A stretch of 64,000 nt of DNA. Origin: a virus. Below, piece after piece: positions 1 through 64,000 of this stretch (its first letter is position 1; the number at the start of each line of letters is the position of its first letter). The notes below the pieces were generated by a model. It was not told where the DNA came from. It was given only the letters and a program-made list of their open reading frames with translations, and did no database searches. The stretch covers positions 124,001-188,000 of IMG/VR virus record IMGVR_UViG_3300023174_000033. One strand, 5' to 3'. Both the position numbers and the translations under genes were made by a program.

Positions 1-327
1 ATTCTCGGGCACAATCCGATATTCAATTGTAACACCACTTTTGGTATTCTTAAATTTAACCCATGTAAGTAGTTGAACTGTACCATCATCAATAATACCC
101 TCTAAAATTTCAGCATCTGCCAATTTTTGTGAAAGATTATTAATTTTTCTATTCAAATCATCAAGGGCTGTTTTAGCAGCATCATATTCAGCATTTTCAG
201 ATAAGTCACCCTTATCTTTTGCTTCTGCTAAATTTTGAATATGTTCCCTAAGTTGAGGACCCCTCATATCTCTTAGTTCTTGTTCTAGTTTTTGAAACCC
301 TTCACGGGTCATAGGTATTCTTGCCAT
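1..327 (-). CDS. greA: Transcription elongation factor GreA (3' end outside window)
   Basis: Reading down from the ATG at 327 gives 109 in-frame codons to the window edge, where the gene is cut. Residues 1-75 form the GreA coiled-coil hairpin, with the family hallmark GDLSENAEYDAAK near residues 42-54, which carries the acidic tip residues (D, E) that coordinate Mg2+ and stimulate RNA cleavage in the polymerase secondary channel. The later part (EILEGIIDDGTVQLL) starts the C-terminal FKBP-like domain. GreA rescues backtracked RNA polymerase. A phage copy fits with the sigma factor at 37041 as transcription takeover. The first ATG is followed by MARIPMTREG, which matches the usual GreA start. 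Identification is by motif and is strong; the missing C-terminus cannot be judged. Confidence 0.93.
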   Translation of the reverse strand, partial: MARIPMTREGFQKLEQELRDMRGPQLREHIQNLAEAKDKGDLSENAEYDAAKTALDDLNRKINNLSQKLADAEILEGIIDDGTVQLLTWVKFKNTKSGVTIEYRIVPEN

Positions 328-349
328 ATTTTTAATTTTAATTTGAATT

Positions 350-646
350 TCAGTTATATTTATCTAATTCTAAAAGTTGATTTATTTTTTTGTCCCTAAG
401 TTTGTTTTTTATCAAGTCATAACTAAGTATGAAGTGTTTATACATTTCTTCTTCTGTAAAATATGATAAATTTCTATAATCTCCATCAAGTCCAACAGCA
501 TATCCAAATCCTTTTTTATCAGTAGCATTGTTCCAAGTCAAATCACCACACCCACTTATTCTATAAGTGCATCCATACTTCATGGGCAAGATTTCATTAA
601 AACAATAAATACTATCCCCTACTTCAAATCCAATTTCTTTTTTCAT
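350..646 (-). CDS. Hypothetical protein, 98 aa
   Basis: Small soluble protein of 98 residues with no recognised domain. It begins MKKEIGFEVGDSIYCFNE, which is reminiscent of a short beta-barrel opening ('GDxIYCFNE'), but this is too little to name a fold. Two cysteines close together (RISGCGDL plus an earlier Cys) are visible. Its ATG overlaps the stop of the upstream phosphoesterase gene by the ATGA arrangement at 643-646, so the two are almost certainly co-transcribed from the promoter at 1250-1281 and translationally coupled. Confidence 0.7.
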   Translation of the reverse strand: MKKEIGFEVGDSIYCFNEILPMKYGCTYRISGCGDLTWNNATDKKGFGYAVGLDGDYRNLSYFTEEEMYKHFILSYDLIKNKLRDKKINQLLELDKYN

Positions 647-1245
647 CGGTTTGTATCTGATTCGTGGTGGTCAATAAATTTTATATCAATCTTATCCATG
701 ATCTTGAAGATTTCATTTATATGGTAGGGTCTAAACTCTGGGTGAGTATCTACCCCAACATCCATAGACCTACCAATCCCCTTTAGACTTCCGTGGCTGT
801 GACCAAAAAGATGTATAACACCTTTGTGTGAAGCTGGCCATACTTGATGTGAGTAATGTGATAGGTGGAACTCCCTTGAACCAATTTTACCAGTAAAGAC
901 ATTTTGAACAGATTCAAAAAGGTCCATTGGATTAAAAGAAGTATCATGAAATTTAATTTCTTTGTTTGTGATGTGTTGGTCGTGGTTGCCCAACATTAGG
1001 TGAATGTTTTTGCAGATAAGTGATTTTCTAAAGTAGTAGATATTGTGGACACCCCCAAAGCTCCAATCACCTAGGTGATAAAGAATATCATCTTCACCAA
1101 CAACATTGTTGATGTTCTTAATAAGTGTATCGTTCATTTCTTGAACGGAATTGAAGTTTCTATACCCATCTTTCCAAGAAGAAACTTTAGGACCAGCAAT
1201 ATTGGTATGTCCGAAATGAGTGTCTGATGTAAACCATATGTTCAT
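643..1245 (-). CDS. Calcineurin-like metallophosphoesterase
   Basis: 200-residue single-domain metallophosphoesterase. All family motifs are visible in order: SDTHFGH (residues 7-13, metal-binding D8 and H10), LGD (58-60), GNHD (86-89), a histidine-rich segment around 130-140, and GHSH (148-151). The family cleaves phosphomono- or diesters with a dinuclear metal centre; the substrate here is unknown. It is the small type common in phages ('phosphoesterase or phosphohydrolase') and lacks the extra domains of SbcD/Mre11, so I do not assign it as the gp47 partner of the ATPase at 6230. It is first in a two-gene minus-strand operon and is preceded by a perfect host-type promoter that leaves only about 4 nt before the ATG. 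Confidence 0.88.
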   Translation of the reverse strand: MNIWFTSDTHFGHTNIAGPKVSSWKDGYRNFNSVQEMNDTLIKNINNVVGEDDILYHLGDWSFGGVHNIYYFRKSLICKNIHLMLGNHDQHITNKEIKFHDTSFNPMDLFESVQNVFTGKIGSREFHLSHYSHQVWPASHKGVIHLFGHSHGSLKGIGRSMDVGVDTHPEFRPYHINEIFKIMDKIDIKFIDHHESDTNR

Positions 1246-1249
1246 AATA

Positions 1250-1281
1250 CAAAAGTAGTATAAATCTTTTCAATTACCAAA
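1250..1281 (-). promoter_or_regulatory. Bacteroidota-type promoter for the 1245 gene
   Basis: On the minus strand: TTTG, a 20-nt spacer, then TACTTTTG, followed by TATT and the ATG at 1245. This matches the Bacteroidota primary-sigma consensus TTTG-N19/20-TAnnTTTG. The -7 element ends only 4 nt from the start codon, so the transcript should be leaderless or nearly so. It lies back to back with the AATATATAA box of the divergent gene at 1299. Confidence 0.7.
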
Positions 1282-1285
1282 TTTT

Positions 1286-1294
1286 AATATATAA
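1286..1294 (+). promoter_or_regulatory. AATATATAA box (putative phage promoter)
   Basis: Exact AATATATAA whose first base lies 13 nt upstream of the ATG at 1299. The same word at the same 13-nt distance occurs upstream of 3379 and 57560, with one-base variants upstream of 53895 and 43626. By analogy with T4 late promoters it could be a -10 box for a phage-directed polymerase. This is inference from recurrence; the genome is AT-rich. Confidence 0.45.
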
Positions 1295-1298
1295 AAAT

Positions 1299-1676
1299 AT
1301 GAAGTATCTAAAAAAATTTGAAATGTTCCACTCCACTGGGTTAGATGATGGTAAAGATCACGTTGTTCCCAAGTATAATCCAAAAATAAGAAAGGAAGTG
1401 AGTGATTTTTTAGATGATTTGCCGGAGAGTAGTAAAATACAAGTTTTAAAATGTGTCGGAATTGAAGCGAACACTGAAGAAGATGGTGAGTTTGAGAAAC
1501 AATTTGAATTAGCAAAAAAGAAATTTATTGATTTCTTTGAAAACAACACAAATTTATCTATACAAACTATAGACTTGGAAAAATTCACAATTCCGGGGAA
1601 AGGCGGGGATGGAATACCTAGGGTAATGAATATTGGGGGAACAAGCCAAACTAACTCATTTAGGATAGGTCAGTAA
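1299..1676 (+). CDS. Unknown 125-aa protein with capsid-targeting-like N-terminal tag
   Basis: No known domain recognised. The N-terminus MKYLKKFEMFHSTG resembles tags on the proteins starting at 49284, 51307, 53249, 53895 and 54889 (short amphipathic run with [KH]-[FW]-x-x-[FLY], often followed by Glu). T4 internal proteins carry a similar removable capsid-targeting leader (MKTYQEFI). The body is charged, with a helical acidic middle (residues 25-70) and a Gly-rich end. The gene follows a divergent promoter region of 53 nt and lies just upstream of uvsX. I infer a possible internal virion protein; nothing more specific is visible. Confidence 0.65.
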   Translation: MKYLKKFEMFHSTGLDDGKDHVVPKYNPKIRKEVSDFLDDLPESSKIQVLKCVGIEANTEEDGEFEKQFELAKKKFIDFFENNTNLSIQTIDLEKFTIPGKGGDGIPRVMNIGGTSQTNSFRIGQ

Positions 1677-1681
1677 GAAAC

Positions 1682-1720
1682 AATTTTGTAAAAACTAAAT
1701 ATAAGTAGAAATACAAAATT
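1682..1720 (+). repeat. Inverted repeat in the uvsX leader
   Basis: AATTTTGTA at 1682-1690 and its perfect reverse complement TACAAAATT at 1712-1720, separated by 21 nt, lie just upstream of the uvsX ATG at 1730. They could form an mRNA hairpin close to the start codon or be a two-half operator. All-AT repeats are cheap in this genome, so support is modest. Confidence 0.35.
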
Positions 1721-1729
1721 ATTTTTATT

Positions 1730-2947
1730 ATGGCTAAAAAAGAAAAAGATTCCAAGAAATTTGAATTTAGTAAAATCGGTTCTTTGATGAACAATATTGC
1801 AAAAACTGTTCCTATCATAATTGATACCGAAATTAAAGAAAAGAAATTTATATCAACTGGTGTTTATTTATTAGACGCCGCTCTATCATCCAGACTGATT
1901 GGTGGTGGTGTACAAACTAACAGAATTACTTGTTTTGCAGGAGAATCCGGTACAGGAAAATCATTTCTAGCGTATTCAGTTGCTAAAAATGCACAAAAAG
2001 AAGGATATGGTGTAGTTTACATTGATACTGAATATTCAGTTGAATTAGACGAGATACATAAGTTTGGCATTGATGCCAATCCAGAAAAATTCATTCTAGT
2101 TAGATCTAATAAGGTTGAAGATATTAATATTACCTTGTCACAACTACTCGATTCACTAAAAGAAGAAAAATTGAATGGCAATGAAATTCAACCACTTATG
2201 ATTGTATTGGATTCAATTGGTCAATTGGCTTCTAATAAAGAAAAGGCTGATTTGTTGAAAGGAGATATCAAACAAGATATGACAAAAGCAAAAGCAATTG
2301 GTTCACTATTCAGGTCAATCAACTCTGACCTTGGATTTCTTGAAATCCCAATGATTGTTTGTAATCATACTTACCTCACCCAAGATTTATTTCCGCAAGA
2401 AGTTTTAAAGGGTGGTCGGTCACTTGTTTATTCAGCTTCAGTAATTGGTATGATGTCAAAATCAAAACTGAAAACTGGTGAAGAAGATGATATGGACTTG
2501 GGCCAGTCTGGTATAACCGTACTTTTCAAAACCGCTAAAAATAGATTAGCAAAACCAAAGAAAATTAGATTTGATATTTCATTCAACCATGGTATGAATC
2601 CTTATACTGGACTTGATGCTTTTTGTAGACCAGAATATTTTAACCAAATTGGTATAGCGCAAGGAAAGGTTGAGGTTGACAAGAAAACTGGTGAAATGAC
2701 TTTCAACCCAGGTGGGATTCGGTGGTACGTAAGTCACTTGGACAAATCCTTCAATACAAAAAATTTATTCACACCGGAAATCTTCACACCGGAAGTCCTT
2801 AAGAAAATGGAACCAATTGTAAATGAATATTTCAAATACAAATCCTTGCAAGAAATAGAAGATGTTGACCGACTATTAGATGGTGGTGACGATGACGATA
2901 CTAACGGATTTTCCGATGATGTTTCCGCTGACGATTTGTTTAGTTAA
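1730..2947 (+). CDS. uvsX: UvsX/RecA-family recombinase
   Basis: 405-residue RecA-fold ATPase that would form filaments on single-stranded DNA and drive strand exchange in recombination-dependent replication. Walker A is GESGTGKS at residues 71-78; Walker B is MIVLDS at about 157-162; the DTEYS segment (99-103) matches the RecA/UvsX region that follows the first strand. A KGGRS loop near 230 is also seen. The C-terminus is a strongly acidic tail (GGDDDD, then DDVSADDLFS), a usual feature of UvsX that modulates DNA binding and interacts with mediator protein. Length agrees with T4 UvsX (about 390). With the gp46-like ATPase at 6230 and RuvC-like nuclease at 5517 it forms the recombination set of this region. 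Confidence 0.93.
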   Translation: MAKKEKDSKKFEFSKIGSLMNNIAKTVPIIIDTEIKEKKFISTGVYLLDAALSSRLIGGGVQTNRITCFAGESGTGKSFLAYSVAKNAQKEGYGVVYIDTEYSVELDEIHKFGIDANPEKFILVRSNKVEDINITLSQLLDSLKEEKLNGNEIQPLMIVLDSIGQLASNKEKADLLKGDIKQDMTKAKAIGSLFRSINSDLGFLEIPMIVCNHTYLTQDLFPQEVLKGGRSLVYSASVIGMMSKSKLKTGEEDDMDLGQSGITVLFKTAKNRLAKPKKIRFDISFNHGMNPYTGLDAFCRPEYFNQIGIAQGKVEVDKKTGEMTFNPGGIRWYVSHLDKSFNTKNLFTPEIFTPEVLKKMEPIVNEYFKYKSLQEIEDVDRLLDGGDDDDTNGFSDDVSADDLFS

Positions 2948-2966
2948 TAATTTTTTCTTACCTTTG
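2935..2966 (+). promoter_or_regulatory. Bacteroidota-type promoter for the 2972 gene
   Basis: TTTG at 2935-2938, a 20-nt spacer, and TACCTTTG at 2959-2966; the ATG follows 5 nt later at 2972. The -33 element lies inside the uvsX 3' end. It predicts a nearly leaderless transcript. Confidence 0.7.
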
Positions 2967-2971
2967 TATCT

Positions 2972-3364
2972 ATGAAAAAGTTATTTTTAGACGATATCAG
3001 GATTCCAAAAGATTGTGCCAATGGACTGGTTCCTTCCCACATGAACAAAATGTTTTGGGAAAATGATTGGTACATAGTGAGATCTTATGACCAATTCGCA
3101 AAATGGATTGTTGAAAATGGGTTACCCGACTTCATTGCCTTTGACCACGATTTAGCGGATGTTCACTATAGAATGGATTTTTCGGGAAATAAAGAGAACC
3201 AAGGCACCGAAAGAACTGGATATGACTGTGCAAAATGGCTCGCCGACTATTGTATTCAAAATGGTAAAAAGTTACCCGAATTCGTAGTTCACTCTCAAAA
3301 TCCAGTGGGGAAACTAAATATTCAGTCGTATTTAGCAAATGTGAAAAAGTTCTTTGGAAATTAA
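2972..3364 (+). CDS. Cyclic-phosphate-processing receiver-domain (cREC-like) protein
   Basis: 130 residues matching the receiver-like domain described in RNA-repair and cyclic-phosphate contexts. Visible signature blocks in order are LFLDDIRIP at residues 4-12, FDHDL at about 57-61, RTGYDCAKWL at about 80-90, and a VHSQNPVGKLN block near 105-116. In this family the two acidic clusters and the HSxNPxG loop form the putative active site; it is proposed to act on 2',3'-cyclic phosphate ends of RNA. That function is family-level inference. The ligase-like gene at 48625 could complete such a repair pair. It has its own host-type promoter immediately upstream. Confidence 0.75.
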   Translation: MKKLFLDDIRIPKDCANGLVPSHMNKMFWENDWYIVRSYDQFAKWIVENGLPDFIAFDHDLADVHYRMDFSGNKENQGTERTGYDCAKWLADYCIQNGKKLPEFVVHSQNPVGKLNIQSYLANVKKFFGN

Positions 3365-3365
3365 A

Positions 3366-3374
3366 AATATATAA
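3366..3374 (+). promoter_or_regulatory. AATATATAA box (putative phage promoter)
   Basis: Exact AATATATAA starting 13 nt before the ATG of the lipoprotein gene at 3379 and beginning 2 nt after the preceding stop codon. Same word and same spacing as upstream of 1299. Confidence 0.42.
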
Positions 3375-3378
3375 CACC

Positions 3379-3645
3379 ATGAGGATTCTTGTGGTGTTTT
3401 TAATTTTTTTGACTATATTTTCCTGTAAGAAAGAGAAATGTTATGACTGTGTACAAGTAATAAAAATTACTTGCAATAAAGATATTAAGGGGTATCCAGT
3501 AAACACTAAAACTCCACTAGTATCATGTGGGGACAATATAGACATAGTAGATGATCCCAAACCAATAATTTTCATTGATACTCTCGGTGACACAATTTAC
3601 ACGTATTGGAAAGATACTGATTGTAAAGAACAGGGATTATTCTAA
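3379..3645 (+). CDS. Small lipoprotein, 88 aa
   Basis: The N-terminus is a short charged start (MR), a hydrophobic run of about 13 residues, and a lipobox-like FSC at residues 14-16, so signal peptidase II would cleave before Cys16 and the cysteine would be lipidated. The mature part begins CKKEKCYDC and contains four more cysteines, so disulfides are likely. Bacteroidota lipoproteins often start C followed by charged residues. No functional domain is recognised. A phage lipoprotein at the cell surface could act in superinfection exclusion, but that is only a suggestion. It overlaps the convergent M28 peptidase gene by 9 nt. Confidence 0.72.
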   Translation: MRILVVFLIFLTIFSCKKEKCYDCVQVIKITCNKDIKGYPVNTKTPLVSCGDNIDIVDDPKPIIFIDTLGDTIYTYWKDTDCKEQGLF

Positions 3646-4386
3646 AATTTTTAGAACAACTTCCTCTACAAACTTTCTCATATCTTCTACACTGATTGTA
3701 TCAATAGTGTCTTTTGAAGAATGACAATTTCGCAGTAAAGATGTATCCAAGTAAACACCATCTGACCATTCAACACTTGAAGTTATACCCTCTTTGAGTA
3801 TTGGCAAAGGATTGATAACGACAGAATCAATACCATTTCTTCTTAATGTTACACTATCATTATATGGAGTATTATAGGTTGGGCAATTAAAACGGTCTTT
3901 TATCAAATCGTATAAAGGACCAGGATAATTACCTACAAAGAATTTCTCACCACCAGAACCTGTTAGTTCTAGGTTCAAGACCCAATCAATTTTCCCAAAG
4001 TCGCCCGCAATAATTTGTTGAGATAACCTTTGAGATCCTTTACCACCACACTCCTCACCATCTAAAAGAACCACATTTACATCTGGACGAAGTTTTTTAA
4101 CCATTATCGCATTAATCACAGACGCTGAATTATCATTCGCGTTATCAATATTAGGATTTACAATATCATGATGTGCTACTAACATTTTAGTGGACTCACC
4201 TTTCAATATAATATTGAAACCAGAAGTAGAACCACCAACATCAAATTTGTCCAAATAGAAGTTTATTGATTCTCTATTTAGGAGATCGCAAATAAACTGA
4301 ACTCTTTGTGTTGGGGTATCAATATTATTTTCGTAAATATTTCCAATATTACGAACTTTACAAAATTCAAAAATTTGATTGTACAT
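3637..4386 (-). CDS. M28-family zinc peptidase
   Basis: 249-residue protein with the M28 aminopeptidase metal-site pattern: AHHD at 71-74, NANDNSASV at 82-90 (bridging Asp85), LLDGEE at 107-112 (catalytic Glu and metal ligand), NLELTG at 138-143, and a final HSSKDTIDTIS near 220 (last His ligand). The family removes N-terminal residues from peptides or trims related substrates. No signal peptide is visible, so action in the cytoplasm is likely. The next gene upstream (4389-4793) ends 3 nt away and is probably in the same operon. It is one of at least four zinc peptidases in the window. Confidence 0.85.
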   Translation of the reverse strand: MYNQIFEFCKVRNIGNIYENNIDTPTQRVQFICDLLNRESINFYLDKFDVGGSTSGFNIILKGESTKMLVAHHDIVNPNIDNANDNSASVINAIMVKKLRPDVNVVLLDGEECGGKGSQRLSQQIIAGDFGKIDWVLNLELTGSGGEKFFVGNYPGPLYDLIKDRFNCPTYNTPYNDSVTLRRNGIDSVVINPLPILKEGITSSVEWSDGVYLDTSLLRNCHSSKDTIDTISVEDMRKFVEEVVLKILE

Positions 4387-4388
4387 AA

Positions 4389-4793
4389 TTATTTTTTTCT
4401 ACAATAGGGACCAAGACCAGTTTCTACTGAAATAGGATCAGTTAATTGACGACCACACTTACCACACTTACCATCGTGAAAAATTTCAATGGACGTATTT
4501 AGTGTACCCATGCCCAAGTGATGAAATACATAATCAAACACAATTACAGATTTAGCATCATTACTAATTTTAGATTTTTTTGAGTATCTGAATCCATAAT
4601 TTATAATAGTTCCAAGAAACATATAATTATCTGGATTAGTCAGAACATGAACAAAGTAAATATCATCATACTTATGTTTTACCACTTTATAGGTAAAACG
4701 ATTACCAGATACTGGATTCTGAAATGTTACAAAAGCTTTTCCACCAAGAATAAAATCAGGTGCTCTGTCGTGTGATATCTGTCCTACTTTCAT
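4389..4793 (-). CDS. DUF6011-like protein with C-terminal zinc finger
   Basis: 134 residues. The C-terminus has CGKCGRQL, then GLGPYC near the end, a four-cysteine zinc knuckle of the sort seen in phage DUF6011 proteins. The N-terminal 100 residues contain beta-rich segments (FVTFQNPVSGNRFTYKVV) without a named domain. No function is known. It has a near-leaderless promoter: a TATCTTTG element ends 4 nt before the ATG. The M28 peptidase gene follows 2 nt after its stop. Confidence 0.75.
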   Translation of the reverse strand: MKVGQISHDRAPDFILGGKAFVTFQNPVSGNRFTYKVVKHKYDDIYFVHVLTNPDNYMFLGTIINYGFRYSKKSKISNDAKSVIVFDYVFHHLGMGTLNTSIEIFHDGKCGKCGRQLTDPISVETGLGPYCRKK

Positions 4794-4797
4794 AATA

Positions 4798-4829
4798 CAA
4801 AGATATAAAATCTTGGAAACAAAACCTAA
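4798..4829 (-). promoter_or_regulatory. Host-type promoter (weak -33) for the 4793 gene
   Basis: On the minus strand, TATCTTTG at 4805-4798 is followed by TATT and the ATG at 4793. Twenty nucleotides upstream of the -7 element is TTAG, a three-of-four match to TTTG. Confidence 0.5.
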
Positions 4830-4862
4830 TTAGTGTGTATAAAAATAAAAAAATTATTTGGA

Positions 4863-5486
4863 ATGGAAAATAATAAACCGCTTATAGTAACGTCACATTT
4901 TAGTGAGGATTTGAATTGGTTAATTAATCAAAATGAATATGATTACAAAATCTATACAAAAAATAAACCGAGTTGTATTGGATACCCAGCAGACAAACTA
5001 TACGAGTGTCCAAATGTTGGCAAAGAAGCTTCTTCCTATCTTTGCTACATAATTGAAAATTATGACAAACTTCCAGACTATGTAGCTTTTATACACGGAC
5101 ATGATACATCATATCATCAGACCGATACAATACTTAATCTATTAAAAGATGTAAAATTCACTGGTTATGAACCACTCAATAGAAAAGATTATAGAAATGT
5201 ATTTAACGATGATGTTCAAGAGGAGTCTCCAAAAAAGAATTGGGAACTTGTAAAATATTTCTACGATGAACTTGGATTGAATTTACCAAGACCAAGTAAA
5301 TTGGAGTATACAGCTTGTGCTCAATTTGTCGTTAGTAAAGAAGTTATACTATCCAACCCTCTAGAAACATATAAAAATATATTGAGTTGGTTATTAAGAA
5401 GAACCGACATTCACATGGAATGGACATCAAGAGTTTTAGAACATCTTTGGTGTTATATCTTAACACACAAGGAAGTGGAGGAGTAG
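4863..5486 (+). CDS. DUF3431-like putative glycosyltransferase-fold protein
   Basis: 207 residues from ATG 4863; a GTG 30 nt upstream is in frame but adds only a Lys-rich, unlikely leader. Recognisable blocks are the opening LIVTSHFSEDLNWL, the VGKEASSYLCYIIENY stretch, DYVAFIHGHD, and FVVSKEVILSNP near the end, which together match the DUF3431 pattern (family often found beside glycosyltransferases). The HGHD segment may be an active-site or metal-binding motif. Possible role in surface glycan or DNA/protein glycosylation, by family association only. No signal peptide. Confidence 0.65.
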   Translation: MENNKPLIVTSHFSEDLNWLINQNEYDYKIYTKNKPSCIGYPADKLYECPNVGKEASSYLCYIIENYDKLPDYVAFIHGHDTSYHQTDTILNLLKDVKFTGYEPLNRKDYRNVFNDDVQEESPKKNWELVKYFYDELGLNLPRPSKLEYTACAQFVVSKEVILSNPLETYKNILSWLLRRTDIHMEWTSRVLEHLWCYILTHKEVEE

Positions 5487-5516
5487 GGAGTCACTAATTA
5501 TTTCATAAATATAATT

Positions 5517-6215
5517 ATGAATATAATTGGAATAGACCCCTCTCTGATATCAACTGGAGTTTGTATAAATGGTAAAGTCTTCAACTATTGCAGAGAAAGT
5601 GATGCGACACTCAGTAAAGGTGGGTTTAGTAAGTGGTTTAAATTATGTGAGGGTAAATTAGAACTTAGATGGATTTCTTACAGGAATTTTGACAATTATT
5701 CCGACGGTGAGTTAGTTAAACTAAAAGACTATGACAAAATAACTGACCTCATTTTAGAAGATTTGGAAAAAAACATTGATCCAAATGTGAAAACAATTGT
5801 TGGAATTGAGGGTTATAACTTTGGAGCACAAGTTGGGGATTTGATTGATTTAGTTGCCTTTTCAACACTCCTCCGGAAGAAAATATATGATTATATCACT
5901 AAAGAAATTTTGGTTTTTTCTCCAAGTACTTTGAAGCAGGAAAGTTGTAAACTTACTTATAAACCTATTGATATTGGAAAAAAGAAACAAAAATTGGAAT
6001 GGCGTAACAATTTTGGAATAAGTGGTGGGAATTTTACAAAAAGAGAAATGTTCTTATCAATCATTGAAAATGAGGAATTTCAAGACGAGTGGTCATTACA
6101 TTGTAAATCAGTTTCATCAGAAATATTAGATAATAAAACAATCAAGAAACCATATGAGGATGTAAATGATGCATACCTCATTTACCAAATTATCAAAAAA
6201 CAATATTCAATTTAG
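5517..6215 (+). CDS. RuvC-like Holliday junction resolvase / RNase H-fold nuclease
   Basis: 232 residues with a RuvC-type active-site layout: GIDPSLISTG (Asp7) at the first beta strand, GIEGYNFGA (Glu98) at the middle strand, and PYEDVNDAYLIY near 213-223 (Asp215/Asp218) at the last helix. RuvC-fold enzymes cut branched DNA using two metals. It would resolve recombination intermediates made by UvsX and process concatemers for packaging. It lies directly upstream of the gp46-like ATPase (14-nt gap), consistent with one recombination operon. An insertion relative to short RuvC proteins lies at about residues 25-70. Confidence 0.82.
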   Translation: MNIIGIDPSLISTGVCINGKVFNYCRESDATLSKGGFSKWFKLCEGKLELRWISYRNFDNYSDGELVKLKDYDKITDLILEDLEKNIDPNVKTIVGIEGYNFGAQVGDLIDLVAFSTLLRKKIYDYITKEILVFSPSTLKQESCKLTYKPIDIGKKKQKLEWRNNFGISGGNFTKREMFLSIIENEEFQDEWSLHCKSVSSEILDNKTIKKPYEDVNDAYLIYQIIKKQYSI

Positions 6216-6229
6216 TAGTATAATCAATT

Positions 6230-7960
6230 ATGATTATACAAGAAATTGGGATAAAAGGATTCAAATCATTTGGTAACAGTGAACAAGTCGTTAAGTTGAA
6301 TTCCGATAAGGGGGAATTAATTCTACTCACGGGTAGTAACGGAAATGGAAAAAGTTCCTTCATTGAAAGTTTTGAATATGTACTTTATGGGAAGGTTAAA
6401 TCAATGAAGAAAAAGAAATGGGCCACCCTTGGCACATTACCCAATAGAATTAATGGAGAATTACAGAATAGAATAAAATTCCTTTCCAATGGTACGGAGG
6501 TTGAAGTTATACGAGGAATTAGTCCAAACACTTTGAAACTCATAGAAAATGGTATTGAAAATGACAGGGCCGGCAAGGCAAACATTGACGAAAAAATTGA
6601 AAATTACATAGGACTTGATATTGAAACCTTCAAATCTTTCATATCAATGAGTATTAATGACTTCAAAAACTTTATCAGTTTATCTAATGACGAAAAGCAA
6701 ATGTTATTGGACAAATTATTCAATCTTGAGGTTATCAATATTCTAAACAATATTCTAAAAGATTTATCTAAAACTAATAAATTACAAAATGCAAAATTTG
6801 AATCTGAAATAAATATTTTGAATGACTCAATACAAAGAATTGAAAATTCAATAAAAAAATCAATTGAAAAAGAAAAAGAAAATATCCAATTAGAAATTGA
6901 TGAATTCAAAAATAAAATTGAAGAGAGAAAGGATGAATATCAACAGCTAAAAGATAAAGTTGATAAGATAAAATTAAAGGATGATCAACTAAAATCAGAA
7001 TTGGATACGGAGAAAGAACAATACATTAAGTTAGTACAAGAAATAAAATTTGCACAAAAAGACATAGATTTGTATGAATCTGGCAAATGTCCCACTTGTG
7101 GAACTGACTTTCTCAATGATCATTTTATTGGACTAAAACAATCTTTATCCGATAAAAAGACTTCATTAGAAAAACTGAAAAGTGAGATTGAAGATAATAT
7201 CAAATCAATCAGGGATAAACAAATCAAATTAACCGATATAAGTGAAAAGACCAAGAAAGTATTTGATGAAATTACTTTCTCACTCCGTGGATATAAACAA
7301 GAAATTGACAAACTCCAAAACCAAAAAGACTCCGAATCAGGGAAAACAAATATAAATACTCAAGAGTTTGAAAAAACTATATTTGAACTAACTGAAAAGA
7401 AGTCAATTAGTCAAGATGGTCAGACAATCTGCAAAGAAAAAGAACTTTATTATAAAGAACTTTCAAAAGTTTTTGGAGAAGATGGGGTGAAAAAGACAAT
7501 AATTTCTGGAATAATAAAACCAATAAATCATTTTATTCAAGAGAATGTAAGAAAAATGAATCTAACATTTCAAGTAAAATTAGATGAAACTTTCACGGCA
7601 GAAATACGGCACTTGGGAAATATAATTGAACATGATAGTTTGAGCACCGGCGAGACAAAGAAAGTAAATCTTTGTATCTTAATTGCTTATCTGAAACTAA
7701 TCAGAACAAAAAAACATATTAATATCTTATTTCTTGATGAAGTTTTTTCAAGTATGGATATAGAGTCTTGTGAATCAATTCTAAATCTTCTAAAATCATT
7801 TGCCAACGAATACAAAATAAATATTTTTGTTGTGCACCATGCAATATTAAACCAAGAAATATTTGACAGAATACTTCAAATTAATAAAGAAGTGTTCACA
7901 AATATATCCGAGGTTATTATGGACCAATACGAAAAAACTTATGATATTAACTACATATAA
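6230..7960 (+). CDS. SbcC/Rad50-like recombination ATPase (T4 gp46-like)
   Basis: 576 residues. N-terminal ABC half with Walker A GSNGNGKS at 35-42, long coiled coils (about 175-285 and 300-390), a zinc-hook CPTC at 287-290, then a C-terminal half with the ABC signature LSTGETKK and Walker B INILFLDE followed by SSMD. This is the T4 gp46 / bacterial SbcC layout; with a Mre11-type nuclease it resects double-strand ends for recombination-dependent replication. Length matches gp46 (about 560). Its usual partner, gp47/SbcD, is not adjacent; the two small phosphoesterases in the window do not look like it. Confidence 0.9.
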   Translation: MIIQEIGIKGFKSFGNSEQVVKLNSDKGELILLTGSNGNGKSSFIESFEYVLYGKVKSMKKKKWATLGTLPNRINGELQNRIKFLSNGTEVEVIRGISPNTLKLIENGIENDRAGKANIDEKIENYIGLDIETFKSFISMSINDFKNFISLSNDEKQMLLDKLFNLEVINILNNILKDLSKTNKLQNAKFESEINILNDSIQRIENSIKKSIEKEKENIQLEIDEFKNKIEERKDEYQQLKDKVDKIKLKDDQLKSELDTEKEQYIKLVQEIKFAQKDIDLYESGKCPTCGTDFLNDHFIGLKQSLSDKKTSLEKLKSEIEDNIKSIRDKQIKLTDISEKTKKVFDEITFSLRGYKQEIDKLQNQKDSESGKTNINTQEFEKTIFELTEKKSISQDGQTICKEKELYYKELSKVFGEDGVKKTIISGIIKPINHFIQENVRKMNLTFQVKLDETFTAEIRHLGNIIEHDSLSTGETKKVNLCILIAYLKLIRTKKHINILFLDEVFSSMDIESCESILNLLKSFANEYKINIFVVHHAILNQEIFDRILQINKEVFTNISEVIMDQYEKTYDINYI

Positions 7961-7975
7961 AAAATATGATCCAAA

Positions 7976-8233
7976 ATGAGTTCAATGCGCAATATTGTTA
8001 AATTTATAATAATTTTTATAATAAGTTTTCTTATAACTGAGTTGTCAGAATATTTATTAGACGTGTACTTTGGAATTGATTTTAAATTTCTAACTTGGGG
8101 TTGGTTGGGCCTCATGCTTATGTATGGATTCAAATACCACATAATATGTTGTTTAGTTCCCGCTATTTGGGCTGGGTATAAATGCAGACATAAGAAATGT
8201 GAACATGAATATTGTCATGGTGAAAAAAAATAA
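7976..8233 (+). CDS. Small membrane protein, 85 aa
   Basis: Two hydrophobic segments are visible, at about residues 8-28 and 42-65, with a charged linker between them. The C-terminus is rich in Cys and His (CRHKKCEHEYCHGEKK), which could bind a metal at the cytoplasmic face. No family recognised. It follows the gp46-like gene by 15 nt. An ATG at 7985 is an alternative start. Function unknown. Confidence 0.6.
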   Translation: MSSMRNIVKFIIIFIISFLITELSEYLLDVYFGIDFKFLTWGWLGLMLMYGFKYHIICCLVPAIWAGYKCRHKKCEHEYCHGEKK

Positions 8234-8241
8234 ATTTAAGT

Positions 8242-8580
8242 ATGGCTATTAAAAAACTAACAAACACATCAAATATTTTAAATACTGGTCACTATTGGGG
8301 AACTTGTACTACTACTGGAACTACTACCGGAAATATAACTACAACTGGTGGATATGTTTACCCGTCAACAACTCTCATTGCTAATCCTGGTAGTCTCCAA
8401 TCATCAGGTACTATAAGTTGGGGTGATGGTATATCAATGAATTCAGATATAATTGAATATATTGATATATTCTATCAGTTTATGGGAATTGATATGGACT
8501 ATAAAAGATTTTCTATAATGACAAAGGAAGAAAAGATATCATTTATTAGAGACCTTAAACTACAAAAATTAATTGATTAA
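8242..8580 (+). CDS. Hypothetical Thr/Gly-rich protein, 112 aa
   Basis: The first 60 residues are low in charge and rich in Thr, Gly and Ser (for example TTTGTTTGNITTTGG), the style of phage virion or fibre linkers. The last 50 residues switch to an ordinary charged helical region (IEYIDIFYQFMGIDMDYKRF). No domain is recognised. It lies 8 nt after the membrane protein gene and 3 nt before the FkbM gene, so it is likely in one transcript. Confidence 0.6.
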   Translation: MAIKKLTNTSNILNTGHYWGTCTTTGTTTGNITTTGGYVYPSTTLIANPGSLQSSGTISWGDGISMNSDIIEYIDIFYQFMGIDMDYKRFSIMTKEEKISFIRDLKLQKLID

Positions 8581-8583
8581 AAA

Positions 8584-9219
8584 ATGAATTCTAATACCAA
8601 CGAACAAGAATTATTCCAGATGGTTTCGGGATTTTACAACGGGTTCAAAGGAACTTTTGTTGAAATAGGATCCGGTCACCCAATTGAAAATAGTAATACA
8701 TATTTCCTAGAAAGGAGTGGGTGGAGTGGCATGTTGGTTGAACCAATAACCGAATATAATTCCCTTTATAAGATAAACAGACGTAGCTCAATTGTTGAAA
8801 ATTTCGCCTGTGTTGAGAAGGGGTACAATCAAAAAAAAATTGAATCTTACATAACAGAACCACTTAATAAGTCTAATGTAACAGGTATTTATGGCAAAGA
8901 AAGTGCAAATACAACAAAATGGCCAGTTAGTACCATATCAAAACTCCTAAAAAAACACTCAATTAAATTAGTTGATTTTTTAATGATAGATGTCAATGGA
9001 TATGAACATGAAGTTTTAACTGGTATTGACTTTGGGGATGTTAATTTTGGATTGATTGGAATTCAGTGGCACGATTATAATTGGAACAATAAGTCAAATG
9101 ACTTCACATATTTAGGAGACTATGGATACAGTTACCTAACGATGGCGGGAACTGTTGAAATATGGGCAAATAATGTATTTCCTTTGATTAGTAGGGAAAG
9201 ATATAAAACAAACTTATAA
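8584..9219 (+). CDS. FkbM-family methyltransferase
   Basis: 211 residues with the SAM-dependent FkbM pattern: FVEIGSGHPIENSNTYFLE at about 23-41 (SAM-binding loop), a GMLVEPITEY segment near 50-59 (acidic residue binding the SAM ribose), and the family hallmark LMIDVNGYEHEVL near 135-147 (usual form D-x-E-G-x-E; here DVNGYE). FkbM enzymes O-methylate sugars or hydroxyl groups. In a phage with several glycosyltransferases this may decorate a surface or virion glycan. A second FkbM gene lies at 55453-56049. Confidence 0.82.
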   Translation: MNSNTNEQELFQMVSGFYNGFKGTFVEIGSGHPIENSNTYFLERSGWSGMLVEPITEYNSLYKINRRSSIVENFACVEKGYNQKKIESYITEPLNKSNVTGIYGKESANTTKWPVSTISKLLKKHSIKLVDFLMIDVNGYEHEVLTGIDFGDVNFGLIGIQWHDYNWNNKSNDFTYLGDYGYSYLTMAGTVEIWANNVFPLISRERYKTNL

Positions 9220-9228
9220 AATATATAA
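9220..9228 (+). promoter_or_regulatory. AATATATAA box upstream of rpsU
   Basis: Exact AATATATAA immediately after the stop of the FkbM gene and 29 nt upstream of the bS21 ATG. It is farther from the start than the 13-nt cases. Between it and the ATG there is no Shine-Dalgarno sequence. Confidence 0.35.
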
Positions 9229-9248
9229 AGAAAAATAATTATATTCAT

Positions 9249-9443
9249 ATGATAATAGTTGAAGTACATGGTGGAAAAGATGGTTTAGAAAAAGCCTTGA
9301 AAAAGTACAAAAGGAAATTTGAAAAGATTGGTGTTGGAAGAGAACTAAGAAGGAGAAAAGAATTCACAAAACCATCAGTTGAGCGTAGAAACGAAATTAA
9401 AAAAGCAAAATATATTCAAAATAAATTTTTGGATAATTTATAA
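9249..9443 (+). CDS. rpsU: Ribosomal protein bS21
   Basis: 64 residues that align along their full length with bS21: opening IIVEVHGGKDGLEKALK, the basic core YKRKFEKIGVGRELRRR (residues about 20-36), KPSVERRNE and the C-terminal KKAKYIQNKF. bS21 sits by the 3' end of 16S rRNA near the anti-Shine-Dalgarno sequence and is needed for initiation; phage copies are known and are thought to enter host ribosomes. In Bacteroidota, bS21 takes part in hiding the anti-Shine-Dalgarno sequence. No Shine-Dalgarno is seen upstream here. Its stop overlaps the start of dnaJ (TAATG at 9441-9445). Confidence 0.92.
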   Translation: MIIVEVHGGKDGLEKALKKYKRKFEKIGVGRELRRRKEFTKPSVERRNEIKKAKYIQNKFLDNL

Positions 9444-10162
9444 TGGATTTAAAAAAAAATTACTATGGAATTTTGGGAGTTGATAAAAAGTCAACACAAA
9501 ATGAAATAAAGAAAAAATATTATAAACTGTCTTTTGAACACCACCCAGATAAAGGTGGAGACTCTGTAATTTTTTCCGAAATTACTGAAGCCTATGATTG
9601 CCTTTCAAGTGATTTGAGGGATGAATATGATAACAAAAGTAGATATGGCAGTAACTATGATGAATCCTATGAATTTTTAAATTATGAATTTGACAGTCTG
9701 AAATCAGGATGGGACGAATCAAAATATGAAGATTGGAAAAAAGATAATCAACTAAACATAGTAGTAAGGGTTGATGAGAATTTCAATGGTAAGGTAACCT
9801 ATGAAAGATATCTAACCTGTAAAGAGTGTGGGGGATCCGGTAAAGATTTGAAATCTAAAATTGTAATACGGGGAGATAATGGGGAAATATTGAAAATATT
9901 TGATGGTGATGAAGGTTGTGATTTCTGTGATGGGACTGGGAAAAACCCATTTGGTGAAGAATGTGGATTCTGTGTAGGTAAAGGTAAAGTTGGTTCAGAA
10001 AATTGTAAAAAATGTAATGGTAATAAGCGTGTCCTTGGTAAACAAACTATAAGTGGTGTAAAATTCAAGGAAGGTGAAAACCCAACTAAAGTAGAATTCA
10101 TGGGACATACCTCCAAAGATGGAAAGGGGAAAGTTGGACATCTTTGGGTTTTGAAACCCTGA
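9443..10162 (+). CDS. dnaJ: DnaJ-like co-chaperone with zinc-finger domain
   Basis: 239 residues. J domain at 1-70 with the HPD tripeptide at 34-36, which activates DnaK's ATPase. A short linker (70-115) replaces the usual Gly/Phe-rich region. Then come four CxxC-type zinc repeats: CKECGGSG, CDFCDGTG, CGFCVGKG and CKKCNGN, as in class I DnaJ. The protein ends soon after, so most of the C-terminal substrate-binding and dimerisation part of full DnaJ (about 375 residues) is missing. It would recruit host DnaK, perhaps for virion assembly or replication. It overlaps rpsU by 1 nt at the TAATG junction. Confidence 0.9.
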   Translation: MDLKKNYYGILGVDKKSTQNEIKKKYYKLSFEHHPDKGGDSVIFSEITEAYDCLSSDLRDEYDNKSRYGSNYDESYEFLNYEFDSLKSGWDESKYEDWKKDNQLNIVVRVDENFNGKVTYERYLTCKECGGSGKDLKSKIVIRGDNGEILKIFDGDEGCDFCDGTGKNPFGEECGFCVGKGKVGSENCKKCNGNKRVLGKQTISGVKFKEGENPTKVEFMGHTSKDGKGKVGHLWVLKP

Positions 10163-10169
10163 TTCAATA

Positions 10170-13100
10170 TTATCCTCCAGGCCCAGGTCCGCCTCCACCC
10201 GGATCCTCTGTAGCTACTTGACCCGAAGCTTTTAAGAAATCACTGTCTGAAAGTTGTGAAGTTGTTGTCAAGTCAAAAACTGCCTCACTTGACTTGCTAA
10301 TAAATTTAGAACTTATTGAAATCTCAAAATTGTCAGTGAATGAGAAATTATTATTAGACAACTCAACGAATGGAGCTCTACCCTCTTGTGGAATTCTTGG
10401 ACTAAAGTCAATTTGTGTGGGTATATATGGGGCCCTCCCAAGAATCTTTGATGGGTCAGGATTTTCACCAGCTGCTAGAAAACTATTTGTATCAAAAACA
10501 GATGCTGAAAAGTATGAGAAAAATGGTAACATATTTACCTCATTTAATGATATATTTGAAATATCAATACTAAGTGGACCACCTCTTACAGGAAAACTAT
10601 TGAAAAATGTTATATCAAGATTTGTTTTATTCATAAAATATTCTGTTGACCTAACTCTCACTTTTGGATTTGGAAGAGGTTGTCCGGGTAAATTTGTTTG
10701 CGCCACAATTTCACCATTATAAAAATGATTCATGTATTGGTGAAGATTCTTTTGAGGTAATCCAAGGTTATCAGATTGCTGATCCAAATAACCGAAAATA
10801 TCGTCCAAGAATAAACCCTGATAGAAACCATCAAGTTGTGGAGGAGTTGGAGCATAATTTACTTTTAAATTATAAGTTATGTCAACAGACAATTCATAAT
10901 ATCTATTCGGCACAGGTTTAATATTTTTATTTTGAAGTATTTGTATCCAGTTTAATGGTGAGAATGTTGGAGCAAATGTTTCCACATAATCCGAAATTGT
11001 TAGTTTCAAAATATTATCATTGGCACTATCAGTATTCGAATCATAAGAATAATTCGCAGGTAAGTTCTTTGTCCAAACAGGTTCCGGTATTGGCAATACT
11101 GTTATTTTTCCATAGGCATTATAGGGATTAAATTCTGTTGGATTGTATCTCCTTTCCCCATTTAAACCGGCTCTATTCAATTGATCTTTAAAATAACTTA
11201 CCCATTGTTGCACAGACCCGCCAGCATCATACAATCCACTAGCATTAAATTCAGACCAGTCACCATAAATCAAATTTGTTGGAGCAAGTCTCATCAAGTT
11301 CTGATAGAAATGCACACCATGTGTTAGACCAGGTGTCTTTGGAGCCGAATATGGACCAGGTCCAGTTCTACCAGTTGTCTGATTTGTCTGAATAGGTGGT
11401 AATCCAGTAAACGATGATCTCTCACCAGTGGCTGTATTTATTGATCTTGACTGTGGATAGTCGTATCCAGCATCGGTAAAAGCCCATCCCAAAACGTCCG
11501 TATCGAATTTTATATCACCATATGGCGTTATACTCTGCCACCCTGTGGTTAATTGTATTCTGTTACCCAAAGGAGCGGATGTTCCACCATAACCGACGGC
11601 ACTAAATCCCCTTGGAATCCAACGGGCAGGTCCCCCAAATCTAGCTCCCTGATTATTATTAAATGCGTTCCATCCAAAATATTCATGTCCATTATTATTC
11701 CAACCACCACCAAGGCCATTAATTTGATTCGCAACAGCATAAATAAAACTAGCTAGTGGGTACGGGTACGGAGTACCGCCAAAGTAACCGAATGGGGTGG
11801 TAACGCCAGGATTATAATAAGCACCATTATTGCTATAATCATTGAATGGGTAGCAAGCATTTTTATAATATCCCATAGGTTGATTAACCTGAAATTCTTG
11901 GACCCCACTTCCTCCGTTCCTACCTCTAGCTTTTAACCAAGTTGGATAAGTACCATTTGCGACACCAGGCGTTCCGGACCATTTCAATGCTGGTTTTCGC
12001 AAATCATTCATTCTAAACTCAATTATATCACCTGAGGTAACAACTATTTCCCTTGGTTCGTAAGTTAGTGGCTTATCCTTGTCTCCATGCCCGACCTGAT
12101 TAATATACCAAGTTTTTGGAGCGGATCCGGCATATCCGGGCGGTACGTATTCAGACCCAACCCTTTGCCACAATGTACTAAACGTAAATCCTATACTAGT
12201 AAGTGTGGTAGCTACCGATCCAAGTTGTCTGGAAAAAGTAGCATTCGAGGAAATTGGTTTAATGAAATTACCATCGTTAGCGAGTAAATTAGAAAATACT
12301 TTTCTTTTTGTACCCAAATTATAAGTTCTTTTTGTCGTGGTTAGGAAATCTCTAAATTCGGAAACACTTGATAAAACATCAAGTGTTGGATAACCTTGTA
12401 AATTTGGAGCATTGAAAACTGTTGAAGTTGTTCTTGGTTTCCAACCGCCAACATTTGGATTCACACTTGTCGCCCCCGTAACTAGGTCTACTAATGGTTT
12501 ATCTTCATATTCTTGAAAATAAGCAGCATCTGCTTTTTCCGAACCTATCATCATTGGTATGAAATCACTAACACGCAATTGTGTAGTATCCAATTTCAAA
12601 TTAACTTTTGATTGAGTTGAGTAAACAACATCAATCCAAGATAGATACCGATTTGTAATATCCTCAGCCACAGTTGATTCCCATTTCCGGTTAGGGGCTG
12701 GGTTATTCAAATCTTTAAACCTGAAGTTTTGTATTAGACCGGTGTTGTGCCTTTGATAAATTGTAGAATTAGCTTTCTTTTCAACTGATTTAAAATGACC
12801 ACCTTCAAAAGCCCCATCAATGAAGTGGGAATCAATCATCTCTGTCAACACTGGAGTTCCTTTGAATAAACCATTATTCCAAACCCCTCTGAAAACACCA
12901 TTTAGAAAAGCTCCATTGGTCCAAACATTTGTTGTTATGTATATTAAATGATTAGAAGAGTCTTTCTTTATATAGGAAATAGGTGTCAAACTTTTATAAG
13001 TAACTGTAAGAGTATTTTCTTCCAATGAATAACTTTCCACATCTAATACACCGGAAATATAAATTCTACGATCATTATTATCATAAGCTGCCAAGTTACT

Positions 13101-16100
13101 CACAGATATTTTTTGCCCAACATCCAATTTTAGTTGGTACGCTGAAAGGCTATCAACTAATTGTATTTTTATAGACCAAAGTGTATCCCTAGATGTTTTT
13201 CTTATAGCAAAAAGTATATCGTTTGCTTTTAGCAAATCATCTACCTCAAAGAATCCAAAAGAACTTGAGTTAAATCTATAACCACCATTCCACACACCAT
13301 TCTCCCAAACACCTTGTCTGAAAACTCCATTTCCAAAGACAATACTATTTTGTCTATCAAACCCAGTGGGTAAACTTAAAACCACACTTGGAGTTGCTGG
13401 AATACCGATAAATTTTTTAGTTTGATCCACACCGGAATATAAGGCATTATTAAAATCAAAATTATACTCAATTTTTCTCCTGGTGACTCTCCAACTGTAA
13501 ATTCTTAAAATACCAAAAGAAGTCTTTCTTACCCAAAATCTATTTCTATCAGGATCTGGATTGTTAAGAACCTCTGGAGTAGTAATGTAATTAAATTTTA
13601 ACCTATAGAAAGCTGGAAAGAAACTTTCTCTCGGAACTCCTTCAGCACTATAATTAGCCTTTTTACTCTTTAAATCATATGTTGAATATGAAGCACCCGC
13701 CATCCAAACTTCAAAACTAACAGTATCGGTTAGTTCTACAGAAACTTCCATCTCGGTATAATATTGGTAACCATACCCTTGATAAATATCAACACCGCCA
13801 AGAGCAAAGTAGTAAGCTCTTCTTACGTCAAATTGTCTTTGAACACCCGTAGGAAAGCTAGCGATGTCTGTTCCATTTGGTGAAATTCCAAAATTAACAG
13901 ATAAAAATCCACTTAAATTCGGAGTTACACTCGCAGAAGATCCAAAATCCCATCCTGCAGTAACTGAGACACCCTGACCATAATATTGAGATCCAACATT
14001 TATTACCACATAACGGTTTTCAGTTGGAGAATACCAAGGGAATCCCGATATACCAATTTCCCTTATCAATTCAATTGCCTGATCTCGTTTTTCATCATCA
14101 GTTCCGGCAATCGCAGTTGTCGGTAAACCAACTTCCCTACTAAATTCCCTTGGAAAACCTGCGATGTCCATATTGTAGAAATAAATACCAATTCTGCTAC
14201 CAGTAACTCCATTGAAAGGTTTTTGGGAGGTGGTCGCTATTGCAGCATTAATTTGGGATATTAATGTATCAAATTGAGCCATAGAGTATCCTTTGGCAGC
14301 GTTTATACTCGCATACGATAACCATCTTGCATAAATCTTGTGACTCGGAGAACTATTTGGTATTAAACCACTCGCTCCCCCACTCACTGGTGCACCACTT
14401 TGTACATTATCCTCGGGTATATTTATTTGACTTTCCCCTAAATATCTTTTTGGATAAGTGTTATAACCCCTTGGGCTACTATTTATAGTCCTTGAATCAG
14501 ATGGCTCTGGTATAGGAAGGTTACCGTAATCTGAAAATTTGGTATAAAGATTAACTGGATTCCTATTCTGAGTTGTTGTGTCAAATGTTATCAAATTAGG
14601 CAATCCAGTGCTCGCATCATATGTGCCGTTCCAATAAAAAGGTATATTCAAAGACTGATCCCAATCTGAGCAAGCTTTAATGCTTGTCTCAAAATTTTTA
14701 ACTATTGCACTATTTCCATACTGAACAACTGGGACATAATCCAAAGCTTCATATGTTTCAGTAAGAGGTTTCGCCGGGTCCCCTGGTACATTATGTTCAA
14801 CAATTGCATTGCCCTCAGTGAAATGCGAACCTGTGGCCCAACCTCGGATAAACTCTGCGCTCTTATTGAGATCTAAAATATAACCCAATGAATTTTCAAC
14901 ACTGCTTATTGTTAAATACGCCTGAATTGTAGTTGAAGGATTATATATCGGCCAAGTGGGATTATTTCTGTAATTATAAAATCTAAGTTTAACACCAGCC
15001 TTGCCTTTAAAATTGTAAGGCAGCCCCGTTACATAAAAAAGTCCACCAAAAGTTAATCCCTCCACTATTGTGCAGAATTGTGTTGGCGTCGTTGTGGAAG
15101 TCACTGAACCCGCTGGTATAGTAGCTATAGGTGTCCCCACACTAGGATTGTAGGTGAAATCACTACCACCTAACCAACCAAACTTTTGACTTCTAGTAAA
15201 TTCCCAAGTTGAATCATTAGCACCCGATTGTCCACTCATCGTAAAAAAATTAAAACTTTGACCAGATAACCAAAATGTTAAGGGATTTGTAGTTAGAGCA
15301 GTCCTAACGTCGGTAAATGCCAGCACTGCTGGTGAAGCATTTGTTTTTACAGCGTAGGGGAAATAAATCTCATGATATTCCGAATCCCTTAATCTCAGAG
15401 CATTTGGGCTCTCCACCCCAAAGTTAAAACTGTAAGGACTAGCACTAAATACATTTGAAACAAAAATATAAGAGGTATCATTACTTTCAGCGGTTTTAAA
15501 AGTTTGTGGATAAGATTCTCTCATGAATCTATCGGTCCTCAAGATAATATCAAATTCCCTACCACGAGCAACGCTATGTGAATATCCAACTTCGCCTGGA
15601 TTTGCTGGACCAGTAGCAACGACTAAATGATTAAATGGAGATCCATTCCAATTTCCGTTTCTCCAAGTGCCACCATCCCAAAATATATTATCAGCATTTC
15701 CATATTCCCATATGCCATTTTTCCAATAAGCTCCCGACATATATCCGTTTTTGAATAAACCATTTTGCCATTCAGCCGCGTAAAAAGATCCTGTGACAAA
15801 AACACCTCTTTCCCATTTTATTAAATTTGGTTCAAAATAAAAAGCACTCGAAGCTGTAGAATATAAATAATCCCTATCTACATATGGGTTGAAAACACCA
15901 CCATCAAATGTACCATTGCTAAATGTTCCCTTACAAAAAAGTGAATTTTTAAATGTTGAATTTTCATAATCATATAGACCATCAATCCAAACAACATTTT
16001 GAAAATTAACCCTACTTTTTCTATCAGTTGTTTTTATAGCCCTCTTGATTTTTGACACAACTTTTTCATTGGTCACGTATAAAGATTTTTTCTCTGTAAC

Positions 16101-19100
16101 GACCCCATCAACCCACAATCCATAAAAAAGTCCTCGAATGTCGTCACCATTAGCCAAATTGAATGAATTCGGGTCTCTAAATGGAGCAAAACTTAAATAA
16201 ATATCTTTTTCTATAGTGTTATCTTCATTTGAAGGTATGCCAGATGGATAATTTGGAACAGATCCCATGAAATTACCACCAGAGAATACCCCATTACGCC
16301 AAAGTCTACCTCGGAATATCCCATCATTGAATTCACCAGAACCCCATATCGAATTATTTATCAATTCTCCTGTACCAAATTCACCACCATTGAAAACTCC
16401 AGACTCCCAAGAAAAAACTGTTGTGTTTTGAGGTCTAGTTACAAATGTTTGTTCCTCTGATCCATATATTGATATAAATTTACCACTATTGAATATTCCA
16501 TTTTTCCATTGGGCATAATTTCCAAATACACTTCCATAGAAAGTTCCATTATACCATATTGACTGCATGTTTGAGCTAGCACTAGCAGATGTAAATTCAC
16601 CAGCGGACATTTGACCATTATACCAGAAAACTACACCATTACCACCAACTAAACCATTCTGAACAACTCCTCCAAAAAACTTTGATTGAGTTCTGCCCAA
16701 GAATTCCGGAATAAATCCAAATCCGTTAACTGCATAAATTGTTGGTAGCCAATTAATACCACCTACGGGAAATGGGGAATACCAACCATATCCAAAAGTT
16801 GTTTCTTCATATTTTATTGATTGGTCGCCAAAAATTCCAGATTCAAAGTCACCTGCAAACCATTTAGACCTCCAAAATTTACCATTACTGAATGTACCAT
16901 CTACCCAATATGAATTATAAAATTCACCAGAAAGGAATTTACCATCATTCCAGATTCTTCTGATTGGTTTTTTAGCAATATCAAAGTAATTTATAGCTGA
17001 AATATAAGGATTTACACTTCCCTCATTTGTCTCATCATTAGTCTGATAAACTTGTTCTGTTCCAAAAATTGGAGTAATATAATACCAAGTTAAACTATTG
17101 GAATCGGAAAATTTCCCATTAAGGAAAGTTCCATTCAACCAATATCCACTTTGGAATTCTCCGTTTGAAAAGGTTGCACCATTCCAATAACAAGAGTGGA
17201 AATATCCACCAGTATTGGTGATATTTGTTATATGGGATTGATATATAAATCCATTCTCAACCAAGGAATTATTCCTAGCAAAAACTACATTTACAACTTT
17301 TGGTAAGGATGTTGGGTCTATATCAAAAGTAGATGGCTTTACATATGGGACACGGTTTGTTAGTTTTGTATTCTTGAAATAAACACGTTTGAATACCCCA
17401 CTATAAACTGTGGAGTTTTCAATTACAACTCTGTGCATAGATGCGTAATTTACTGTTTCCGAACCAATTATGCTGTAGGTCCCCACGTTAGTCAAGAATG
17501 ATGACATGGGTGAATTTGGAGATGATACATTTTCAGATATGGATACCAATGGACTAGTACCCCAAGTTGGTCTACCCAAGTTATAATAAGGTAGTCCACC
17601 CAGTAAATTCTGAACCCCATTAACATACTGTCCCTCTAACTCCACTCTTTGGGTAGGGGATTGATAGGTAATTGAGTTTATGTGGATCACTTCCCCCAAC
17701 TGTGGTAATTTTATTGCCGGATTAAACCAACTCGCATTCCCTCTTAATTGGTTGAATTTTGTAAATATATTAAAATTTGATGATAGTGGGGAAACTCCAG
17801 GCTGCTGCCTAGACATTACTAATTTAGCTCCAAACTTTACACCACCCGTAACTTCACTAGCAATAGTGGACCTATTGTAAATAACAAGTTCAAAATCCTC
17901 AATCAAAGAACCACTAACCCAATTTGAATTAACAAAAACCCCACTGTGGAAATTTGAATTTTTCAAAAGAACATTTTTGAAAATCTTGTCAACTATATTT
18001 GTTGGAAGGAGATTATCCATTTTGGGCTTCAATGGCATAGTAATCGTTGTTTGGTCCCTATCAAAAGTGTAAACATCTTTATTTAGCTGCACATCCCTAT
18101 ACCAACCGAGAGCTCTAGTTTCTATGTCAATTGAACAATAATTATAATATTTTGATGTTTCAGATGCCAGAACTTTTTGATTCGCCCCACCTATTGTATA
18201 TTGCCTCGTAACATAAGAATCAGGTGTTAATTGTGGGTTATGTGGCACTAAACATTGATAATATTCCCACTTTTCTGTCTGTGGGTTGTAAATTCTAACA
18301 ACGTCGTTTATTTGGTAACTATTTGCTCCATATATAGGTGTTGTTTGATTAATCAAAAATGATTGAATATCTGTACTATATTCTCCTCTGAATTGTCCAC
18401 GGGAAAGAGAATCAAATGGGCCAGTAGTATTGGAGAAAACTCTTTCATAGGCTTCCGCATTTAAGGGGGTATAACCATCTGTAGCCAATATGGGATCTTG
18501 TAAAGTAGGTACTGAAATATATTTAAAAATATGAAGTGTCTGTCCGTAACCATATATGCTTACAGGTCCACCAATTTGGTCAACGGGCACAGCAATAATA
18601 ACTTCCTCGAAAGCTGGCAGTTCAATTAATCCTTGCCCGCCACGTATTGGAGGAGCGACTTGTTGTGGAATTTCATATAAATAATAAAACCAAGTTCCAG
18701 CAGCAACTTCCGCTGGTGTTGGTGTCCAAGACGAGTCATAAGCAGGAGATAACCTGTTTGCTTGTGAACTAAATCTAGCGGTCACATCAGTCCACCAAGT
18801 AATACCATTAATTTGTGTGGTGTTCGGTACTTCCTTTGTTTGAAATTGGGCACTAGTTGACCTACTTATGTAAAATCTGTTCCTATTTGACCTCTTATCT
18901 CTAACCGAAACTGCTTGTTTTGAACCAACCTTTGATGTAAATTCAGCATCCCAATATAAGTTCAAAAGATACTTTGTTTCATATGGTAGAATAATTCGGT
19001 TATCAGCGTCAAGAGTTCCAAGAAAGAATTCCTTATTGACTCTCTCAATATAAAAAGTATCATTTTTCTCCATTCTGAAAAAATCTTCATCAGAAATGAA

Positions 19101-20837
19101 AAGTTTTAATATTCCAACCATCTGTGAATTGTCAGCAAAATTACCCAATTGGGGATCCCAAGAATTTAATTCGGCCCCTAGTATTCTTATACCACTGTCT
19201 GAATTAAATTCACCACTGTCAAACACACTATTAAAAATTTGACTATTAACAGCTTTAGTTCTTTTCAAATTTGAATTTTCAACTATCGAATCAGCCAGTG
19301 TTGAACTTGATAAAATAACTGATTCCAAATCACAAAATTTGAATTTTGAAAAATTAGCCGTAATATCGTAATTTTGAGTTGTTTTAGAATAGTAATTCGG
19401 CACAGTCGGAATACTACTGCCTTTGATATTACAATTTTCAAAAGTTGACTGTATAAAAACACCCTTTATAATTTTAGAATCTATCACCAAATTATATCCG
19501 AGTCCAGAATTGTTTGTGGTGTCAATAACTTGTGAAACATATGGTATGGAGAATTGGTCATATAATAGACTAGCCCTCACAACCCCATCACCAACTTTTG
19601 TGTTTGTGTTCATGAGTCCATTATTCCAATCGGAGTTTATCATAACACCATAATTCCAGGTCGCATTCTGCCACTTATTAGATTTTAGATAAGTGCCAAA
19701 TAATCCACCATTATGTTCACCAACAAATTTACCATATTTGAAATATGTAGCAGTTATAATAGGAATTTTATACTGTCGGTCTATAACCCACTTTGAGGTA
19801 GTTTTGTCAAATTTATAAATTTGTCTTTCTTGAAAATTTGTTCCCTCCCAAGTAAAATCCTCACCCAGAATGAATAATCTTTTATTTCCTATTTCATTTG
19901 TGGGATTTGATAAAGTATCCATCAAACGAATTTGATTGGTCCTGATTTGAGTACTAACGTCAATCCAGTTACCAGTAACTGGTGATGATAAACTATCTCT
20001 AACAAAGAAAGCACCACCAGGTATGGATCCAGGTGGTGTAAAAGCACCAGTGTGGTTATCTAAAAAATCAACGTCCGTTGTATTTTTGGATTGTGCAAAT
20101 TTATTGAAAATTATGTTACCAGTCCAAGTTCTTAAAACATTACTAACAACCTTTCCTTGAAAAAGGGAAACTAAATCACCAGGAATTGTAGTGTCCGTAA
20201 CATATGTTTTGAATGTACTTATGTAATTAAATGGCTCCGAGTAGCTTGAAACGTAGTTAGTGGCGGTATAATCTATATTATGTACAAATATGAGATCGTT
20301 TATATCAAGTGGTGACTCATATGGATTCACTCCAGTATAGTCAACATCAAGAACAACTTTACAATCTTCAATAAGAAGAACTTTGTATCCATCACTACCC
20401 TTTGAATATTTATCATTTAATATTTTATCATGAGAATCATAATTGCCATTAATAATATATACCCTTTCACCTACTTTGAAATTTGTTGAAATTTCAGAAT
20501 AGAAAGCAGTTTTCCTAACACCACCGACTTCATATGGCTCAACATAGTTGAGTAACTTTGAGGTGAATTTATTTTTATTTGATGTGGGACTAGTATATTT
20601 TACCGATCCCTCGTTTTTTGAAATGTTCGGACGTAAAACATTTGGTCTAGAACCAATTGGTATAGTTGGAACAGCAATTGATACTGTTGCTATAATCTCT
20701 TGTTGTGGCTGATCAGCCTGAACAATTGGAATATTTACATTCTCTTCAACTGGTTTCGGCCCCTCAGGAGTTCCCTTTTTTAAAAAAGTATTATTGTTCT
20801 GTGAATTGTTATTAAAAATTACTTTATTTAACGGCAT
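10170..20837 (-). CDS. Giant repeat-rich virion protein, 3555 aa
   Basis: One uninterrupted reading frame of 10.7 kb. It has an N-terminal region beginning MPLNKVIFNNNS with a Pro-rich linker, then long stretches of short repeats with an aromatic-x-[ND]-G-x-[FW] core (for example WVDGTFSNGKFW, WQNGLFKNGYMSG, WENGVWNGGY), strongest at about residues 350-560, 1180-1750 and 2480-2680. Such regular Gly/aromatic repeats suggest a beta-solenoid like MORN or pentapeptide proteins. The C-terminus ends in a Gly/Pro tail (GGGGPGPGG). It is most likely a tail-fibre, baseplate or long virion-surface protein; the exact position is unknown. It is preceded by an AGGAG four nt from the ATG and an AATATATAA box. 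Confidence 0.85.
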   Translation of the reverse strand: MPLNKVIFNNNSQNNNTFLKKGTPEGPKPVEENVNIPIVQADQPQQEIIATVSIAVPTIPIGSRPNVLRPNISKNEGSVKYTSPTSNKNKFTSKLLNYVEPYEVGGVRKTAFYSEISTNFKVGERVYIINGNYDSHDKILNDKYSKGSDGYKVLLIEDCKVVLDVDYTGVNPYESPLDINDLIFVHNIDYTATNYVSSYSEPFNYISTFKTYVTDTTIPGDLVSLFQGKVVSNVLRTWTGNIIFNKFAQSKNTTDVDFLDNHTGAFTPPGSIPGGAFFVRDSLSSPVTGNWIDVSTQIRTNQIRLMDTLSNPTNEIGNKRLFILGEDFTWEGTNFQERQIYKFDKTTSKWVIDRQYKIPIITATYFKYGKFVGEHNGGLFGTYLKSNKWQNATWNYGVMINSDWNNGLMNTNTKVGDGVVRASLLYDQFSIPYVSQVIDTTNNSGLGYNLVIDSKIIKGVFIQSTFENCNIKGSSIPTVPNYYSKTTQNYDITANFSKFKFCDLESVILSSSTLADSIVENSNLKRTKAVNSQIFNSVFDSGEFNSDSGIRILGAELNSWDPQLGNFADNSQMVGILKLFISDEDFFRMEKNDTFYIERVNKEFFLGTLDADNRIILPYETKYLLNLYWDAEFTSKVGSKQAVSVRDKRSNRNRFYISRSTSAQFQTKEVPNTTQINGITWWTDVTARFSSQANRLSPAYDSSWTPTPAEVAAGTWFYYLYEIPQQVAPPIRGGQGLIELPAFEEVIIAVPVDQIGGPVSIYGYGQTLHIFKYISVPTLQDPILATDGYTPLNAEAYERVFSNTTGPFDSLSRGQFRGEYSTDIQSFLINQTTPIYGANSYQINDVVRIYNPQTEKWEYYQCLVPHNPQLTPDSYVTRQYTIGGANQKVLASETSKYYNYCSIDIETRALGWYRDVQLNKDVYTFDRDQTTITMPLKPKMDNLLPTNIVDKIFKNVLLKNSNFHSGVFVNSNWVSGSLIEDFELVIYNRSTIASEVTGGVKFGAKLVMSRQQPGVSPLSSNFNIFTKFNQLRGNASWFNPAIKLPQLGEVIHINSITYQSPTQRVELEGQYVNGVQNLLGGLPYYNLGRPTWGTSPLVSISENVSSPNSPMSSFLTNVGTYSIIGSETVNYASMHRVVIENSTVYSGVFKRVYFKNTKLTNRVPYVKPSTFDIDPTSLPKVVNVVFARNNSLVENGFIYQSHITNITNTGGYFHSCYWNGATFSNGEFQSGYWLNGTFLNGKFSDSNSLTWYYITPIFGTEQVYQTNDETNEGSVNPYISAINYFDIAKKPIRRIWNDGKFLSGEFYNSYWVDGTFSNGKFWRSKWFAGDFESGIFGDQSIKYEETTFGYGWYSPFPVGGINWLPTIYAVNGFGFIPEFLGRTQSKFFGGVVQNGLVGGNGVVFWYNGQMSAGEFTSASASSNMQSIWYNGTFYGSVFGNYAQWKNGIFNSGKFISIYGSEEQTFVTRPQNTTVFSWESGVFNGGEFGTGELINNSIWGSGEFNDGIFRGRLWRNGVFSGGNFMGSVPNYPSGIPSNEDNTIEKDIYLSFAPFRDPNSFNLANGDDIRGLFYGLWVDGVVTEKKSLYVTNEKVVSKIKRAIKTTDRKSRVNFQNVVWIDGLYDYENSTFKNSLFCKGTFSNGTFDGGVFNPYVDRDYLYSTASSAFYFEPNLIKWERGVFVTGSFYAAEWQNGLFKNGYMSGAYWKNGIWEYGNADNIFWDGGTWRNGNWNGSPFNHLVVATGPANPGEVGYSHSVARGREFDIILRTDRFMRESYPQTFKTAESNDTSYIFVSNVFSASPYSFNFGVESPNALRLRDSEYHEIYFPYAVKTNASPAVLAFTDVRTALTTNPLTFWLSGQSFNFFTMSGQSGANDSTWEFTRSQKFGWLGGSDFTYNPSVGTPIATIPAGSVTSTTTPTQFCTIVEGLTFGGLFYVTGLPYNFKGKAGVKLRFYNYRNNPTWPIYNPSTTIQAYLTISSVENSLGYILDLNKSAEFIRGWATGSHFTEGNAIVEHNVPGDPAKPLTETYEALDYVPVVQYGNSAIVKNFETSIKACSDWDQSLNIPFYWNGTYDASTGLPNLITFDTTTQNRNPVNLYTKFSDYGNLPIPEPSDSRTINSSPRGYNTYPKRYLGESQINIPEDNVQSGAPVSGGASGLIPNSSPSHKIYARWLSYASINAAKGYSMAQFDTLISQINAAIATTSQKPFNGVTGSRIGIYFYNMDIAGFPREFSREVGLPTTAIAGTDDEKRDQAIELIREIGISGFPWYSPTENRYVVINVGSQYYGQGVSVTAGWDFGSSASVTPNLSGFLSVNFGISPNGTDIASFPTGVQRQFDVRRAYYFALGGVDIYQGYGYQYYTEMEVSVELTDTVSFEVWMAGASYSTYDLKSKKANYSAEGVPRESFFPAFYRLKFNYITTPEVLNNPDPDRNRFWVRKTSFGILRIYSWRVTRRKIEYNFDFNNALYSGVDQTKKFIGIPATPSVVLSLPTGFDRQNSIVFGNGVFRQGVWENGVWNGGYRFNSSSFGFFEVDDLLKANDILFAIRKTSRDTLWSIKIQLVDSLSAYQLKLDVGQKISVSNLAAYDNNDRRIYISGVLDVESYSLEENTLTVTYKSLTPISYIKKDSSNHLIYITTNVWTNGAFLNGVFRGVWNNGLFKGTPVLTEMIDSHFIDGAFEGGHFKSVEKKANSTIYQRHNTGLIQNFRFKDLNNPAPNRKWESTVAEDITNRYLSWIDVVYSTQSKVNLKLDTTQLRVSDFIPMMIGSEKADAAYFQEYEDKPLVDLVTGATSVNPNVGGWKPRTTSTVFNAPNLQGYPTLDVLSSVSEFRDFLTTTKRTYNLGTKRKVFSNLLANDGNFIKPISSNATFSRQLGSVATTLTSIGFTFSTLWQRVGSEYVPPGYAGSAPKTWYINQVGHGDKDKPLTYEPREIVVTSGDIIEFRMNDLRKPALKWSGTPGVANGTYPTWLKARGRNGGSGVQEFQVNQPMGYYKNACYPFNDYSNNGAYYNPGVTTPFGYFGGTPYPYPLASFIYAVANQINGLGGGWNNNGHEYFGWNAFNNNQGARFGGPARWIPRGFSAVGYGGTSAPLGNRIQLTTGWQSITPYGDIKFDTDVLGWAFTDAGYDYPQSRSINTATGERSSFTGLPPIQTNQTTGRTGPGPYSAPKTPGLTHGVHFYQNLMRLAPTNLIYGDWSEFNASGLYDAGGSVQQWVSYFKDQLNRAGLNGERRYNPTEFNPYNAYGKITVLPIPEPVWTKNLPANYSYDSNTDSANDNILKLTISDYVETFAPTFSPLNWIQILQNKNIKPVPNRYYELSVDITYNLKVNYAPTPPQLDGFYQGLFLDDIFGYLDQQSDNLGLPQKNLHQYMNHFYNGEIVAQTNLPGQPLPNPKVRVRSTEYFMNKTNLDITFFNSFPVRGGPLSIDISNISLNEVNMLPFFSYFSASVFDTNSFLAAGENPDPSKILGRAPYIPTQIDFSPRIPQEGRAPFVELSNNNFSFTDNFEISISSKFISKSSEAVFDLTTTSQLSDSDFLKASGQVATEDPGGGGPGPGG

Positions 20838-20841
20838 TTAA

Positions 20842-20846
20842 CTCCT
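20842..20846 (-). promoter_or_regulatory. Shine-Dalgarno-like AGGAG before the giant gene
   Basis: On the minus strand AGGAG is followed by TTAA and the ATG at 20837. It is the only clear purine-rich SD-like site I noticed directly before a start in this window, in a host group that normally does not use SD. The 4-nt spacing is short. Confidence 0.45.
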
Positions 20847-20856
20847 ATAAATTTAT

Positions 20857-20865
20857 TTATATATT
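20857..20865 (-). promoter_or_regulatory. AATATATAA box upstream of the giant gene
   Basis: Exact AATATATAA on the minus strand, first base 28 nt upstream of the ATG at 20837, leaving room for the AGGAG site in the leader. Confidence 0.4.
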
Positions 20866-20892
20866 AAATGGAGTTTATTTTCTTGAATGATT

Positions 20893-21459
20893 TTAATAAT
20901 TATCTTTAACCCAATTTATCAAATCCAATAAATTATCCATATTTTTGGGATATTTATCAACTAAACCTTCAAGAAAGATTAATCTATGTTTTTTATAGAC
21001 CCCCGTATCAATATCCGAATATTCCTTTCTTAAATTTTTCTCCCAATCAAGTAGTTCATTTATTCCCCTTTGACATATGTTCATATCATAGGAAATAAAC
21101 TTTTCAGAAAGTGGGGTAGATGCTACATGGTCTTTAGTGTCTAGTATCATCTGCCTTATCTCAACTACATCAATATCATGTTTCTCTGAACAAAATTTTA
21201 AAAAAAGATTAGCTGACTTTTCCTCATTATTATCAGATCCAACTTCATATACAATATCATGAAATAAAGCAGTTATTATTAACTTTTTTCTTTGGTTTGA
21301 ATCTATCACACCATCACCATAATCTTCATTAATTTGAGATATCAAATCAGTTAAATGATTCAAATCATGATAAAATCTATGGGATTCATTCCATTTATCA
21401 AGTAATGTCTTAACATCACATTTTACTCCAAATTCATTTAATATGCCTTGTAGTTCCAT
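20893..21459 (-). CDS. HD-superfamily metal-dependent phosphohydrolase
   Basis: 188 residues resembling the COG4339 group. It has RFYHDLNHL at 28-36 (first His31), LFHDIVYEVG at 66-75 (the HD pair, His67-Asp68) and a later TKDH near 115, the ordered His/Asp set that binds divalent metal. HD enzymes hydrolyse phosphate esters of nucleotides or related molecules; the substrate is not known. It begins 3 nt after the M16 peptidase stop on the minus strand, so the genes at 23083, 22569 and 21459 form one operon. Confidence 0.8.
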   Translation of the reverse strand: MELQGILNEFGVKCDVKTLLDKWNESHRFYHDLNHLTDLISQINEDYGDGVIDSNQRKKLIITALFHDIVYEVGSDNNEEKSANLFLKFCSEKHDIDVVEIRQMILDTKDHVASTPLSEKFISYDMNICQRGINELLDWEKNLRKEYSDIDTGVYKKHRLIFLEGLVDKYPKNMDNLLDLINWVKDNY

Positions 21460-21462
21460 AGT

Positions 21463-22569
21463 TTACTCAAATTCTTTATTATCCAAAGATACATAAAAAT
21501 TATCAAAATCATAAAATTCTTCATAAATATCTCTTAACTTATCATAATTTATAGTTTTAATAATTTCTTTAATTGACCAACCTTCTGGGTTAATCCAATT
21601 GTTTACATTTTCGTATCTCATTATTTTATCTTTCTTCAGTCTTAATAAATAATGATTCTTAATTATTTCAAATCTTTTCTTCGTTAGAAACTTATCAGGA
21701 TTACTCAAAATATTCTTCACAGTTTTGATTATTTTCTGCGCATTCTGTTCTGTGGTCTGTGTTGTTATACTCGTCAATCCTTGATTGTTGTATCTACTTT
21801 GACCGCATCTAATATAATAGACCAATCCCTGTTTTTCTCTACACTCTTGATACAGAGGAGAATCAAGCCCCATAGATAACATCGCATTTATAAAATTGAC
21901 CCAGTTGAAATTTTCTTCAATGAGTGGTGAAGTCATAATCAGAGAAACTTTTTTACCAAACTTTTCCCTTGGCTCCAAAATAACATCATCATAGGGCCCG
22001 AAAACAGATTTTGTTTCAATATTTTGAGACGCGAAACTATCAGTATATTTGAAAGGTGAACTTTTTGAAACATTTATAATTTTACTTGGATACTTAAATT
22101 GTTTTTCAAAAAAATTCAAACAGTCCATAAATTTCATTGATTCTAGATCCTCCCTCAACCCTATCGCGTCATAATCTTTAAATAATTTCCTTGACAAATT
22201 CAATGCGTGTGACTCGGTTTGGTCGGAAAAATAATCCCCATATTCCTGTAGAACAATTTCACGTTCCATTTCAAACTGCTCTTTCGTTATATTGAATTGA
22301 CTCATAAGATCAACTAACTCATATCTCCTTCTACTTAACATTTCATCAAGACCCGTGAAATAAAAAACAATTTCATTTTTTGAGGTGTAAGCATTCCAAG
22401 AAATTGCTTCTCTCTCAAAAATCTCTCTTAAATTTTCAAAATTTTTACACATTAAATGTTCCATCAAATGTGATATACCAAAAATTCCCCTTTCCTCTAT
22501 GTTAGTCGATCCATAGTAAACAAGGTAAAATCCCGATAAGTCCGTTTCACTCTTTAAGTTTATAAGCAT
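21463..22569 (-). CDS. M16-family zinc peptidase (pitrilysin-like)
   Basis: 368 residues from ATG 22569; a TTG nine nt upstream overlaps the previous gene and is less likely. The inverted zinc motif HLMEH is at 34-38 (HxxEH), with the downstream ligand in EREIVLQEYGDY about 75 residues later. The rest follows the M16 alpha/beta fold, including an RxxGLVYYI-like segment (REKQGLVYYI) typical of the C-terminal half. At 368 residues it is a single M16 pair (two domains), about the length of processing-protease subunits. It cleaves peptides or small proteins; the target is unknown. Phage M16 proteins are uncommon. Its start follows the stop of the 22571-23083 gene by 1 nt. Confidence 0.86.
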   Translation of the reverse strand: MLINLKSETDLSGFYLVYYGSTNIEERGIFGISHLMEHLMCKNFENLREIFEREAISWNAYTSKNEIVFYFTGLDEMLSRRRYELVDLMSQFNITKEQFEMEREIVLQEYGDYFSDQTESHALNLSRKLFKDYDAIGLREDLESMKFMDCLNFFEKQFKYPSKIINVSKSSPFKYTDSFASQNIETKSVFGPYDDVILEPREKFGKKVSLIMTSPLIEENFNWVNFINAMLSMGLDSPLYQECREKQGLVYYIRCGQSRYNNQGLTSITTQTTEQNAQKIIKTVKNILSNPDKFLTKKRFEIIKNHYLLRLKKDKIMRYENVNNWINPEGWSIKEIIKTINYDKLRDIYEEFYDFDNFYVSLDNKEFE

Positions 22570-22570
22570 T

Positions 22571-23083
22571 TTAGTCAAAAGTAATTATGAAATAATTGTT
22601 TCTTATTTCGGTATTTTTTGTATAAAAAATAGATATATTTTCCAAAATTGAAATTATATCTTCGTTTGAAAAAGTATCTTCTGTAGATTCAATTGATTTT
22701 TTCTCATTAACCCCACCCATAAAACTTGATAATGTCTTTATCTCACGATCACGCCTTGTTGATTCCTTCAAATTATCAACTTCGGTGAATATACCAAAAT
22801 TGATAACATCAACAAATTCTTGTATGGGCACATATAAGGAACTGTTTTCTAACTTTATTTGTTTTTTCAATCTTTCCTTAATGCTGGAAAATATTTCCTT
22901 ACTTAAAATATCATTTGATTGAAACATTTTTTCAACTAATATATTGTCTTTGAAATCATTAGCAACTTTTTCCAAATAAACTTCTCTTGACAAATTATTT
23001 GTTTTAAGAATTTTTGTAAGTCTCCCCTCTTTTAATAAGTAGGAATCTATAAATTTAATTTTTTTATTATCAAACGTAATCAT
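22571..23083 (-). CDS. Hypothetical protein, 170 aa
   Basis: Not recognised. Charged, mostly helical sequence beginning MITFDNKKIKFIDSYLL, with a Lys/Glu-rich middle (SIKERLKKQIKLENSS) and a short hydrophobic end (NYFIITFD). It is the first gene of an operon with the M16 peptidase and HD hydrolase, so a role linked to the peptidase is possible (substrate or accessory) but unsupported by motif. An AATATATAA box lies 31 nt upstream of its ATG. Confidence 0.65.
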   Translation of the reverse strand: MITFDNKKIKFIDSYLLKEGRLTKILKTNNLSREVYLEKVANDFKDNILVEKMFQSNDILSKEIFSSIKERLKKQIKLENSSLYVPIQEFVDVINFGIFTEVDNLKESTRRDREIKTLSSFMGGVNEKKSIESTEDTFSNEDIISILENISIFYTKNTEIRNNYFIITFD

Positions 23084-23105
23084 ATTTTAAAAAGATTTTA
23101 ATATT

Positions 23106-23114
23106 TTATATATT
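23106..23114 (-). promoter_or_regulatory. AATATATAA box upstream of the 23083 operon
   Basis: Exact AATATATAA on the minus strand, first base 31 nt upstream of the ATG at 23083. It sits back to back with the host-type promoter at 23137-23168 for the divergent CoaE-like gene. Confidence 0.35.
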
Positions 23115-23136
23115 AAATAACTTTTTGGTTAATTTA

Positions 23137-23168
23137 TTTGTACAATCCAATTTCATTCCCTACCTTTG
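23137..23168 (+). promoter_or_regulatory. Bacteroidota-type promoter for the CoaE-like gene
   Basis: TTTG at 23137-23140, 20-nt spacer, TACCTTTG at 23161-23168, and ATG 7 nt later at 23176. A perfect match to the consensus, and it decides the start codon: the in-frame TTG at 23125 lies upstream of the promoter. Confidence 0.72.
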
Positions 23169-23175
23169 TGACACT

Positions 23176-23799
23176 ATGATAAAAGTGGGATTAACTGGCA
23201 ACTTATACTCGGGACAAGACCAAGTACAAAAAATATTCAAATATTTGAGTGTGCAGGTTTTTGATGCAGATCTTATGTTAAGGTATTTTATAAACCACTC
23301 ACCAAAACATATAGAAAGGATTAAGAAAAATTTTGGAGATAGTGCTTATTCTCTAGGCACTTTGAATATCAATATGTTCAGAAATTTTGACGAATTAGAA
23401 TCATTATTGGATATTATTGAGTTTGATATTTTAATCGCTTACGCTAAATTCAGATTAGAAAAAAAACATGAATCATATACTGTTTTTAAATACAGTTTTT
23501 TATTTGAACGTGAATTAGAGACAGATTTTGACTACAATATAAATGTATCTAGGCCAAAATATTTAAGAGAAAGAGATCTTAAAAACCTAACAATGATACC
23601 AACCATCAGTATCAATAATATTTTAAAAGGTGAGTATCCCGAAAAGAAAAAGAACTCAATTGCTAATTTTATAATCACTAACAACGATATGACAGATGTG
23701 ACAAAAACAGTTTTAACGACAAGTTCTGTCTATGACCAAGTGATCAAAATTCACAAAACTATGTCAAGAAAAATCCCCCAAGAAATTTTGGGGGATTAA
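23176..23799 (+). CDS. Dephospho-CoA kinase-like protein with degenerate P-loop
   Basis: 207 residues. The opening MIKVGLTGNLYSGQDQVQ and the following VQVFDADLMLRYFI match CoaE (usually GLTGGIGSGKS then DAD). The nucleotide-binding P-loop GxxxxGK[ST] is replaced by GNLYSGQD (residues 8-15), so the Lys and Ser/Thr that hold the phosphates are gone, while the DAD (30-32) remains. Later parts are less similar. It may have lost kinase activity and become a binding or regulatory protein, or it may use another phosphoryl acceptor. Start chosen from the promoter that would exclude the longer TTG version. A terminator hairpin overlaps its stop codon. Confidence 0.7.
   Translation: MIKVGLTGNLYSGQDQVQKIFKYLSVQVFDADLMLRYFINHSPKHIERIKKNFGDSAYSLGTLNINMFRNFDELESLLDIIEFDILIAYAKFRLEKKHESYTVFKYSFLFERELETDFDYNINVSRPKYLRERDLKNLTMIPTISINNILKGEYPEKKKNSIANFIITNNDMTDVTKTVLTTSSVYDQVIKIHKTMSRKIPQEILGD
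23772..23797. terminator. Bidirectional hairpin terminator
   Basis: Ten-base-pair stem AATCCCCCAA / TTGGGGGATT with a six-nt loop, overlapping the stop codon of the CoaE-like gene and followed by AT-rich sequence. It lies between convergent genes (23176-23799 and 23803-24117) and could serve both strands. It is one of few GC-rich hairpins in the window. Confidence 0.7.
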
Positions 23800-23802
23800 T
23801 TA

Positions 23803-24117
23803 TTAAGAAACTTTAATAACAATATCTTCTCCAGATTCTGAATATGATTTCAGACAAGTCAGGGACTTGGAAATCAGATACCTATCCAAATCGTTGAAAT
23901 GGTCTTTATCATACGATACCTGAACAGCGTTAATCAAAATATTGATTGCAGTAGTTGGTTCTAATTTTTCAGCTTTAATAAGTTCGTTGATTTCATCATA
24001 TCTTTCTTTTTCTTCTTCAGTTAAAGATTCATAATCAAAATCAACGTTTTCATCCGGAGACTCAACAATTGGAGATTCATCTAGGATTTCATTTGATTGT
24101 TCAATAGAGTTTTCCAT
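23803..24117 (-). CDS. Hypothetical acidic protein, 104 aa
   Basis: Highly acidic in residues 1-45 (for example VESPDENVDFDYESLTEEE), then a helical region with a YDEINELIKAEKLEP stretch. No domain is recognised. Size and charge would fit an adaptor or inhibitor, but nothing in the sequence proves it. It converges on the CoaE-like gene at a shared terminator. Confidence 0.62.
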   Translation of the reverse strand: MENSIEQSNEILDESPIVESPDENVDFDYESLTEEEKERYDEINELIKAEKLEPTTAINILINAVQVSYDKDHFNDLDRYLISKSLTCLKSYSESGEDIVIKVS

Positions 24118-24149
24118 AAAATATTTTTTTTACTTATATCTATAAATAA

Positions 24150-24180
24150 TTTGAAAGTTCCCTTTTTTTTCTTAAATTTG
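24150..24180 (+). promoter_or_regulatory. Bacteroidota-type promoter for the 24216 gene
   Basis: TTTG at 24150-24153, 19-nt spacer, TAAATTTG at 24173-24180. The ATG is 35 nt further on, so this transcript has a leader, unlike the near-leaderless group. Confidence 0.55.
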
Positions 24181-24215
24181 TAATTCAATTCAAATATATT
24201 TTATAAATAAAGCCT

Positions 24216-24938
24216 ATGAACGTAATTTGTATAAAATCAACAAAGAAACTTGTTAAGAATGCAACATATAGAGTTGCTTCTTTCTCAAACGACAACAATA
24301 AAAAATCCCCATATTTCAGACCAATGATAAGAATCTATCTTACTGATAATATGGTATCGGCCTTTCCTTTAGAATCTTTTAAACCAACAGACTCTCCCGA
24401 CTTCCAACAAATAAATTGGATTTGTCCAGAATATTCTCAAATATTGGAGGAAAAACAACAAATGAGAATTGATGCAACTTTGAAAGCTGGTGACTACATA
24501 ATTCCTTTATATGATAGCTTAAAGACACTCATAAAAGGTCGTAAATATAAAGTGAAGGAGGTTATGGTAGATAAAAGTCAATGGGGTGGTATTAAGATAA
24601 AATTAATGGGATCTGAAAGGTGGTATACAAGTTGGCATTTCAGAAGATGTACAAATCAAGAATCAAGGGAAATAAGTTTGAAAAACCTTTTTGATGAATC
24701 AACAGACACCGAGGTCGTAAATAGATTCAAAAGAAAATTTGATTACCTATCAGAAGAAGAGAAAAAGGACATCCTAATAAAGATATTTTTCCAATCATAC
24801 CTTGATAGAAACAGAAATAATTCCGATGTGGTTGATTGGGCAATTACAAAAATCGGATGTACTTATAATCTGAAAAATGAGGATTTAGAAATGATACTTG
24901 ATACATCAATACGAGATATTATAAAATCTTTAAAATAA
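24216..24938 (+). CDS. Hypothetical protein, 240 aa
   Basis: No named domain. The first 160 residues look like two similar small beta-barrel units, each opening with a Lys-Gly/Lys-Asn turn before a strand: KLVKNATYRVASF (about 11-23) and TLIKGRKYKVKEV (about 108-120), suggesting SH3-like folds. The C-terminal 70 residues are helical and charged (LSEEEKKDILIKIFF). The repeated 'G/NxxYxV' pattern is common in phage and bacterial proteins of unknown role. It ends at a strong terminator shared with the S1-domain gene. Confidence 0.66.
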   Translation: MNVICIKSTKKLVKNATYRVASFSNDNNKKSPYFRPMIRIYLTDNMVSAFPLESFKPTDSPDFQQINWICPEYSQILEEKQQMRIDATLKAGDYIIPLYDSLKTLIKGRKYKVKEVMVDKSQWGGIKIKLMGSERWYTSWHFRRCTNQESREISLKNLFDESTDTEVVNRFKRKFDYLSEEEKKDILIKIFFQSYLDRNRNNSDVVDWAITKIGCTYNLKNEDLEMILDTSIRDIIKSLK

Positions 24939-24966
24939 AAAGGGGAGTTTTAACTCCCCTTTTTTT
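24938..24966. terminator. Bidirectional intrinsic terminator
   Basis: Stem AGGGGAGTT / AACTCCCCT (24941-24949 with 24952-24960) with a two-nt loop, flanked by an A-run on the left and a T-run on the right, so it works as a Rho-independent terminator on both strands. It separates the convergent genes 24216-24938 and 24965-26059. Confidence 0.85.
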
Positions 24967-26059
24967 AATTCAGTGTAAGAAAAATCTTTCGGGCTGACCT
25001 ATCAACCGCTATCACTTTTACTTTAACCTCTTTACCAGATTCCAACTTTTGATTTGACTTTTCAAGTTCAGAAGTGTGGATAAGTCCATTTGTTTCTTCG
25101 TCCAATTGAATCAAAGCTCCGAATGGTTTCATATCTTTAACCTTTCCTGGTATGATTTGACCAACCTTAATCTTATCCCATAGAGTTTCACGTAAGATTT
25201 GTGTAAGGATAATTTTATCCTTAATGATTTCTTTGATGTAAAACTCAATCGCAACTCCTGGACTAATTTGATTAATTCTATTGGTCCAATCAGAGTGCAT
25301 GTTTGTTTTGTGAATCATGCCGGTCAAACACTCATTAAATTCAACGAATACACCAAAGTCCGTTGTTCCAGTAACGTTACCTAGATAAGTAGTGCCAAAT
25401 TCAAGTTTCTGAATCTCTTGGGGTATAAGTGTTTGTAGATATCTTCTTCTACTTACAATGTAAGTTCCTTCTTCTCTGGAATAAGATTCAATCGCTAATT
25501 CCAAGTTTTGGCCAACAATTGATTCTGGTTTGTACAATTTATTGATACCAGCTAGTGTATTAGGCATAAACCCTGGTAATATAACACCTTCAAATTCAAT
25601 CTCTACCGAATATCCAGCCGGAGTAAGTTCTTTTATAGTACCCTTAACTATCGTGCCATCATCAAGAGCTGCGAGATTTCTACGAGCTATGTTTTCGTAA
25701 AGTTCAACAAAAGAACCTCTGATAAAATAATTATCTTCATCAATTTTTGTGACCAACACGTCAACCTGTTGACCAACTTCCAAATTCCGTAGATATGCAG
25801 CTTCAGAGGGTCTATCTTCAACCCGAATCCAATCTTTGAACCCAGCTTCAAATGCGAAATATCCTTGAGAGACACCCACAAAAACTGACTTAAAAAGTTC
25901 TCCCTCAACAGGACTCAAAGGTGAACTGTCTTCGTACAATCTTTTCAACTTTTCTCTGGATTGAGGGGAATTCATCACCTTTTCTTCCAAACTAATTTCC
26001 TTCTCAAAGAGATCCAAGTGCAAAAACCTAGCATCTCCGTAAAATCTTTTTTTCTTCAT
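24965..26059 (-). CDS. S1-domain RNA-binding protein (ribosomal protein bS1-like)
   Basis: 364 residues with four S1-type OB domains at about 50-112, 133-208, 220-290 and 296-364. The last two are clearest: FGTTYLGNVTGTTDFGVFVEF with LTGMIHKTNM, and VGQIIPGKVKDMKPFGALIQL with TNGLIHTSEL, the classic G-x-V..DFG[VA].V/I..GL[IV]H pattern. bS1 of Bacteroidota has six domains, so this is shorter. bS1 draws mRNA to the 30S subunit, which matters in a host that barely uses Shine-Dalgarno. A phage version could bias initiation toward viral mRNA, in line with bS21 at 9249. It could instead be another RNA-binding S1 protein; the bS1 link is inferred. Confidence 0.82.
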   Translation of the reverse strand: MKKKRFYGDARFLHLDLFEKEISLEEKVMNSPQSREKLKRLYEDSSPLSPVEGELFKSVFVGVSQGYFAFEAGFKDWIRVEDRPSEAAYLRNLEVGQQVDVLVTKIDEDNYFIRGSFVELYENIARRNLAALDDGTIVKGTIKELTPAGYSVEIEFEGVILPGFMPNTLAGINKLYKPESIVGQNLELAIESYSREEGTYIVSRRRYLQTLIPQEIQKLEFGTTYLGNVTGTTDFGVFVEFNECLTGMIHKTNMHSDWTNRINQISPGVAIEFYIKEIIKDKIILTQILRETLWDKIKVGQIIPGKVKDMKPFGALIQLDEETNGLIHTSELEKSNQKLESGKEVKVKVIAVDRSARKIFLTLN

Positions 26060-26111
26060 AAATATTAAATATATTTTCTTATAGTTAATATTTATACTTG
26101 TGTTTAATTAG

Positions 26112-26474
26112 TTAATCTTCTTTTGAGATTTTTTTAAGATAATCTCTAATCCTTATGGCATCTTCGTATCTTTCCTCTTTAATACAAACATCCAATTCTT
26201 TATTTAATTCGGTCTTTAAATCTTGCAAATTTCCCTTTTTAGAATTCTTGTTTATCAAAGATTGAAAAAATGTATTCATATGATTTATATCAATAAAATA
26301 AATTTCTAAATCTTTACTTTTCGAATCCAATAAATTTTCGTTATTATCCAAAGATTTTAAAAATTTATTATTTAGTGTATCATTTTCAAGGAGATATTTC
26401 GCCAAATGATGTGGTCTACCAATGAAAAATTTCAAAAAATTTACTAGACTTTTATATTTTTCACTATTTTCCAT
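26112..26474 (-). CDS. UVR-motif protein, 120 aa
   Basis: The C-terminal 35 residues (about 84-118) form a UVR motif: LKTELNKELDVCIKEERYEDAIRIRDYLKKI cut here into its key points, the Leu heptads, ERYEDA and IRIRD. UVR motifs occur in UvrB/UvrC, in ClpC between D1 and D2, and in the ClpC adaptor McsA, where they mediate protein contact. The N-terminal 80 residues are not recognised. Because a ClpC-like protein with its own UVR motif is coded at 45769, an adaptor role is conceivable. It lies between the S1-domain gene and a virion gene on the same strand. Confidence 0.68.
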   Translation of the reverse strand: MENSEKYKSLVNFLKFFIGRPHHLAKYLLENDTLNNKFLKSLDNNENLLDSKSKDLEIYFIDINHMNTFFQSLINKNSKKGNLQDLKTELNKELDVCIKEERYEDAIRIRDYLKKISKED

Positions 26475-26479
26475 TTAAA

Positions 26480-27169
26480 TTATATTTTTTCAAAGAATAA
26501 ATTGAAATAATATTTGAAAGCATAGAGGTTCGCTGGTTTTTCTTGATTAAAAGATATTTTTACCTGACTCTCATCAAATTCTGTAGCTTGTTGAAATTTA
26601 GTAAATCTTTTTGAATCAATTGCAATATTTTGGTCAAATTTGTTTGAATATCTAATCCCATTCACACTCAAAAGGTTTATATAATCAATGTACATATCAA
26701 CTTTTTGTAGTTTATATCTCGACCTTATATTCAAATCAATATACTTTCTAATTGATGTGTTTATATCACCATTAACTGTCATTTCATTTTTCATACCTTC
26801 AAAGGTCCTATATTTTTTCAATAGACCAAAAACACAATTTGACAAAATTAAATCTAAATCTATGGTCAATTCCCAACTAGCATTATTTCTTTTTTGATAG
26901 TCACTTTGGATATCCAAAAGCGTTAGGGTGTGATTATCCCTCTTATCACTAACTTGATCATAGATGCCAGGAGTTAAAGTCAATTCAGATTCAAGATCAA
27001 GTTGTTCGTTATTTGACTGTTGATAATAAAAGAGAGATTCGTTAGTCAAACTTATTAAATCTTCAATCTCAATCATTTTTGATCCAAAAAACGATGCCTG
27101 CTCAAGTAAATTATAACTACCATATATTGGTTGGTAAGTAAATTCCGGACTTATATAAGTTCTTCTCAT
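26480..27169 (-). CDS. Putative structural protein, 229 aa
   Basis: Not a recognised family. It begins MRRTYISPEFTYQPIYGSYN and is rich in beta-type stretches and Asn/Tyr; it starts 4 nt after the stop of the 1526-residue virion gene, which places it in the same minus-strand cluster as the tail or baseplate candidates. The sequence ends LYAFKYYFNLFFEKI. The operon context suggests a virion component such as a baseplate or neck protein, but there is no direct motif. Confidence 0.65.
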   Translation of the reverse strand: MRRTYISPEFTYQPIYGSYNLLEQASFFGSKMIEIEDLISLTNESLFYYQQSNNEQLDLESELTLTPGIYDQVSDKRDNHTLTLLDIQSDYQKRNNASWELTIDLDLILSNCVFGLLKKYRTFEGMKNEMTVNGDINTSIRKYIDLNIRSRYKLQKVDMYIDYINLLSVNGIRYSNKFDQNIAIDSKRFTKFQQATEFDESQVKISFNQEKPANLYAFKYYFNLFFEKI

Positions 27170-27173
27170 AATA

Positions 27174-30100
27174 TTATAGTAATCTTGTTCCTGTTTTTAT
27201 ATTTACTTCCTTTCTCTTAATTAACTTACTACCAACTTCTAGACTAACAACAGGAATTTGTGTTTGAAAATGATATTTAAAATCCCAAGTTGATTTAAAT
27301 ATGAATGACCTAACTACATGATAACCAAACTCATCTAACATCGGATAAATTGATTTAGCACTTGATACATTTGTCAATTTTAGCAAATTCTTATCTTTGT
27401 TGACTTTTGAAATAATTCTCTCACCACTCATTCCGAAATATGTTAGACTGGTATCAAATTTGTAATTTCCATAATTATCAGTTTCAGTATAAGATTTGAA
27501 AAGTTCAATATTTTTGAATATTGGACTGTAAAATCCACTGTGTCTGTACATCTTGTTAAATATTTCATTTTTCAAACCAGAAAAATTCGGAACAGGTTGT
27601 TTATCAACTCTATTATACCTTATTAAATTCGCATAAGGAACATCACTCACATAATCTAATTTTTCTTTAGAATCTATAACACCATCTTTTAATTCAAACC
27701 TAGGTTTTAATAAATTTGAATCAGTTTCCAAAGCCTCAACTATATTAGTATCTCTTTTTACAAAAAATTCATCTGGTCCCTCACACGTTATGAAAAATGG
27801 TAATTTTGAAACAGATGTCAAATTGTCAAAGTCATAAATTTTAATTTCACCGGTTTCTTCGGTGATTATATACCTCACAGAATTCATAAAATCGTATTTA
27901 TTAGATAAATCATTTAAGGCATTCATAAAATTATTTGCAGATAATTTTTGAAAAATATCTGTATACAATTCATCTCTATTTTTTTCTCTTAATTTATTGC
28001 CCAATTTTATCAACTTACTAACTCCAGAGGGACTTGTCTCCGGCCAAACATCTCCAAGGTTAAGTTCTAATAACGAAGGATCATATGTGTGGTCATTGAT
28101 ATAAATATTAATTAATATATTTTTGAATTTTTTATTTATGTAAATCGCAATACCATTATCCAATGTGCCATCAATCACATCCACCCCTTGAGCAAGTGGG
28201 GTCGCGACGACATTACTATCTTTCAAATACATATAATACCTATTATTCATCTCAATTATATTATTGCCCCTGAAAGTATTATCATATACGAAATCTTTAT
28301 CTGGTTTCAAACTGTATAACCTTACCCAATTTGGATTTTGGTCTGGTGGAAGTGAGTTCTTTGGAATTACAGTAGTACTTGGGCCAGTCATTCCATATAC
28401 AACATCCTTATACAGAACTATATCAAAAGCTTGGTTTTCGTAAGTTTTTGTACCGTTACGAGTGAAAATCCCACCAGTATTTTTTATATTTGGGGAACCA
28501 CCTGCATCAAAACCGTAACCATTGAGTATATTTAATCCAGTTAAACTACCATAACTTACCTTGGGCGTGTATGGATATGTTACTTGTATTGTTCCAACCA
28601 CACCACCGTTGAGATTTGTGTATTCTTTAGTTCCCCTATATTCTACCGAACTACTCCATAGATTTATTTTCTGCCATCTACCCCAGGGCTTATTATTTGG
28701 CTGCAGGGGAGTTCCAGAAAGGGTAAATCCACCAATTGAAGGAATTTCCTTATTTCTCAAATCCGACATTTGAAAAGGAGATTCAACCCAATATGGGAAG
28801 TTCTCAAAAGTATATCTACCGAGAGAAAACTTACTTTGAATAACTTGACCAATTGTACCAGGTATTGTCCTAACTTTGTTGTCACCAGATGTTGGTACAT
28901 TTGTTATTTGACCAGTTGGATTCGCAAACCATATCTTACCTTTATAATAAGCAGCTATTTTTGGTCCGTAACCGATATTAATAAGATCCCAAGGCATAGT
29001 AGATCCAGGTATTGCAGTATCATACCACCATTCATCATCATAATAAACAAAAGGGTGAACTTGTGGAAAAGCAGCATTTGAATAATTACCACTACCCACT
29101 TTCGCAGAAGAAAGAAAAACAGTTTCTGTTACATATTTCGTACCATTTGGATTCCCAACATAATTCCAACCATTGTAATTTGATCCCGCTATCGCATATC
29201 CATTGGACAAATCAACCCAGTATTTATCACTCGGTCTTAAATCAACTTGATTTGCAGGATTAAATGTCGGATCAGTTTCGGTTCTTGTTCCCACTCTCAA
29301 AATCGGATCGTATCCAATTTTCTGTTTTTCAGGATCTGTAGGTTTTGTAGTTATAAAAATTTTATTATTCCAAATTGTCATCTCATACCAATAATACGGT
29401 TTGTCCATTTTCCAATTGTCAATTATGGTCCAATTCATACTATTAAAAAATGATTGGGTCACACCTCTATTTGGATCATCTCCACTTGGAACAACTCTTG
29501 TGTTGTTATCAGATACCAATATGCTAAATTTATAATCGTCAAATTTATTAGTTACCTTTACATTTATTTTATCTAATTTTCCATTTGAAATGTTAACACT
29601 CGCAACATCGTAAATTTTAAATTTCAAACCTCTAAATAAAGTCGAGTTAGTGGTGATCCCATCAGATGGATTGAACTGTGACCATTTTTTTGTGTTTTTG
29701 ATTATTTTGCCATCAGAAAAATCTGTTTTTTGTCCAAAAAAATAAGAGAAATAATCTAAATCTGTTTTGACATATTTTATCACATCAAATTTTAAGTTGA
29801 TGTCAAGTTCACCACCACCTGTGATATTTTTTATATGTAAAGTATGGTTAATATACTTTGTATCATCTGGATTTATTGTATAAAAATAATCTAAATTTTT
29901 CTCACTTCTATTAACTTCAGTTACAAAAGGATTGACTGTTTTATTATAATCATCTGCTAAAAATGAATTATTAAGAAGATATGGATAATCACCATCTGAT
30001 AAAGAATTTTGAAAGGCCCATTTTACTCTCGTTGAGTTTTTTCTCCATAATTCATTTAAATCATTTTCAACAATTCTAAAGGTTTCATTATTAGCAGTGT

Positions 30101-31754
30101 ATTCAGAGGATACAGGAACATTTACAACTTCACCCTCAACTACAAAATCATCAAATTGTTTTGGCTTTGATGTGGATTTTAAATTTTGTAAGTAAAATTT
30201 CGGCTCATCATTTTCAGTTAATATTTGGTCTTCCTCGTACTCAAATTTTGAAAATTCTGTGTCTACTATATCAGTATCCCAATCTTTTATATCTGTGAAT
30301 TCACAACGGTAAATTTCAAATTCTACAGGCTCAATGTCAGCACTACTAACTAAATTAATTGTCTTCTTTAAACTAGGATCCGCCTCATTTATGTAATATT
30401 CAAATTTATCATCAGATTGTATAAAGGCATAATCAGTAACTATAGTGATTATACCATCTACATTCTTATTTAATTTATGATAAAGGTCACCAATCTTTAT
30501 TATCCACATATCATAATTATCAAAATCCGATATTTGAAATTGATTACCATTTTGTAAATAAATAAAATTCTCTCCTTCTTCGGAAATAACTTTTACTAGA
30601 TTTGCATTAATTATTGATTGTTGGTTAGAAAGAGAAACATCTGATAAAATCTTATATTTTATTATTTCTGTTGGAACAATCTTATCAACATAGTTTCCAC
30701 TTTCGGTTAATACTTTTTTCCTTTTTTGCTCACCAATCACTTTGTATTTTTCAACCTTATAAACTCTTCCACCAATTTCAATAAATGGATTCAGATCCAT
30801 ATTATCCAAAAAGGGTGAACTACCGTCAGGCATTTCTAAATTATTATCAAATGTTATAATCGCACCAGGTTTAACTTGTGTGAATTTGTTGGGACTAACT
30901 GATAGAACAAATTCCATTTTATTAAAATAAAATCCCATATATCTATTAATGGACCACTTTCTAATAGAAAGTGGTGTTGCTGGCATATCGTCAAAAAGAA
31001 AACTAAAATTTAAAATATGTGGATATACTATCTTGTTATCGGAAAATCCTTTGTAGATAAACTTTTCCATATCCATAAAGGTGAATTCATTTTGAAAAAC
31101 ACTCTCTAGCATCATAGACCTTTTTGTGTAACCACCGGTCTCATAATCCATACCTATAAAGTATGAAAACTCTAACTTTGAAAATTCAATTTCAAGAGAT
31201 GTAGCTGGAAAATTTGTATTATCAGTAACATTTCTCCTTAAAAATTCTCCCAAATCGGTTTTTGGAGTCATGTCAAATACCTTAACAACTTTCATTTTTG
31301 AAAGTATTTCCGTTTGGAAATTTTCCTTATTCAATTCAATCAGACCAGGTCCATCAATCCTTAATATTATGAAATGTGTTGGTAATCCACTTTTACTAAT
31401 GTGTAAAGGAGCGAAGTATTCAAACTCCTCCGTATAATCTTTATTATCATAAATATTTCTAGCTCCACAATTATATAAGTCATCATATTGTTTTGAGAAA
31501 TCACTATACATTGTGTCATTGTCACCGTCGTATTTAACACCATAAGCAACCTCTACTGGGGTGTTTCTAAAAAAATGTGGGATTAACTCATCAATAAAAT
31601 TTTCTTTTTTGAACCTGTATTTTCTATAACGTACATTATTCAATTCCGGACTGGAGTCAATACAATCCAAATATAATTCGTATCCACTACCAACTACAAA
31701 TTTCGCATTAGTAGTCAGTCCAGTATTCGTTCTAAGTAATCCATGACTTCTCAT
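27174..31754 (-). CDS. Large putative tail/baseplate protein, 1526 aa
   Basis: 1526 residues without recognised catalytic motifs. The start MRSHGLLRTNTGLTTNAKF is followed by a long beta-rich sequence with many aromatic and Asn residues, a composition typical of large phage tail and baseplate proteins. A possible bladed or repeat region at about 780-1120 has sequential 'W-x-P/N' and 'IYVN/YYKGKIWF' elements that may be propeller-like (e.g. PKIAAYYKGKIWFANP). It is directly downstream of the 1063-residue gene (stop codon then ATG with no gap), so both are likely made together. Structural role is by size, composition and context. Confidence 0.72.
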   Translation of the reverse strand: MRSHGLLRTNTGLTTNAKFVVGSGYELYLDCIDSSPELNNVRYRKYRFKKENFIDELIPHFFRNTPVEVAYGVKYDGDNDTMYSDFSKQYDDLYNCGARNIYDNKDYTEEFEYFAPLHISKSGLPTHFIILRIDGPGLIELNKENFQTEILSKMKVVKVFDMTPKTDLGEFLRRNVTDNTNFPATSLEIEFSKLEFSYFIGMDYETGGYTKRSMMLESVFQNEFTFMDMEKFIYKGFSDNKIVYPHILNFSFLFDDMPATPLSIRKWSINRYMGFYFNKMEFVLSVSPNKFTQVKPGAIITFDNNLEMPDGSSPFLDNMDLNPFIEIGGRVYKVEKYKVIGEQKRKKVLTESGNYVDKIVPTEIIKYKILSDVSLSNQQSIINANLVKVISEEGENFIYLQNGNQFQISDFDNYDMWIIKIGDLYHKLNKNVDGIITIVTDYAFIQSDDKFEYYINEADPSLKKTINLVSSADIEPVEFEIYRCEFTDIKDWDTDIVDTEFSKFEYEEDQILTENDEPKFYLQNLKSTSKPKQFDDFVVEGEVVNVPVSSEYTANNETFRIVENDLNELWRKNSTRVKWAFQNSLSDGDYPYLLNNSFLADDYNKTVNPFVTEVNRSEKNLDYFYTINPDDTKYINHTLHIKNITGGGELDINLKFDVIKYVKTDLDYFSYFFGQKTDFSDGKIIKNTKKWSQFNPSDGITTNSTLFRGLKFKIYDVASVNISNGKLDKINVKVTNKFDDYKFSILVSDNNTRVVPSGDDPNRGVTQSFFNSMNWTIIDNWKMDKPYYWYEMTIWNNKIFITTKPTDPEKQKIGYDPILRVGTRTETDPTFNPANQVDLRPSDKYWVDLSNGYAIAGSNYNGWNYVGNPNGTKYVTETVFLSSAKVGSGNYSNAAFPQVHPFVYYDDEWWYDTAIPGSTMPWDLINIGYGPKIAAYYKGKIWFANPTGQITNVPTSGDNKVRTIPGTIGQVIQSKFSLGRYTFENFPYWVESPFQMSDLRNKEIPSIGGFTLSGTPLQPNNKPWGRWQKINLWSSSVEYRGTKEYTNLNGGVVGTIQVTYPYTPKVSYGSLTGLNILNGYGFDAGGSPNIKNTGGIFTRNGTKTYENQAFDIVLYKDVVYGMTGPSTTVIPKNSLPPDQNPNWVRLYSLKPDKDFVYDNTFRGNNIIEMNNRYYMYLKDSNVVATPLAQGVDVIDGTLDNGIAIYINKKFKNILINIYINDHTYDPSLLELNLGDVWPETSPSGVSKLIKLGNKLREKNRDELYTDIFQKLSANNFMNALNDLSNKYDFMNSVRYIITEETGEIKIYDFDNLTSVSKLPFFITCEGPDEFFVKRDTNIVEALETDSNLLKPRFELKDGVIDSKEKLDYVSDVPYANLIRYNRVDKQPVPNFSGLKNEIFNKMYRHSGFYSPIFKNIELFKSYTETDNYGNYKFDTSLTYFGMSGERIISKVNKDKNLLKLTNVSSAKSIYPMLDEFGYHVVRSFIFKSTWDFKYHFQTQIPVVSLEVGSKLIKRKEVNIKTGTRLL

Positions 31755-34700
31755 TTATGACAAATTGGTTGTAGTTGTTACTAAATTTTTTCTGACTAAA
31801 GTTTTTGCTCTATTCAATGTAAATTTGAGAGTAAATGTAAATGGTTTATTTTCGGCTTCATTTTCCAAGAAGAATTTCACTTTTTTAATATGCTTTACAT
31901 TATTACGATTGTTATTTAAGTTTATGTAATTATAATTCAAGTCTGTTTGATTTGGATCCAATGAATTCATCTTAAAATAAATATTAATCGGCACATTTAT
32001 ATCATTTTCTTGACCACCATCAATTGTCTTAACTTTATCTTGATTTGTTTCTTGTATTACACTCAAAGATTGAATTTGTGGGTGAATAGAAGTCAATAAT
32101 TTTGTCGTTGACGCAGCTGTTGGTACAGTTTTCTCAATCCACTTTGATGCATCAAACAATGAATTGTTATTACCAATAAATGTGAGAAGTTCCGACTCTG
32201 AATAACCTATATTATACTCTTCAGATGAAAGAGTATTTACTAAAGAGTTACTATTATCCGAGACGAAATCATTTCCTATGTTTGAAGAAATCTTTGATAA
32301 ACTGTTTTGGTCAACTTTATCATAGTTTACACACCATATAAACTGATTATCTACCTGAGTTATTGTTTTAGTGCCAGACTCGCTGGTTATAAGTTCGTTT
32401 TGTGAATTAACCCAAAAAACTTGAGGAGCTGAAGTGTTGTAAACATCAGTGTTTGAAACTGCAACGTATTCTCTATTTGAAAGAAGACCTAAAGATGTTT
32501 CTGTTGATTTATTTCTGAATTTAAGCAAGAAATCTTTTATTACGTAGATGTTATTAACATAAACACGACCAGTTGGAACTCCAGACGCAACATACGTGTC
32601 AAGATAATCCTCAAGTTCAATATTGAATGAAAGTTCAGAACCATTCTTAACAATAAATTGTTCACTATTTCTATAGAGAATAATCTCAAGTTCTCCTTTA
32701 GTTCTCTTAATCCTTTCTTCAAGGGATTTAACTCTAGCCTCAAGTTTTTGTAGGTATGTAAATAGGTCCATACTCAAACCGTTCTCATCCCTAAACCCTG
32801 ATAAGATACTATCAGAGTTATGATAGTATGTGTTGCCATTTACTGTAATTTGATCAGATAAGTGATCATCAAGTCCACGAGCCGATAGATTTGCTTGAAC
32901 AGAAACCCTTAAACTTTCTTTATCAGCTTCCTTTAATATGAAATCATTTTCATTTAATACGTTAGCTAAATTTTCAGGAAACTCAATTATTATCGGTTCA
33001 CTCCACTCAGATTCAACTGGTGATTCTGGCCAACCAACTTCAGAAATTGATTTGATTTTTAATTCTACTCTTTCATTAGCTTGAATTGCAATATCAATTT
33101 GGTTGATATTCGGAGTTTCAGCATCAGTAACATCTTCAATTTGCCAAGTGTATGTATTATTAGCTTTATCAAATGTTCTTTTTCTAACATCTGTTTTCAT
33201 TTCCTCCCAATTGGACGCAGCGGCTGTTTGAGTAGTACCTCCAACTTTTTCAAACCTAATTGTTTCAACTGGAGATTCTCTACCATCTTTACTTAAGTAT
33301 CTATATTGTATACGGAATTGTACTATTTCTTGTGGTTGTGAACCCCTTGTAATCACCGCCTCTGGGAATTCCCAGAATCCTCTGATTCGGTATTTTGGTT
33401 CAACTTTTGTTTGTGGAGATTTAGATAAATCCAATAATTGAGTAGTAACAGATGATAACAAATTCAATTTTGATTCTCTGTTCCTATTCAAAACATCCAC
33501 ATCTAATGATATTTGTTTTTGAACCCCATCAAAAGCAAATTTACCAAACTTAGATTGAGCCATCTTATCCTTTAATGACTTTTCCAATTGCTCAACTTCG
33601 GATTTAAGACTCCTCTGTTGATTGTGTAAATTTTTAAGTTTATTTGTATCAGGTGTATCAGTAAGGTGCTTATTTATCTGAACTACTTTGAAGTTATTAA
33701 TATTCAAAACTGGAACATTTGGTATCCCAGCTTGTTTGTTTGGAGTTTTTTTGACTACAAGGTCATTCAATACATCTCCATAATCCATAACAACATCAGT
33801 ATAATATTGCTCAAGGGAAATTGATGAATTCACTTCTCTCAAATCGTTTGTCCAAAAACCCATACCCTGACTCCAGTTTTTTGACATTATGAAGTTATCC
33901 ATATTCATGGATTTTAGGAAAATAATATTTCTTTCGTTATAACCGATACTTACTCTAACCCTCTTATTATATTGGACTGGTGAATAAATTTTCATTATGT
34001 TATCACCAATTGGTATTGGTTCCATTCCCTCAACCCTTTCAAATCTCAATCTTGGGTAAGATAATTCAGTTGATAATTCAATTACCTTATATCTAGTTGA
34101 AGTGACCGGTGTGTTAATAATAAACTCATCACCAATTTTAACTGTTCTGATTTCTTGAACTACCTCATTGTTCAACTTTATATTTCTGATATACTGTAGA
34201 GTATTTGTCACATACCATAATTTCCTATTCAAGAAATCCTCTTCTGTTCTTAAAATGCTGAAAAAACCGTCTAGTTCCAAGAAGTTTGGCTCAAGATCGA
34301 ACATTTGTTCGTCATAGTTTGGGTTATTAGGTTCAACCAATCCAGGTGTATTTATATGCCAAGTCAAAAATTCATCTAATGAAAAAGCATTTTGATTTCT
34401 AAATAAAGTATTGAATGAATTTAAAGCAGCTTGACCAAGTGGAGTAAAATTACCATCAACGTCTTGAGCGAACTCAACAATATATCTCCTACAAAGAATC
34501 TTTCTAACATTGTTCTCAACTTGTCCATCAAGATTCATTTCCAAAAATAACTGAGGATTCAATAAACCATCAAAGAACCAGTTTTTCTGAGTAACGAAAG
34601 TTGTCTGTTGTACTAAAGTTCCTATATCATTTGGTTCTCTATTCAAATCAACCGTTACGACCTTTCTGAATTTAGTACCATTTGATGGTTGGATCAAAGC

Positions 34701-34946
34701 GCCAGCATCATTTATACTATAAATTGAATTTAAATTATTATTTAATCTGTCAATTTCAGACTTCAAGTATCCAAAAGACGGAAGACTTACTTGGCGTGTA
34801 TTACCAGTACCATCAACTAAATTGAAAGTAACAGAATTCTCATTGCCGGAAATTAAACTATTTATACTTGATAGTACATTGACTACGTTTTCATTTAACT
34901 TTAATACCTCCTCTGCTAAAACATGGTAGGAACTGTTTATTGCCAT
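31755..34946 (-). CDS. Large putative tail protein, 1063 aa, with coiled coils and an FnIII-like part
   Basis: 1063 residues. N-terminus MAINSSYHVLAEEVLKLNENV with predicted coiled coil in the first 100 residues, another at about 440-510 (NLHNQQRSLKSEVEQLEKSL) and a third near 745-775 (KLEARVKSLEERIKRTKG). A fibronectin-type region lies around 550-650 (IQYRYLSKDGRESPVE, then a VEWSEP-like strand with 'WPESPVESEWSEPIII'). Such mixtures of coiled coil and FnIII are common in tail tube, fibre or baseplate proteins. Its stop abuts the ATG of the next gene. An AATATATAT-type stretch lies about 20-30 nt upstream of its ATG. Confidence 0.73.
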   Translation of the reverse strand: MAINSSYHVLAEEVLKLNENVVNVLSSINSLISGNENSVTFNLVDGTGNTRQVSLPSFGYLKSEIDRLNNNLNSIYSINDAGALIQPSNGTKFRKVVTVDLNREPNDIGTLVQQTTFVTQKNWFFDGLLNPQLFLEMNLDGQVENNVRKILCRRYIVEFAQDVDGNFTPLGQAALNSFNTLFRNQNAFSLDEFLTWHINTPGLVEPNNPNYDEQMFDLEPNFLELDGFFSILRTEEDFLNRKLWYVTNTLQYIRNIKLNNEVVQEIRTVKIGDEFIINTPVTSTRYKVIELSTELSYPRLRFERVEGMEPIPIGDNIMKIYSPVQYNKRVRVSIGYNERNIIFLKSMNMDNFIMSKNWSQGMGFWTNDLREVNSSISLEQYYTDVVMDYGDVLNDLVVKKTPNKQAGIPNVPVLNINNFKVVQINKHLTDTPDTNKLKNLHNQQRSLKSEVEQLEKSLKDKMAQSKFGKFAFDGVQKQISLDVDVLNRNRESKLNLLSSVTTQLLDLSKSPQTKVEPKYRIRGFWEFPEAVITRGSQPQEIVQFRIQYRYLSKDGRESPVETIRFEKVGGTTQTAAASNWEEMKTDVRKRTFDKANNTYTWQIEDVTDAETPNINQIDIAIQANERVELKIKSISEVGWPESPVESEWSEPIIIEFPENLANVLNENDFILKEADKESLRVSVQANLSARGLDDHLSDQITVNGNTYYHNSDSILSGFRDENGLSMDLFTYLQKLEARVKSLEERIKRTKGELEIILYRNSEQFIVKNGSELSFNIELEDYLDTYVASGVPTGRVYVNNIYVIKDFLLKFRNKSTETSLGLLSNREYVAVSNTDVYNTSAPQVFWVNSQNELITSESGTKTITQVDNQFIWCVNYDKVDQNSLSKISSNIGNDFVSDNSNSLVNTLSSEEYNIGYSESELLTFIGNNNSLFDASKWIEKTVPTAASTTKLLTSIHPQIQSLSVIQETNQDKVKTIDGGQENDINVPINIYFKMNSLDPNQTDLNYNYINLNNNRNNVKHIKKVKFFLENEAENKPFTFTLKFTLNRAKTLVRKNLVTTTTNLS

Positions 34947-35006
34947 TACTATGGTTTATTTTTTCAATATATATTAAGTTCCGACCTCTCAAATAAGTAT
35001 CGGAAG

Positions 35007-36875
35007 TTAATTTCGAACATTTGACCAGTTATATTCATAATCGGTCTGTAATTTCATCACATAATTTGCCGCTGATTCTTCAATCCCAAATTTACTCTCG
35101 CAACTCAATGGATTCTGTGGATTAAATTCATAAGCCCAGTCTTTAATACCAAACTGGTCAAATCTCATTTTAATTTGATCATTGTAATATGTACTAATCA
35201 TTCTCACTCTCCGTTGAATATCTTTTCTAGTAAAGTTTTGAGTGTTTGAATCGTGGTAGAATTGTAGATACAAAAGTTTTGGAATCCTAACCATCTTTGT
35301 CATTAGAAAAGTTCTAACTAGTAATTCATAATCATCAGCAATTGAAAGTCTTCTATTATGACCACCAATTGAATGGTAGAAAAATCTATCCCAAGCTCTA
35401 AAGTGATTTGGAACTCCGACAATATGTCTAATTGTTTTCGGATTTAGATTTGGTGTATTAACTGTTTTGTAATTCCTCCCATTAAAAGATTCATCACGAT
35501 AAGCCCCATATCCAAAAGAGAAGTAATCACCATAAGTTAATGAATTGTGATTTTCATCTATTTCTGTAAAATCTGAATAAACAAATTTACAGTCTGGGTA
35601 TTTCTGAAAAGCCTCAACCATTAGGGATATAGCGTCAGGTGTTATGTAATCGTCATGGTCTAATTCCATTAGATAAACACCATTACACAAACAAGCTGCT
35701 CTATATTTTGACTCACCAACTATACCTTGTGTTTTCTTATGAAAATTATAAACTTTTACACGAGCATCCAATTCAGCAATTTTTTCAGCGATCTTTAGTG
35801 TTTTACCACCATCATTTGAATCGTCCACTAATACCCACTCCCAATTTGAATAACTTTGATTCTTCACAGACTCATAAGTTCTCCATAATTTGTTACCGGT
35901 ATTATAAATAGGTGTGAAAATACTAGCAAGTGGATTATTACGGTAGTGTTGATCAATGATGAAATTTGAACCACAATTAAAAGCAGCATCTCCTATTTCC
36001 TCTTTGAACTTATCAAAATGAATCCATCTTTTTCTTATATCATAAGATTTATGGGTTAAGTTTTTAAAATCACCATATGATTCACCAACCGTAACTATAC
36101 AATCAGGATCAAAAGATTTTATTTTTTTATCAAGTTCACTGTCGTTTTTTTCTTGTGAAGTATAAAGTTCAACAGATTCAAATTTAGCATAAAACTTTGA
36201 TTTTAATTCAATTTCTTCATCTACCCCCAACAGTAGTATCCTCGGTAATGTTCTTTTGTTTGGTTTTTTAATTTGTTGGAAATAATTATAATAACACAAA
36301 ACTTCATTAACAAATACAAACTTTTTTTCATTTTCATTGAAAATCTCTTCAATGAACATGCCATCACCAACATAATGTCCTTTTGGAATTCTGTAGTTTC
36401 CAATGAGGTCTCTCCTCAATAAAAATTGAGCCATGTCAATCTTACCAACTTTTACCAAATCTTTACCACATTCACGAATGTCAAGTTTGGTAAAATCAAT
36501 ACCACCAACTTTCTGGTCAAATATAATAGCTGTGGATTTTTTATTTTCTTTTATTATTTGATAAACTCTTTCATAAAAATTTTCGTGTATGATATTATCA
36601 TCATCCACAACGTAAACCCAACCATCTTTGATTGAATCAATTGTATCATTGATCAATTGGTGCCCATGATCTCCATCATCACTTTTCCTATAGGTTGTTT
36701 TAATTCGCTCTTCGTTTAAAAGGATTATTGTTTCAACTGAAACTTCTTGTATGACATTTGTGTCAAAAATAATATACCACGTGACATTGAATTTGTCAGT
36801 ATTAAAAACAGTCTTTTTAATTTCAGCAAGATGTGACAACCTTGTGCAACGGGTGATGATGTGAATTGATTCCAT
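35007..36875 (-). CDS. Two-domain family-2-type glycosyltransferase
   Basis: 622 residues. Domain one (about 1-210) opens IHIITRCTRLSHL and has the GT-A metal/sugar motif VYVVDDDNIIH near 92-102. A linker (210-310) with a small Rossmann-like stretch follows. Domain two (about 315-600) is a canonical GT2: ASIFTPIYNTGNKLWRT at about 317, VLVDDSNDGG near 350, and the DxD-type motif MELDHDDYITPD near 405. Such enzymes transfer sugars from nucleotide-sugar donors to glycans, proteins or modified DNA. Together with the glycosyltransferases at 44809 and 47448 and two FkbM methyltransferases it suggests glycosylation of virion or host surface. The acceptor is unknown. Confidence 0.85.
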   Translation of the reverse strand: MESIHIITRCTRLSHLAEIKKTVFNTDKFNVTWYIIFDTNVIQEVSVETIILLNEERIKTTYRKSDDGDHGHQLINDTIDSIKDGWVYVVDDDNIIHENFYERVYQIIKENKKSTAIIFDQKVGGIDFTKLDIRECGKDLVKVGKIDMAQFLLRRDLIGNYRIPKGHYVGDGMFIEEIFNENEKKFVFVNEVLCYYNYFQQIKKPNKRTLPRILLLGVDEEIELKSKFYAKFESVELYTSQEKNDSELDKKIKSFDPDCIVTVGESYGDFKNLTHKSYDIRKRWIHFDKFKEEIGDAAFNCGSNFIIDQHYRNNPLASIFTPIYNTGNKLWRTYESVKNQSYSNWEWVLVDDSNDGGKTLKIAEKIAELDARVKVYNFHKKTQGIVGESKYRAACLCNGVYLMELDHDDYITPDAISLMVEAFQKYPDCKFVYSDFTEIDENHNSLTYGDYFSFGYGAYRDESFNGRNYKTVNTPNLNPKTIRHIVGVPNHFRAWDRFFYHSIGGHNRRLSIADDYELLVRTFLMTKMVRIPKLLYLQFYHDSNTQNFTRKDIQRRVRMISTYYNDQIKMRFDQFGIKDWAYEFNPQNPLSCESKFGIEESAANYVMKLQTDYEYNWSNVRN

Positions 36876-36903
36876 AAAGGATTTTATTTTATTTTAAATT
36901 TTT

Positions 36904-36935
36904 GTTGTTTTATAAAGAATAATAAAATATATTTG
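36904..36935 (+). promoter_or_regulatory. Possible host-type promoter for the sigma-factor operon
   Basis: TTG (gTTG) at 36904-36907, 20-nt spacer, TATATTTG at 36928-36935. The sigma-factor ATG at 37041 is about 100 nt downstream, giving a long leader in which I see no open reading frame of note. Confidence 0.45.
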
Positions 36936-37040
36936 TACTCCGATTACGAATGATGAAAACAAACCAAAGAAATCCAATATAAATATTGGCACATTATTTG
37001 TTGTCATGGGAGAAAATAGAAAAAAATTAAATTAAAATAT

Positions 37041-37646
37041 ATGTCAGAAACAAATCAAATTAATTCATTTAGAGAACATGAAACTCTTTTCAAAGAAAGA
37101 ACTGGTAACGATTTCACTTTCTTTTACAAGAAGTATTACCCCAAGTTAATTTACTACACCTCAAAAATGTGTGGAGATCAACAAAAAGCAGAGGATATTA
37201 CAACAGAGTCTTTCATGACTGCTTTTGAGAAGATTGAAAAGTATGAGAAAGAAAAAGCCCAATTCTCTACTTGGTTGTTTACAATCGCGAGAAATATTCT
37301 TTTACAGGATATCAAAGCTTCAAAAAAGACAATTTCACTTGATATTGAATACGATGAAGAGGGAACCACTCTTAAAGATTTTATTCAAGAGGAATCCTCT
37401 GAAACACACGTTCATGAAGTAAATCAGAAGAAAGCTGAAATCATGAAGGAACACATTTCAAAATTAAAAGATCCTTATAAAAAGGTGATTGAAATGAGAG
37501 AAATAAAAAGAATGGCTTATAAAGATATCGCCGATGAATTAGGAAAAAATCTTTCAACCATTAAGAGCCAAATAAGAAATGGAAGAATTCTTCTTATCTC
37601 TCAAACAAAAAAAGAATTTGATCTACTTGATGAATTCTATCTATAA
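37041..37646 (+). CDS. ECF-type sigma-70 family RNA polymerase sigma factor
   Basis: 201 residues with only regions 2 and 4, the ECF layout. Region 2 at about 20-95: FFYKKYYPKLIYYTSKM, AEDITTESFMTAFEKI and the DNA-melting segment STWLFTIARNILLQDIK. Region 4 at about 140-195: ISKLKDPYKKVIEMRE then the helix-turn-helix KDIADELGKNLSTIKSQIRNG. ECF factors direct polymerase to special promoters. No anti-sigma gene is next to it. In a phage it is a candidate for the factor reading the AATATATAA box, as gp55 does for T4 late genes; this link is inference. It heads an operon with thioredoxin, the DHS-like gene and a 61-residue gene. Confidence 0.88.
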   Translation: MSETNQINSFREHETLFKERTGNDFTFFYKKYYPKLIYYTSKMCGDQQKAEDITTESFMTAFEKIEKYEKEKAQFSTWLFTIARNILLQDIKASKKTISLDIEYDEEGTTLKDFIQEESSETHVHEVNQKKAEIMKEHISKLKDPYKKVIEMREIKRMAYKDIADELGKNLSTIKSQIRNGRILLISQTKKEFDLLDEFYL

Positions 37647-37661
37647 AAATAATTATTAAGT

Positions 37662-37985
37662 ATGTATTACTCAACAAAAATTAACAACGAAAGCCTAGAC
37701 AGTTTTCTATCAACAGCCCAATTAGCAATGTTGTATATAAAAGCCTCATGGTGTGGTCCTTGCAAAATATTGTCACCGGTAGTTGAAGAAATTGCCAACG
37801 AACCAAATAACAATTTAGTTGTTGGAAAAATTGACGCAGATGATGATATGGAATTTGTAAAGTCTCTAAACGTAAGAAATGTGCCAACTATTTTATTTTA
37901 TAAAGAAGGTGAACTTGTGGAAAGGAGTGTGGGGGCTAAATCAAAAGGTGATATCCAAAAGATAATTGAAAATTTAACAGCATGA
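37662..37985 (+). CDS. trxA: Thioredoxin
   Basis: 107 residues with the active site WCGPCK at about 30-35 and the cis-proline loop NVPTI near 76. It keeps the thioredoxin length and the FYKEGELV strand. Thioredoxins reduce disulfides in ribonucleotide reductase and other proteins; T7 uses host thioredoxin as a polymerase clamp, but no such use is evident here. The last base pairs overlap the next start by ATGA (37982-37985), so the DHS-like protein is translationally coupled. Confidence 0.92.
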   Translation: MYYSTKINNESLDSFLSTAQLAMLYIKASWCGPCKILSPVVEEIANEPNNNLVVGKIDADDDMEFVKSLNVRNVPTILFYKEGELVERSVGAKSKGDIQKIIENLTA

Positions 37986-38950
37986 GTTTAATTCGCAAAT
38001 TTGTAAATAAACATTACAAACACTTCAATTCAGCGTCTCTTAAAGATGCTTCAGATTCTTACATTTCACACATTGAGGAAGGTGGTAAAATGATGATCAC
38101 TTTAGCCGGCGCTATGAGTACAGCCGAGCTTGGAATTTCTTTGGCTGAAATGATTAGACAAGATAAAGTACATATTATCTCTTGTACAGGAGCAAACCTA
38201 GAAGAAGATTTAATGAATCTAGTTGCTCACTCACACTACAAAAGAGTTCCAAACTATCGTGATCTAACACCACAAGATGAATGGGATTTATTAGAACAGG
38301 GACTAAATAGAGTAACAGATACTTGTATACCAGAAGAAGAAGCTTTCAGAAAGATTCAGAAAGTGATTGAGAAGTATTGGAGAATTTCTAATAAAACTGG
38401 AATTCCAATGCTGCCACACGAATACCTATACCTAATTATTAACAATGGTGATTTGGAGTCTGAATATGAAATTGATCCAAAAGATTCTTGGTTGGTAGCA
38501 GCCGCTGAAAAAAACATCCCCTTAATTGTACCAGGTTGGGAAGATTCCACCCTTGGAAATATATTCGCATCAAATGTGATTAAGGGAAATCTTAAATCAA
38601 CTGACATTAAAGGTGGTATTGATTACATGGTTTTCCTATCTGATTGGTATAGAAATAACTCTGATGGTAAAGGAGTTGGGTTCTTTCAAATTGGTGGAGG
38701 TATCGCAGGAGACTTTCCAATCTGTGTAGTTCCGATGATGTATCAAGATTTAGAATGGACTGATGTTCCTTTCTGGTCTTACTTCTGTCAGATTTCTGAT
38801 TCAACCACAAGTTATGGTTCCTATTCTGGAGCTGTGCCAAATGAAAAGATTACTTGGGGTAAATTAGATATAACAACACCAAAATTCATCATTGAAAGTG
38901 ATGCTACAATAGTAGCTCCTTTGATGTTTTCTTACATTCTAGGAGAATAA
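37982..38950 (+). CDS. Deoxyhypusine synthase-family protein
   Basis: 322 residues in the DHS fold: MMITLAGAMSTAELG at 37-51, IISCTGANLEEDL at 65-77, a GKGVGFFQIGGGIAGD stretch at 229-244 and SGAVPNEKITWGKLD at 282-296, the NAD and spermidine-site elements (GG/GAxP..E..WGK). In human DHS the catalytic Lys329 lies in GGGMVKHH; here the equivalent reads GGGIAGDF, so the lysine seems missing, as I recall in the bacterial/Bacteroidota branch. Bacteria have no eIF5A; bacterial relatives act in polyamine chemistry (for example homospermidine synthase). SpeD at 54399 gives a polyamine link. Actual reaction unknown. Confidence 0.8.
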   Translation: MSLIRKFVNKHYKHFNSASLKDASDSYISHIEEGGKMMITLAGAMSTAELGISLAEMIRQDKVHIISCTGANLEEDLMNLVAHSHYKRVPNYRDLTPQDEWDLLEQGLNRVTDTCIPEEEAFRKIQKVIEKYWRISNKTGIPMLPHEYLYLIINNGDLESEYEIDPKDSWLVAAAEKNIPLIVPGWEDSTLGNIFASNVIKGNLKSTDIKGGIDYMVFLSDWYRNNSDGKGVGFFQIGGGIAGDFPICVVPMMYQDLEWTDVPFWSYFCQISDSTTSYGSYSGAVPNEKITWGKLDITTPKFIIESDATIVAPLMFSYILGE

Positions 38951-38952
38951 AT

Positions 38953-39138
38953 ATGGACACAAATGAAATTTGGGTTATCACGAAGAGTACCGATGGTGGT
39001 ATGGAACTAAAACCTTTTGAAAATTCAAAAGGTTTTGAGATCATTGAAGAGTTTGAAAGTTTCAACGAGGCAAAAGAAGCATTTAATTTCTACTGTTACC
39101 TTTTACTACCAAGATTTGGACAAAACATGAATTTTTAG
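38953..39138 (+). CDS. Hypothetical protein, 61 aa
   Basis: Short protein starting 2 nt after the DHS-like gene's stop, so in the same operon. Sequence is acidic with a DTNEIWVITKSTDGGMEL opening and ends in FCYLLLPRFGQ-like hydrophobic residues (here YCYLLLPRFGQ). No domain is recognised. Confidence 0.55.
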   Translation: MDTNEIWVITKSTDGGMELKPFENSKGFEIIEEFESFNEAKEAFNFYCYLLLPRFGQNMNF

Positions 39139-39146
39139 TATATTTG
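39115..39146 (+). promoter_or_regulatory. Bacteroidota-type promoter for the 39151 gene
   Basis: TTTG at 39115-39118, exactly 20 nt, TATATTTG at 39139-39146, then TATT and the ATG at 39151. It lies inside the 3' end of the previous gene and predicts a leaderless or nearly leaderless transcript. Confidence 0.7.
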
Positions 39147-39150
39147 TATT

Positions 39151-39888
39151 ATGATTATAATGTTAGGTGATATCCATGGAAACTTTAATTTCCTAAAAAA
39201 TCAAATCCAATCTAAAAAAATTACTGATTGTACGATAATACAAGTCGGTGATTTTGGAATTGGTTTTACACATAAGGACAATGACGAAATAACTTTAAAA
39301 AATTTAAACGATTTTTTGGAGTCACATAATGTTAATCTTTATGCAATTCGTGGTAATCACGATAATCCGGATTTTTTTGATGGAAGTTTTAGATATAGTA
39401 ATTTGAAACTTTTAAAGGATTACACAACTCTTAATATAGATGGGTTGAATTTTCTTTTCATTGGTGGGGCTATAAGTGTGGATAGAACCCAAAGAATTAA
39501 AGAAAATACAAGTAACATTAAATATGGTAGTAAAAAAAGGTGTTATTGGGAAAAAGAAGTATTGGAATACAAACCAGAGATTGTTAAATCTTTAAAAGAT
39601 ATAGATATTGTAATAACACACACTGCTCCAGATTGGTGTAGTCCAAGCAATAAATTGGGATTTGGAAGTTTTGTTGAAGATTGGAGTAAATATGATAGGT
39701 CTCTTATTACAGACTTACTTTCCGAAAGAAATCAAATGTCAAATTTATTTCTAGATTTATACGAAAACAATAAAATAAAAAAACACTTTTATGGACACTT
39801 CCATGATAGTAAATTTGAAACATATGATGGAGTTGATCATCACCTACTTGATATTAATGAATTTTATACATTAAATATAGATAGATAA
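39151..39888 (+). CDS. Metallophosphoesterase (second copy type)
   Basis: 245 residues with calcineurin-type motifs: GDIHG at 6-10 (D7, H9), VGDFG at 32-36, RGNHD at 67-71, ITHTAPDWC near 153-161, and GHFHDS near 215-220. It is a distinct subfamily from the protein at 643-1245 (different spacing and the THTAPDW motif seen in YfcE/serine-threonine phosphatase-like hydrolases). Substrate unknown. The next gene begins downstream after a hairpin. A perfect host-type promoter is present. Confidence 0.87.
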   Translation: MIIMLGDIHGNFNFLKNQIQSKKITDCTIIQVGDFGIGFTHKDNDEITLKNLNDFLESHNVNLYAIRGNHDNPDFFDGSFRYSNLKLLKDYTTLNIDGLNFLFIGGAISVDRTQRIKENTSNIKYGSKKRCYWEKEVLEYKPEIVKSLKDIDIVITHTAPDWCSPSNKLGFGSFVEDWSKYDRSLITDLLSERNQMSNLFLDLYENNKIKKHFYGHFHDSKFETYDGVDHHLLDINEFYTLNIDR

Positions 39889-39936
39889 AAAACATTTTTT
39901 ATTTACGATATATAACTTCAAGTTTGATAAAAGAGA

Positions 39937-39959
39937 TTGGGCCCCACAAAGGGGTTCAA
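39937..39959 (+). other. GC-rich hairpin in the leader of the synthetase-like gene
   Basis: Nine-base-pair stem (TTGGGCCCC with GGGGTTCAA, two G-T wobbles) and a 5-nt ACAAA loop, ending 13 nt before the ATG at 39973 and followed by an A-run. There is no T-run after it on the plus strand, so it is not a usual terminator; it looks like an mRNA element near the ribosome-binding area. A longer in-frame start at 39937 lies within it and is unlikely. Confidence 0.5.
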
Positions 39960-39972
39960 AAAAAAAATTTCT

Positions 39973-40821
39973 ATGTTTAACACACTTACTTACCATGCTC
40001 TCGTACAAAAGATGCGAGACTTTTTTTTGCAAAAAGGATTCTATGAAGTCCCCACGCAATCAAGACTGTCAATACTAGCAGCTTGTGAAAATCCTCACTC
40101 AATAACCACCTACAATTACCAAGGACTGGTTTGGCCACTTCCTCAAACGGGGCAAATGTGGTTAGAGTATGAATTACTCAAAAATCCAGAATGGCCAGGA
40201 TGTTTCTGTATTTCTACATCTTATAGACAAGAGAAAGATCCAATTCCTGGAAGACACGAACTAATTTTCCCAATGTTTGAATTTGAGTCTAAAGGAGGCA
40301 TTGAGGAAATGAAAAAACTTGAATCGGAACTACTTGAACATCTAGGATTCTCAAAACCTGTTGAAGTAAAGTATGACGATGTTTGTGAGGAGTATGGTGG
40401 AGTCCAAATCCTTGAGAACGAACACGAACAAAAAATGTGGAATGAAAAGGGTTCTGTAGTTTCTCTACAATATTTTCCAAGAAGAACAAACCCATTCTGG
40501 AATATGAAGAATAAAGATGGGCAAATTTTCAATAAAATTGATGTTATTCTCTATGGTCAAGAAACTATTGGTTCTGCTGAAAGAAGTTGTGACATTGAAA
40601 AAATGAGAGAAATGTTCTATACTATTGAAGATGGAAAATATTCAGATAAACTTTTTGAACTATTCGGTAAAGAAAGAGTTGAAAATGAATTAGAAGAATT
40701 TTTCAAACATGATTTCTTTCCAAGATTTGGAGGAGGAATTGGAATGACTAGATTAGCAAGGGCTTACGAATTGTTACAAAAAGAAAAGGTCACCACTCAA
40801 ATAGAAGAAAATGTTTATTGA
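39973..40821 (+). CDS. Class II synthetase-like protein (AspRS/AsnRS core or asparagine synthetase-related)
   Basis: 282 residues from ATG 39973. It has the class II catalytic core without an anticodon domain: motif 2 around YRQEKDPIPGR and FPMFEFE (about 84-106) and motif 3 GGGIGMTRLARAYEL near the end (about 255-270). The closest recall is the aspartyl/asparaginyl-tRNA synthetase group and its truncated relative, the asparagine synthetase related to AsnRS. Lacking the N-terminal OB anticodon-binding domain, it probably makes an aminoacyl-adenylate used for asparagine synthesis or protein modification, not tRNA charging. A hairpin lies in its leader. It overlaps the thymidine kinase start by 11 nt. 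Confidence 0.74.
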   Translation: MFNTLTYHALVQKMRDFFLQKGFYEVPTQSRLSILAACENPHSITTYNYQGLVWPLPQTGQMWLEYELLKNPEWPGCFCISTSYRQEKDPIPGRHELIFPMFEFESKGGIEEMKKLESELLEHLGFSKPVEVKYDDVCEEYGGVQILENEHEQKMWNEKGSVVSLQYFPRRTNPFWNMKNKDGQIFNKIDVILYGQETIGSAERSCDIEKMREMFYTIEDGKYSDKLFELFGKERVENELEEFFKHDFFPRFGGGIGMTRLARAYELLQKEKVTTQIEENVY

Positions 40822-41374
40822 GCCACTTATAACTCAAAAAAACGTAGGATGGATTGAAGTAATCTGCGGATCAATGTTCTCGGGTAAAACCGAGGAATTG
40901 ATCCGTAGATTAAATCGTGGTATTTTAGCTAAAAAAGAAATATATATCTTCAAACCAAAAATTGACGATAGATACGACGAAAAAAACATCGTATCTCACA
41001 ATAAAAAATCAATTAATTCTATTCCGATAGAAAGTCCAAACGAAATACTACAACACATAAAAGATGGTGGGATTATTGGAATTGACGAGGCACAGTTTTT
41101 TGATAATTCCCTAATAGATATAGTGGAGTATTTAGCTAATAAGGGATTTAGAATTATAATTGCTGGGTTGGATATGGATTACTTGGGAAAACCATTCGGA
41201 CCTATGCCACAATTACTTTCTATTGCGGAATTTGTTACCAAGGTTAACGCAATATGTATGAATTGTGGAGGAGTTGCGTCTCATACATACAGATTGGATT
41301 CCTCCGAAGAGCAGATTCTAATCGGATCGACTTCTAAATACGAAGCAAGATGTCGTAAGTGCTACTCACTCTAA
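40811..41374 (+). CDS. tdk: Thymidine kinase (type II)
   Basis: 187 residues. P-loop GSMFSGKT at 20-27, DEAQFF at 91-96, LDMDYLGKPFG near 119-129, and two Cys pairs at 148/151 and 180/183 that bind the structural zinc. This is a bacterial/viral type II thymidine kinase converting thymidine to dTMP, feeding DNA synthesis with salvaged nucleoside. Length is normal (about 190). It overlaps the preceding synthetase-like gene and ends 2 nt from the convergent structural gene. Confidence 0.94.
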   Translation: MFIEPLITQKNVGWIEVICGSMFSGKTEELIRRLNRGILAKKEIYIFKPKIDDRYDEKNIVSHNKKSINSIPIESPNEILQHIKDGGIIGIDEAQFFDNSLIDIVEYLANKGFRIIIAGLDMDYLGKPFGPMPQLLSIAEFVTKVNAICMNCGGVASHTYRLDSSEEQILIGSTSKYEARCRKCYSL

Positions 41375-41376
41375 AT

Positions 41377-43626
41377 TCAAGAATATTTAGTTTGCCCAGT
41401 TGGATAATTAGGTAAAGATAATCTCTGATTTGCATTATCAGCAAACACTAGATACTTTGAATCGTCTCTAACAATCGATTGATTCAATATTGTAGATTGT
41501 TGATTTTTAGGAATTATTTGAGTGAACATTCTCAAATTAGTAATCTTCATATCACAAGATTGTAATCTAAATTGTTCATTCTCAATTAACATATCCACTG
41601 GTGTATGAGGTAAAGATTTTGAATAAACTAATCTTAATTCAGTTGAATTTAATAAAGCTCCTCTGTTTTCATTATTAATATTTCGTTTATAAAGGAATTG
41701 ATCAACAGTCCTATTCCTTTGGTCAATATTGAGAATATAACCATACCAAGTTTCTTCTTCAATTCCAATCGCACCACCACTAGTAGCACCTAGAGTTAAG
41801 GGATACTCAACATTGTTTATTGTTGTGGTTATTTGATCATGTTTCAAACTAACTTTGAATCCTTGATTGGTGTTTTCGTCATAATAAGTTGATAGGTAAT
41901 AATTATCATTTACAGTGTAATTATTAATATTAAACCAACAAGTAAAGGATATATTATCAGACTTTGAGTAACTTGACTTGATCTTTCTATAAACGACAGC
42001 ATCACTTGTAAATGTAGCACCAAATAAACCAGTTGATAAATCATAATTTGTTCTACTGATAACATTTTCAGCATTTTCCACCAATTGTTTAATTATAGGA
42101 GCCCCGATAAATGTTCTCAAATCATCTCTAGTAAGAGGTTTGAATTGTTCTTTGTTAGCAACTGCTGCCTTGTCTTCTTGCTTTTCTTTTCCAAAGAGTT
42201 CATCAATAGTAGAGTTCTTTGTAAGAGATCTGACTTTGTCGGTAATTGTTTGATTCGCTCCAATAATGTTGGCCTTTTGAGTGTATTTCTTCAACATTAC
42301 CTTGTAATAGATGGCGTAATTATTGAAAGACCTAAACGGTTGAGCGTGTTCAACAGTGAACATTCTGTTTATCTCTGCGAACCAAAGGAAGTCTTCTTTT
42401 GAAGGTCTCTTCTCTACTCCAAATGCTTTCTTGAAAATCTCTTTTGGTATATGGATTTCAAAACTATCAAATAGAGATAAATCAAATTGATTTATACTAC
42501 CATTGTTTTCAGGAAATTGATTATTCTCAACTGAAACTTTAACCAATGCCTCACACACATAGTTAAAAAGTTGGTATTCGTGAAACGTATAATCTGTTCC
42601 CTTTTTATCTGGGTCAGTGAGGAAATATACAACTTCATGTCCAAATATTTCATTTGAATCATTACTCAATTTATTTAAAAGTGTATTTACCTGATTTAAC
42701 TGGTATGGTTTGAACAACTGATTTTTCTGATCATCTGTTAAAGTTGGTAAAGTATTTGTTTGAATTTGTTGAGTAAGTAATTGTGATTGACCACCAGTAG
42801 GAAATTGATTAGCATTTGATGGGTCTCCAACAATATTTAATTTTAACGAGTTAGCATTTTCCCTAACACCAAAAAGATTTGTTTTTTTGTAATCTAAACT
42901 AACATTTTGAAAATCACCTATTAAATTAATATCATGAATTTTAGTATTTGATTCACCAAGATAAGTCAAAAGATATTCAATTTGGAAAAATCTGATGGGT
43001 GTGATTCTTGCTGTTGAAATATTTTCTTTATTTAGAAATTCCCAATCAGTGACAGTCCTCCCATAATCTTGTGAGTATCTATACTTAATTGTAACATCAT
43101 TAATATCACCAGTATAAAGAATTTCAACATCTTCAATTTTAAATACTTTGTAAATATAAGGTGGTTTTAGAATAACTTCTGAATTATTTTCTGTTAGTTG
43201 TATGGTCTTGTCACCAGTTTCAATAACACGTTCTAAATCCCCCAGTAATTTGTATTCTAATAGTTTCAACACCCCAATGTCGGAAGTGCCCTTTCTAACA
43301 AATCTTAAGTCTAAATGTAAGTTATCGGTAGTATTGAATGGTGGGAAGTTAATTATGTTTGATGGTAAGTTACACCATTCTGTCCAAGATAAACCATTTC
43401 GGCTTATTCTGAACTCTGCATTGAGATACCTTGTATCTGTTTTACCAGTATAGTCAAAGGTGAATGTTTTGAATTTTTCAACACCATAGACCTCCGCAAA
43501 ACTTACACTATATTCTTGACCCGAGTAAGAAAAGGTTGGAGCAGCATTTGGACCAGTTGCACTTATTGGAAAAGAATCAGATATTGTAATAACACCATTT
43601 GAACTATCTTTAATTATTTGTGGCAT
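41377..43626 (-). CDS. Putative structural protein, 749 aa
   Basis: 749 residues from ATG 43626 (a longer frame up to 43662 would start with a non-conserved Lys/Tyr stretch and ignores the box just upstream). The opening MPQIIKDSSNGVITISDSFP is followed by beta-rich sequence and, toward the end, a concanavalin-like stretch (FTCWFNINNYTV ... YGYILNIDQRNRTVD) at about 575-640, the LamG/laminin pattern often found in virion and fibre proteins. Middle portion has a Q/N-rich coil (SQLLTQQIQTNTLPT). I regard it as a tail, fibre or decoration protein. Exact part unknown. Confidence 0.72.
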   Translation of the reverse strand: MPQIIKDSSNGVITISDSFPISATGPNAAPTFSYSGQEYSVSFAEVYGVEKFKTFTFDYTGKTDTRYLNAEFRISRNGLSWTEWCNLPSNIINFPPFNTTDNLHLDLRFVRKGTSDIGVLKLLEYKLLGDLERVIETGDKTIQLTENNSEVILKPPYIYKVFKIEDVEILYTGDINDVTIKYRYSQDYGRTVTDWEFLNKENISTARITPIRFFQIEYLLTYLGESNTKIHDINLIGDFQNVSLDYKKTNLFGVRENANSLKLNIVGDPSNANQFPTGGQSQLLTQQIQTNTLPTLTDDQKNQLFKPYQLNQVNTLLNKLSNDSNEIFGHEVVYFLTDPDKKGTDYTFHEYQLFNYVCEALVKVSVENNQFPENNGSINQFDLSLFDSFEIHIPKEIFKKAFGVEKRPSKEDFLWFAEINRMFTVEHAQPFRSFNNYAIYYKVMLKKYTQKANIIGANQTITDKVRSLTKNSTIDELFGKEKQEDKAAVANKEQFKPLTRDDLRTFIGAPIIKQLVENAENVISRTNYDLSTGLFGATFTSDAVVYRKIKSSYSKSDNISFTCWFNINNYTVNDNYYLSTYYDENTNQGFKVSLKHDQITTTINNVEYPLTLGATSGGAIGIEEETWYGYILNIDQRNRTVDQFLYKRNINNENRGALLNSTELRLVYSKSLPHTPVDMLIENEQFRLQSCDMKITNLRMFTQIIPKNQQSTILNQSIVRDDSKYLVFADNANQRLSLPNYPTGQTKYS

Positions 43627-43630
43627 AATT

Positions 43631-43639
43631 ATATATATT
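43631..43639 (-). promoter_or_regulatory. AATATATAT box (variant) for the 43626 gene
   Basis: Minus-strand AATATATAT, one base from AATATATAA, its first base exactly 13 nt upstream of the ATG at 43626. Confidence 0.38.
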
Positions 43640-43649
43640 TTATATTTTT

Positions 43650-43681
43650 TTTGGCAATCCAAGATATTTGTAGTAATTTTG
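43650..43681 (+). promoter_or_regulatory. Bacteroidota-type promoter for the peptidase gene
   Basis: TTTG at 43650-43653, 20-nt spacer, TAATTTTG at 43674-43681. In-frame ATGs follow at 43685 and 43712. Confidence 0.65.
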
Positions 43682-43711
43682 TATATGGTAAATTATAACC
43701 AAAATACAAAT

Positions 43712-44824
43712 ATGGAAATAAAAGAAAAATTTATTGAATTAACAAATAGAACCTATCCACACGGTACGGAACAAGACCTATTTCATTTGCTACCCGAAAA
43801 TCTAGAAACCGATGAATTCGGAAATAAATTCATCATTATTGGAGAAAATCCAACTACTTTATTCACTTGCCATCTTGATACCGCCTCTTCTACTGTTACT
43901 GATGTAGTGCATAAGTTTGATGGAGATTTTATTAAAACAAATGGTTCATCAATTCTTGGAGCTGATGATAAGGCTGGATGTGTGATTTTGCTAAAAATGA
44001 TTGAAAACGGAATTAAAGGAATTTATTACTTTTTTCTTGGTGAGGAAAGGGGGTGTATAGGTTCTAGGAAACTTGCTAACAAACATAAGACCAATCCACT
44101 TCCACATATTACAAAAGTAGTATCATTTGACAGAAGGGGAACTGATTCGGTAATCACACATCAACTTGGTGGTAGGTGTTGTTCTGATGAATTTGGGGAT
44201 GCGCTCTCACATCAGTTAAACATTAATGGTAGAGATTTTAAATACTCTACTGACCCTACTGGAATTTATACCGATTCAGCTCAATTTATAGATATATACC
44301 CAGAGTGTACAAATATATCCGTTGGATATTACGATGAACACACAACTCACGAAAGACAGAATATTGATCACCTGAAAAGACTTTCAGAATCAGTACTAAA
44401 GGTTAATTGGGAAAAACTTCCAATAAAAAGAAATCCTAAAATAAATGATTTTTATGAAGAAGAGGATTATGGTTACTTTGGGGGATATACCTATGATACA
44501 AAACCAACTAGTTCGTTTAAAAAGAAAACTGTGTACTTTATAGATCCTATTTACAATTACAGGTCATCAGTTACCTTTAGTAGTTATAGTAATAAAATAT
44601 CGGAAATGGAATTATCTCCTGATAGACTTCAACAAGAGGAGGATAGAATACACGACTTGTTTAGATCGTTTAATATAGAATTTGAAAGTTTCAGATGGGA
44701 TGGTGCTTGTTTGTATATTACATATAACGAAACGCACACTTCAACAATGTATAGACAAGAACTTGCTGAATATATTGGTGGTTTTGATTTTTGGAAATCA
44801 GAATGTGATTATGATGATTTCTGA
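43712..44824 (+). CDS. M20/M42-like zinc peptidase (copy 1)
   Basis: 370 residues from ATG 43712, chosen because residues 1-20 then align with the start of the paralogue at 56185; ATG 43685 is a possible earlier start. Metal-site motifs: CHLDTA with His54/Asp56, ILGADDKAG with Asp85/86, GEERGCIGS with Glu111/112, a SFDRRGT motif near 142-148, RCCSDEF near 155-161 and YTDSAQF near 190, then a late His. This is the M20/M28/M42 peptidase scheme. Substrate unknown. The last 100 residues diverge from copy 2 and contain Tyr/Asp/Glu-rich sequence. Convergent overlap of 16 nt with the next gene. Confidence 0.82.
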   Translation: MEIKEKFIELTNRTYPHGTEQDLFHLLPENLETDEFGNKFIIIGENPTTLFTCHLDTASSTVTDVVHKFDGDFIKTNGSSILGADDKAGCVILLKMIENGIKGIYYFFLGEERGCIGSRKLANKHKTNPLPHITKVVSFDRRGTDSVITHQLGGRCCSDEFGDALSHQLNINGRDFKYSTDPTGIYTDSAQFIDIYPECTNISVGYYDEHTTHERQNIDHLKRLSESVLKVNWEKLPIKRNPKINDFYEEEDYGYFGGYTYDTKPTSSFKKKTVYFIDPIYNYRSSVTFSSYSNKISEMELSPDRLQQEEDRIHDLFRSFNIEFESFRWDGACLYITYNETHTSTMYRQELAEYIGGFDFWKSECDYDDF

Positions 44825-45621
44825 TTTAAGTAGTCAATAATTGCATTATTGGATTGGACATAACTATAGTCTAACCTTAATGTTCTCCAATTAAAATTGT
44901 AAATTGGGAAACTTGGATTTAACTCTCTTGAAAGTATCCTTTTATAAATAATACAATTTAAAATATCTTGTTCCTGACAACCCCTCAATTTTGATTCAGG
45001 ATGGGGGTTGGAGTTCGGAGATACTTTAAGGAGATCTTTATTTTTACAAAGTTCTTTCCATTCCTTAACTAATTCTCTTGATTTTAAAGAATTACGAAAC
45101 ACCATTTGACCACAATTCATCAAAAATGAATCCTTCACAACATTTTGTTCAATTTCATTTTCAATTAAATAATCAACCGTGTAGTTTTTAACAAAATTTT
45201 TCACGTAACAACCATTAAGTTCAAACCTTAACCAGTAATCGGATTGATTATCATCCATCAGCTTTATCAATAATTTTTCCAAATTATTCCAATCTGTTTG
45301 CCAATAACTAGGATACTTATTGAAATTTATATCATGCCATAAGACTATACTACCTTCAGGTACAATTGATAAAACATAATCAATTAAAAATGGTTTAAAG
45401 TCAAAATAACCTAGTTTATTCCCGTTTTTAAAATCAGTTTCTTCCTCCCATTCATTGCATACCCAATCACTATCTGGTAATTCTTTTATTGTTCTCTTAT
45501 TAAAAATAAACATATCTTCAAAATATGAAGAGATACTTTTATCTACTTCACGTTTTATTTGACGTAAATCATAGCACCCATCAACGTCAGGGCCTTCTGT
45601 GTAAAATGATAGAAAATACAT
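44809..45621 (-). CDS. Putative glycosyltransferase, 270 aa
   Basis: Pattern resembles galactosyltransferase/GMA12-MNN10 or capsular glycosyltransferases: KLGYFDFKPFLIDYVL at about 89-104, VLWHDINFNKYPSYWQ at about 113-128 (a DxN/D-type motif near a W), MNCGQMVFRNSLKSRELVKEW near 188-208 and a C-terminal EQDILNCI with 'LNPSFPIYNFNW'. These fit a GT with an acceptor-side 'EQD' motif. No signal peptide or membrane anchor. Assignment is moderate. An AATATATAA box lies 17 nt upstream. Confidence 0.62.
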   Translation of the reverse strand: MYFLSFYTEGPDVDGCYDLRQIKREVDKSISSYFEDMFIFNKRTIKELPDSDWVCNEWEEETDFKNGNKLGYFDFKPFLIDYVLSIVPEGSIVLWHDINFNKYPSYWQTDWNNLEKLLIKLMDDNQSDYWLRFELNGCYVKNFVKNYTVDYLIENEIEQNVVKDSFLMNCGQMVFRNSLKSRELVKEWKELCKNKDLLKVSPNSNPHPESKLRGCQEQDILNCIIYKRILSRELNPSFPIYNFNWRTLRLDYSYVQSNNAIIDYLNQKSS

Positions 45622-45629
45622 AACTTAAA

Positions 45630-45638
45630 TTATATATT
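45630..45638 (-). promoter_or_regulatory. AATATATAA box upstream of the 45621 gene
   Basis: Exact minus-strand AATATATAA, first base 17 nt upstream of the ATG at 45621. Confidence 0.38.
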
Positions 45639-45768
45639 TTAAAGTAAAATAAAGTCCAAAAAATATTATAGAGTATATGTATCATGATCTTGCATGTTTT
45701 GCGTTTTTTTTCACCTCCAAAACTTACAAATCCAAGAACATATAATAATAAAACAAAGTGTGTACACT

Positions 45769-47184
45769 ATGCTGACAAACGAAAATCAACCAAATAATGA
45801 ATTGATACAAGAGGAGACTAATTACCCAAAGGTATCCAATTCGCTTCAAGACGACGATGATGAAGCTGATAAATTTAAATCTGCAAAAAAACCAACCGAT
45901 CCCAAGTCCAAAACACCGGTACTTGATACATTTAGCAGAGATTTAACCAAGTTAGCGGAAGAATCAAAGATTGACCCAATTATTGGTAGAGAAAAAGAAA
46001 TTGAAAGGGTAAGTCAGATTCTCGCCAGAAGAAAAAAGAACAATCCAATACTTATTGGTGAACCTGGTGTAGGTAAGTCCGCCATAGCGGAGGGACTAGC
46101 ATTGAGAATAGTTCAAAGAAAAGTATCAAGAGTTCTCTTCAATAAAAGAATTGTTACCTTGGATTTAGGTTCAATGGTTGCTGGTACAAAGTACAGAGGT
46201 CAATTTGAAGAGAGAATAAAAGCTGTAATGCAGGAGGTTGAAAAAGACCCAAATATAATTCTTTTTATTGATGAAATTCACACTATTATAGGCGCTGGTG
46301 GATCTAGTGGATCACTTGACGCTTCAAATATGTTTAAACCGGCCTTGGCACGTGGTGAAATTCAACTTATTGGAGCTACAACCCTTGATGAATTCCGCAA
46401 ACATATTGAAAAGGATGGTGCTCTTGAGAGAAGATTTCAGAAGGTTGTGGTTGAACCAGCTTCACCAGAAGAGACTCTATTAATCCTACATAATATTAAG
46501 GATAAATATGAAAGTCACCATAATGTTAATTACACCGATGAAGCTATTAAAGCTTGTGTGGACTTAACTACCAGGTTTATGACTGATCGTTTTTTGCCTG
46601 ATAAAGCTTTAGACGCACTAGATGAAGCTGGATCTAGGGTTAATATTTTTAATATTGAAGTTCCAAAGGAAATTACCGATATTGAAAATAAAATACTTGA
46701 AGTTAAAGAGAAAAAAACAATTGTAGTTCGTAATCAAAGGTATGAGGAAGCAGCTCAATTACGCGATGTTGAAAAACAACTGCAACAAAATCTTGAAGAT
46801 TCAAGAAAGAAATGGGATGAAGATCAGAAAAATTCAAGAAAGACAGTTGACGAGGATAGTGTTGCTGATGTAGTTAGTATGATGACTGGCATTCCTATGA
46901 GGAAAGTTTCTCAAAAAGAGAATGAAAAACTATCTTCATTAGCATCAATAATTACGTCAAATGTAATTGGACAAGATGACGCTGTTCAGAAGGTAGTGAA
47001 GTCAATTCAAAGAGGTAGGGTAGGTCTGAAAGATCCAAATCGTCCAATCGGGTCTTTTTTGTTCTTGGGACCAACAGGTGTTGGAAAATGCGTTACAAAA
47101 GATACAAGTATAACCCTTCGTAATAAAAAGACAGGTGAAATATATACTTGCACGATATTTGATTTATTGCAACAAATATCCTAA
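45769..47184 (+). CDS. ClpC-like AAA+ unfoldase, N-part, interrupted by an intein N-fragment
   Basis: 471 residues from ATG 45769. There is no Clp N-domain; an acidic stretch (LQDDDDEADK) precedes D1. D1 at about 65-310 has Walker A GEPGVGKS (97-104) and Walker B FIDEIH (166-171), and an arginine-finger/sensor part. A UVR motif (NQRYEEAAQLRD) lies at about 340-351, the ClpC/ClpE mark. D2 begins (IGQDDAVQKVVKSIQRG) and reaches Walker A GPTGVGK, where the extein is broken after Lys and 31 residues of an intein (CVTKDTSITLRNKK ...) end in TAA. The rest of D2 is not in this window. The product needs a partner chain for a whole Clp hexamer; see the intein entry. Confidence 0.88.
   Translation: MLTNENQPNNELIQEETNYPKVSNSLQDDDDEADKFKSAKKPTDPKSKTPVLDTFSRDLTKLAEESKIDPIIGREKEIERVSQILARRKKNNPILIGEPGVGKSAIAEGLALRIVQRKVSRVLFNKRIVTLDLGSMVAGTKYRGQFEERIKAVMQEVEKDPNIILFIDEIHTIIGAGGSSGSLDASNMFKPALARGEIQLIGATTLDEFRKHIEKDGALERRFQKVVVEPASPEETLLILHNIKDKYESHHNVNYTDEAIKACVDLTTRFMTDRFLPDKALDALDEAGSRVNIFNIEVPKEITDIENKILEVKEKKTIVVRNQRYEEAAQLRDVEKQLQQNLEDSRKKWDEDQKNSRKTVDEDSVADVVSMMTGIPMRKVSQKENEKLSSLASIITSNVIGQDDAVQKVVKSIQRGRVGLKDPNRPIGSFLFLGPTGVGKCVTKDTSITLRNKKTGEIYTCTIFDLLQQIS
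47089..47181 (+). other. Intein N-terminal fragment inside the ClpC-like D2 Walker A
   Basis: The reading frame passes from GPTGVGK straight into CVTKDTSITLRNKKTGE. Cys1 followed by V-x-x-D-T-x-I is the start of intein block A, and 'RNKKTGE' with following strand-type residues (IYTCTIFDLL) is the usual next part. The insertion point is just before the Thr that normally ends GxxGxGK[ST], giving Thr as the +1 nucleophile after splicing. Only 31 residues are present before the stop, far shorter than a usual intein N-half. No block B, F, G (HN) or homing endonuclease sequence follows here, so a separate C-fragment gene is predicted. Confidence 0.82.
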
Positions 47185-47201
47185 AAAAATATTTAAATAA
47201 T

Positions 47202-47435
47202 ATGGAAACAAATACTGAAGAAAAAGAAGTTAAAGTTTACAGTCCTCTATGGGAAAACTACTTGGAGAAATTAAACGATTTAGGATTGGAAGAAAAAACA
47301 AAATGGATGAAAATTGTTGATCCTCTGGTAGAATTACCTTTTGTAACAAAAAATTATTTTCCACTGGCAGAACGTGAATTTTTGGAAAAATTAGAAAGTG
47401 ATGAATCTTTCAAAGAAAAATGGGGTCAGATCTGA
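47202..47435 (+). CDS. Hypothetical protein, 77 aa
   Basis: Charged protein beginning METNTEEKEVKVYSPLWENY. It has no intein C-terminal motif (no HN before a nucleophile) and no Clp D2 motif, so it is not the missing half of the gene upstream. It lies 17 nt after the clp stop and its last codons (KWGQI, stop) form the left arm of the terminator palindrome. Function unknown. Confidence 0.58.
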   Translation: METNTEEKEVKVYSPLWENYLEKLNDLGLEEKTKWMKIVDPLVELPFVTKNYFPLAEREFLEKLESDESFKEKWGQI

Positions 47436-47449
47436 CCCCATTTTTCTTT
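47412..47449. terminator. 38-nt perfect palindrome, bidirectional terminator
   Basis: Nineteen bases (47412-47430) are followed immediately by their exact reverse complement (47431-47449), with TGGGGTCAGA as the GC-rich inner part and A-rich/T-rich outer arms, so each strand ends in a T-run. It covers the stop of 47202-47435 and reaches the stop codon of the opposing 47448-48563 gene. A Rho-independent terminator for both directions. Confidence 0.88.
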
Positions 47450-48563
47450 ATCCTAATCTATCAATTGAATATTGTAAGTTCTGTTGGACTCTAGGTATGT
47501 AATGAGTTGGTAGTCTGTTTTCATTTAATAATTTCTCACAAGCTGATTTTGAATCCAAATAATTTTTTGACCAAAATGAAACTATTGAGAACTCATCTAA
47601 AACACCGTAATTATACATCCACGATTCTATGAACAGAGAGTCCCTAGGAATTTGAATAGTTATAGCTTGCTTACCAATCATGTAACCTTGATGATGAAGA
47701 GCATTTATCCTACAAGTGTATAAGGCCCCATATAGACATTCTACTCTGTAAGGTATCAACTCATTTCCCCGCAGAAAAGTTTGTATTACATCTTCCTTTG
47801 TATATCCCAAATCTCTCATCATATTAGCTGCATTGAATAAACTAACATATTGTTCCTCATTCCAATATCCCATGTCTGCTCTTTTTAGATAACATTCAAG
47901 GGATTTTTCAATATTACCAGAATCTCTGTAAGACTGAGCTAGATAGAACATATATCTTGATGATATCCAATTTCCCTTTTCTTCTTTTGAGATAGCATCT
48001 TCTAGCAGTTCTATATCACGTAGAAATTTATTACCACTGCGGTTTCTATTACTATCTTGAATTGGGTTATTTTTTATGCCTTCTAAAAAGCCACGACTCC
48101 CACCAATTGACAAATCTAAAAATTCGTGAACAACTCCAACGTATCTGAAGGGTTTTTTATTTGAGGTTAATTGAGGTCTATTATACAAGTGACTACCCAT
48201 AACTGTTTGAATGTCATAGTAATCAAGATCTAATTGATTTTTGAAATCTTCAACACTAAACCCTTCAGAATAAGTCAAGATTTCGTCAGCATCAATCATT
48301 AATGCGTAATCAATCCATTCTTTATCTCTTAATTTCTCTAAAGCAAAAGATCTATTGTAAGCAAAGTTCTGCCAAGGTTCTGAAATTATCTCACCTTTGA
48401 TATTATTGTTTTCTAACCATGATTCAATTGTTTTAATAGTATTATCTGATGAACCAGTATCAACTATTTGAACCCAATCAATTATGGGTTTTACGGAATT
48501 TAAACATCTTTCAATAACGTGAGATTCATCTTTTACGATTATACAGAATCCAATTTTTTTCAC
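47448..48563 (-). CDS. Family-2 glycosyltransferase with C-terminal helical repeats
   Basis: 371 residues. N-terminal GT2 domain (1-200): IGFCIIVKDESHVIERCLNS at 4-23, IVDTGSSDNT at about 38-47 and the metal motif MIDADEIL near 89-96. The rest is helical, with TPR-like stretches (YMFYLAQSYRDSGNIEKSLECYLK at about 205-228). This matches the 'SunS/glycosyltransferase with TPR' style used for protein or glycan glycosylation. The start is GTG at 48563; an ATG is not available in frame nearby. It converges on the 47202-47435 gene at a palindromic terminator. Confidence 0.83.
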   Translation of the reverse strand: MKKIGFCIIVKDESHVIERCLNSVKPIIDWVQIVDTGSSDNTIKTIESWLENNNIKGEIISEPWQNFAYNRSFALEKLRDKEWIDYALMIDADEILTYSEGFSVEDFKNQLDLDYYDIQTVMGSHLYNRPQLTSNKKPFRYVGVVHEFLDLSIGGSRGFLEGIKNNPIQDSNRNRSGNKFLRDIELLEDAISKEEKGNWISSRYMFYLAQSYRDSGNIEKSLECYLKRADMGYWNEEQYVSLFNAANMMRDLGYTKEDVIQTFLRGNELIPYRVECLYGALYTCRINALHHQGYMIGKQAITIQIPRDSLFIESWMYNYGVLDEFSIVSFWSKNYLDSKSACEKLLNENRLPTHYIPRVQQNLQYSIDRLG

Positions 48564-48624
48564 AGGTTTGGTTTTACTTTTTATATTATTTTTAATTTTT
48601 AAGTTTTTGTGTTATATTTGTCAT

Positions 48625-49263
48625 GTGAAATTTGATAACTATAGATACATCTATCCACCAAGACCGAAGAATGCTATATCCCCAAGTGAATTAAATTTTT
48701 GGGATAATAAGTCTCTCATTGTGCAACCAAAGTTTAATGGATCAAATACTACGATTTATACTGATGGTAGGAAAATAATCACCATGAATAGACATGGGCA
48801 AAAACTTACAAATTTTAAGATCAAGGATAATGAAATTTTAAATCTGCACAAATCTGGTTTGGGTAAGTGGACCGTTATAAACGGTGAATATATGAATAAG
48901 GGAAAAGTTGATGAAAAAAAAATAAACTTTAATGATAAATTTATAATTTTTGATATTTTAGTTTTTAATTCAGAATATTTAGTTGGTGAAACTTTTGCTA
49001 ATAGGATTGAACTTTTAAACAATACTTTTCCAATATACAATATTGGTTCCTCAACTTACAGTTTGTTTTCTGAAAATATAGGAATTGTTAAAAGTTATGA
49101 AAGTGGATTTTCAAATCTCTTTGAAAATCTATCAAAAATTGATATGATTGAGGGGTTAGTTATGAAAAGAAAAACCGCAAAGTTGGAAATTGGAAATACT
49201 GAAACTAATAACACCAAGAGTCAATTGAAATGTCGGAAACCAACCAAGAATTATAAATATTGA
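48625..49263 (+). CDS. Small ATP-dependent nucleic-acid ligase / nucleotidyltransferase
   Basis: 212 residues with a GTG start at 48625; a TATATTTG element at 48613-48620 sits 4 nt upstream and an earlier in-frame start at 48568 would put a hydrophobic leader on a ligase. Motif I is KFNG at about 36-39 (Lys as the AMP-accepting residue), followed by motif III GEYM near 93, motif IIIa FIIFDIL near 113, motif IV EGLVMKR near 179-185 and motif V with the Lys-rich end QLKCRKP. The core adenylation fold only, without an OB domain. RNA ligase or DNA ligase class cannot be settled; the KxxG form and size resemble RNA ligases. Confidence 0.76.
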   Translation: MKFDNYRYIYPPRPKNAISPSELNFWDNKSLIVQPKFNGSNTTIYTDGRKIITMNRHGQKLTNFKIKDNEILNLHKSGLGKWTVINGEYMNKGKVDEKKINFNDKFIIFDILVFNSEYLVGETFANRIELLNNTFPIYNIGSSTYSLFSENIGIVKSYESGFSNLFENLSKIDMIEGLVMKRKTAKLEIGNTETNNTKSQLKCRKPTKNYKY

Positions 49264-49268
49264 AATTG

Positions 49269-49277
49269 AATATATAA
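49269..49277 (+). promoter_or_regulatory. AATATATAA box for the 49284 gene
   Basis: Exact AATATATAA, first base 15 nt upstream of the ATG at 49284. Confidence 0.4.
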
Positions 49278-49283
49278 TTATGT

Positions 49284-50891
49284 ATGTTCAAATATTTACA
49301 CAAATTTCAATCTTTCTTTGAAGCAACTCTTAATATTCAAGAACTAGAAAAACCAGAGAAATCTTCTTCAAAGAAGAGAGGTCAAGTTCTTGTTAATAAG
49401 TTAAAATCAAAAGATCCAATTAAGAAAAAGGATGGTAAATTAGTTACTGTTGACAAGATGTATGTGGATGGTGATTGGGAAGAACCATTGGATGCTGTAG
49501 ACCAAATAACGACAGATGGTGAATATGACCAGGAAAAGGGTAAAGAATATTTTATAAAGAACTTCACACCTGATATGGATCCCAAAAAGTACAAGTATAG
49601 GGGAGTTTTCAAAGATGATGATGGTGACGAGTTTGGATTAACTCAAATTTTCAAATCTGTTGATTTTGGTTCAAAAGGAGCTGGAGTTGATACTGGAACT
49701 AATGAAGTTTTGCAAGCAATATTTATAGGAATCAGATTGGAAAGTAATGAGGACTTGAGTGCGGAAACTATAAGAAAGAGTTACCAAAGATATCTTATTG
49801 AAAGTGAAAAATCACCAACAGTAATGGTTGATGATAAATATGAAAATATTGATGATGAAAAATTGGAAAAGTTTTTATCAAGTCCAAATTGGGTAGAAAC
49901 ATTTATCAACATACCAAACCTTTTATTTTCATATGAAAAGGTTGTGGATAAACAATTCTCTCCTCTAATAGACCCCCAAAAATCATATCTGGTCTATCAC
50001 ACAAGTTTTAAATCCGATAAATCTCCATATTTAATTCTAAAAAAGAAATTCTTACAACTTTCTAAACTATCTAGATCCACAAAAAAAGACTTTAGTAAGG
50101 TAAATTTCAATAAGTTTTGTCCTGGTGATGTTTATCTGTTTGAGCCAAACTCAATCGGTGAATTCAAAAATGATATTGATAATTGTTCAGATATTGATCA
50201 GTTGATCAAAATTTGTGAACGTTATTATAATGAGAGTAGACTCATTCCAATATCACTGAAAATGGTAAAAGTTGGTGGTAGTTACAGTATAATTACCAAT
50301 AACGAGATTGGTTCAAATTCACCTCTATTCCTAATTGATAAGTTTATAATAAATGATGATCCATATAGGGGTATCAATTCAAAGATCAAAACTTCTTCTA
50401 TTTGGTTCTACAGGAAAGAAAATGTACATAGAGACAGGACTATAAATTTTGATTCGTCTGATACATCAAAATATACAGAGATTGATGGTGAAGTTGATGG
50501 ATCAACTTCTAGACATGGTAAAATTTCTCTTGAGCAAATAATTAGAATTATAAGAAAGAATAAACAATTAAATAAGATTGAATCAGTGAATGATTTGAAA
50601 AAATTAACTATTGGAGAGCTGGATGAGAAATTAATGAAATTGTTTGAAGAGTTAGACTCAAAGAGTGGAAATAAGATTCAATACAATTTATCTGATAGAG
50701 GATCAAAGATAGAAGGTAGTGAGAAGAAAATAATTTCAAAAATTCAATCTTTACAAGTTTTAAAAACTTTTTTTGATATTTATTCCAAAGACGAGAAAAT
50801 AGCGAACATTATAATGACAGATATTATGAAATTTGCTTTATCAATTCAAGTTGACTACTTCCTAACTCCTTACTATCTAAGGGTAATCTAA
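49284..50891 (+). CDS. Unknown 535-aa protein with capsid-targeting-like tag
   Basis: N-terminus MFKYLHKFQSFFEATLN shares the tag of the 1299, 51307, 53249, 53895 and 54889 genes. A Lys-rich linker follows (residues 22-50). At about 112-140 there is FGLTQIFKSVDFGSKGAG with TGTNEVLQAIFIGIRL, which may be the start of an enzyme-like domain, but I cannot name it. The C-terminal half is charged with coiled-coil stretches. The tag, box and isolated location fit an internal virion protein or a protein packaged into the head. Convergent overlap of 4 nt with the 50888-51307 gene. Confidence 0.68.
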   Translation: MFKYLHKFQSFFEATLNIQELEKPEKSSSKKRGQVLVNKLKSKDPIKKKDGKLVTVDKMYVDGDWEEPLDAVDQITTDGEYDQEKGKEYFIKNFTPDMDPKKYKYRGVFKDDDGDEFGLTQIFKSVDFGSKGAGVDTGTNEVLQAIFIGIRLESNEDLSAETIRKSYQRYLIESEKSPTVMVDDKYENIDDEKLEKFLSSPNWVETFINIPNLLFSYEKVVDKQFSPLIDPQKSYLVYHTSFKSDKSPYLILKKKFLQLSKLSRSTKKDFSKVNFNKFCPGDVYLFEPNSIGEFKNDIDNCSDIDQLIKICERYYNESRLIPISLKMVKVGGSYSIITNNEIGSNSPLFLIDKFIINDDPYRGINSKIKTSSIWFYRKENVHRDRTINFDSSDTSKYTEIDGEVDGSTSRHGKISLEQIIRIIRKNKQLNKIESVNDLKKLTIGELDEKLMKLFEELDSKSGNKIQYNLSDRGSKIEGSEKKIISKIQSLQVLKTFFDIYSKDEKIANIIMTDIMKFALSIQVDYFLTPYYLRVI

Positions 50892-51307
50892 TTTACCTTT
50901 GACTTGACTTCCCAGAAATCGTGTGGAATCATATCTCTGTAGATATCTTCAAACATATCCATAAAGTATTCAAATTCTGGCCTCAAAGCTTTTTCAAAAC
51001 TATCAATGTAATTTTTCCCCTTACTTGATCCAAAATGTACGTTATTATTAAAGTCTGTAATTATATAAATATCAAAACTTGATTTATTTATGGTAATTTT
51101 AGTTCTGAAAATTAATTCATCACCCTCACACCTTAAATCATAAACTTGAACTTTGATCACATCCTCATCATAAATCCGATTGATTGTTTTGGAATTGAAA
51201 AAATAATCTTCATCGTCTTCATTTTTAAGAAAAGGATAAAGACCCAAATTAAATGTTTCCTCGGGTGTCATTAGTTCATTAAATTTCTTTATCCCTTTGT
51301 TTTTCAT
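50888..51307 (-). CDS. Unknown 139-aa protein with capsid-targeting-like tag
   Basis: N-terminus MKNKGIKKFNELMTPEETF carries the tag's K-F-x-E-[LF] core. The rest is a charged alpha/beta protein (VKVQVYDLRCEGDELIF) of unknown class. A TTATATATA stretch starts 13 nt upstream of its ATG, a variant of the AATATATAA box. Convergent with the 49284 gene (4-nt overlap). Possible internal virion protein. Confidence 0.6.
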   Translation of the reverse strand: MKNKGIKKFNELMTPEETFNLGLYPFLKNEDDEDYFFNSKTINRIYDEDVIKVQVYDLRCEGDELIFRTKITINKSSFDIYIITDFNNNVHFGSSKGKNYIDSFEKALRPEFEYFMDMFEDIYRDMIPHDFWEVKSKVN

Positions 51308-51325
51308 AATCTATATATAATTTTG

Positions 51326-51334
51326 AATATATAA
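51326..51334 (+). promoter_or_regulatory. AATATATAA box for the Nudix gene
   Basis: Exact AATATATAA, first base 24 nt upstream of the ATG at 51350; divergent from the 51307 gene. Confidence 0.35.
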
Positions 51335-51349
51335 GTAAATATATTAGGT

Positions 51350-51916
51350 ATGCAAAAATTCTCAAATTTAAGACCCGAAGAGGAATCAAAGTTTAAAAAA
51401 GATGATGTACTTTTTAAAAATGGATCTATGAAAGTAGTAAAGTACGAAGAGTGGCCAGTTATCACAGACAAAGACGCAGTTATCTGCATTCCGTACCTCA
51501 CCGAATTGAATAAGTTTATTATCAGACAAGAATACATACCTTCTTACAAGTATAAAGAAGGTCAACAAAATCACTTGTCTTGCGTCGGTGGCTCAATTGA
51601 AATGGGTGAAACACCGGAAGAAGCTTTATTTAGAGAATTACAAGAAGAAGCTGGAATTGTTTTAAGGGATGGTTATACAATTGAATTTGACAAACCTTTA
51701 TTTTTTATGAAGGGTTCGGCTAACAAATTTTATTCCGCTATAATACCTTTGACTGAAAATGATTATCATGAGGTTGTTATACAAGGTGATGGTAGTTTAT
51801 TAGAGAAAATGAGCCAAACTGCAAAAGTTGATATTAAATACTTAAACTCTATGTTCCCGTCGGATGTGGTTACGGAATATATGTTTATGAAATTAAGACA
51901 GTTTGCTAATCTGTAA
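51350..51916 (+). CDS. Nudix hydrolase (ADP-ribose pyrophosphatase-like)
   Basis: 188 residues with a complete Nudix box G-x5-E-x7-REL-x-EE-x-G-I at residues 81-103 (GGSIEMGE then RELQEEAGI). The preceding strands (VICIPYLTELNKFIIRQEYIP) match the NudF/ADP-ribose pyrophosphatase layout. It cleaves a nucleoside diphosphate linked to another group using Mg2+. Phage Nudix enzymes may clear ADP-ribose or NADH-related compounds or toxic nucleotides. The gene overlaps the convergent 51906-53249 gene by 11 nt. Confidence 0.88.
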   Translation: MQKFSNLRPEEESKFKKDDVLFKNGSMKVVKYEEWPVITDKDAVICIPYLTELNKFIIRQEYIPSYKYKEGQQNHLSCVGGSIEMGETPEEALFRELQEEAGIVLRDGYTIEFDKPLFFMKGSANKFYSAIIPLTENDYHEVVIQGDGSLLEKMSQTAKVDIKYLNSMFPSDVVTEYMFMKLRQFANL

Positions 51917-53249
51917 TCTCAACAGTTGAGGTTCTACCCTCTCTTTTCATTATTCCTAATATCATTGATTGGACTTGCTTATTAAAGTCTTTTGAATCTG
52001 GTGTTACATATTCATCTATTCTAACTCTAAGTCTATTATCATCTCTATATGTTTTAGATAACCATTCACCCCAAACAGATCTTAACCATTCATCACCCCC
52101 TTCAAAGTACTCTAGCCAATCTAAATTGAATTTCATCGTTAAGAATGGGTGTCCATCTTTCCAATAGTTTTTTACTACCTTGGTTTCTAGGTTGTCCTCT
52201 ATAACTTCTTCCAAAGCTCTGACTATTTTGTTTTGGAATTCATCTACATAAGCATCTACTTGCATATTACTATATAAATCCCTAATTTCATCAATAGTAT
52301 CTTCATCTATTTCATATAGTAATTTACCAATATTCTTTATTCCAACCTTTTGAATCCTTGAAATCAATTCTTCTTTGGAATTTATACCAACACCAACAAG
52401 AGTTTCATACTCATCTTCATCAACTTCTTTGATTTTTTCGAAGTCTGTCACTAGATAATCTACTAATAATTGAATAGTTTTTATGTTTAAATAATAATCA
52501 AACAGTGACTCAACATCTGGTCTATCTGCATAGTCCCAATATCTATCCCATAGTGATTCAAAACCATTATCATCAACTAATATATTGTAGTAATCATCTC
52601 TTGAGGAAACCAAATATCCAGCATATGTATCAGCTGGATATGTTACATAAGCCTGTTCCTTATCATCATAATAAACTTCCAATTTATCATCAAAATCGTG
52701 ATATTCAAATATCATCTTATCGGTTAGATAAAGTGACTTATACCAAATAAGATTTATATTAATAGTTGAAACACCAACTATATCATCTGGTTCTACTTCA
52801 TATTCAATACCACCCTTTATTGTTAATTTGTCCAACTGAAGCATACCATCATCATCAAATAGTTCTATTTTACCAAACTTTGGTTTTATTCTTTTTATGA
52901 ATGATGTTAAAACATATGTTAGGTTTTCATCTGATAGTTCATTTTTTCTTGTCCCACTCATTATCTTAGGACTTACTTCAACTCTAACACAAGGAGTTAA
53001 TTCCCTTTTATTCAAAACTTTTACTAAATTATAAGGTGTGTCTTCTGTTTGATCTATAAATGAAAATGTATAGTTTATTATATAACCACCTTCTTCTAAT
53101 TCAAAAAGTAAATCTTCTATTTCTTCAGGTGTGATTGGCCAGTAATTTTTATATTTCAATTCTGGCCGTTCATACATAGTTCCTTGGAAAAGGTCTAATT
53201 GTTTCTCTTTTAACAAAAAAGTTTTCCAATCAATTAGGTGTTTTGACAT
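51906..53249 (-). CDS. Unknown 447-aa protein with capsid-targeting-like tag
   Basis: Start taken as ATG 53249, 13 nt downstream of the previous gene's stop; the frame's earlier start at 53285 would overlap that gene. The N-terminus MSKHLIDWKTFLLKEKQL has the tag pattern W-x-x-F-L-x-K-E. The rest is rich in Asp/Tyr and beta-type segments (YKNYWPITPEEIEDLLFEL, then KGGIEYEVEPDDIVGV) and is very acidic, with no named domain. Likely operon partner of the gene at 53263-53895. Internal virion protein possible. Confidence 0.62.
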   Translation of the reverse strand: MSKHLIDWKTFLLKEKQLDLFQGTMYERPELKYKNYWPITPEEIEDLLFELEEGGYIINYTFSFIDQTEDTPYNLVKVLNKRELTPCVRVEVSPKIMSGTRKNELSDENLTYVLTSFIKRIKPKFGKIELFDDDGMLQLDKLTIKGGIEYEVEPDDIVGVSTININLIWYKSLYLTDKMIFEYHDFDDKLEVYYDDKEQAYVTYPADTYAGYLVSSRDDYYNILVDDNGFESLWDRYWDYADRPDVESLFDYYLNIKTIQLLVDYLVTDFEKIKEVDEDEYETLVGVGINSKEELISRIQKVGIKNIGKLLYEIDEDTIDEIRDLYSNMQVDAYVDEFQNKIVRALEEVIEDNLETKVVKNYWKDGHPFLTMKFNLDWLEYFEGGDEWLRSVWGEWLSKTYRDDNRLRVRIDEYVTPDSKDFNKQVQSMILGIMKREGRTSTVEITD

Positions 53250-53262
53250 AGAACATTTTTTT

Positions 53263-53895
53263 TTATTCGGAACTCCAAGAACCATCGCGACCAGATTTTT
53301 TCCAACCGGTTCTTCTTATTACCACTTGAAATTCATTCACTTCATATCTGTCTTTCCCTGATTCTAATTGATTGTAGAATCCATTTAGTCTTTCTGCCTT
53401 GGATAGTGTGGATTTTAGTGGGTTAACATTTAATCTTTTTACTCTTTCACCCAGTGATTTTGTGTATTTCACAAAACTATCAAGGGTATCATTGTCTTTA
53501 TACATTTTTATTTTATACTCATACTGACTACTGTAAACTATAAACGAATATCCATCATCAATGATATCTAAAAAAATATCTTCTATTTCAGCAATTTCGG
53601 GGAAAACACTCCTTTCTTCCCTTATCATTTTATAAACTTGAAATATTTTTTCTTTAAGTTCGGGACTTCCAGAATTTACAACACCATAGAGTTTTTGAGT
53701 GGCTGCTTTATACTCATCATATCCACTTTCATAAAAGTTAAATAAATTCTCAGTTTCTGAATTATTAAAAAAAAGGTCCGATATTGAGTTTGTTGGTTTT
53801 GAATCTTCTGAAAAATAATAAACAATTTCCATTGCCATTTCTTCCGTGAACCTACCATCCACTGATTCATTAAATGTATTCCACCCCTTTATCAT
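53263..53895 (-). CDS. Unknown 210-aa protein with capsid-targeting-like tag
   Basis: N-terminus MIKGWNTFNESVDGRF has the W-x-x-F-x-E tag form. The body is charged and Tyr/Ser-rich with a helical section and ends VVIRRTGWKKSGRDGSWSS. No domain recognised. A box one base off AATATATAA begins 13 nt upstream of the ATG. It lies upstream of the 53249 gene. Confidence 0.62.
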   Translation of the reverse strand: MIKGWNTFNESVDGRFTEEMAMEIVYYFSEDSKPTNSISDLFFNNSETENLFNFYESGYDEYKAATQKLYGVVNSGSPELKEKIFQVYKMIREERSVFPEIAEIEDIFLDIIDDGYSFIVYSSQYEYKIKMYKDNDTLDSFVKYTKSLGERVKRLNVNPLKSTLSKAERLNGFYNQLESGKDRYEVNEFQVVIRRTGWKKSGRDGSWSSE

Positions 53896-53899
53896 AAGG

Positions 53900-53908
53900 G
53901 TATATATT
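53900..53908 (-). promoter_or_regulatory. AATATATAC box (variant) for the 53895 gene
   Basis: Minus-strand AATATATAC, one base from the exact box, first base exactly 13 nt upstream of the ATG at 53895. Confidence 0.4.
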
Positions 53909-53946
53909 AAAGTTACAGATTTTTATTTTTAGAAAAAACGATACTA

Positions 53947-54393
53947 TCAAACATATGTTTCAAGAGAATCCCTCCCATCGAAAATAACCACCATAGAATC
54001 GTGCATACCAGCTTTGTCACTCACAGACTCCCCCTTAGTGTTTATTCCACTAAATTTCAATCTACCTCTGATGAATCTAATCTCGGTTTTGTTTGGGACT
54101 ATATGGTCATGAAATAATCTTGTAGATGTAGAGACCGGTAGGAGCATAACACAGAGTTTACCCTTTTTTGATTCCTCTATAGCTTTTATTACAAAAGACT
54201 CTTTTAATTTTTGTGAGTATGGTGGATTGATAAAGTTTCTTTCCTTCCATTCAACTTTCAAACCATCCCATTTTTCAATGTCATGATTTAGTGGACAAGG
54301 ATCAAAATTGAAATCAAATTCTTTATTCAAATCATTGTAGAATGATGAGGGAGTTCCCCAATCATCTTTATGATTAAGATTTCTATTCTTCAT
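53947..54393 (-). CDS. dam: DNA N6-adenine methyltransferase (Dam-type phage family)
   Basis: 148 residues of the phage Dam family: DWGTPSSFYNDL at 11-22, FDPCPLNHD at 30-38 and the catalytic NPPY at 56-59, followed by LPVSTSTRLFHDHI and 'IRFIRGRLKF' further on. It would methylate adenine in DNA using SAM, perhaps to shield the phage genome from restriction or mark replication stages. Target sequence unknown. Starts 5 nt after the SpeD stop, so co-transcribed. No promoter seen directly upstream. Confidence 0.88.
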   Translation of the reverse strand: MKNRNLNHKDDWGTPSSFYNDLNKEFDFNFDPCPLNHDIEKWDGLKVEWKERNFINPPYSQKLKESFVIKAIEESKKGKLCVMLLPVSTSTRLFHDHIVPNKTEIRFIRGRLKFSGINTKGESVSDKAGMHDSMVVIFDGRDSLETYV

Positions 54394-54398
54394 AAAAA

Positions 54399-54812
54399 TT
54401 ATATGTAAGAATCATCAAAAGTTAACTCGGTCGGAACTCTTGGAAAATTTTTTCCTCTTTGAATTAGATTTTTCTCAACTCTTTCAGGTTTGAATAATTC
54501 CAGGATATATTTCTCTGCTTTTTCCACATCAAATGGTTTACAAGAAAACATATCTATGAATGTATATCCCTTGTCTTCAAATGAATGAATTGATAGATGA
54601 CTTTCAGCAATTATAACGATTCCTGTGATTCCTCTGTCCTCAGGCACAAGACCTGAATATGGAAAAACATAAGGTTGAGTTATAGGTGTCATACCAATCA
54701 TTTCTGGTAATTCTTTCAATAGTTCAAAATGTAAATTATAATTACTGAGGATTTCTTTTGGACAACCAATTAAATCTAGGGTTAGATGTGGACCGAAAGC
54801 GTCATTATTCAT
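54399..54812 (-). CDS. speD: S-adenosylmethionine decarboxylase proenzyme
   Basis: 137 residues. The self-cleavage site is AESHLSIHS with Glu70-Ser71, where Ser71 becomes the pyruvoyl group; His76 and the Cys91 in DMFSCKPFD are the other catalytic positions. This is the bacterial single-chain-precursor type. It makes decarboxylated SAM, the aminopropyl donor for spermidine synthesis, and no spermidine synthase (SpeE) is visible in the window. Phage SpeD copies are known. It runs with dam on the minus strand. The DHS-family gene at 37982 shares the polyamine theme. Confidence 0.92.
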   Translation of the reverse strand: MNNDAFGPHLTLDLIGCPKEILSNYNLHFELLKELPEMIGMTPITQPYVFPYSGLVPEDRGITGIVIIAESHLSIHSFEDKGYTFIDMFSCKPFDVEKAEKYILELFKPERVEKNLIQRGKNFPRVPTELTFDDSYI

Positions 54813-54873
54813 TTTTTAATACTTTATTTTTTTTTTTAAAAAAGTATATATTCATTATTAAGTTTCTATTTGA

Positions 54874-54882
54874 AATATATAA
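54874..54882 (+). promoter_or_regulatory. AATATATAA box for the 54889 gene
   Basis: Exact AATATATAA, first base 15 nt upstream of ATG 54889 (same as at 49284) and 9 nt upstream of ATG 54883. If the box is a promoter, the first ATG would be upstream of the transcript start. Confidence 0.42.
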
Positions 54883-54888
54883 ATGGTA

Positions 54889-55440
54889 ATGAAAAGAATT
54901 TTTACCACCCTCAATGAATATGCCTCCTCACAAGAGTATGATAGGTTATTGCAAGTCCGTATGGATAAGATTTTTGATACTATCGAGGAATATAAGACAA
55001 AACATAAGATGAAAATTGAAGTTAGTGATGTAAACTTTGATGCCTATACAGATTTTTCAAAAAAACATTTATTAGAGATAAATGATTTTATTTCTAGTAT
55101 TAATAAAGAGGGTAAGATTTGGCACTGTGATTTCCCCACTTTTTGGGTAAGTAAAATGGATGATTTGGGAGAGGGTCCACAGATCGATGAATTAGAAATA
55201 GAACAGATTCCAATTAGTATTGAGTATAAATATACTCACGTATATTATCCATTTGATCATAAGAAACGTGGATTTGACTATGAGTTAGAGGATAGGTACA
55301 AAGTAACATATAAGGGGTCTACAGATGAATGGTCAAGTGAAGAGTTACTAGAATTGATGAGGGATGGGGCATTTCATTCTGAGTATGGCATTATGGGATT
55401 AACACCGGAAGATGTTAAGAGATGCATTGATAGGATATAA
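54889..55440 (+). CDS. Unknown 183-aa protein with capsid-targeting-like tag
   Basis: Start set at ATG 54889; a second in-frame ATG at 54883 gives two extra residues. N-terminus MKRIFTTLNEYASSQEYD has the F-x-x-L-N-E-Y tag form, close to T4's MKTYQEFI. The protein is charged and helical, with an acidic stretch (DDLGEGPQIDELEIEQ). A region around 110-150 is Tyr/Lys-rich. No domain recognised. Possible internal virion protein. Confidence 0.6.
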   Translation: MKRIFTTLNEYASSQEYDRLLQVRMDKIFDTIEEYKTKHKMKIEVSDVNFDAYTDFSKKHLLEINDFISSINKEGKIWHCDFPTFWVSKMDDLGEGPQIDELEIEQIPISIEYKYTHVYYPFDHKKRGFDYELEDRYKVTYKGSTDEWSSEELLELMRDGAFHSEYGIMGLTPEDVKRCIDRI

Positions 55441-55452
55441 TTTTTTAATAAA

Positions 55453-56049
55453 TTAGTGCCAATCTTTGAATTCTATACCTAATTCCTCAATTTTAGAAAC
55501 CAATTCTGCTTTCAAATTACCATAATGTGGTGGGAAGTAATGTGGATGAAACTCAACAAATAATTTTTTTATTTTCCTAATCTGGTTAGTTTCAATTAAA
55601 TGTTCCAGTACTGCGAATTCACTACCCTCAATATCCATTTTGCAAATTATATTTGAATCGTCTGGTAAATTTTTCAAAAATTCTGAAAAATTTAAACTTT
55701 CTATCTTTATTGGTTCAACGATACCACATCTTTCCAAATATTGATTTTTCATATCATCAATAACAATTGATGAAGCGTGACCATCAACATTTGATACTCC
55801 ATCTGTGGGTGAATTTGACATACTCTTCACATGATTTTCTTGTTTGAAAAAAACATAACCGTCTTCAATCCAAACAGCTTTCTCAATTGGTGTTATGTTT
55901 GGATGATTTTTAGTACGTTCTACAATCATACATGCCGGATTCGCTTCAAATGAGTAAATATGATAGGTATCGTCAATAATCCCCATACTCAAAAATTGAT
56001 TAATTCCCTCTCCTAGATGAAATCCACAGTCTAGAAATATATTTTGCAT
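55453..56049 (-). CDS. FkbM-family methyltransferase (second copy)
   Basis: 198 residues. SAM-binding FLDCGFHLGEGINQFL at about 5-20, IYSFEANPAC near 31-40 (acid binding the ribose), and the FkbM mark CKMDIEGSEFAVLEHL near 145-160, which is the usual DxEGxE form. Different from the copy at 8584 in sequence. Probably modifies a glycan or a hydroxyl group with a methyl. No adjacent glycosyltransferase; several lie elsewhere in the window. Confidence 0.84.
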   Translation of the reverse strand: MQNIFLDCGFHLGEGINQFLSMGIIDDTYHIYSFEANPACMIVERTKNHPNITPIEKAVWIEDGYVFFKQENHVKSMSNSPTDGVSNVDGHASSIVIDDMKNQYLERCGIVEPIKIESLNFSEFLKNLPDDSNIICKMDIEGSEFAVLEHLIETNQIRKIKKLFVEFHPHYFPPHYGNLKAELVSKIEELGIEFKDWH

Positions 56050-56114
56050 TTAATTTATATTAATTTTGATATTTATAATTCGGAAAAACATTAAAGTTTT
56101 TTTTTGTAAATTAT

Positions 56115-56145
56115 TTTGAATTCTAAAAACATTCCATTATCTTTG
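56115..56145 (+). promoter_or_regulatory. Bacteroidota-type promoter for the second peptidase gene
   Basis: TTTG at 56115-56118, 19-nt spacer, TATCTTTG at 56138-56145. The ATG at 56185 lies 39 nt downstream, so a normal leader is present. Confidence 0.55.
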
Positions 56146-56184
56146 TATTAAGAATTATAACGCACTTTTTAAAAAAACTATTTA

Positions 56185-57360
56185 ATGGATATAAGAAAAA
56201 AATTCCTAAAATTAACAAAACGTACTTACCCTTATGGAACAGAAACTCAACTGGTTTCTTTTTTGCCACAAGGATATTTCATGGACAAACATGGTAATTA
56301 CTATTATAAAATTGGTGAATCCAAGACAGCTTTCACTTGTCACCTAGATACCGCATGTAAAACACAAGTCACTGTAAATCATAAGATTGACAAGAATATA
56401 ATTTCTACTGATGGGAAATCAATCCTTGGAGCTGATGATAAAGCTGGTATGACAGTACTACTTTACATGATAGAGAAAAACATTCCTGGTCTTTACTGTT
56501 TCTTTATCGGAGAAGAAGTTGGGTGTATTGGATCTGGTAAAGCTTGTTATGACTACGAATTCACCAATTATGACCGTATGGTTTCTTTTGACCGAAGGGG
56601 TACAGAGTCAATAATCACCTTCCAATCATCAAAAAGATGTTGCTCTGATGAATTCGCTAACGAATTGGCAAATAGATTGAATAAGCATGGACTAACTATG
56701 AGGTCGGATAACACAGGTGTCTACACTGATTCTGCTGAATTCATTGATGCTATACCAGAGTGTACAAATATTTCAGTTGGTTATTACCGAGAACACACAA
56801 ACTTTGAGCATCAAGATATTGACCACTTGATTAAACTTTGTATAGCTGTTGCCAAAATTGATTGGGAAACACTTCCAGTTCAGAGAGATAAGACAAAGGT
56901 TGAATATAAGTCCTATTCATATAGTTCTTATAGTAACAAAGGATTTTCGTCTTACGATTATGATTCAAAAAAATACGGAAATGAAGCTGGATTTAGCACT
57001 TATGACTCTTGGTCAGGTTGGGACAAGTCTCCATCAAGGAGGAAAAAATATAAGAAAGAGTATGGTTACTATGACGATTTCTACTTTGAAGATGAAGAGA
57101 AGTATGACAAATATAGTTATGACCTAGATACTGGAGAAGAAAAAGTCGGAAGGTCTTACTATAACAGTATTGATAACGATATAACAGATTCTCGTAGCAA
57201 TCCTTATGTCAATAAATATTCCTCTTTAAGAGAAATGGTTTATGATGATAGACTGACCGATGCTGAAGTTCTTACTCTAAAAGATCAATACTTTGATTTG
57301 ACCGATAGAGAACAATTGGAAACTTATATTGATTTGAGAAATCAAGCGGCTTCCCTATAA
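56185..57360 (+). CDS. M20/M42-like zinc peptidase (copy 2)
   Basis: 391 residues, paralogue of the 43712 gene across the first 240 residues: CHLDTA (His53/Asp55), ILGADDKAG, GEEVGCIGS, FDRRGTES, RCCSDEF and YTDSAEF in the same order. It adds a low-complexity linker rich in Tyr, Ser and Lys at about 245-320 (SYSYSSYSNKGFSSYDYDS and YGYYDDFYFEDEEKYD) and a C-terminal charged end. The peptidase function rests on the motif set; substrates are unknown. Host-type promoter 39 nt upstream. Convergent 19-nt overlap with the 72-residue gene. Confidence 0.83.
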   Translation: MDIRKKFLKLTKRTYPYGTETQLVSFLPQGYFMDKHGNYYYKIGESKTAFTCHLDTACKTQVTVNHKIDKNIISTDGKSILGADDKAGMTVLLYMIEKNIPGLYCFFIGEEVGCIGSGKACYDYEFTNYDRMVSFDRRGTESIITFQSSKRCCSDEFANELANRLNKHGLTMRSDNTGVYTDSAEFIDAIPECTNISVGYYREHTNFEHQDIDHLIKLCIAVAKIDWETLPVQRDKTKVEYKSYSYSSYSNKGFSSYDYDSKKYGNEAGFSTYDSWSGWDKSPSRRKKYKKEYGYYDDFYFEDEEKYDKYSYDLDTGEEKVGRSYYNSIDNDITDSRSNPYVNKYSSLREMVYDDRLTDAEVLTLKDQYFDLTDREQLETYIDLRNQAASL

Positions 57361-57560
57361 GGACAAATAATTTCTGAAGATTTTATTTTTTCATCAGGAG
57401 CATTTTGTATCTTTGACTCTGGTATGTTGTGGCTAATTAATAATTTGCTACCCTTTTTTTCAACAATTTGTACTGGTGTGACCATGTTGTTATACCAGTA
57501 TTCTATTAAAACCTTATCACCGATATTAAAATAATTTTTGTACTCTAAAATAAATTTCAT
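57342..57560 (-). CDS. Hypothetical protein, 72 aa
   Basis: Small protein starting MKFILEYKNYFNIGDKVLIEYWYNN, a likely SH3-like small beta barrel (basic turn after YFNIGDKVLI). No named family. The first base of an exact AATATATAA box lies 13 nt upstream of the ATG. Overlaps the convergent peptidase gene by 19 nt. Confidence 0.55.
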   Translation of the reverse strand: MKFILEYKNYFNIGDKVLIEYWYNNMVTPVQIVEKKGSKLLISHNIPESKIQNAPDEKIKSSEIICPYREAA

Positions 57561-57564
57561 ACTT

Positions 57565-57573
57565 TTATATATT
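57565..57573 (-). promoter_or_regulatory. AATATATAA box for the 57560 gene
   Basis: Exact minus-strand AATATATAA, first base 13 nt upstream of the ATG at 57560. The region (57561-57577) is also the only space before the divergent gene at 57578. Confidence 0.42.
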
Positions 57574-57577
57574 AATT

Positions 57578-58561
57578 ATGAGAAAAGCAATTCAGATAAC
57601 AAGGAACCTTTCAGTTGATCAAGAGTTTTTTCAATTTTTATTGAATAATTCATGTTTTATTTCTAATATCTTTATCAATCTAGAATTTGAAAATGAGATA
57701 AATTTCATTGCACCAACGGATGATATAGATAGGATTTCATATCTACCCTCTTCTAAATTTGTTAATAATGAAGATTTTGACCCCTTCGGTAAAGGTGTTG
57801 GTAGGGTAAATTTGAAGATTGGTAGATTCTTAAATAAATTCATTCCAAAAGAAATCATGGAAAAATTTAATATAACAAAATCCGATGTTGAATCTTTTGT
57901 TAATTTATACAAATCCTGGTTTGATAAAAGTAACTTTTGCTTTAAAGTAGTTAGTGGTGAAGAAATTAGAAAGTGGTACGATGAAGAAAACTACTTCAAA
58001 CCAAATGGTTTGGCCATCGGCACACTTTGGAACTCATGTATGCGTTATAAAAAACGTTTGAAGTTTCTTGATTTGTATTGCGAAAATCCAAATATTAAAA
58101 TGTTAGTAATGATTCAAGGAGAAGGTGATGATGCCAAGGTAAGAGCTAGATCTTTACTCTGGGAAAATGTAAATTTAATAAAAGATTTTTCACAAACACT
58201 TCCTGAAAATATAAAAATAATGGATAGAATTTATTCAGTATTTGATTCTGACGTTATAACTTTTAAAAAGTGGGCGAATGAAAATGGGTATATCCCAAAA
58301 TTTGAACAAAATGCGAAATCACACCAGTTCTTTGATATAAAGGGAGAAGTTGTGAGACTCGGGTGCTCGGTTAAATTGGAAAAAACAAAATTCAATAATT
58401 ATCCCTACCTTGACACATTCCCTTTCTTTTCTTGGTATGATGGTGTTCTTTGTAACGACGAATACAATTTCAACTGGGAGTATAAACTTGTGCAAGCGGA
58501 TGGTACCTTGGAAAGACAAGAGCAAGAGGAGGATAATTATGAAGAGAATAATGACTGGTAA
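57578..58561 (+). CDS. Conserved-looking phage protein of unknown function, 327 aa
   Basis: Not assigned. Visible landmarks resemble a pattern I associate with conserved T4-like phage proteins: TLWNSCMRYKKRLKFL at about 149-164, a KVRARSLLW segment near 187-195, KIMDRIYSVF near 210-219 and a FKKWANENGYIP stretch near 227-238. It ends with an acidic tail. The short spacing of Cys/Arg and Arg/Leu/Trp blocks suggests an enzyme-like core, but I cannot name a reaction. Convergent with phoH, 2 nt apart. Confidence 0.63.
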   Translation: MRKAIQITRNLSVDQEFFQFLLNNSCFISNIFINLEFENEINFIAPTDDIDRISYLPSSKFVNNEDFDPFGKGVGRVNLKIGRFLNKFIPKEIMEKFNITKSDVESFVNLYKSWFDKSNFCFKVVSGEEIRKWYDEENYFKPNGLAIGTLWNSCMRYKKRLKFLDLYCENPNIKMLVMIQGEGDDAKVRARSLLWENVNLIKDFSQTLPENIKIMDRIYSVFDSDVITFKKWANENGYIPKFEQNAKSHQFFDIKGEVVRLGCSVKLEKTKFNNYPYLDTFPFFSWYDGVLCNDEYNFNWEYKLVQADGTLERQEQEEDNYEENNDW

Positions 58562-58563
58562 TC

Positions 58564-59343
58564 TTAATTAGTCCTATATCTTTTCATTATTTCTATTAGA
58601 AATGGATCTCTAACGATTTCATCATCGGTGAATTCTATAAAACCTATTCCTGGCAGTCCTTCTAGTCTGTCAATAGCATCTTCTAGTCCACATTTCTCGC
58701 CTTTCATAAGTTTAAGGTCAATTTGGTCGGTATCTCCTAGAATAACAAGTTTTGAGTTCTCACCCATACGAGAAATGAAAGTTTTCATTTCAGTTACTGT
58801 GCAGTTCTGACTTTCATCAAAAATACAAAATGATCCAACAGATTGACCATCTGATGTATATTGCCCAAAAGTAGAACCCCTCAAAAAGTTAAGTATGGTT
58901 TCCTTTATGAATCCATTGTCCTTTAAATATTTGGTTTGATAACTACCAACAAGCTTTATCAAATTATCATAAAAGTGTGTGTAGTAAGCTAAAGTTTTTT
59001 CATTTATATCACCTGGTAAGGCACCAAGTCCTCTTTGTGATGTAATCTCAACAATTGGCTTTGTTAATATTATTTGACCAATATTCATATCTTTATTTTT
59101 AAGACATTCCAAACCAGCCATTAGGGATATCAAAGTTTTTCCGGTACCGGCACTGCCACGGACAAATGTTATCCGATTGTTCAAAATTGTATCAAAAAGC
59201 TCCTTTTGCTTTTTATTTTTGAATTTGCAATTAATTTTATATTGAAATGTGCGGAGTTGGTCTTTTAGATAGTTGTCCATCTCCTGCATTTCCTGCATCT
59301 CTTGTTCAATTGTTTTTTTAGCCCTTGGTTTAATTTTTGGCAT
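58564..59343 (-). CDS. phoH: PhoH-family P-loop ATPase
   Basis: 259 residues. Walker A GSAGTGKT at 63-70, Walker B FCIFDESQN near 170-178, and later motifs LVILGDTDQIDL and EIVRDPFLIEIMKRYR fit PhoH. N-terminus is a Lys/Arg-rich run followed by tandem Gln-Glu-Met repeats (residues 15-23). PhoH is found in many phages, with suggested roles in RNA metabolism or phosphate stress; the exact role is unclear. No promoter match seen close upstream. Confidence 0.9.
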   Translation of the reverse strand: MPKIKPRAKKTIEQEMQEMQEMDNYLKDQLRTFQYKINCKFKNKKQKELFDTILNNRITFVRGSAGTGKTLISLMAGLECLKNKDMNIGQIILTKPIVEITSQRGLGALPGDINEKTLAYYTHFYDNLIKLVGSYQTKYLKDNGFIKETILNFLRGSTFGQYTSDGQSVGSFCIFDESQNCTVTEMKTFISRMGENSKLVILGDTDQIDLKLMKGEKCGLEDAIDRLEGLPGIGFIEFTDDEIVRDPFLIEIMKRYRTN

Positions 59344-59400
59344 TTTTTTAAGGTTTTTTTATTATATATTCCCAAGTTCTTTATCCGAGAAGGGTGTTTT

Positions 59401-59409
59401 AATATATAA
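59401..59409 (+). promoter_or_regulatory. AATATATAA box for the 59427-59649 gene pair
   Basis: Exact AATATATAA, first base 26 nt upstream of the ATG at 59427. The giant gene at 59649 follows, so it may be the promoter for both. Confidence 0.38.
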
Positions 59410-59426
59410 ACAAAGAATTACATTCA

Positions 59427-59645
59427 ATGTTGAAAGAGAGAGAAGAATTGATTTACGATTTAATATTTTCCGAGATAACTGAATATAAGATAAATATCTC
59501 TGAATATATTGAAGACATCTACAAATATGACAGATTCATTGATGATATAAAGTCAGTTTTGAAAAAATCAAAGGTGGCCATAATCAAAGAAAAGGTTGAT
59601 TTGGAGGAAACGAATGTTATTTGGAATCTAAAAGTAAAAAAATAA
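59427..59645 (+). CDS. Hypothetical protein, 72 aa
   Basis: Charged, mainly helical (EREELIYDLIFSEITEY), with a Lys-rich end. No family recognised. It ends 3 nt before the ATG of the giant open gene at 59649, so the two are likely cotranscribed; it could be a chaperone or partner of that fibre gene, but nothing in the sequence shows this. Confidence 0.58.
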   Translation: MLKEREELIYDLIFSEITEYKINISEYIEDIYKYDRFIDDIKSVLKKSKVAIIKEKVDLEETNVIWNLKVKK

Positions 59646-59648
59646 ACG

Positions 59649-62600
59649 ATGTGGAAAAAAAATTCAGATACTGGTAAATGGGTCTTCACTACTGACTCAA
59701 TAACAAAAGATGTTTATGAATTTTATAAACAAGAACTCAAATCGGTAAGACTTTATTCAAAATGTTTGAGTGGGTCAACTTACTTAAAAATAAATGATTT
59801 TGAGAATCTATATCCGGAATTGCAAAACGAAAGAATTGGATTCTATATCGGCACACAAAGTGTGCCTGTTCGTGGACCCCAAATAAGATTAAATGATATT
59901 ACTAGAAGAGAATTTTATGATAAGTATCTGAAGGAAGATGCTTTCACTCTCAAAAATTTATTCACACCTGAAAGATTATTAAGTGATCAAGGTACAAATT
60001 TTAAATACGTAGATGTAGCGACTACCGAGTCAATAACATTAACACAAATACAGAATTTAACCATTGATGGAATTGTTCTTAAAAACGGAGATAGGGTATT
60101 GGTTAAGGATCAAATATCAGTTGTATCAATTTCTCCGACTACAGACATTGATAATTATTTTAGGAACGTCATAACAGTTTCTAATTATTATTTTCAAAGT
60201 GAAGATACGAATAAAAATTATTATTATTACAACTCTGAAAACGGCGTTTACAAATATGATGGGTCACTTTTGATCCGTGAAAAGGATCTTTATGATTATG
60301 ATTCAGCTTACAAATACGCTGCATATGTTAGGAGAGGTAATTTGAATGGTGGTAAAGAATTTCATTTACAAAGACAAAAGTTTGGATATTTTCCGACCGA
60401 TGATTATAATGCTGAATTTTCTGAAAAGAAAAATTGGGTTTTAAGACACAGAGTTGATTATAACAATATCTATGATGTGAATATTTATGATGTTACAAAT
60501 CATGCTACACAGTCAATATATGATGTTGTAAGTTCCAAAACTTACTCAATTCCACAAAGAACAATTAGTGTTGGTGAATTTGGTGTAATTTTTGCTAACC
60601 AAGAAAGACTTTCCTCAAATGCTACTTATAGTATAACAAATGTAATACCTAGCAAATACAAAGTAAATTTATTTTCAATTGCTAATTGTTCAAAGCATTA
60701 TTGGATTTGTGGGGACGAGGGTCATATTTTGAAAATGAATAAGATTGATTTCTCAATAGAAAAAGTTAAAATAGATGAAGAACTACCTTTTATGTCAATT
60801 GATTTTTACACAGATCAATTTGGTATGGCTGTTGGAAAATTTAATAATATTTATTTTACAAGAGATTTTGGATCACAGTGGTTCAAATTAGAATTTCAAG
60901 AATTTGAAGAGTATTCATATAACAGAGTAATTCATTTTGATGAAAACACAACTTATGTTGCTGGAGAGGCGGGTATTTTTATTGAATTTTTATACACGGA
61001 GGGAAATTGGACGGCTTACAATAGAGCAGTGGTTAAAGATTTGACCGATGATGACGAATATTTATTAGTTGATGATATCACTGATTTAAAGAGATCTAAA
61101 TGGACAACTTTTAATGCCTTTACATTTTCACAAGATCAATCTTCCACATTACAAGGTAGATTGGTTTATGAAAATTCTCTTTTGGATAATTACAGAGTGA
61201 TGGAGATTTCTATAAGTTCAGACCAACTTATCCCATCAAATGCGTTTTATACAACTGCAGCCGCCAAACTTTTTATAGGTGTTTCTGTTAGTAATACAGA
61301 ATATATGAATAGTGGTGGGACGAGAGGATTCCTCAGGAACAATTCATCTTGGGGACAGGCGGCTTTACCAACTCTAAAAACTCAAGTTGATCTTTGGAAG
61401 AATATTTCATTCTCCCCAACAACAGATTTTAGTTTCACATTTAGTTTACCATTAGATGATTATGGTAATTTGGTAAATTCAACATACTTTGTTGATGTGG
61501 ATGTAAGACACAATTGGGATGTTACGACAAATGTAGTTCAGGGTAGTTATAATTCAACTATCACAAAATATAAATTCCAAACATACAATAACGATTTCCT
61601 TTTGATGTCTGGTAATAGTGGGGTGGCTGTTTGTTACGACATTAATAATTCATTTCGTAATTTAGATAATAATTTCATATTTTTATCTTTCACTCAAACT
61701 ACAACAGATATTAAGACAATTGAAAGACATAGAAGTGATATTTATGTTGGTGCTGATAGGGTATATAAATTTCCAGTTACTGATTTGGGAACTTACTCAA
61801 ATTCAACTATTAATGAGGCAAACATTACTTTAAGACCTCTTGAAAATAATTATGTTAATAGACTAGTTGCTGCAACCAATTCCTTGTTTGTCGTTGGAAA
61901 TGGTGGTCTTAATAACTACATTAACTTTTTGGATGTAGTAAATCCGACATTTTCGGTACCACTTGACCCATCGTTTAATGGTAGAATTAAATCAAAATTT
62001 TTGATGCTTGACTATGATGTGGCATCAAAGGTTAATTTCTTCACTGATGAGGGCGAGTATCGTCTTCCACAAATTGGTACATTTTCTTCTCAAGCTGCTT
62101 TTACATCTGTTGCTGGAACACAGTTATTTATAGGATCAATTGCTGGTCAAAGAAGTTGGGTGAATTATTCAATGGACTCAACAAAGACTTTTAGGTATTA
62201 CAGTATAATGAATGATGCCAATGCGGTTAGATTTAATGGGACATTCTCATACAGAACCACATCAGATCCGGTTGCGATTCCTGGTAATAGGATTGGTAGG
62301 ACACAAAGTTTTTTTGGACCATCTACCGCACAGTCCTTGGCCCCAAGTGTTTATTCTACAACTCAATCAAAATACTTTCATCCAGATGCTGCTCAAGGTA
62401 ATACTTGGAGACCCGCAACTGGAGTTGCTTATATGAGTGGTTTTCCTGGTGGGGCCTCTGCTGAAGAAACATATATAATGTTTTACGATGAAATTGGTAT
62501 TGTGGTTAGAAAGTTTACATCACTTCCCTCTTGTAATACCAACAACAGAACAGAAGTTGGTGATGTTATACAAATAAGTTCTAAAGTAATCGACACTACC

Positions 62601-64000
62601 TTCGTTGTTAACAGGATGGAGTGGTTTTCTGGGAACTTTGCAAACGCGGGCGCTTTAACTCAATATTTTGGTAGACCCGCTAATTTTCCAACCGTTGGTG
62701 GTAATCTAATTTTTGAATTTCAATATTTTTATAATAATCTAAACTCATCTATTACTGCTGAATTAACGAATAGTAGTGCTAATTTAACATATAGAAACTT
62801 AAACAATTATAAAACAATAACAGAATTATCCTCTAATATATCAAAACACCCAATAGGAGAGGCGTATGGATTGAGTTTTTCTCCAATATCCACTAGTGAG
62901 CCTTTCATTTTTGGCAAATTCAATGATAAGACGGCTTATTATAATTTACAGGCTCAAGTTGGTTTTGTAAATGCTGGTGTGAATAATGTCTCAAAGCCGA
63001 TGGCTTACAAAGATACTTTTCTTGATTTCGGTTTTTCCCCAACTTATAATTTAAGTGATTACCTTAACAAAATCAATCCAAGTGTGTTTACCGCGACCAA
63101 AAGATTTGGTGTGTTAGCCACATTTTCTGTAACCGGTAGAGGCACTACTAATTGGACAAGAGATAAAGTTCATTTCAGCACAGCTCCGCTTTCAACCCAA
63201 ACACAGAGTAACCTTCTTTGGTTTGGTGAATATTTAAGAAATAGTTGGGAATCTTTATTAGATCATACCTTCTTGGATATAGTAGCGGTTGGTAACACAT
63301 CAACTTTCACCCTTACACAGTATTTGGTAACCGAAAAATATGAACAAAAGGTTTCTTTTAGTGATGGGGTCGGTGGGTTTATATCTGGAACAGCATATGT
63401 TTTACAATTAAATAAACAATTACCTATTACTCAAGGTATAAATTTATATCATATTTCTACAAGAAATTCTTTAGCAAATATAAGTACGGACTTACAATTA
63501 CTTAATAATATTCACCGGTCAGAAGTTGACAAAGTTGTACAAACTGGTGTTTCCTTTAAGAATCTACAATCTCCAAGAATTGGAAAGTTCCCAACTGAAT
63601 CTTATATGAAAGCATTAGTTTCTGATTATGATATACAGGAAAACATAAGTGCTATTATGTATACCGATAGAAATTTTGACATAGCTTTGAATGTAGTTAA
63701 TGTTGAAAAAGAATTGGTATTCAATGCTGATAATATACAAAGTGCCGTAATATCCGGATTTTCTGGGGGAAAGATGAGATTGAAACCAAAGATAGATTCC
63801 GCGACACAGAGTTTCAGTAGGGGAGATTTGATAAAAGTGGAATTTGGTGAAGTTGATAAAGTTTCTAGATTTAGTGGATATCAAACTGTTATCGCTACCG
63901 ATAATCAATACATCTATACTTCTAAAGATTACGCCACAACAGATCCTGCTTTTTCTACCGCAACTATATCTGTAATTAAAAGAGATCCTTTCTTTAATTA
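59649..64000 (+). CDS. Giant putative tail-fibre protein, 3' end outside window
   Basis: An uninterrupted frame from ATG 59649 to the window edge, at least 1450 codons, with no stop. It starts MWKKNSDTGKWVFTTDS. At about residues 140-160 it has NLTIDGIVLKNGDRVLVKDQ, the 'xIDGxxLxxGDRVLVKDQ' tail-fibre module. At about 350-460 there are repeated WICGDEGHILKMN-, GMAVGKFNNIYFTRD- and YVAGEAGIFIEF-type stretches like BNR/beta-propeller blades. Later sequence is Asn/Thr/Ser-rich beta structure. I read it as a fibre or tail-surface protein with a possible propeller. It follows a 72-residue gene and an AATATATAA box. Confidence 0.8.
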   Translation, partial: MWKKNSDTGKWVFTTDSITKDVYEFYKQELKSVRLYSKCLSGSTYLKINDFENLYPELQNERIGFYIGTQSVPVRGPQIRLNDITRREFYDKYLKEDAFTLKNLFTPERLLSDQGTNFKYVDVATTESITLTQIQNLTIDGIVLKNGDRVLVKDQISVVSISPTTDIDNYFRNVITVSNYYFQSEDTNKNYYYYNSENGVYKYDGSLLIREKDLYDYDSAYKYAAYVRRGNLNGGKEFHLQRQKFGYFPTDDYNAEFSEKKNWVLRHRVDYNNIYDVNIYDVTNHATQSIYDVVSSKTYSIPQRTISVGEFGVIFANQERLSSNATYSITNVIPSKYKVNLFSIANCSKHYWICGDEGHILKMNKIDFSIEKVKIDEELPFMSIDFYTDQFGMAVGKFNNIYFTRDFGSQWFKLEFQEFEEYSYNRVIHFDENTTYVAGEAGIFIEFLYTEGNWTAYNRAVVKDLTDDDEYLLVDDITDLKRSKWTTFNAFTFSQDQSSTLQGRLVYENSLLDNYRVMEISISSDQLIPSNAFYTTAAAKLFIGVSVSNTEYMNSGGTRGFLRNNSSWGQAALPTLKTQVDLWKNISFSPTTDFSFTFSLPLDDYGNLVNSTYFVDVDVRHNWDVTTNVVQGSYNSTITKYKFQTYNNDFLLMSGNSGVAVCYDINNSFRNLDNNFIFLSFTQTTTDIKTIERHRSDIYVGADRVYKFPVTDLGTYSNSTINEANITLRPLENNYVNRLVAATNSLFVVGNGGLNNYINFLDVVNPTFSVPLDPSFNGRIKSKFLMLDYDVASKVNFFTDEGEYRLPQIGTFSSQAAFTSVAGTQLFIGSIAGQRSWVNYSMDSTKTFRYYSIMNDANAVRFNGTFSYRTTSDPVAIPGNRIGRTQSFFGPSTAQSLAPSVYSTTQSKYFHPDAAQGNTWRPATGVAYMSGFPGGASAEETYIMFYDEIGIVVRKFTSLPSCNTNNRTEVGDVIQISSKVIDTTFVVNRMEWFSGNFANAGALTQYFGRPANFPTVGGNLIFEFQYFYNNLNSSITAELTNSSANLTYRNLNNYKTITELSSNISKHPIGEAYGLSFSPISTSEPFIFGKFNDKTAYYNLQAQVGFVNAGVNNVSKPMAYKDTFLDFGFSPTYNLSDYLNKINPSVFTATKRFGVLATFSVTGRGTTNWTRDKVHFSTAPLSTQTQSNLLWFGEYLRNSWESLLDHTFLDIVAVGNTSTFTLTQYLVTEKYEQKVSFSDGVGGFISGTAYVLQLNKQLPITQGINLYHISTRNSLANISTDLQLLNNIHRSEVDKVVQTGVSFKNLQSPRIGKFPTESYMKALVSDYDIQENISAIMYTDRNFDIALNVVNVEKELVFNADNIQSAVISGFSGGKMRLKPKIDSATQSFSRGDLIKVEFGEVDKVSRFSGYQTVIATDNQYIYTSKDYATTDPAFSTATISVIKRDPFFN

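Follow-up and report, generated by a model that had tools for sequence, protein, structure and literature searches.

The window analysed here covers 64,000 nucleotides (positions 124001-188000) of a 464,605-base virus record. It contains a giant gene, P0001, at positions 10170..20837. The open reading frame runs from 20837 to 10170 on the minus strand and encodes 3555 amino acids from an ATG, with no internal stop. The uninterrupted 10.7 kb gene described in a first-pass annotation of this DNA is real, and its strand, left unstated there, is the minus strand. The C-terminus, described there as Gly/Pro-only, is Gly/Pro-rich and reads DPGGGGPGPGG. This tail (residues 3546-3555, 10173..10202) is not conserved; among the other ORFs of 100 aa or more in the 44 loci examined, none carries one like it. 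Genes around P0001 include nuclease-like, HD-domain, M16 and S1-domain genes. Two neighbours on the same strand are kept in related loci, an HD-domain phosphohydrolase (20893..21459) and an M16 (insulinase-type) peptidase with a Pfam match above the cut-off (21463..22578). The M16 peptidase gene is likewise present in each of the five huge phage records discussed below and in four of the eight related records searched.

Along P0001, several regions can be told apart, all encoded on the minus strand. Residues 92-189 (20271..20564) form an N-terminal domain that is also present in short relatives of the protein (hhalign 97.6%, E 3.7e-12). In the predicted structure of one such relative, L029, this domain resembles the FCCH half-domain of the ubiquitin-activating enzyme E1 (model residues 19-127 against Uba1 FCCH: Z 7.7, rmsd 2.7 over 77 residues, at moderate model confidence); no Pfam match to it was seen when P0001 and its relatives were scanned. 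Its alignment with the middle of the module profile A5 was weak (hhalign, 43%), and we therefore do not claim that the domain is repeated within P0001. Profile A5 itself gave one match among solved structures, at 0.16. Ser/Gly pentad segments follow at residues 379-545 (19203..19703), recognised as pentad runs and by a weak Pentapeptide_4 match at 490-543, and counting of pentad runs revealed an isolated run of five at residues 958-978 (17904..17966). The main aromatic-Gly block, a predicted solenoid interrupted by loops, comprises residues 1190-1740 (15618..17270) and was delimited by motif, period and AlphaFold2 modelling. Behind it lies a spacer (residues 1745-2440, 13518..15605) that, by locus comparison, spans the site of the gene boundary in split homologues; it matched no PDB sequence up to an E-value of 1. 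A second conserved module occupies residues 2495-2690 (12768..13355), where pentad runs at 2501-2516 and 2639-2682 flank a non-repeat domain. Close to the C-terminus, residues 3377-3518 (10284..10709) match the end of gene B in record LR745206 with 26% identity.

Searches with P0001 returned no PHROG family up to an E-value of 1, tail-fibre families included. Nor did any Pfam family exceed its cut-off, and a phmmer search of solved structures yielded a single chance-level match (0.33). Tandem Repeats Finder detected no array inside the gene, so the repeat is present at the protein level only. There it is pronounced. The motif [FWY]x[ND]Gx[FW] occurs 20 times in P0001, compared with a mean of 0.46 and a maximum of 3 in 300 residue shuffles, and its strict form WxNGxF occurs seven times (mean 0.03 in the shuffles). 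Runs of Gly-pentads comprise 62 pentads (mean 2.7, maximum 15 in 200 shuffles). The many aromatic-x-[ND]-G-x-[FW] units reported at first sight are thus borne out by the counts, and the blocks, put at 'at least three' there, number four, at residues 1223-1316, 1428-1513, 1639-1725 and 2501-2672. Pentads of a Ser type stand in the same register at residues ~379-409, 446-476, 509-544 and 958-978. By hhalign, the Ser-type segment aligned with the solenoid of the short forms (91.9%), while the comparison with the main block was negative (1.7%).

The repeat unit is pentapeptide-like, aromatic-x-[ND]-G-x, and is referred to here as the WNG repeat. It is organised in a super-repeat of 15 residues, W-x-N-G-x-F-x-N-G-x-F-x-x-S-x, which is clearest in the short relatives. 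Within residues 1190-1740 of P0001, aromatic residues recur at lags 5, 10, 20 and 15 with 2.26, 1.82, 1.72 and 1.70 times the expected frequency (95th percentile of the shuffled maximum, 1.55), and glycine recurs at lags 5, 15 and 30 with 2.36, 2.29 and 1.91 times the expectation. Successive W..G spacings equal 15 in 87 of 249 cases in 14 short relatives, compared with 62 for a spacing of 5 and 7 for a spacing of 20. For 27 other giant-type ORFs the spacing of 15 accounts for 87 of 436 cases, and for P0001 it accounts for 5 of 29. The repeat-period analysis proposed for this gene yields a period of 5 within 15.

Pentapeptide repeats carry a small residue at position i-2 and a bulky one at position i. 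Expressed in these terms, the WNG repeat has Gly at i-2 and Trp or Phe at i, where the pentapeptide family consensus is Ala and Leu/Phe. A profile of the short forms matched the solved structures of EfsQnr (7.7e-8), 6fls (7.5e-5) and SV2C (7e-4), and a profile of residues 85-690 with their relatives matched SV2A (2.9e-4), 6fls (4.7e-4) and MfpA (0.0039). For the main-block profile alone, the best pentapeptide structure scored a non-significant 0.084, and an unrelated demethylase domain ranked ahead of it at 0.024; the link between the main block and the short-form solenoid comes from hhalign (99.7%, E 1.2e-26). Against the Pfam pentapeptide models, with a cut-off of 38, P0001 scored 14.7 bits (Pentapeptide_4) and the relatives L024, L029, L048 and L038 scored 36.6, 36.4, 33.6 and 19.8. 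Since these scores stay below the cut-off while the profiles reveal kinship, we classify the WNG repeat, on sequence grounds, as a relative and variant of the pentapeptide repeats (PF00805 clan) and not as a member. With pentapeptide proteins such as HetL, EfsQnr, QnrB1, MfpA and the SV2 luminal domain it shares the five-residue period, the small residue at i-2, the bulky residue at i and, by prediction, the right-handed beta-helix. It differs in using Trp/Phe with Gly where those proteins have Leu/Phe with Ala, in its 15-residue super-period, in a coil with probably three sides rather than four, in its inserted domains and in its occurrence in a giant phage protein.

The first-pass annotation had compared the repeats with both pentapeptide and MORN repeats. 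A MORN-type protein would also be Gly/aromatic-rich, and one relative, a 203-aa protein of phage PspYZU05 (L044:9917-10528), is annotated as a phosphatidylinositol 4-phosphate 5-kinase 5-like protein, a name that presumably stems from MORN similarity. MORN repeats have a period of about 23 and are not known to form beta-solenoids. The WNG repeat has a period of 5 and 15 and is predicted to form a solenoid, and Pfam scans of P0001 (E up to 1), of four proteins (0.1) and of seven proteins (0.01) returned no MORN family, which makes this reading highly improbable. The PspYZU05 protein, from a member of the Straboviridae, consists largely of 22 consecutive W..G pentads. All 21 of its successive spacings equal 5 and it gave a weak fold match (1.4e-2); unlike the giant protein, its pentads are nearly all of the Trp type and it lacks the 15-residue super-repeat.

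We then modelled two proteins with AlphaFold2: residues 1090-1745 of P0001 together with 14 homologues, and the short relative L029, of which 557 residues were used along with 7 relatives. The P0001 model reached a mean pLDDT of 69.6 and a pTM of 0.70, with 191 residues at 90 or above and 205 below 50, the latter mostly in loops between the repeat blocks. For L029 the mean pLDDT was 76.5, with ten-residue means of 87-98 over residues 241-430. In both models the aromatic-Gly blocks are predicted, at high confidence within the blocks, to fold as a right-handed beta-solenoid, in line with what had been expected from regular repeats of this kind. In the L029 model the DSSP pattern EEE--EEE--EE--- recurs every 15 residues. 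Foldseek against the PDB found no match at an E-value of 0.001 for either model; against BFVD, the P0001 model had two matches, both from uncultured marine phage (9.3e-8 and 1.3e-5). With VIA-align, the P0001 model aligned to Ag43b (Z 13.2, rmsd 2.8 over 225 residues) and QnrB1 (Z 8.5, rmsd 3.9 over 162 residues). Left-handed helices superposed on both models with an rmsd of 10.6-11.8 and most right-handed ones with 2.5-4.6, the right-handed 4kh3 being an exception at 11.0 and 11.7. Beta-helical tailspikes and autotransporter passengers such as Ag43b share the right-handed beta-helix with the models; they have no pentad repeat, and the Foldseek E-values are not significant. Their coils are longer and less regular.

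The number of sides per coil was addressed with the L029 model. It superposed on HetL (Z 13.4, rmsd 2.5, 163 aligned residues), with 169 model residues spanning 232 residues of the HetL chain; the corresponding numbers are 153 against 202 for 4yc5 and 131 against 165 for 2bm5. At 20 residues per coil in these pentapeptide structures, the coils of the model would comprise 14.6, 15.1 and 15.9 residues, respectively. Two alignments diverged and correspond to about 18 residues per coil (2j8k, 167 against 181; 6zt5, 167 against 183), whereas the remaining pentapeptide alignments of L029 are unusable for coil length because they cross a loop after residue 431. In the short forms, Trp residues recur 136, 83 and 59 times at lags 15, 30 and 45, compared with 51, 45 and 34 times at lags 20, 25 and 40. 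Among outward residues of nine short proteins, phase-corrected identity was highest at lag 15 (190 against 143.3 expected, ratio 1.33) and barely above expectation at lag 20 (94 against 88.2, ratio 1.07), with 112 against 91.3 at lag 30 and 70 against 56.9 at lag 35; the excess at lag 15 could stem from recent duplication. A four-sided pentapeptide solenoid of 20 residues per coil, with an aromatic core and the same role in the phage, would account for the repeat if the 15-residue period were the trace of an ancestral three-pentad duplication. Such a period is sterically possible in a four-sided coil, the relatives' profiles match four-sided pentapeptide proteins, and 2j8k and 6zt5 point in the same direction. 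The Trp spacings, the 15-residue DSSP recurrence, the coil lengths derived from HetL, 4yc5 and 2bm5 and the identity peak at lag 15 all argue against it, and we consider the four-sided coil possible but rather doubtful. Periodicity together with alignment of the predicted structure favours a three-sided coil of 15 residues over a four-sided one of 20. If it is three-sided, the coil represents a new geometry for pentapeptide-type repeats. In keeping with the idea that period and register might reveal a fold not described for tail proteins, the period of 5 within 15 may reflect a coil geometry that is new to them.

A three-sided coil containing Phe has been described for the Knotted Solenoid, a short knotted dimer from Brevundimonas that is structurally nearest to pentapeptide repeat proteins, according to the paper describing it (PMC13123833). 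The predicted WNG coil would share its three sides and its Phe. Neither the Knotted Solenoid nor the spruce budworm antifreeze protein appears in the VIA lists of the two models, an absence that excludes nothing. In literature on three-sided or triangular pentapeptide solenoids, on phage tail or virion proteins with pentapeptide or MORN repeats and on huge-phage structural proteins, no description of the WNG repeat was recognised in titles and abstract openings.

Of the 656 residues modelled for P0001 (1090-1745), 392 have a pLDDT of at least 70. Beta-solenoids rise 0.48 nm per coil. At 15 residues per coil, the modelled solenoid would thus comprise about 26 coils and measure about 12 nm, which suggests a spine for inserted domains rather than an exceptionally long rod. 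The length of P0001 is also ordinary for its family, because the two halves of the split homologue L017 add up to 3602 aa (1796 + 1806). The exceptionally long fibre or surface rod envisaged in the first-pass annotation is not supported by these estimates, in which the solenoid makes up only part of the protein.

In a tblastn search of 50,697 phage records, the first half of P0001 matched four records, LR756502 (642 kb), LR745206 (634 kb) and LR756501 and LR756503 (both 735 kb), and the second half matched two of these, LR756502 and LR745206. Queries with the short relatives added LR756504 (636 kb) and PspYZU05. Homologous pentad proteins therefore occur in all five huge phage records (LR756501-LR756504 and LR745206), as a 689-aa short form in LR756501 and within a 2912-aa ORF with 16 motifs in LR756504. 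Al-Shayeb et al. (PMC7162821) list 634, 636, 642 and 735 kb for the four largest genomes of their study and place the five above 634 kb, with predicted Bacteroidetes hosts, in the Mahaphage clade. Gene order around the giant gene is common to the window, LR756502 and LR745206; the tie of the 464,605-base record to the large Mahaphage members consists of the homologues and this shared gene order only. A related-locus search with the plain N-terminal 1800 aa retrieved no relative, whereas an alignment-based search (A1) retrieved 35 IMG/VR loci from 122 pattern matches. One short-form-like relative (L048:4582-5760) lies on a contig of 25% GC assigned to a Lokiarchaeota MAG.

Two adjacent genes encode the protein in LR756502 and LR745206 (1324 + 1048 and 1591 + 987 aa, respectively). 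Among 17 loci placed on a tree, seven have the fused form (the window, L005, L006, L009, L013, L016 and L018) and ten the split form (L002, L003, L007, L008, L011, L014, L017, L019, L020 and L022). In L007, L008 and L017 the halves are separated by one or two further ORFs. The tree excluded L010, L012, L015 and L021, which are copies with the same coordinates and scores, the truncated L026, short forms and distant loci. A single change separates fused from split loci (support 95/96, recovered in 94% of 200 bootstrap trees; none of 500 shuffles was as low). The tree is unrooted, so that fusion and fission are not told apart, and L018, L009 and the window form long branches. By the usual reasoning on gene fusions, the two halves are likely to be in contact in the particle. 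The split and fused forms thereby single out a pair of proteins with a probable contact in the virion. Median identity of P0001 to 16 relatives is 31.8%. Of 15 neighbours compared, two antisense ORFs having been left out, eight show 52-65% identity and seven 27-38%, the latter in three to six loci each. P0001 falls into the half of its neighbourhood that diverges faster; since seven of the 15 are about as divergent, divergence does not set it apart.

A second giant protein with C-terminal W-rich pentads starts within the window on the plus strand (59649..63998) and ends beyond it, with 1921 aa and 14 motifs in the full record. The main-block profile found only P0001 in its own record and missed this second protein. 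A homologue was present in all five related records searched. Judged from the coordinates, it is separated from the giant gene by ~4, 15, 18, 27 and 31 kb in the relatives and by 39 kb here. Among the next large genes downstream in the window's record, one encodes 1292 aa with many tail-fibre PHROG matches and another 757 aa with PHROG matches to virion-structural and tail-fibre families; intervening proteins of 901 and 380 aa have no PHROG match. A YCF48-like Pfam match of the second pentad protein was discarded: it was below the cut-off for the window fragment (6e-5) and absent from the full protein.

About 133 kb from P0001, the record encodes two tandem tail-sheath genes with clear PHROG matches (L047:1815-6029 and L047:6183-10325; record 269815-278325), which indicates a contractile tail. 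Each protein has ~1,400 aa, and the sheath PHROG covers only the C-terminal third or so; the Pfam sheath model scored 20.7 bits for one of them against a cut-off of 31.4. The prohead protease model PF03420 matched nowhere, controls included. Neighbours were partly scanned in three short-form loci. The 371-aa relative in L034 directly follows a tail-fibre-like gene, while the neighbours seen in L024 and L038 were of SSB-like, transposase or homing-endonuclease type, with no tail gene among them. In bacteria, a protein (L049:2914-6777) with an apparent signal sequence combines four CARDB matches with a block of WNG pentads; the preceding ORF comprises 969 aa with 15 motifs and is open at the locus end.

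We lean, with some reserve, towards P0001 being a giant structural protein of a contractile-tailed huge phage, an adsorption fibre or a fibre-bearing baseplate component. Its location in the virion and its binding to the host are suggested by context: the sheath genes, the second pentad protein near tail-fibre-like genes, the setting of the L034 relative and the apparent signal sequence of the bacterial CARDB protein speak for a role in adsorption, while the ~133 kb to the sheath genes, the lack of an adjoining recognised tail gene and the neighbours seen in L024 and L038 count against a role in the tail. The protein might instead act inside the cell, as a scaffold or as a DNA-mimicking inhibitor like Qnr and MfpA, to which its relatives show sequence kinship; nuclease-like, HD, M16 and S1-domain neighbours would suit such a function. 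Against this, the protein has no strong negative charge (-9 in the main solenoid of 551 residues, -1 in the N-terminal pentad region of 137 residues), a protein of 3555 aa with many beta-rich inserts fits poorly, the same pentads occur behind an apparent signal sequence and the second pentad protein adjoins tail-fibre genes. An intracellular role appears unlikely to us.

In the proposed adsorption protein, the spine would be a stiff right-handed beta-solenoid of aromatic-Gly pentads, three of which (15 residues) probably make one coil with Trp and Phe stacked inside. The Gly two residues ahead of each aromatic would leave space for this stack, and the variable beta-rich domains inserted into and after the spine would contact the host surface. 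Sister phages would build the same spine from two neighbouring genes, whose products probably touch in the particle. We tentatively propose, at somewhat below even confidence, a distinct class of beta-solenoid that is right-handed and three-sided, with 15 residues per coil and a stacked Trp/Phe core allowed by Gly at i-2, and that serves two or more giant adsorption proteins of the largest phages as a common spine. One of these proteins would be fused in one clade and encoded by two partner genes in the other. Little is known about host binding by the largest phages, and family libraries recognise nothing in P0001. With a spine motif that can be recognised, candidate adsorption proteins can be picked out in huge phages that have not been cultured.

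Further observations concern other genes of the record. Two ORFs, window 45694-47184 and L046:16909-18102, match residues 115-510 and 510-762 of the 764 of one PHROG ATP-dependent protease. They lie ~48 kb apart on opposite strands; perhaps the ATPase and protease parts of one enzyme are encoded separately here. The ORFs at 43679-44824 and 56185-57360 of the window are paralogues with 54% identity over ~240 residues, and the second of them matches a peptidase PHROG. Within an otherwise unmatched 24-kb stretch, 158 bases of the window (40129-40286) stand out by being 79% identical, as DNA, to the gene for tRNA ligase in the cyanophages P-SSM2 and P-SSM5.
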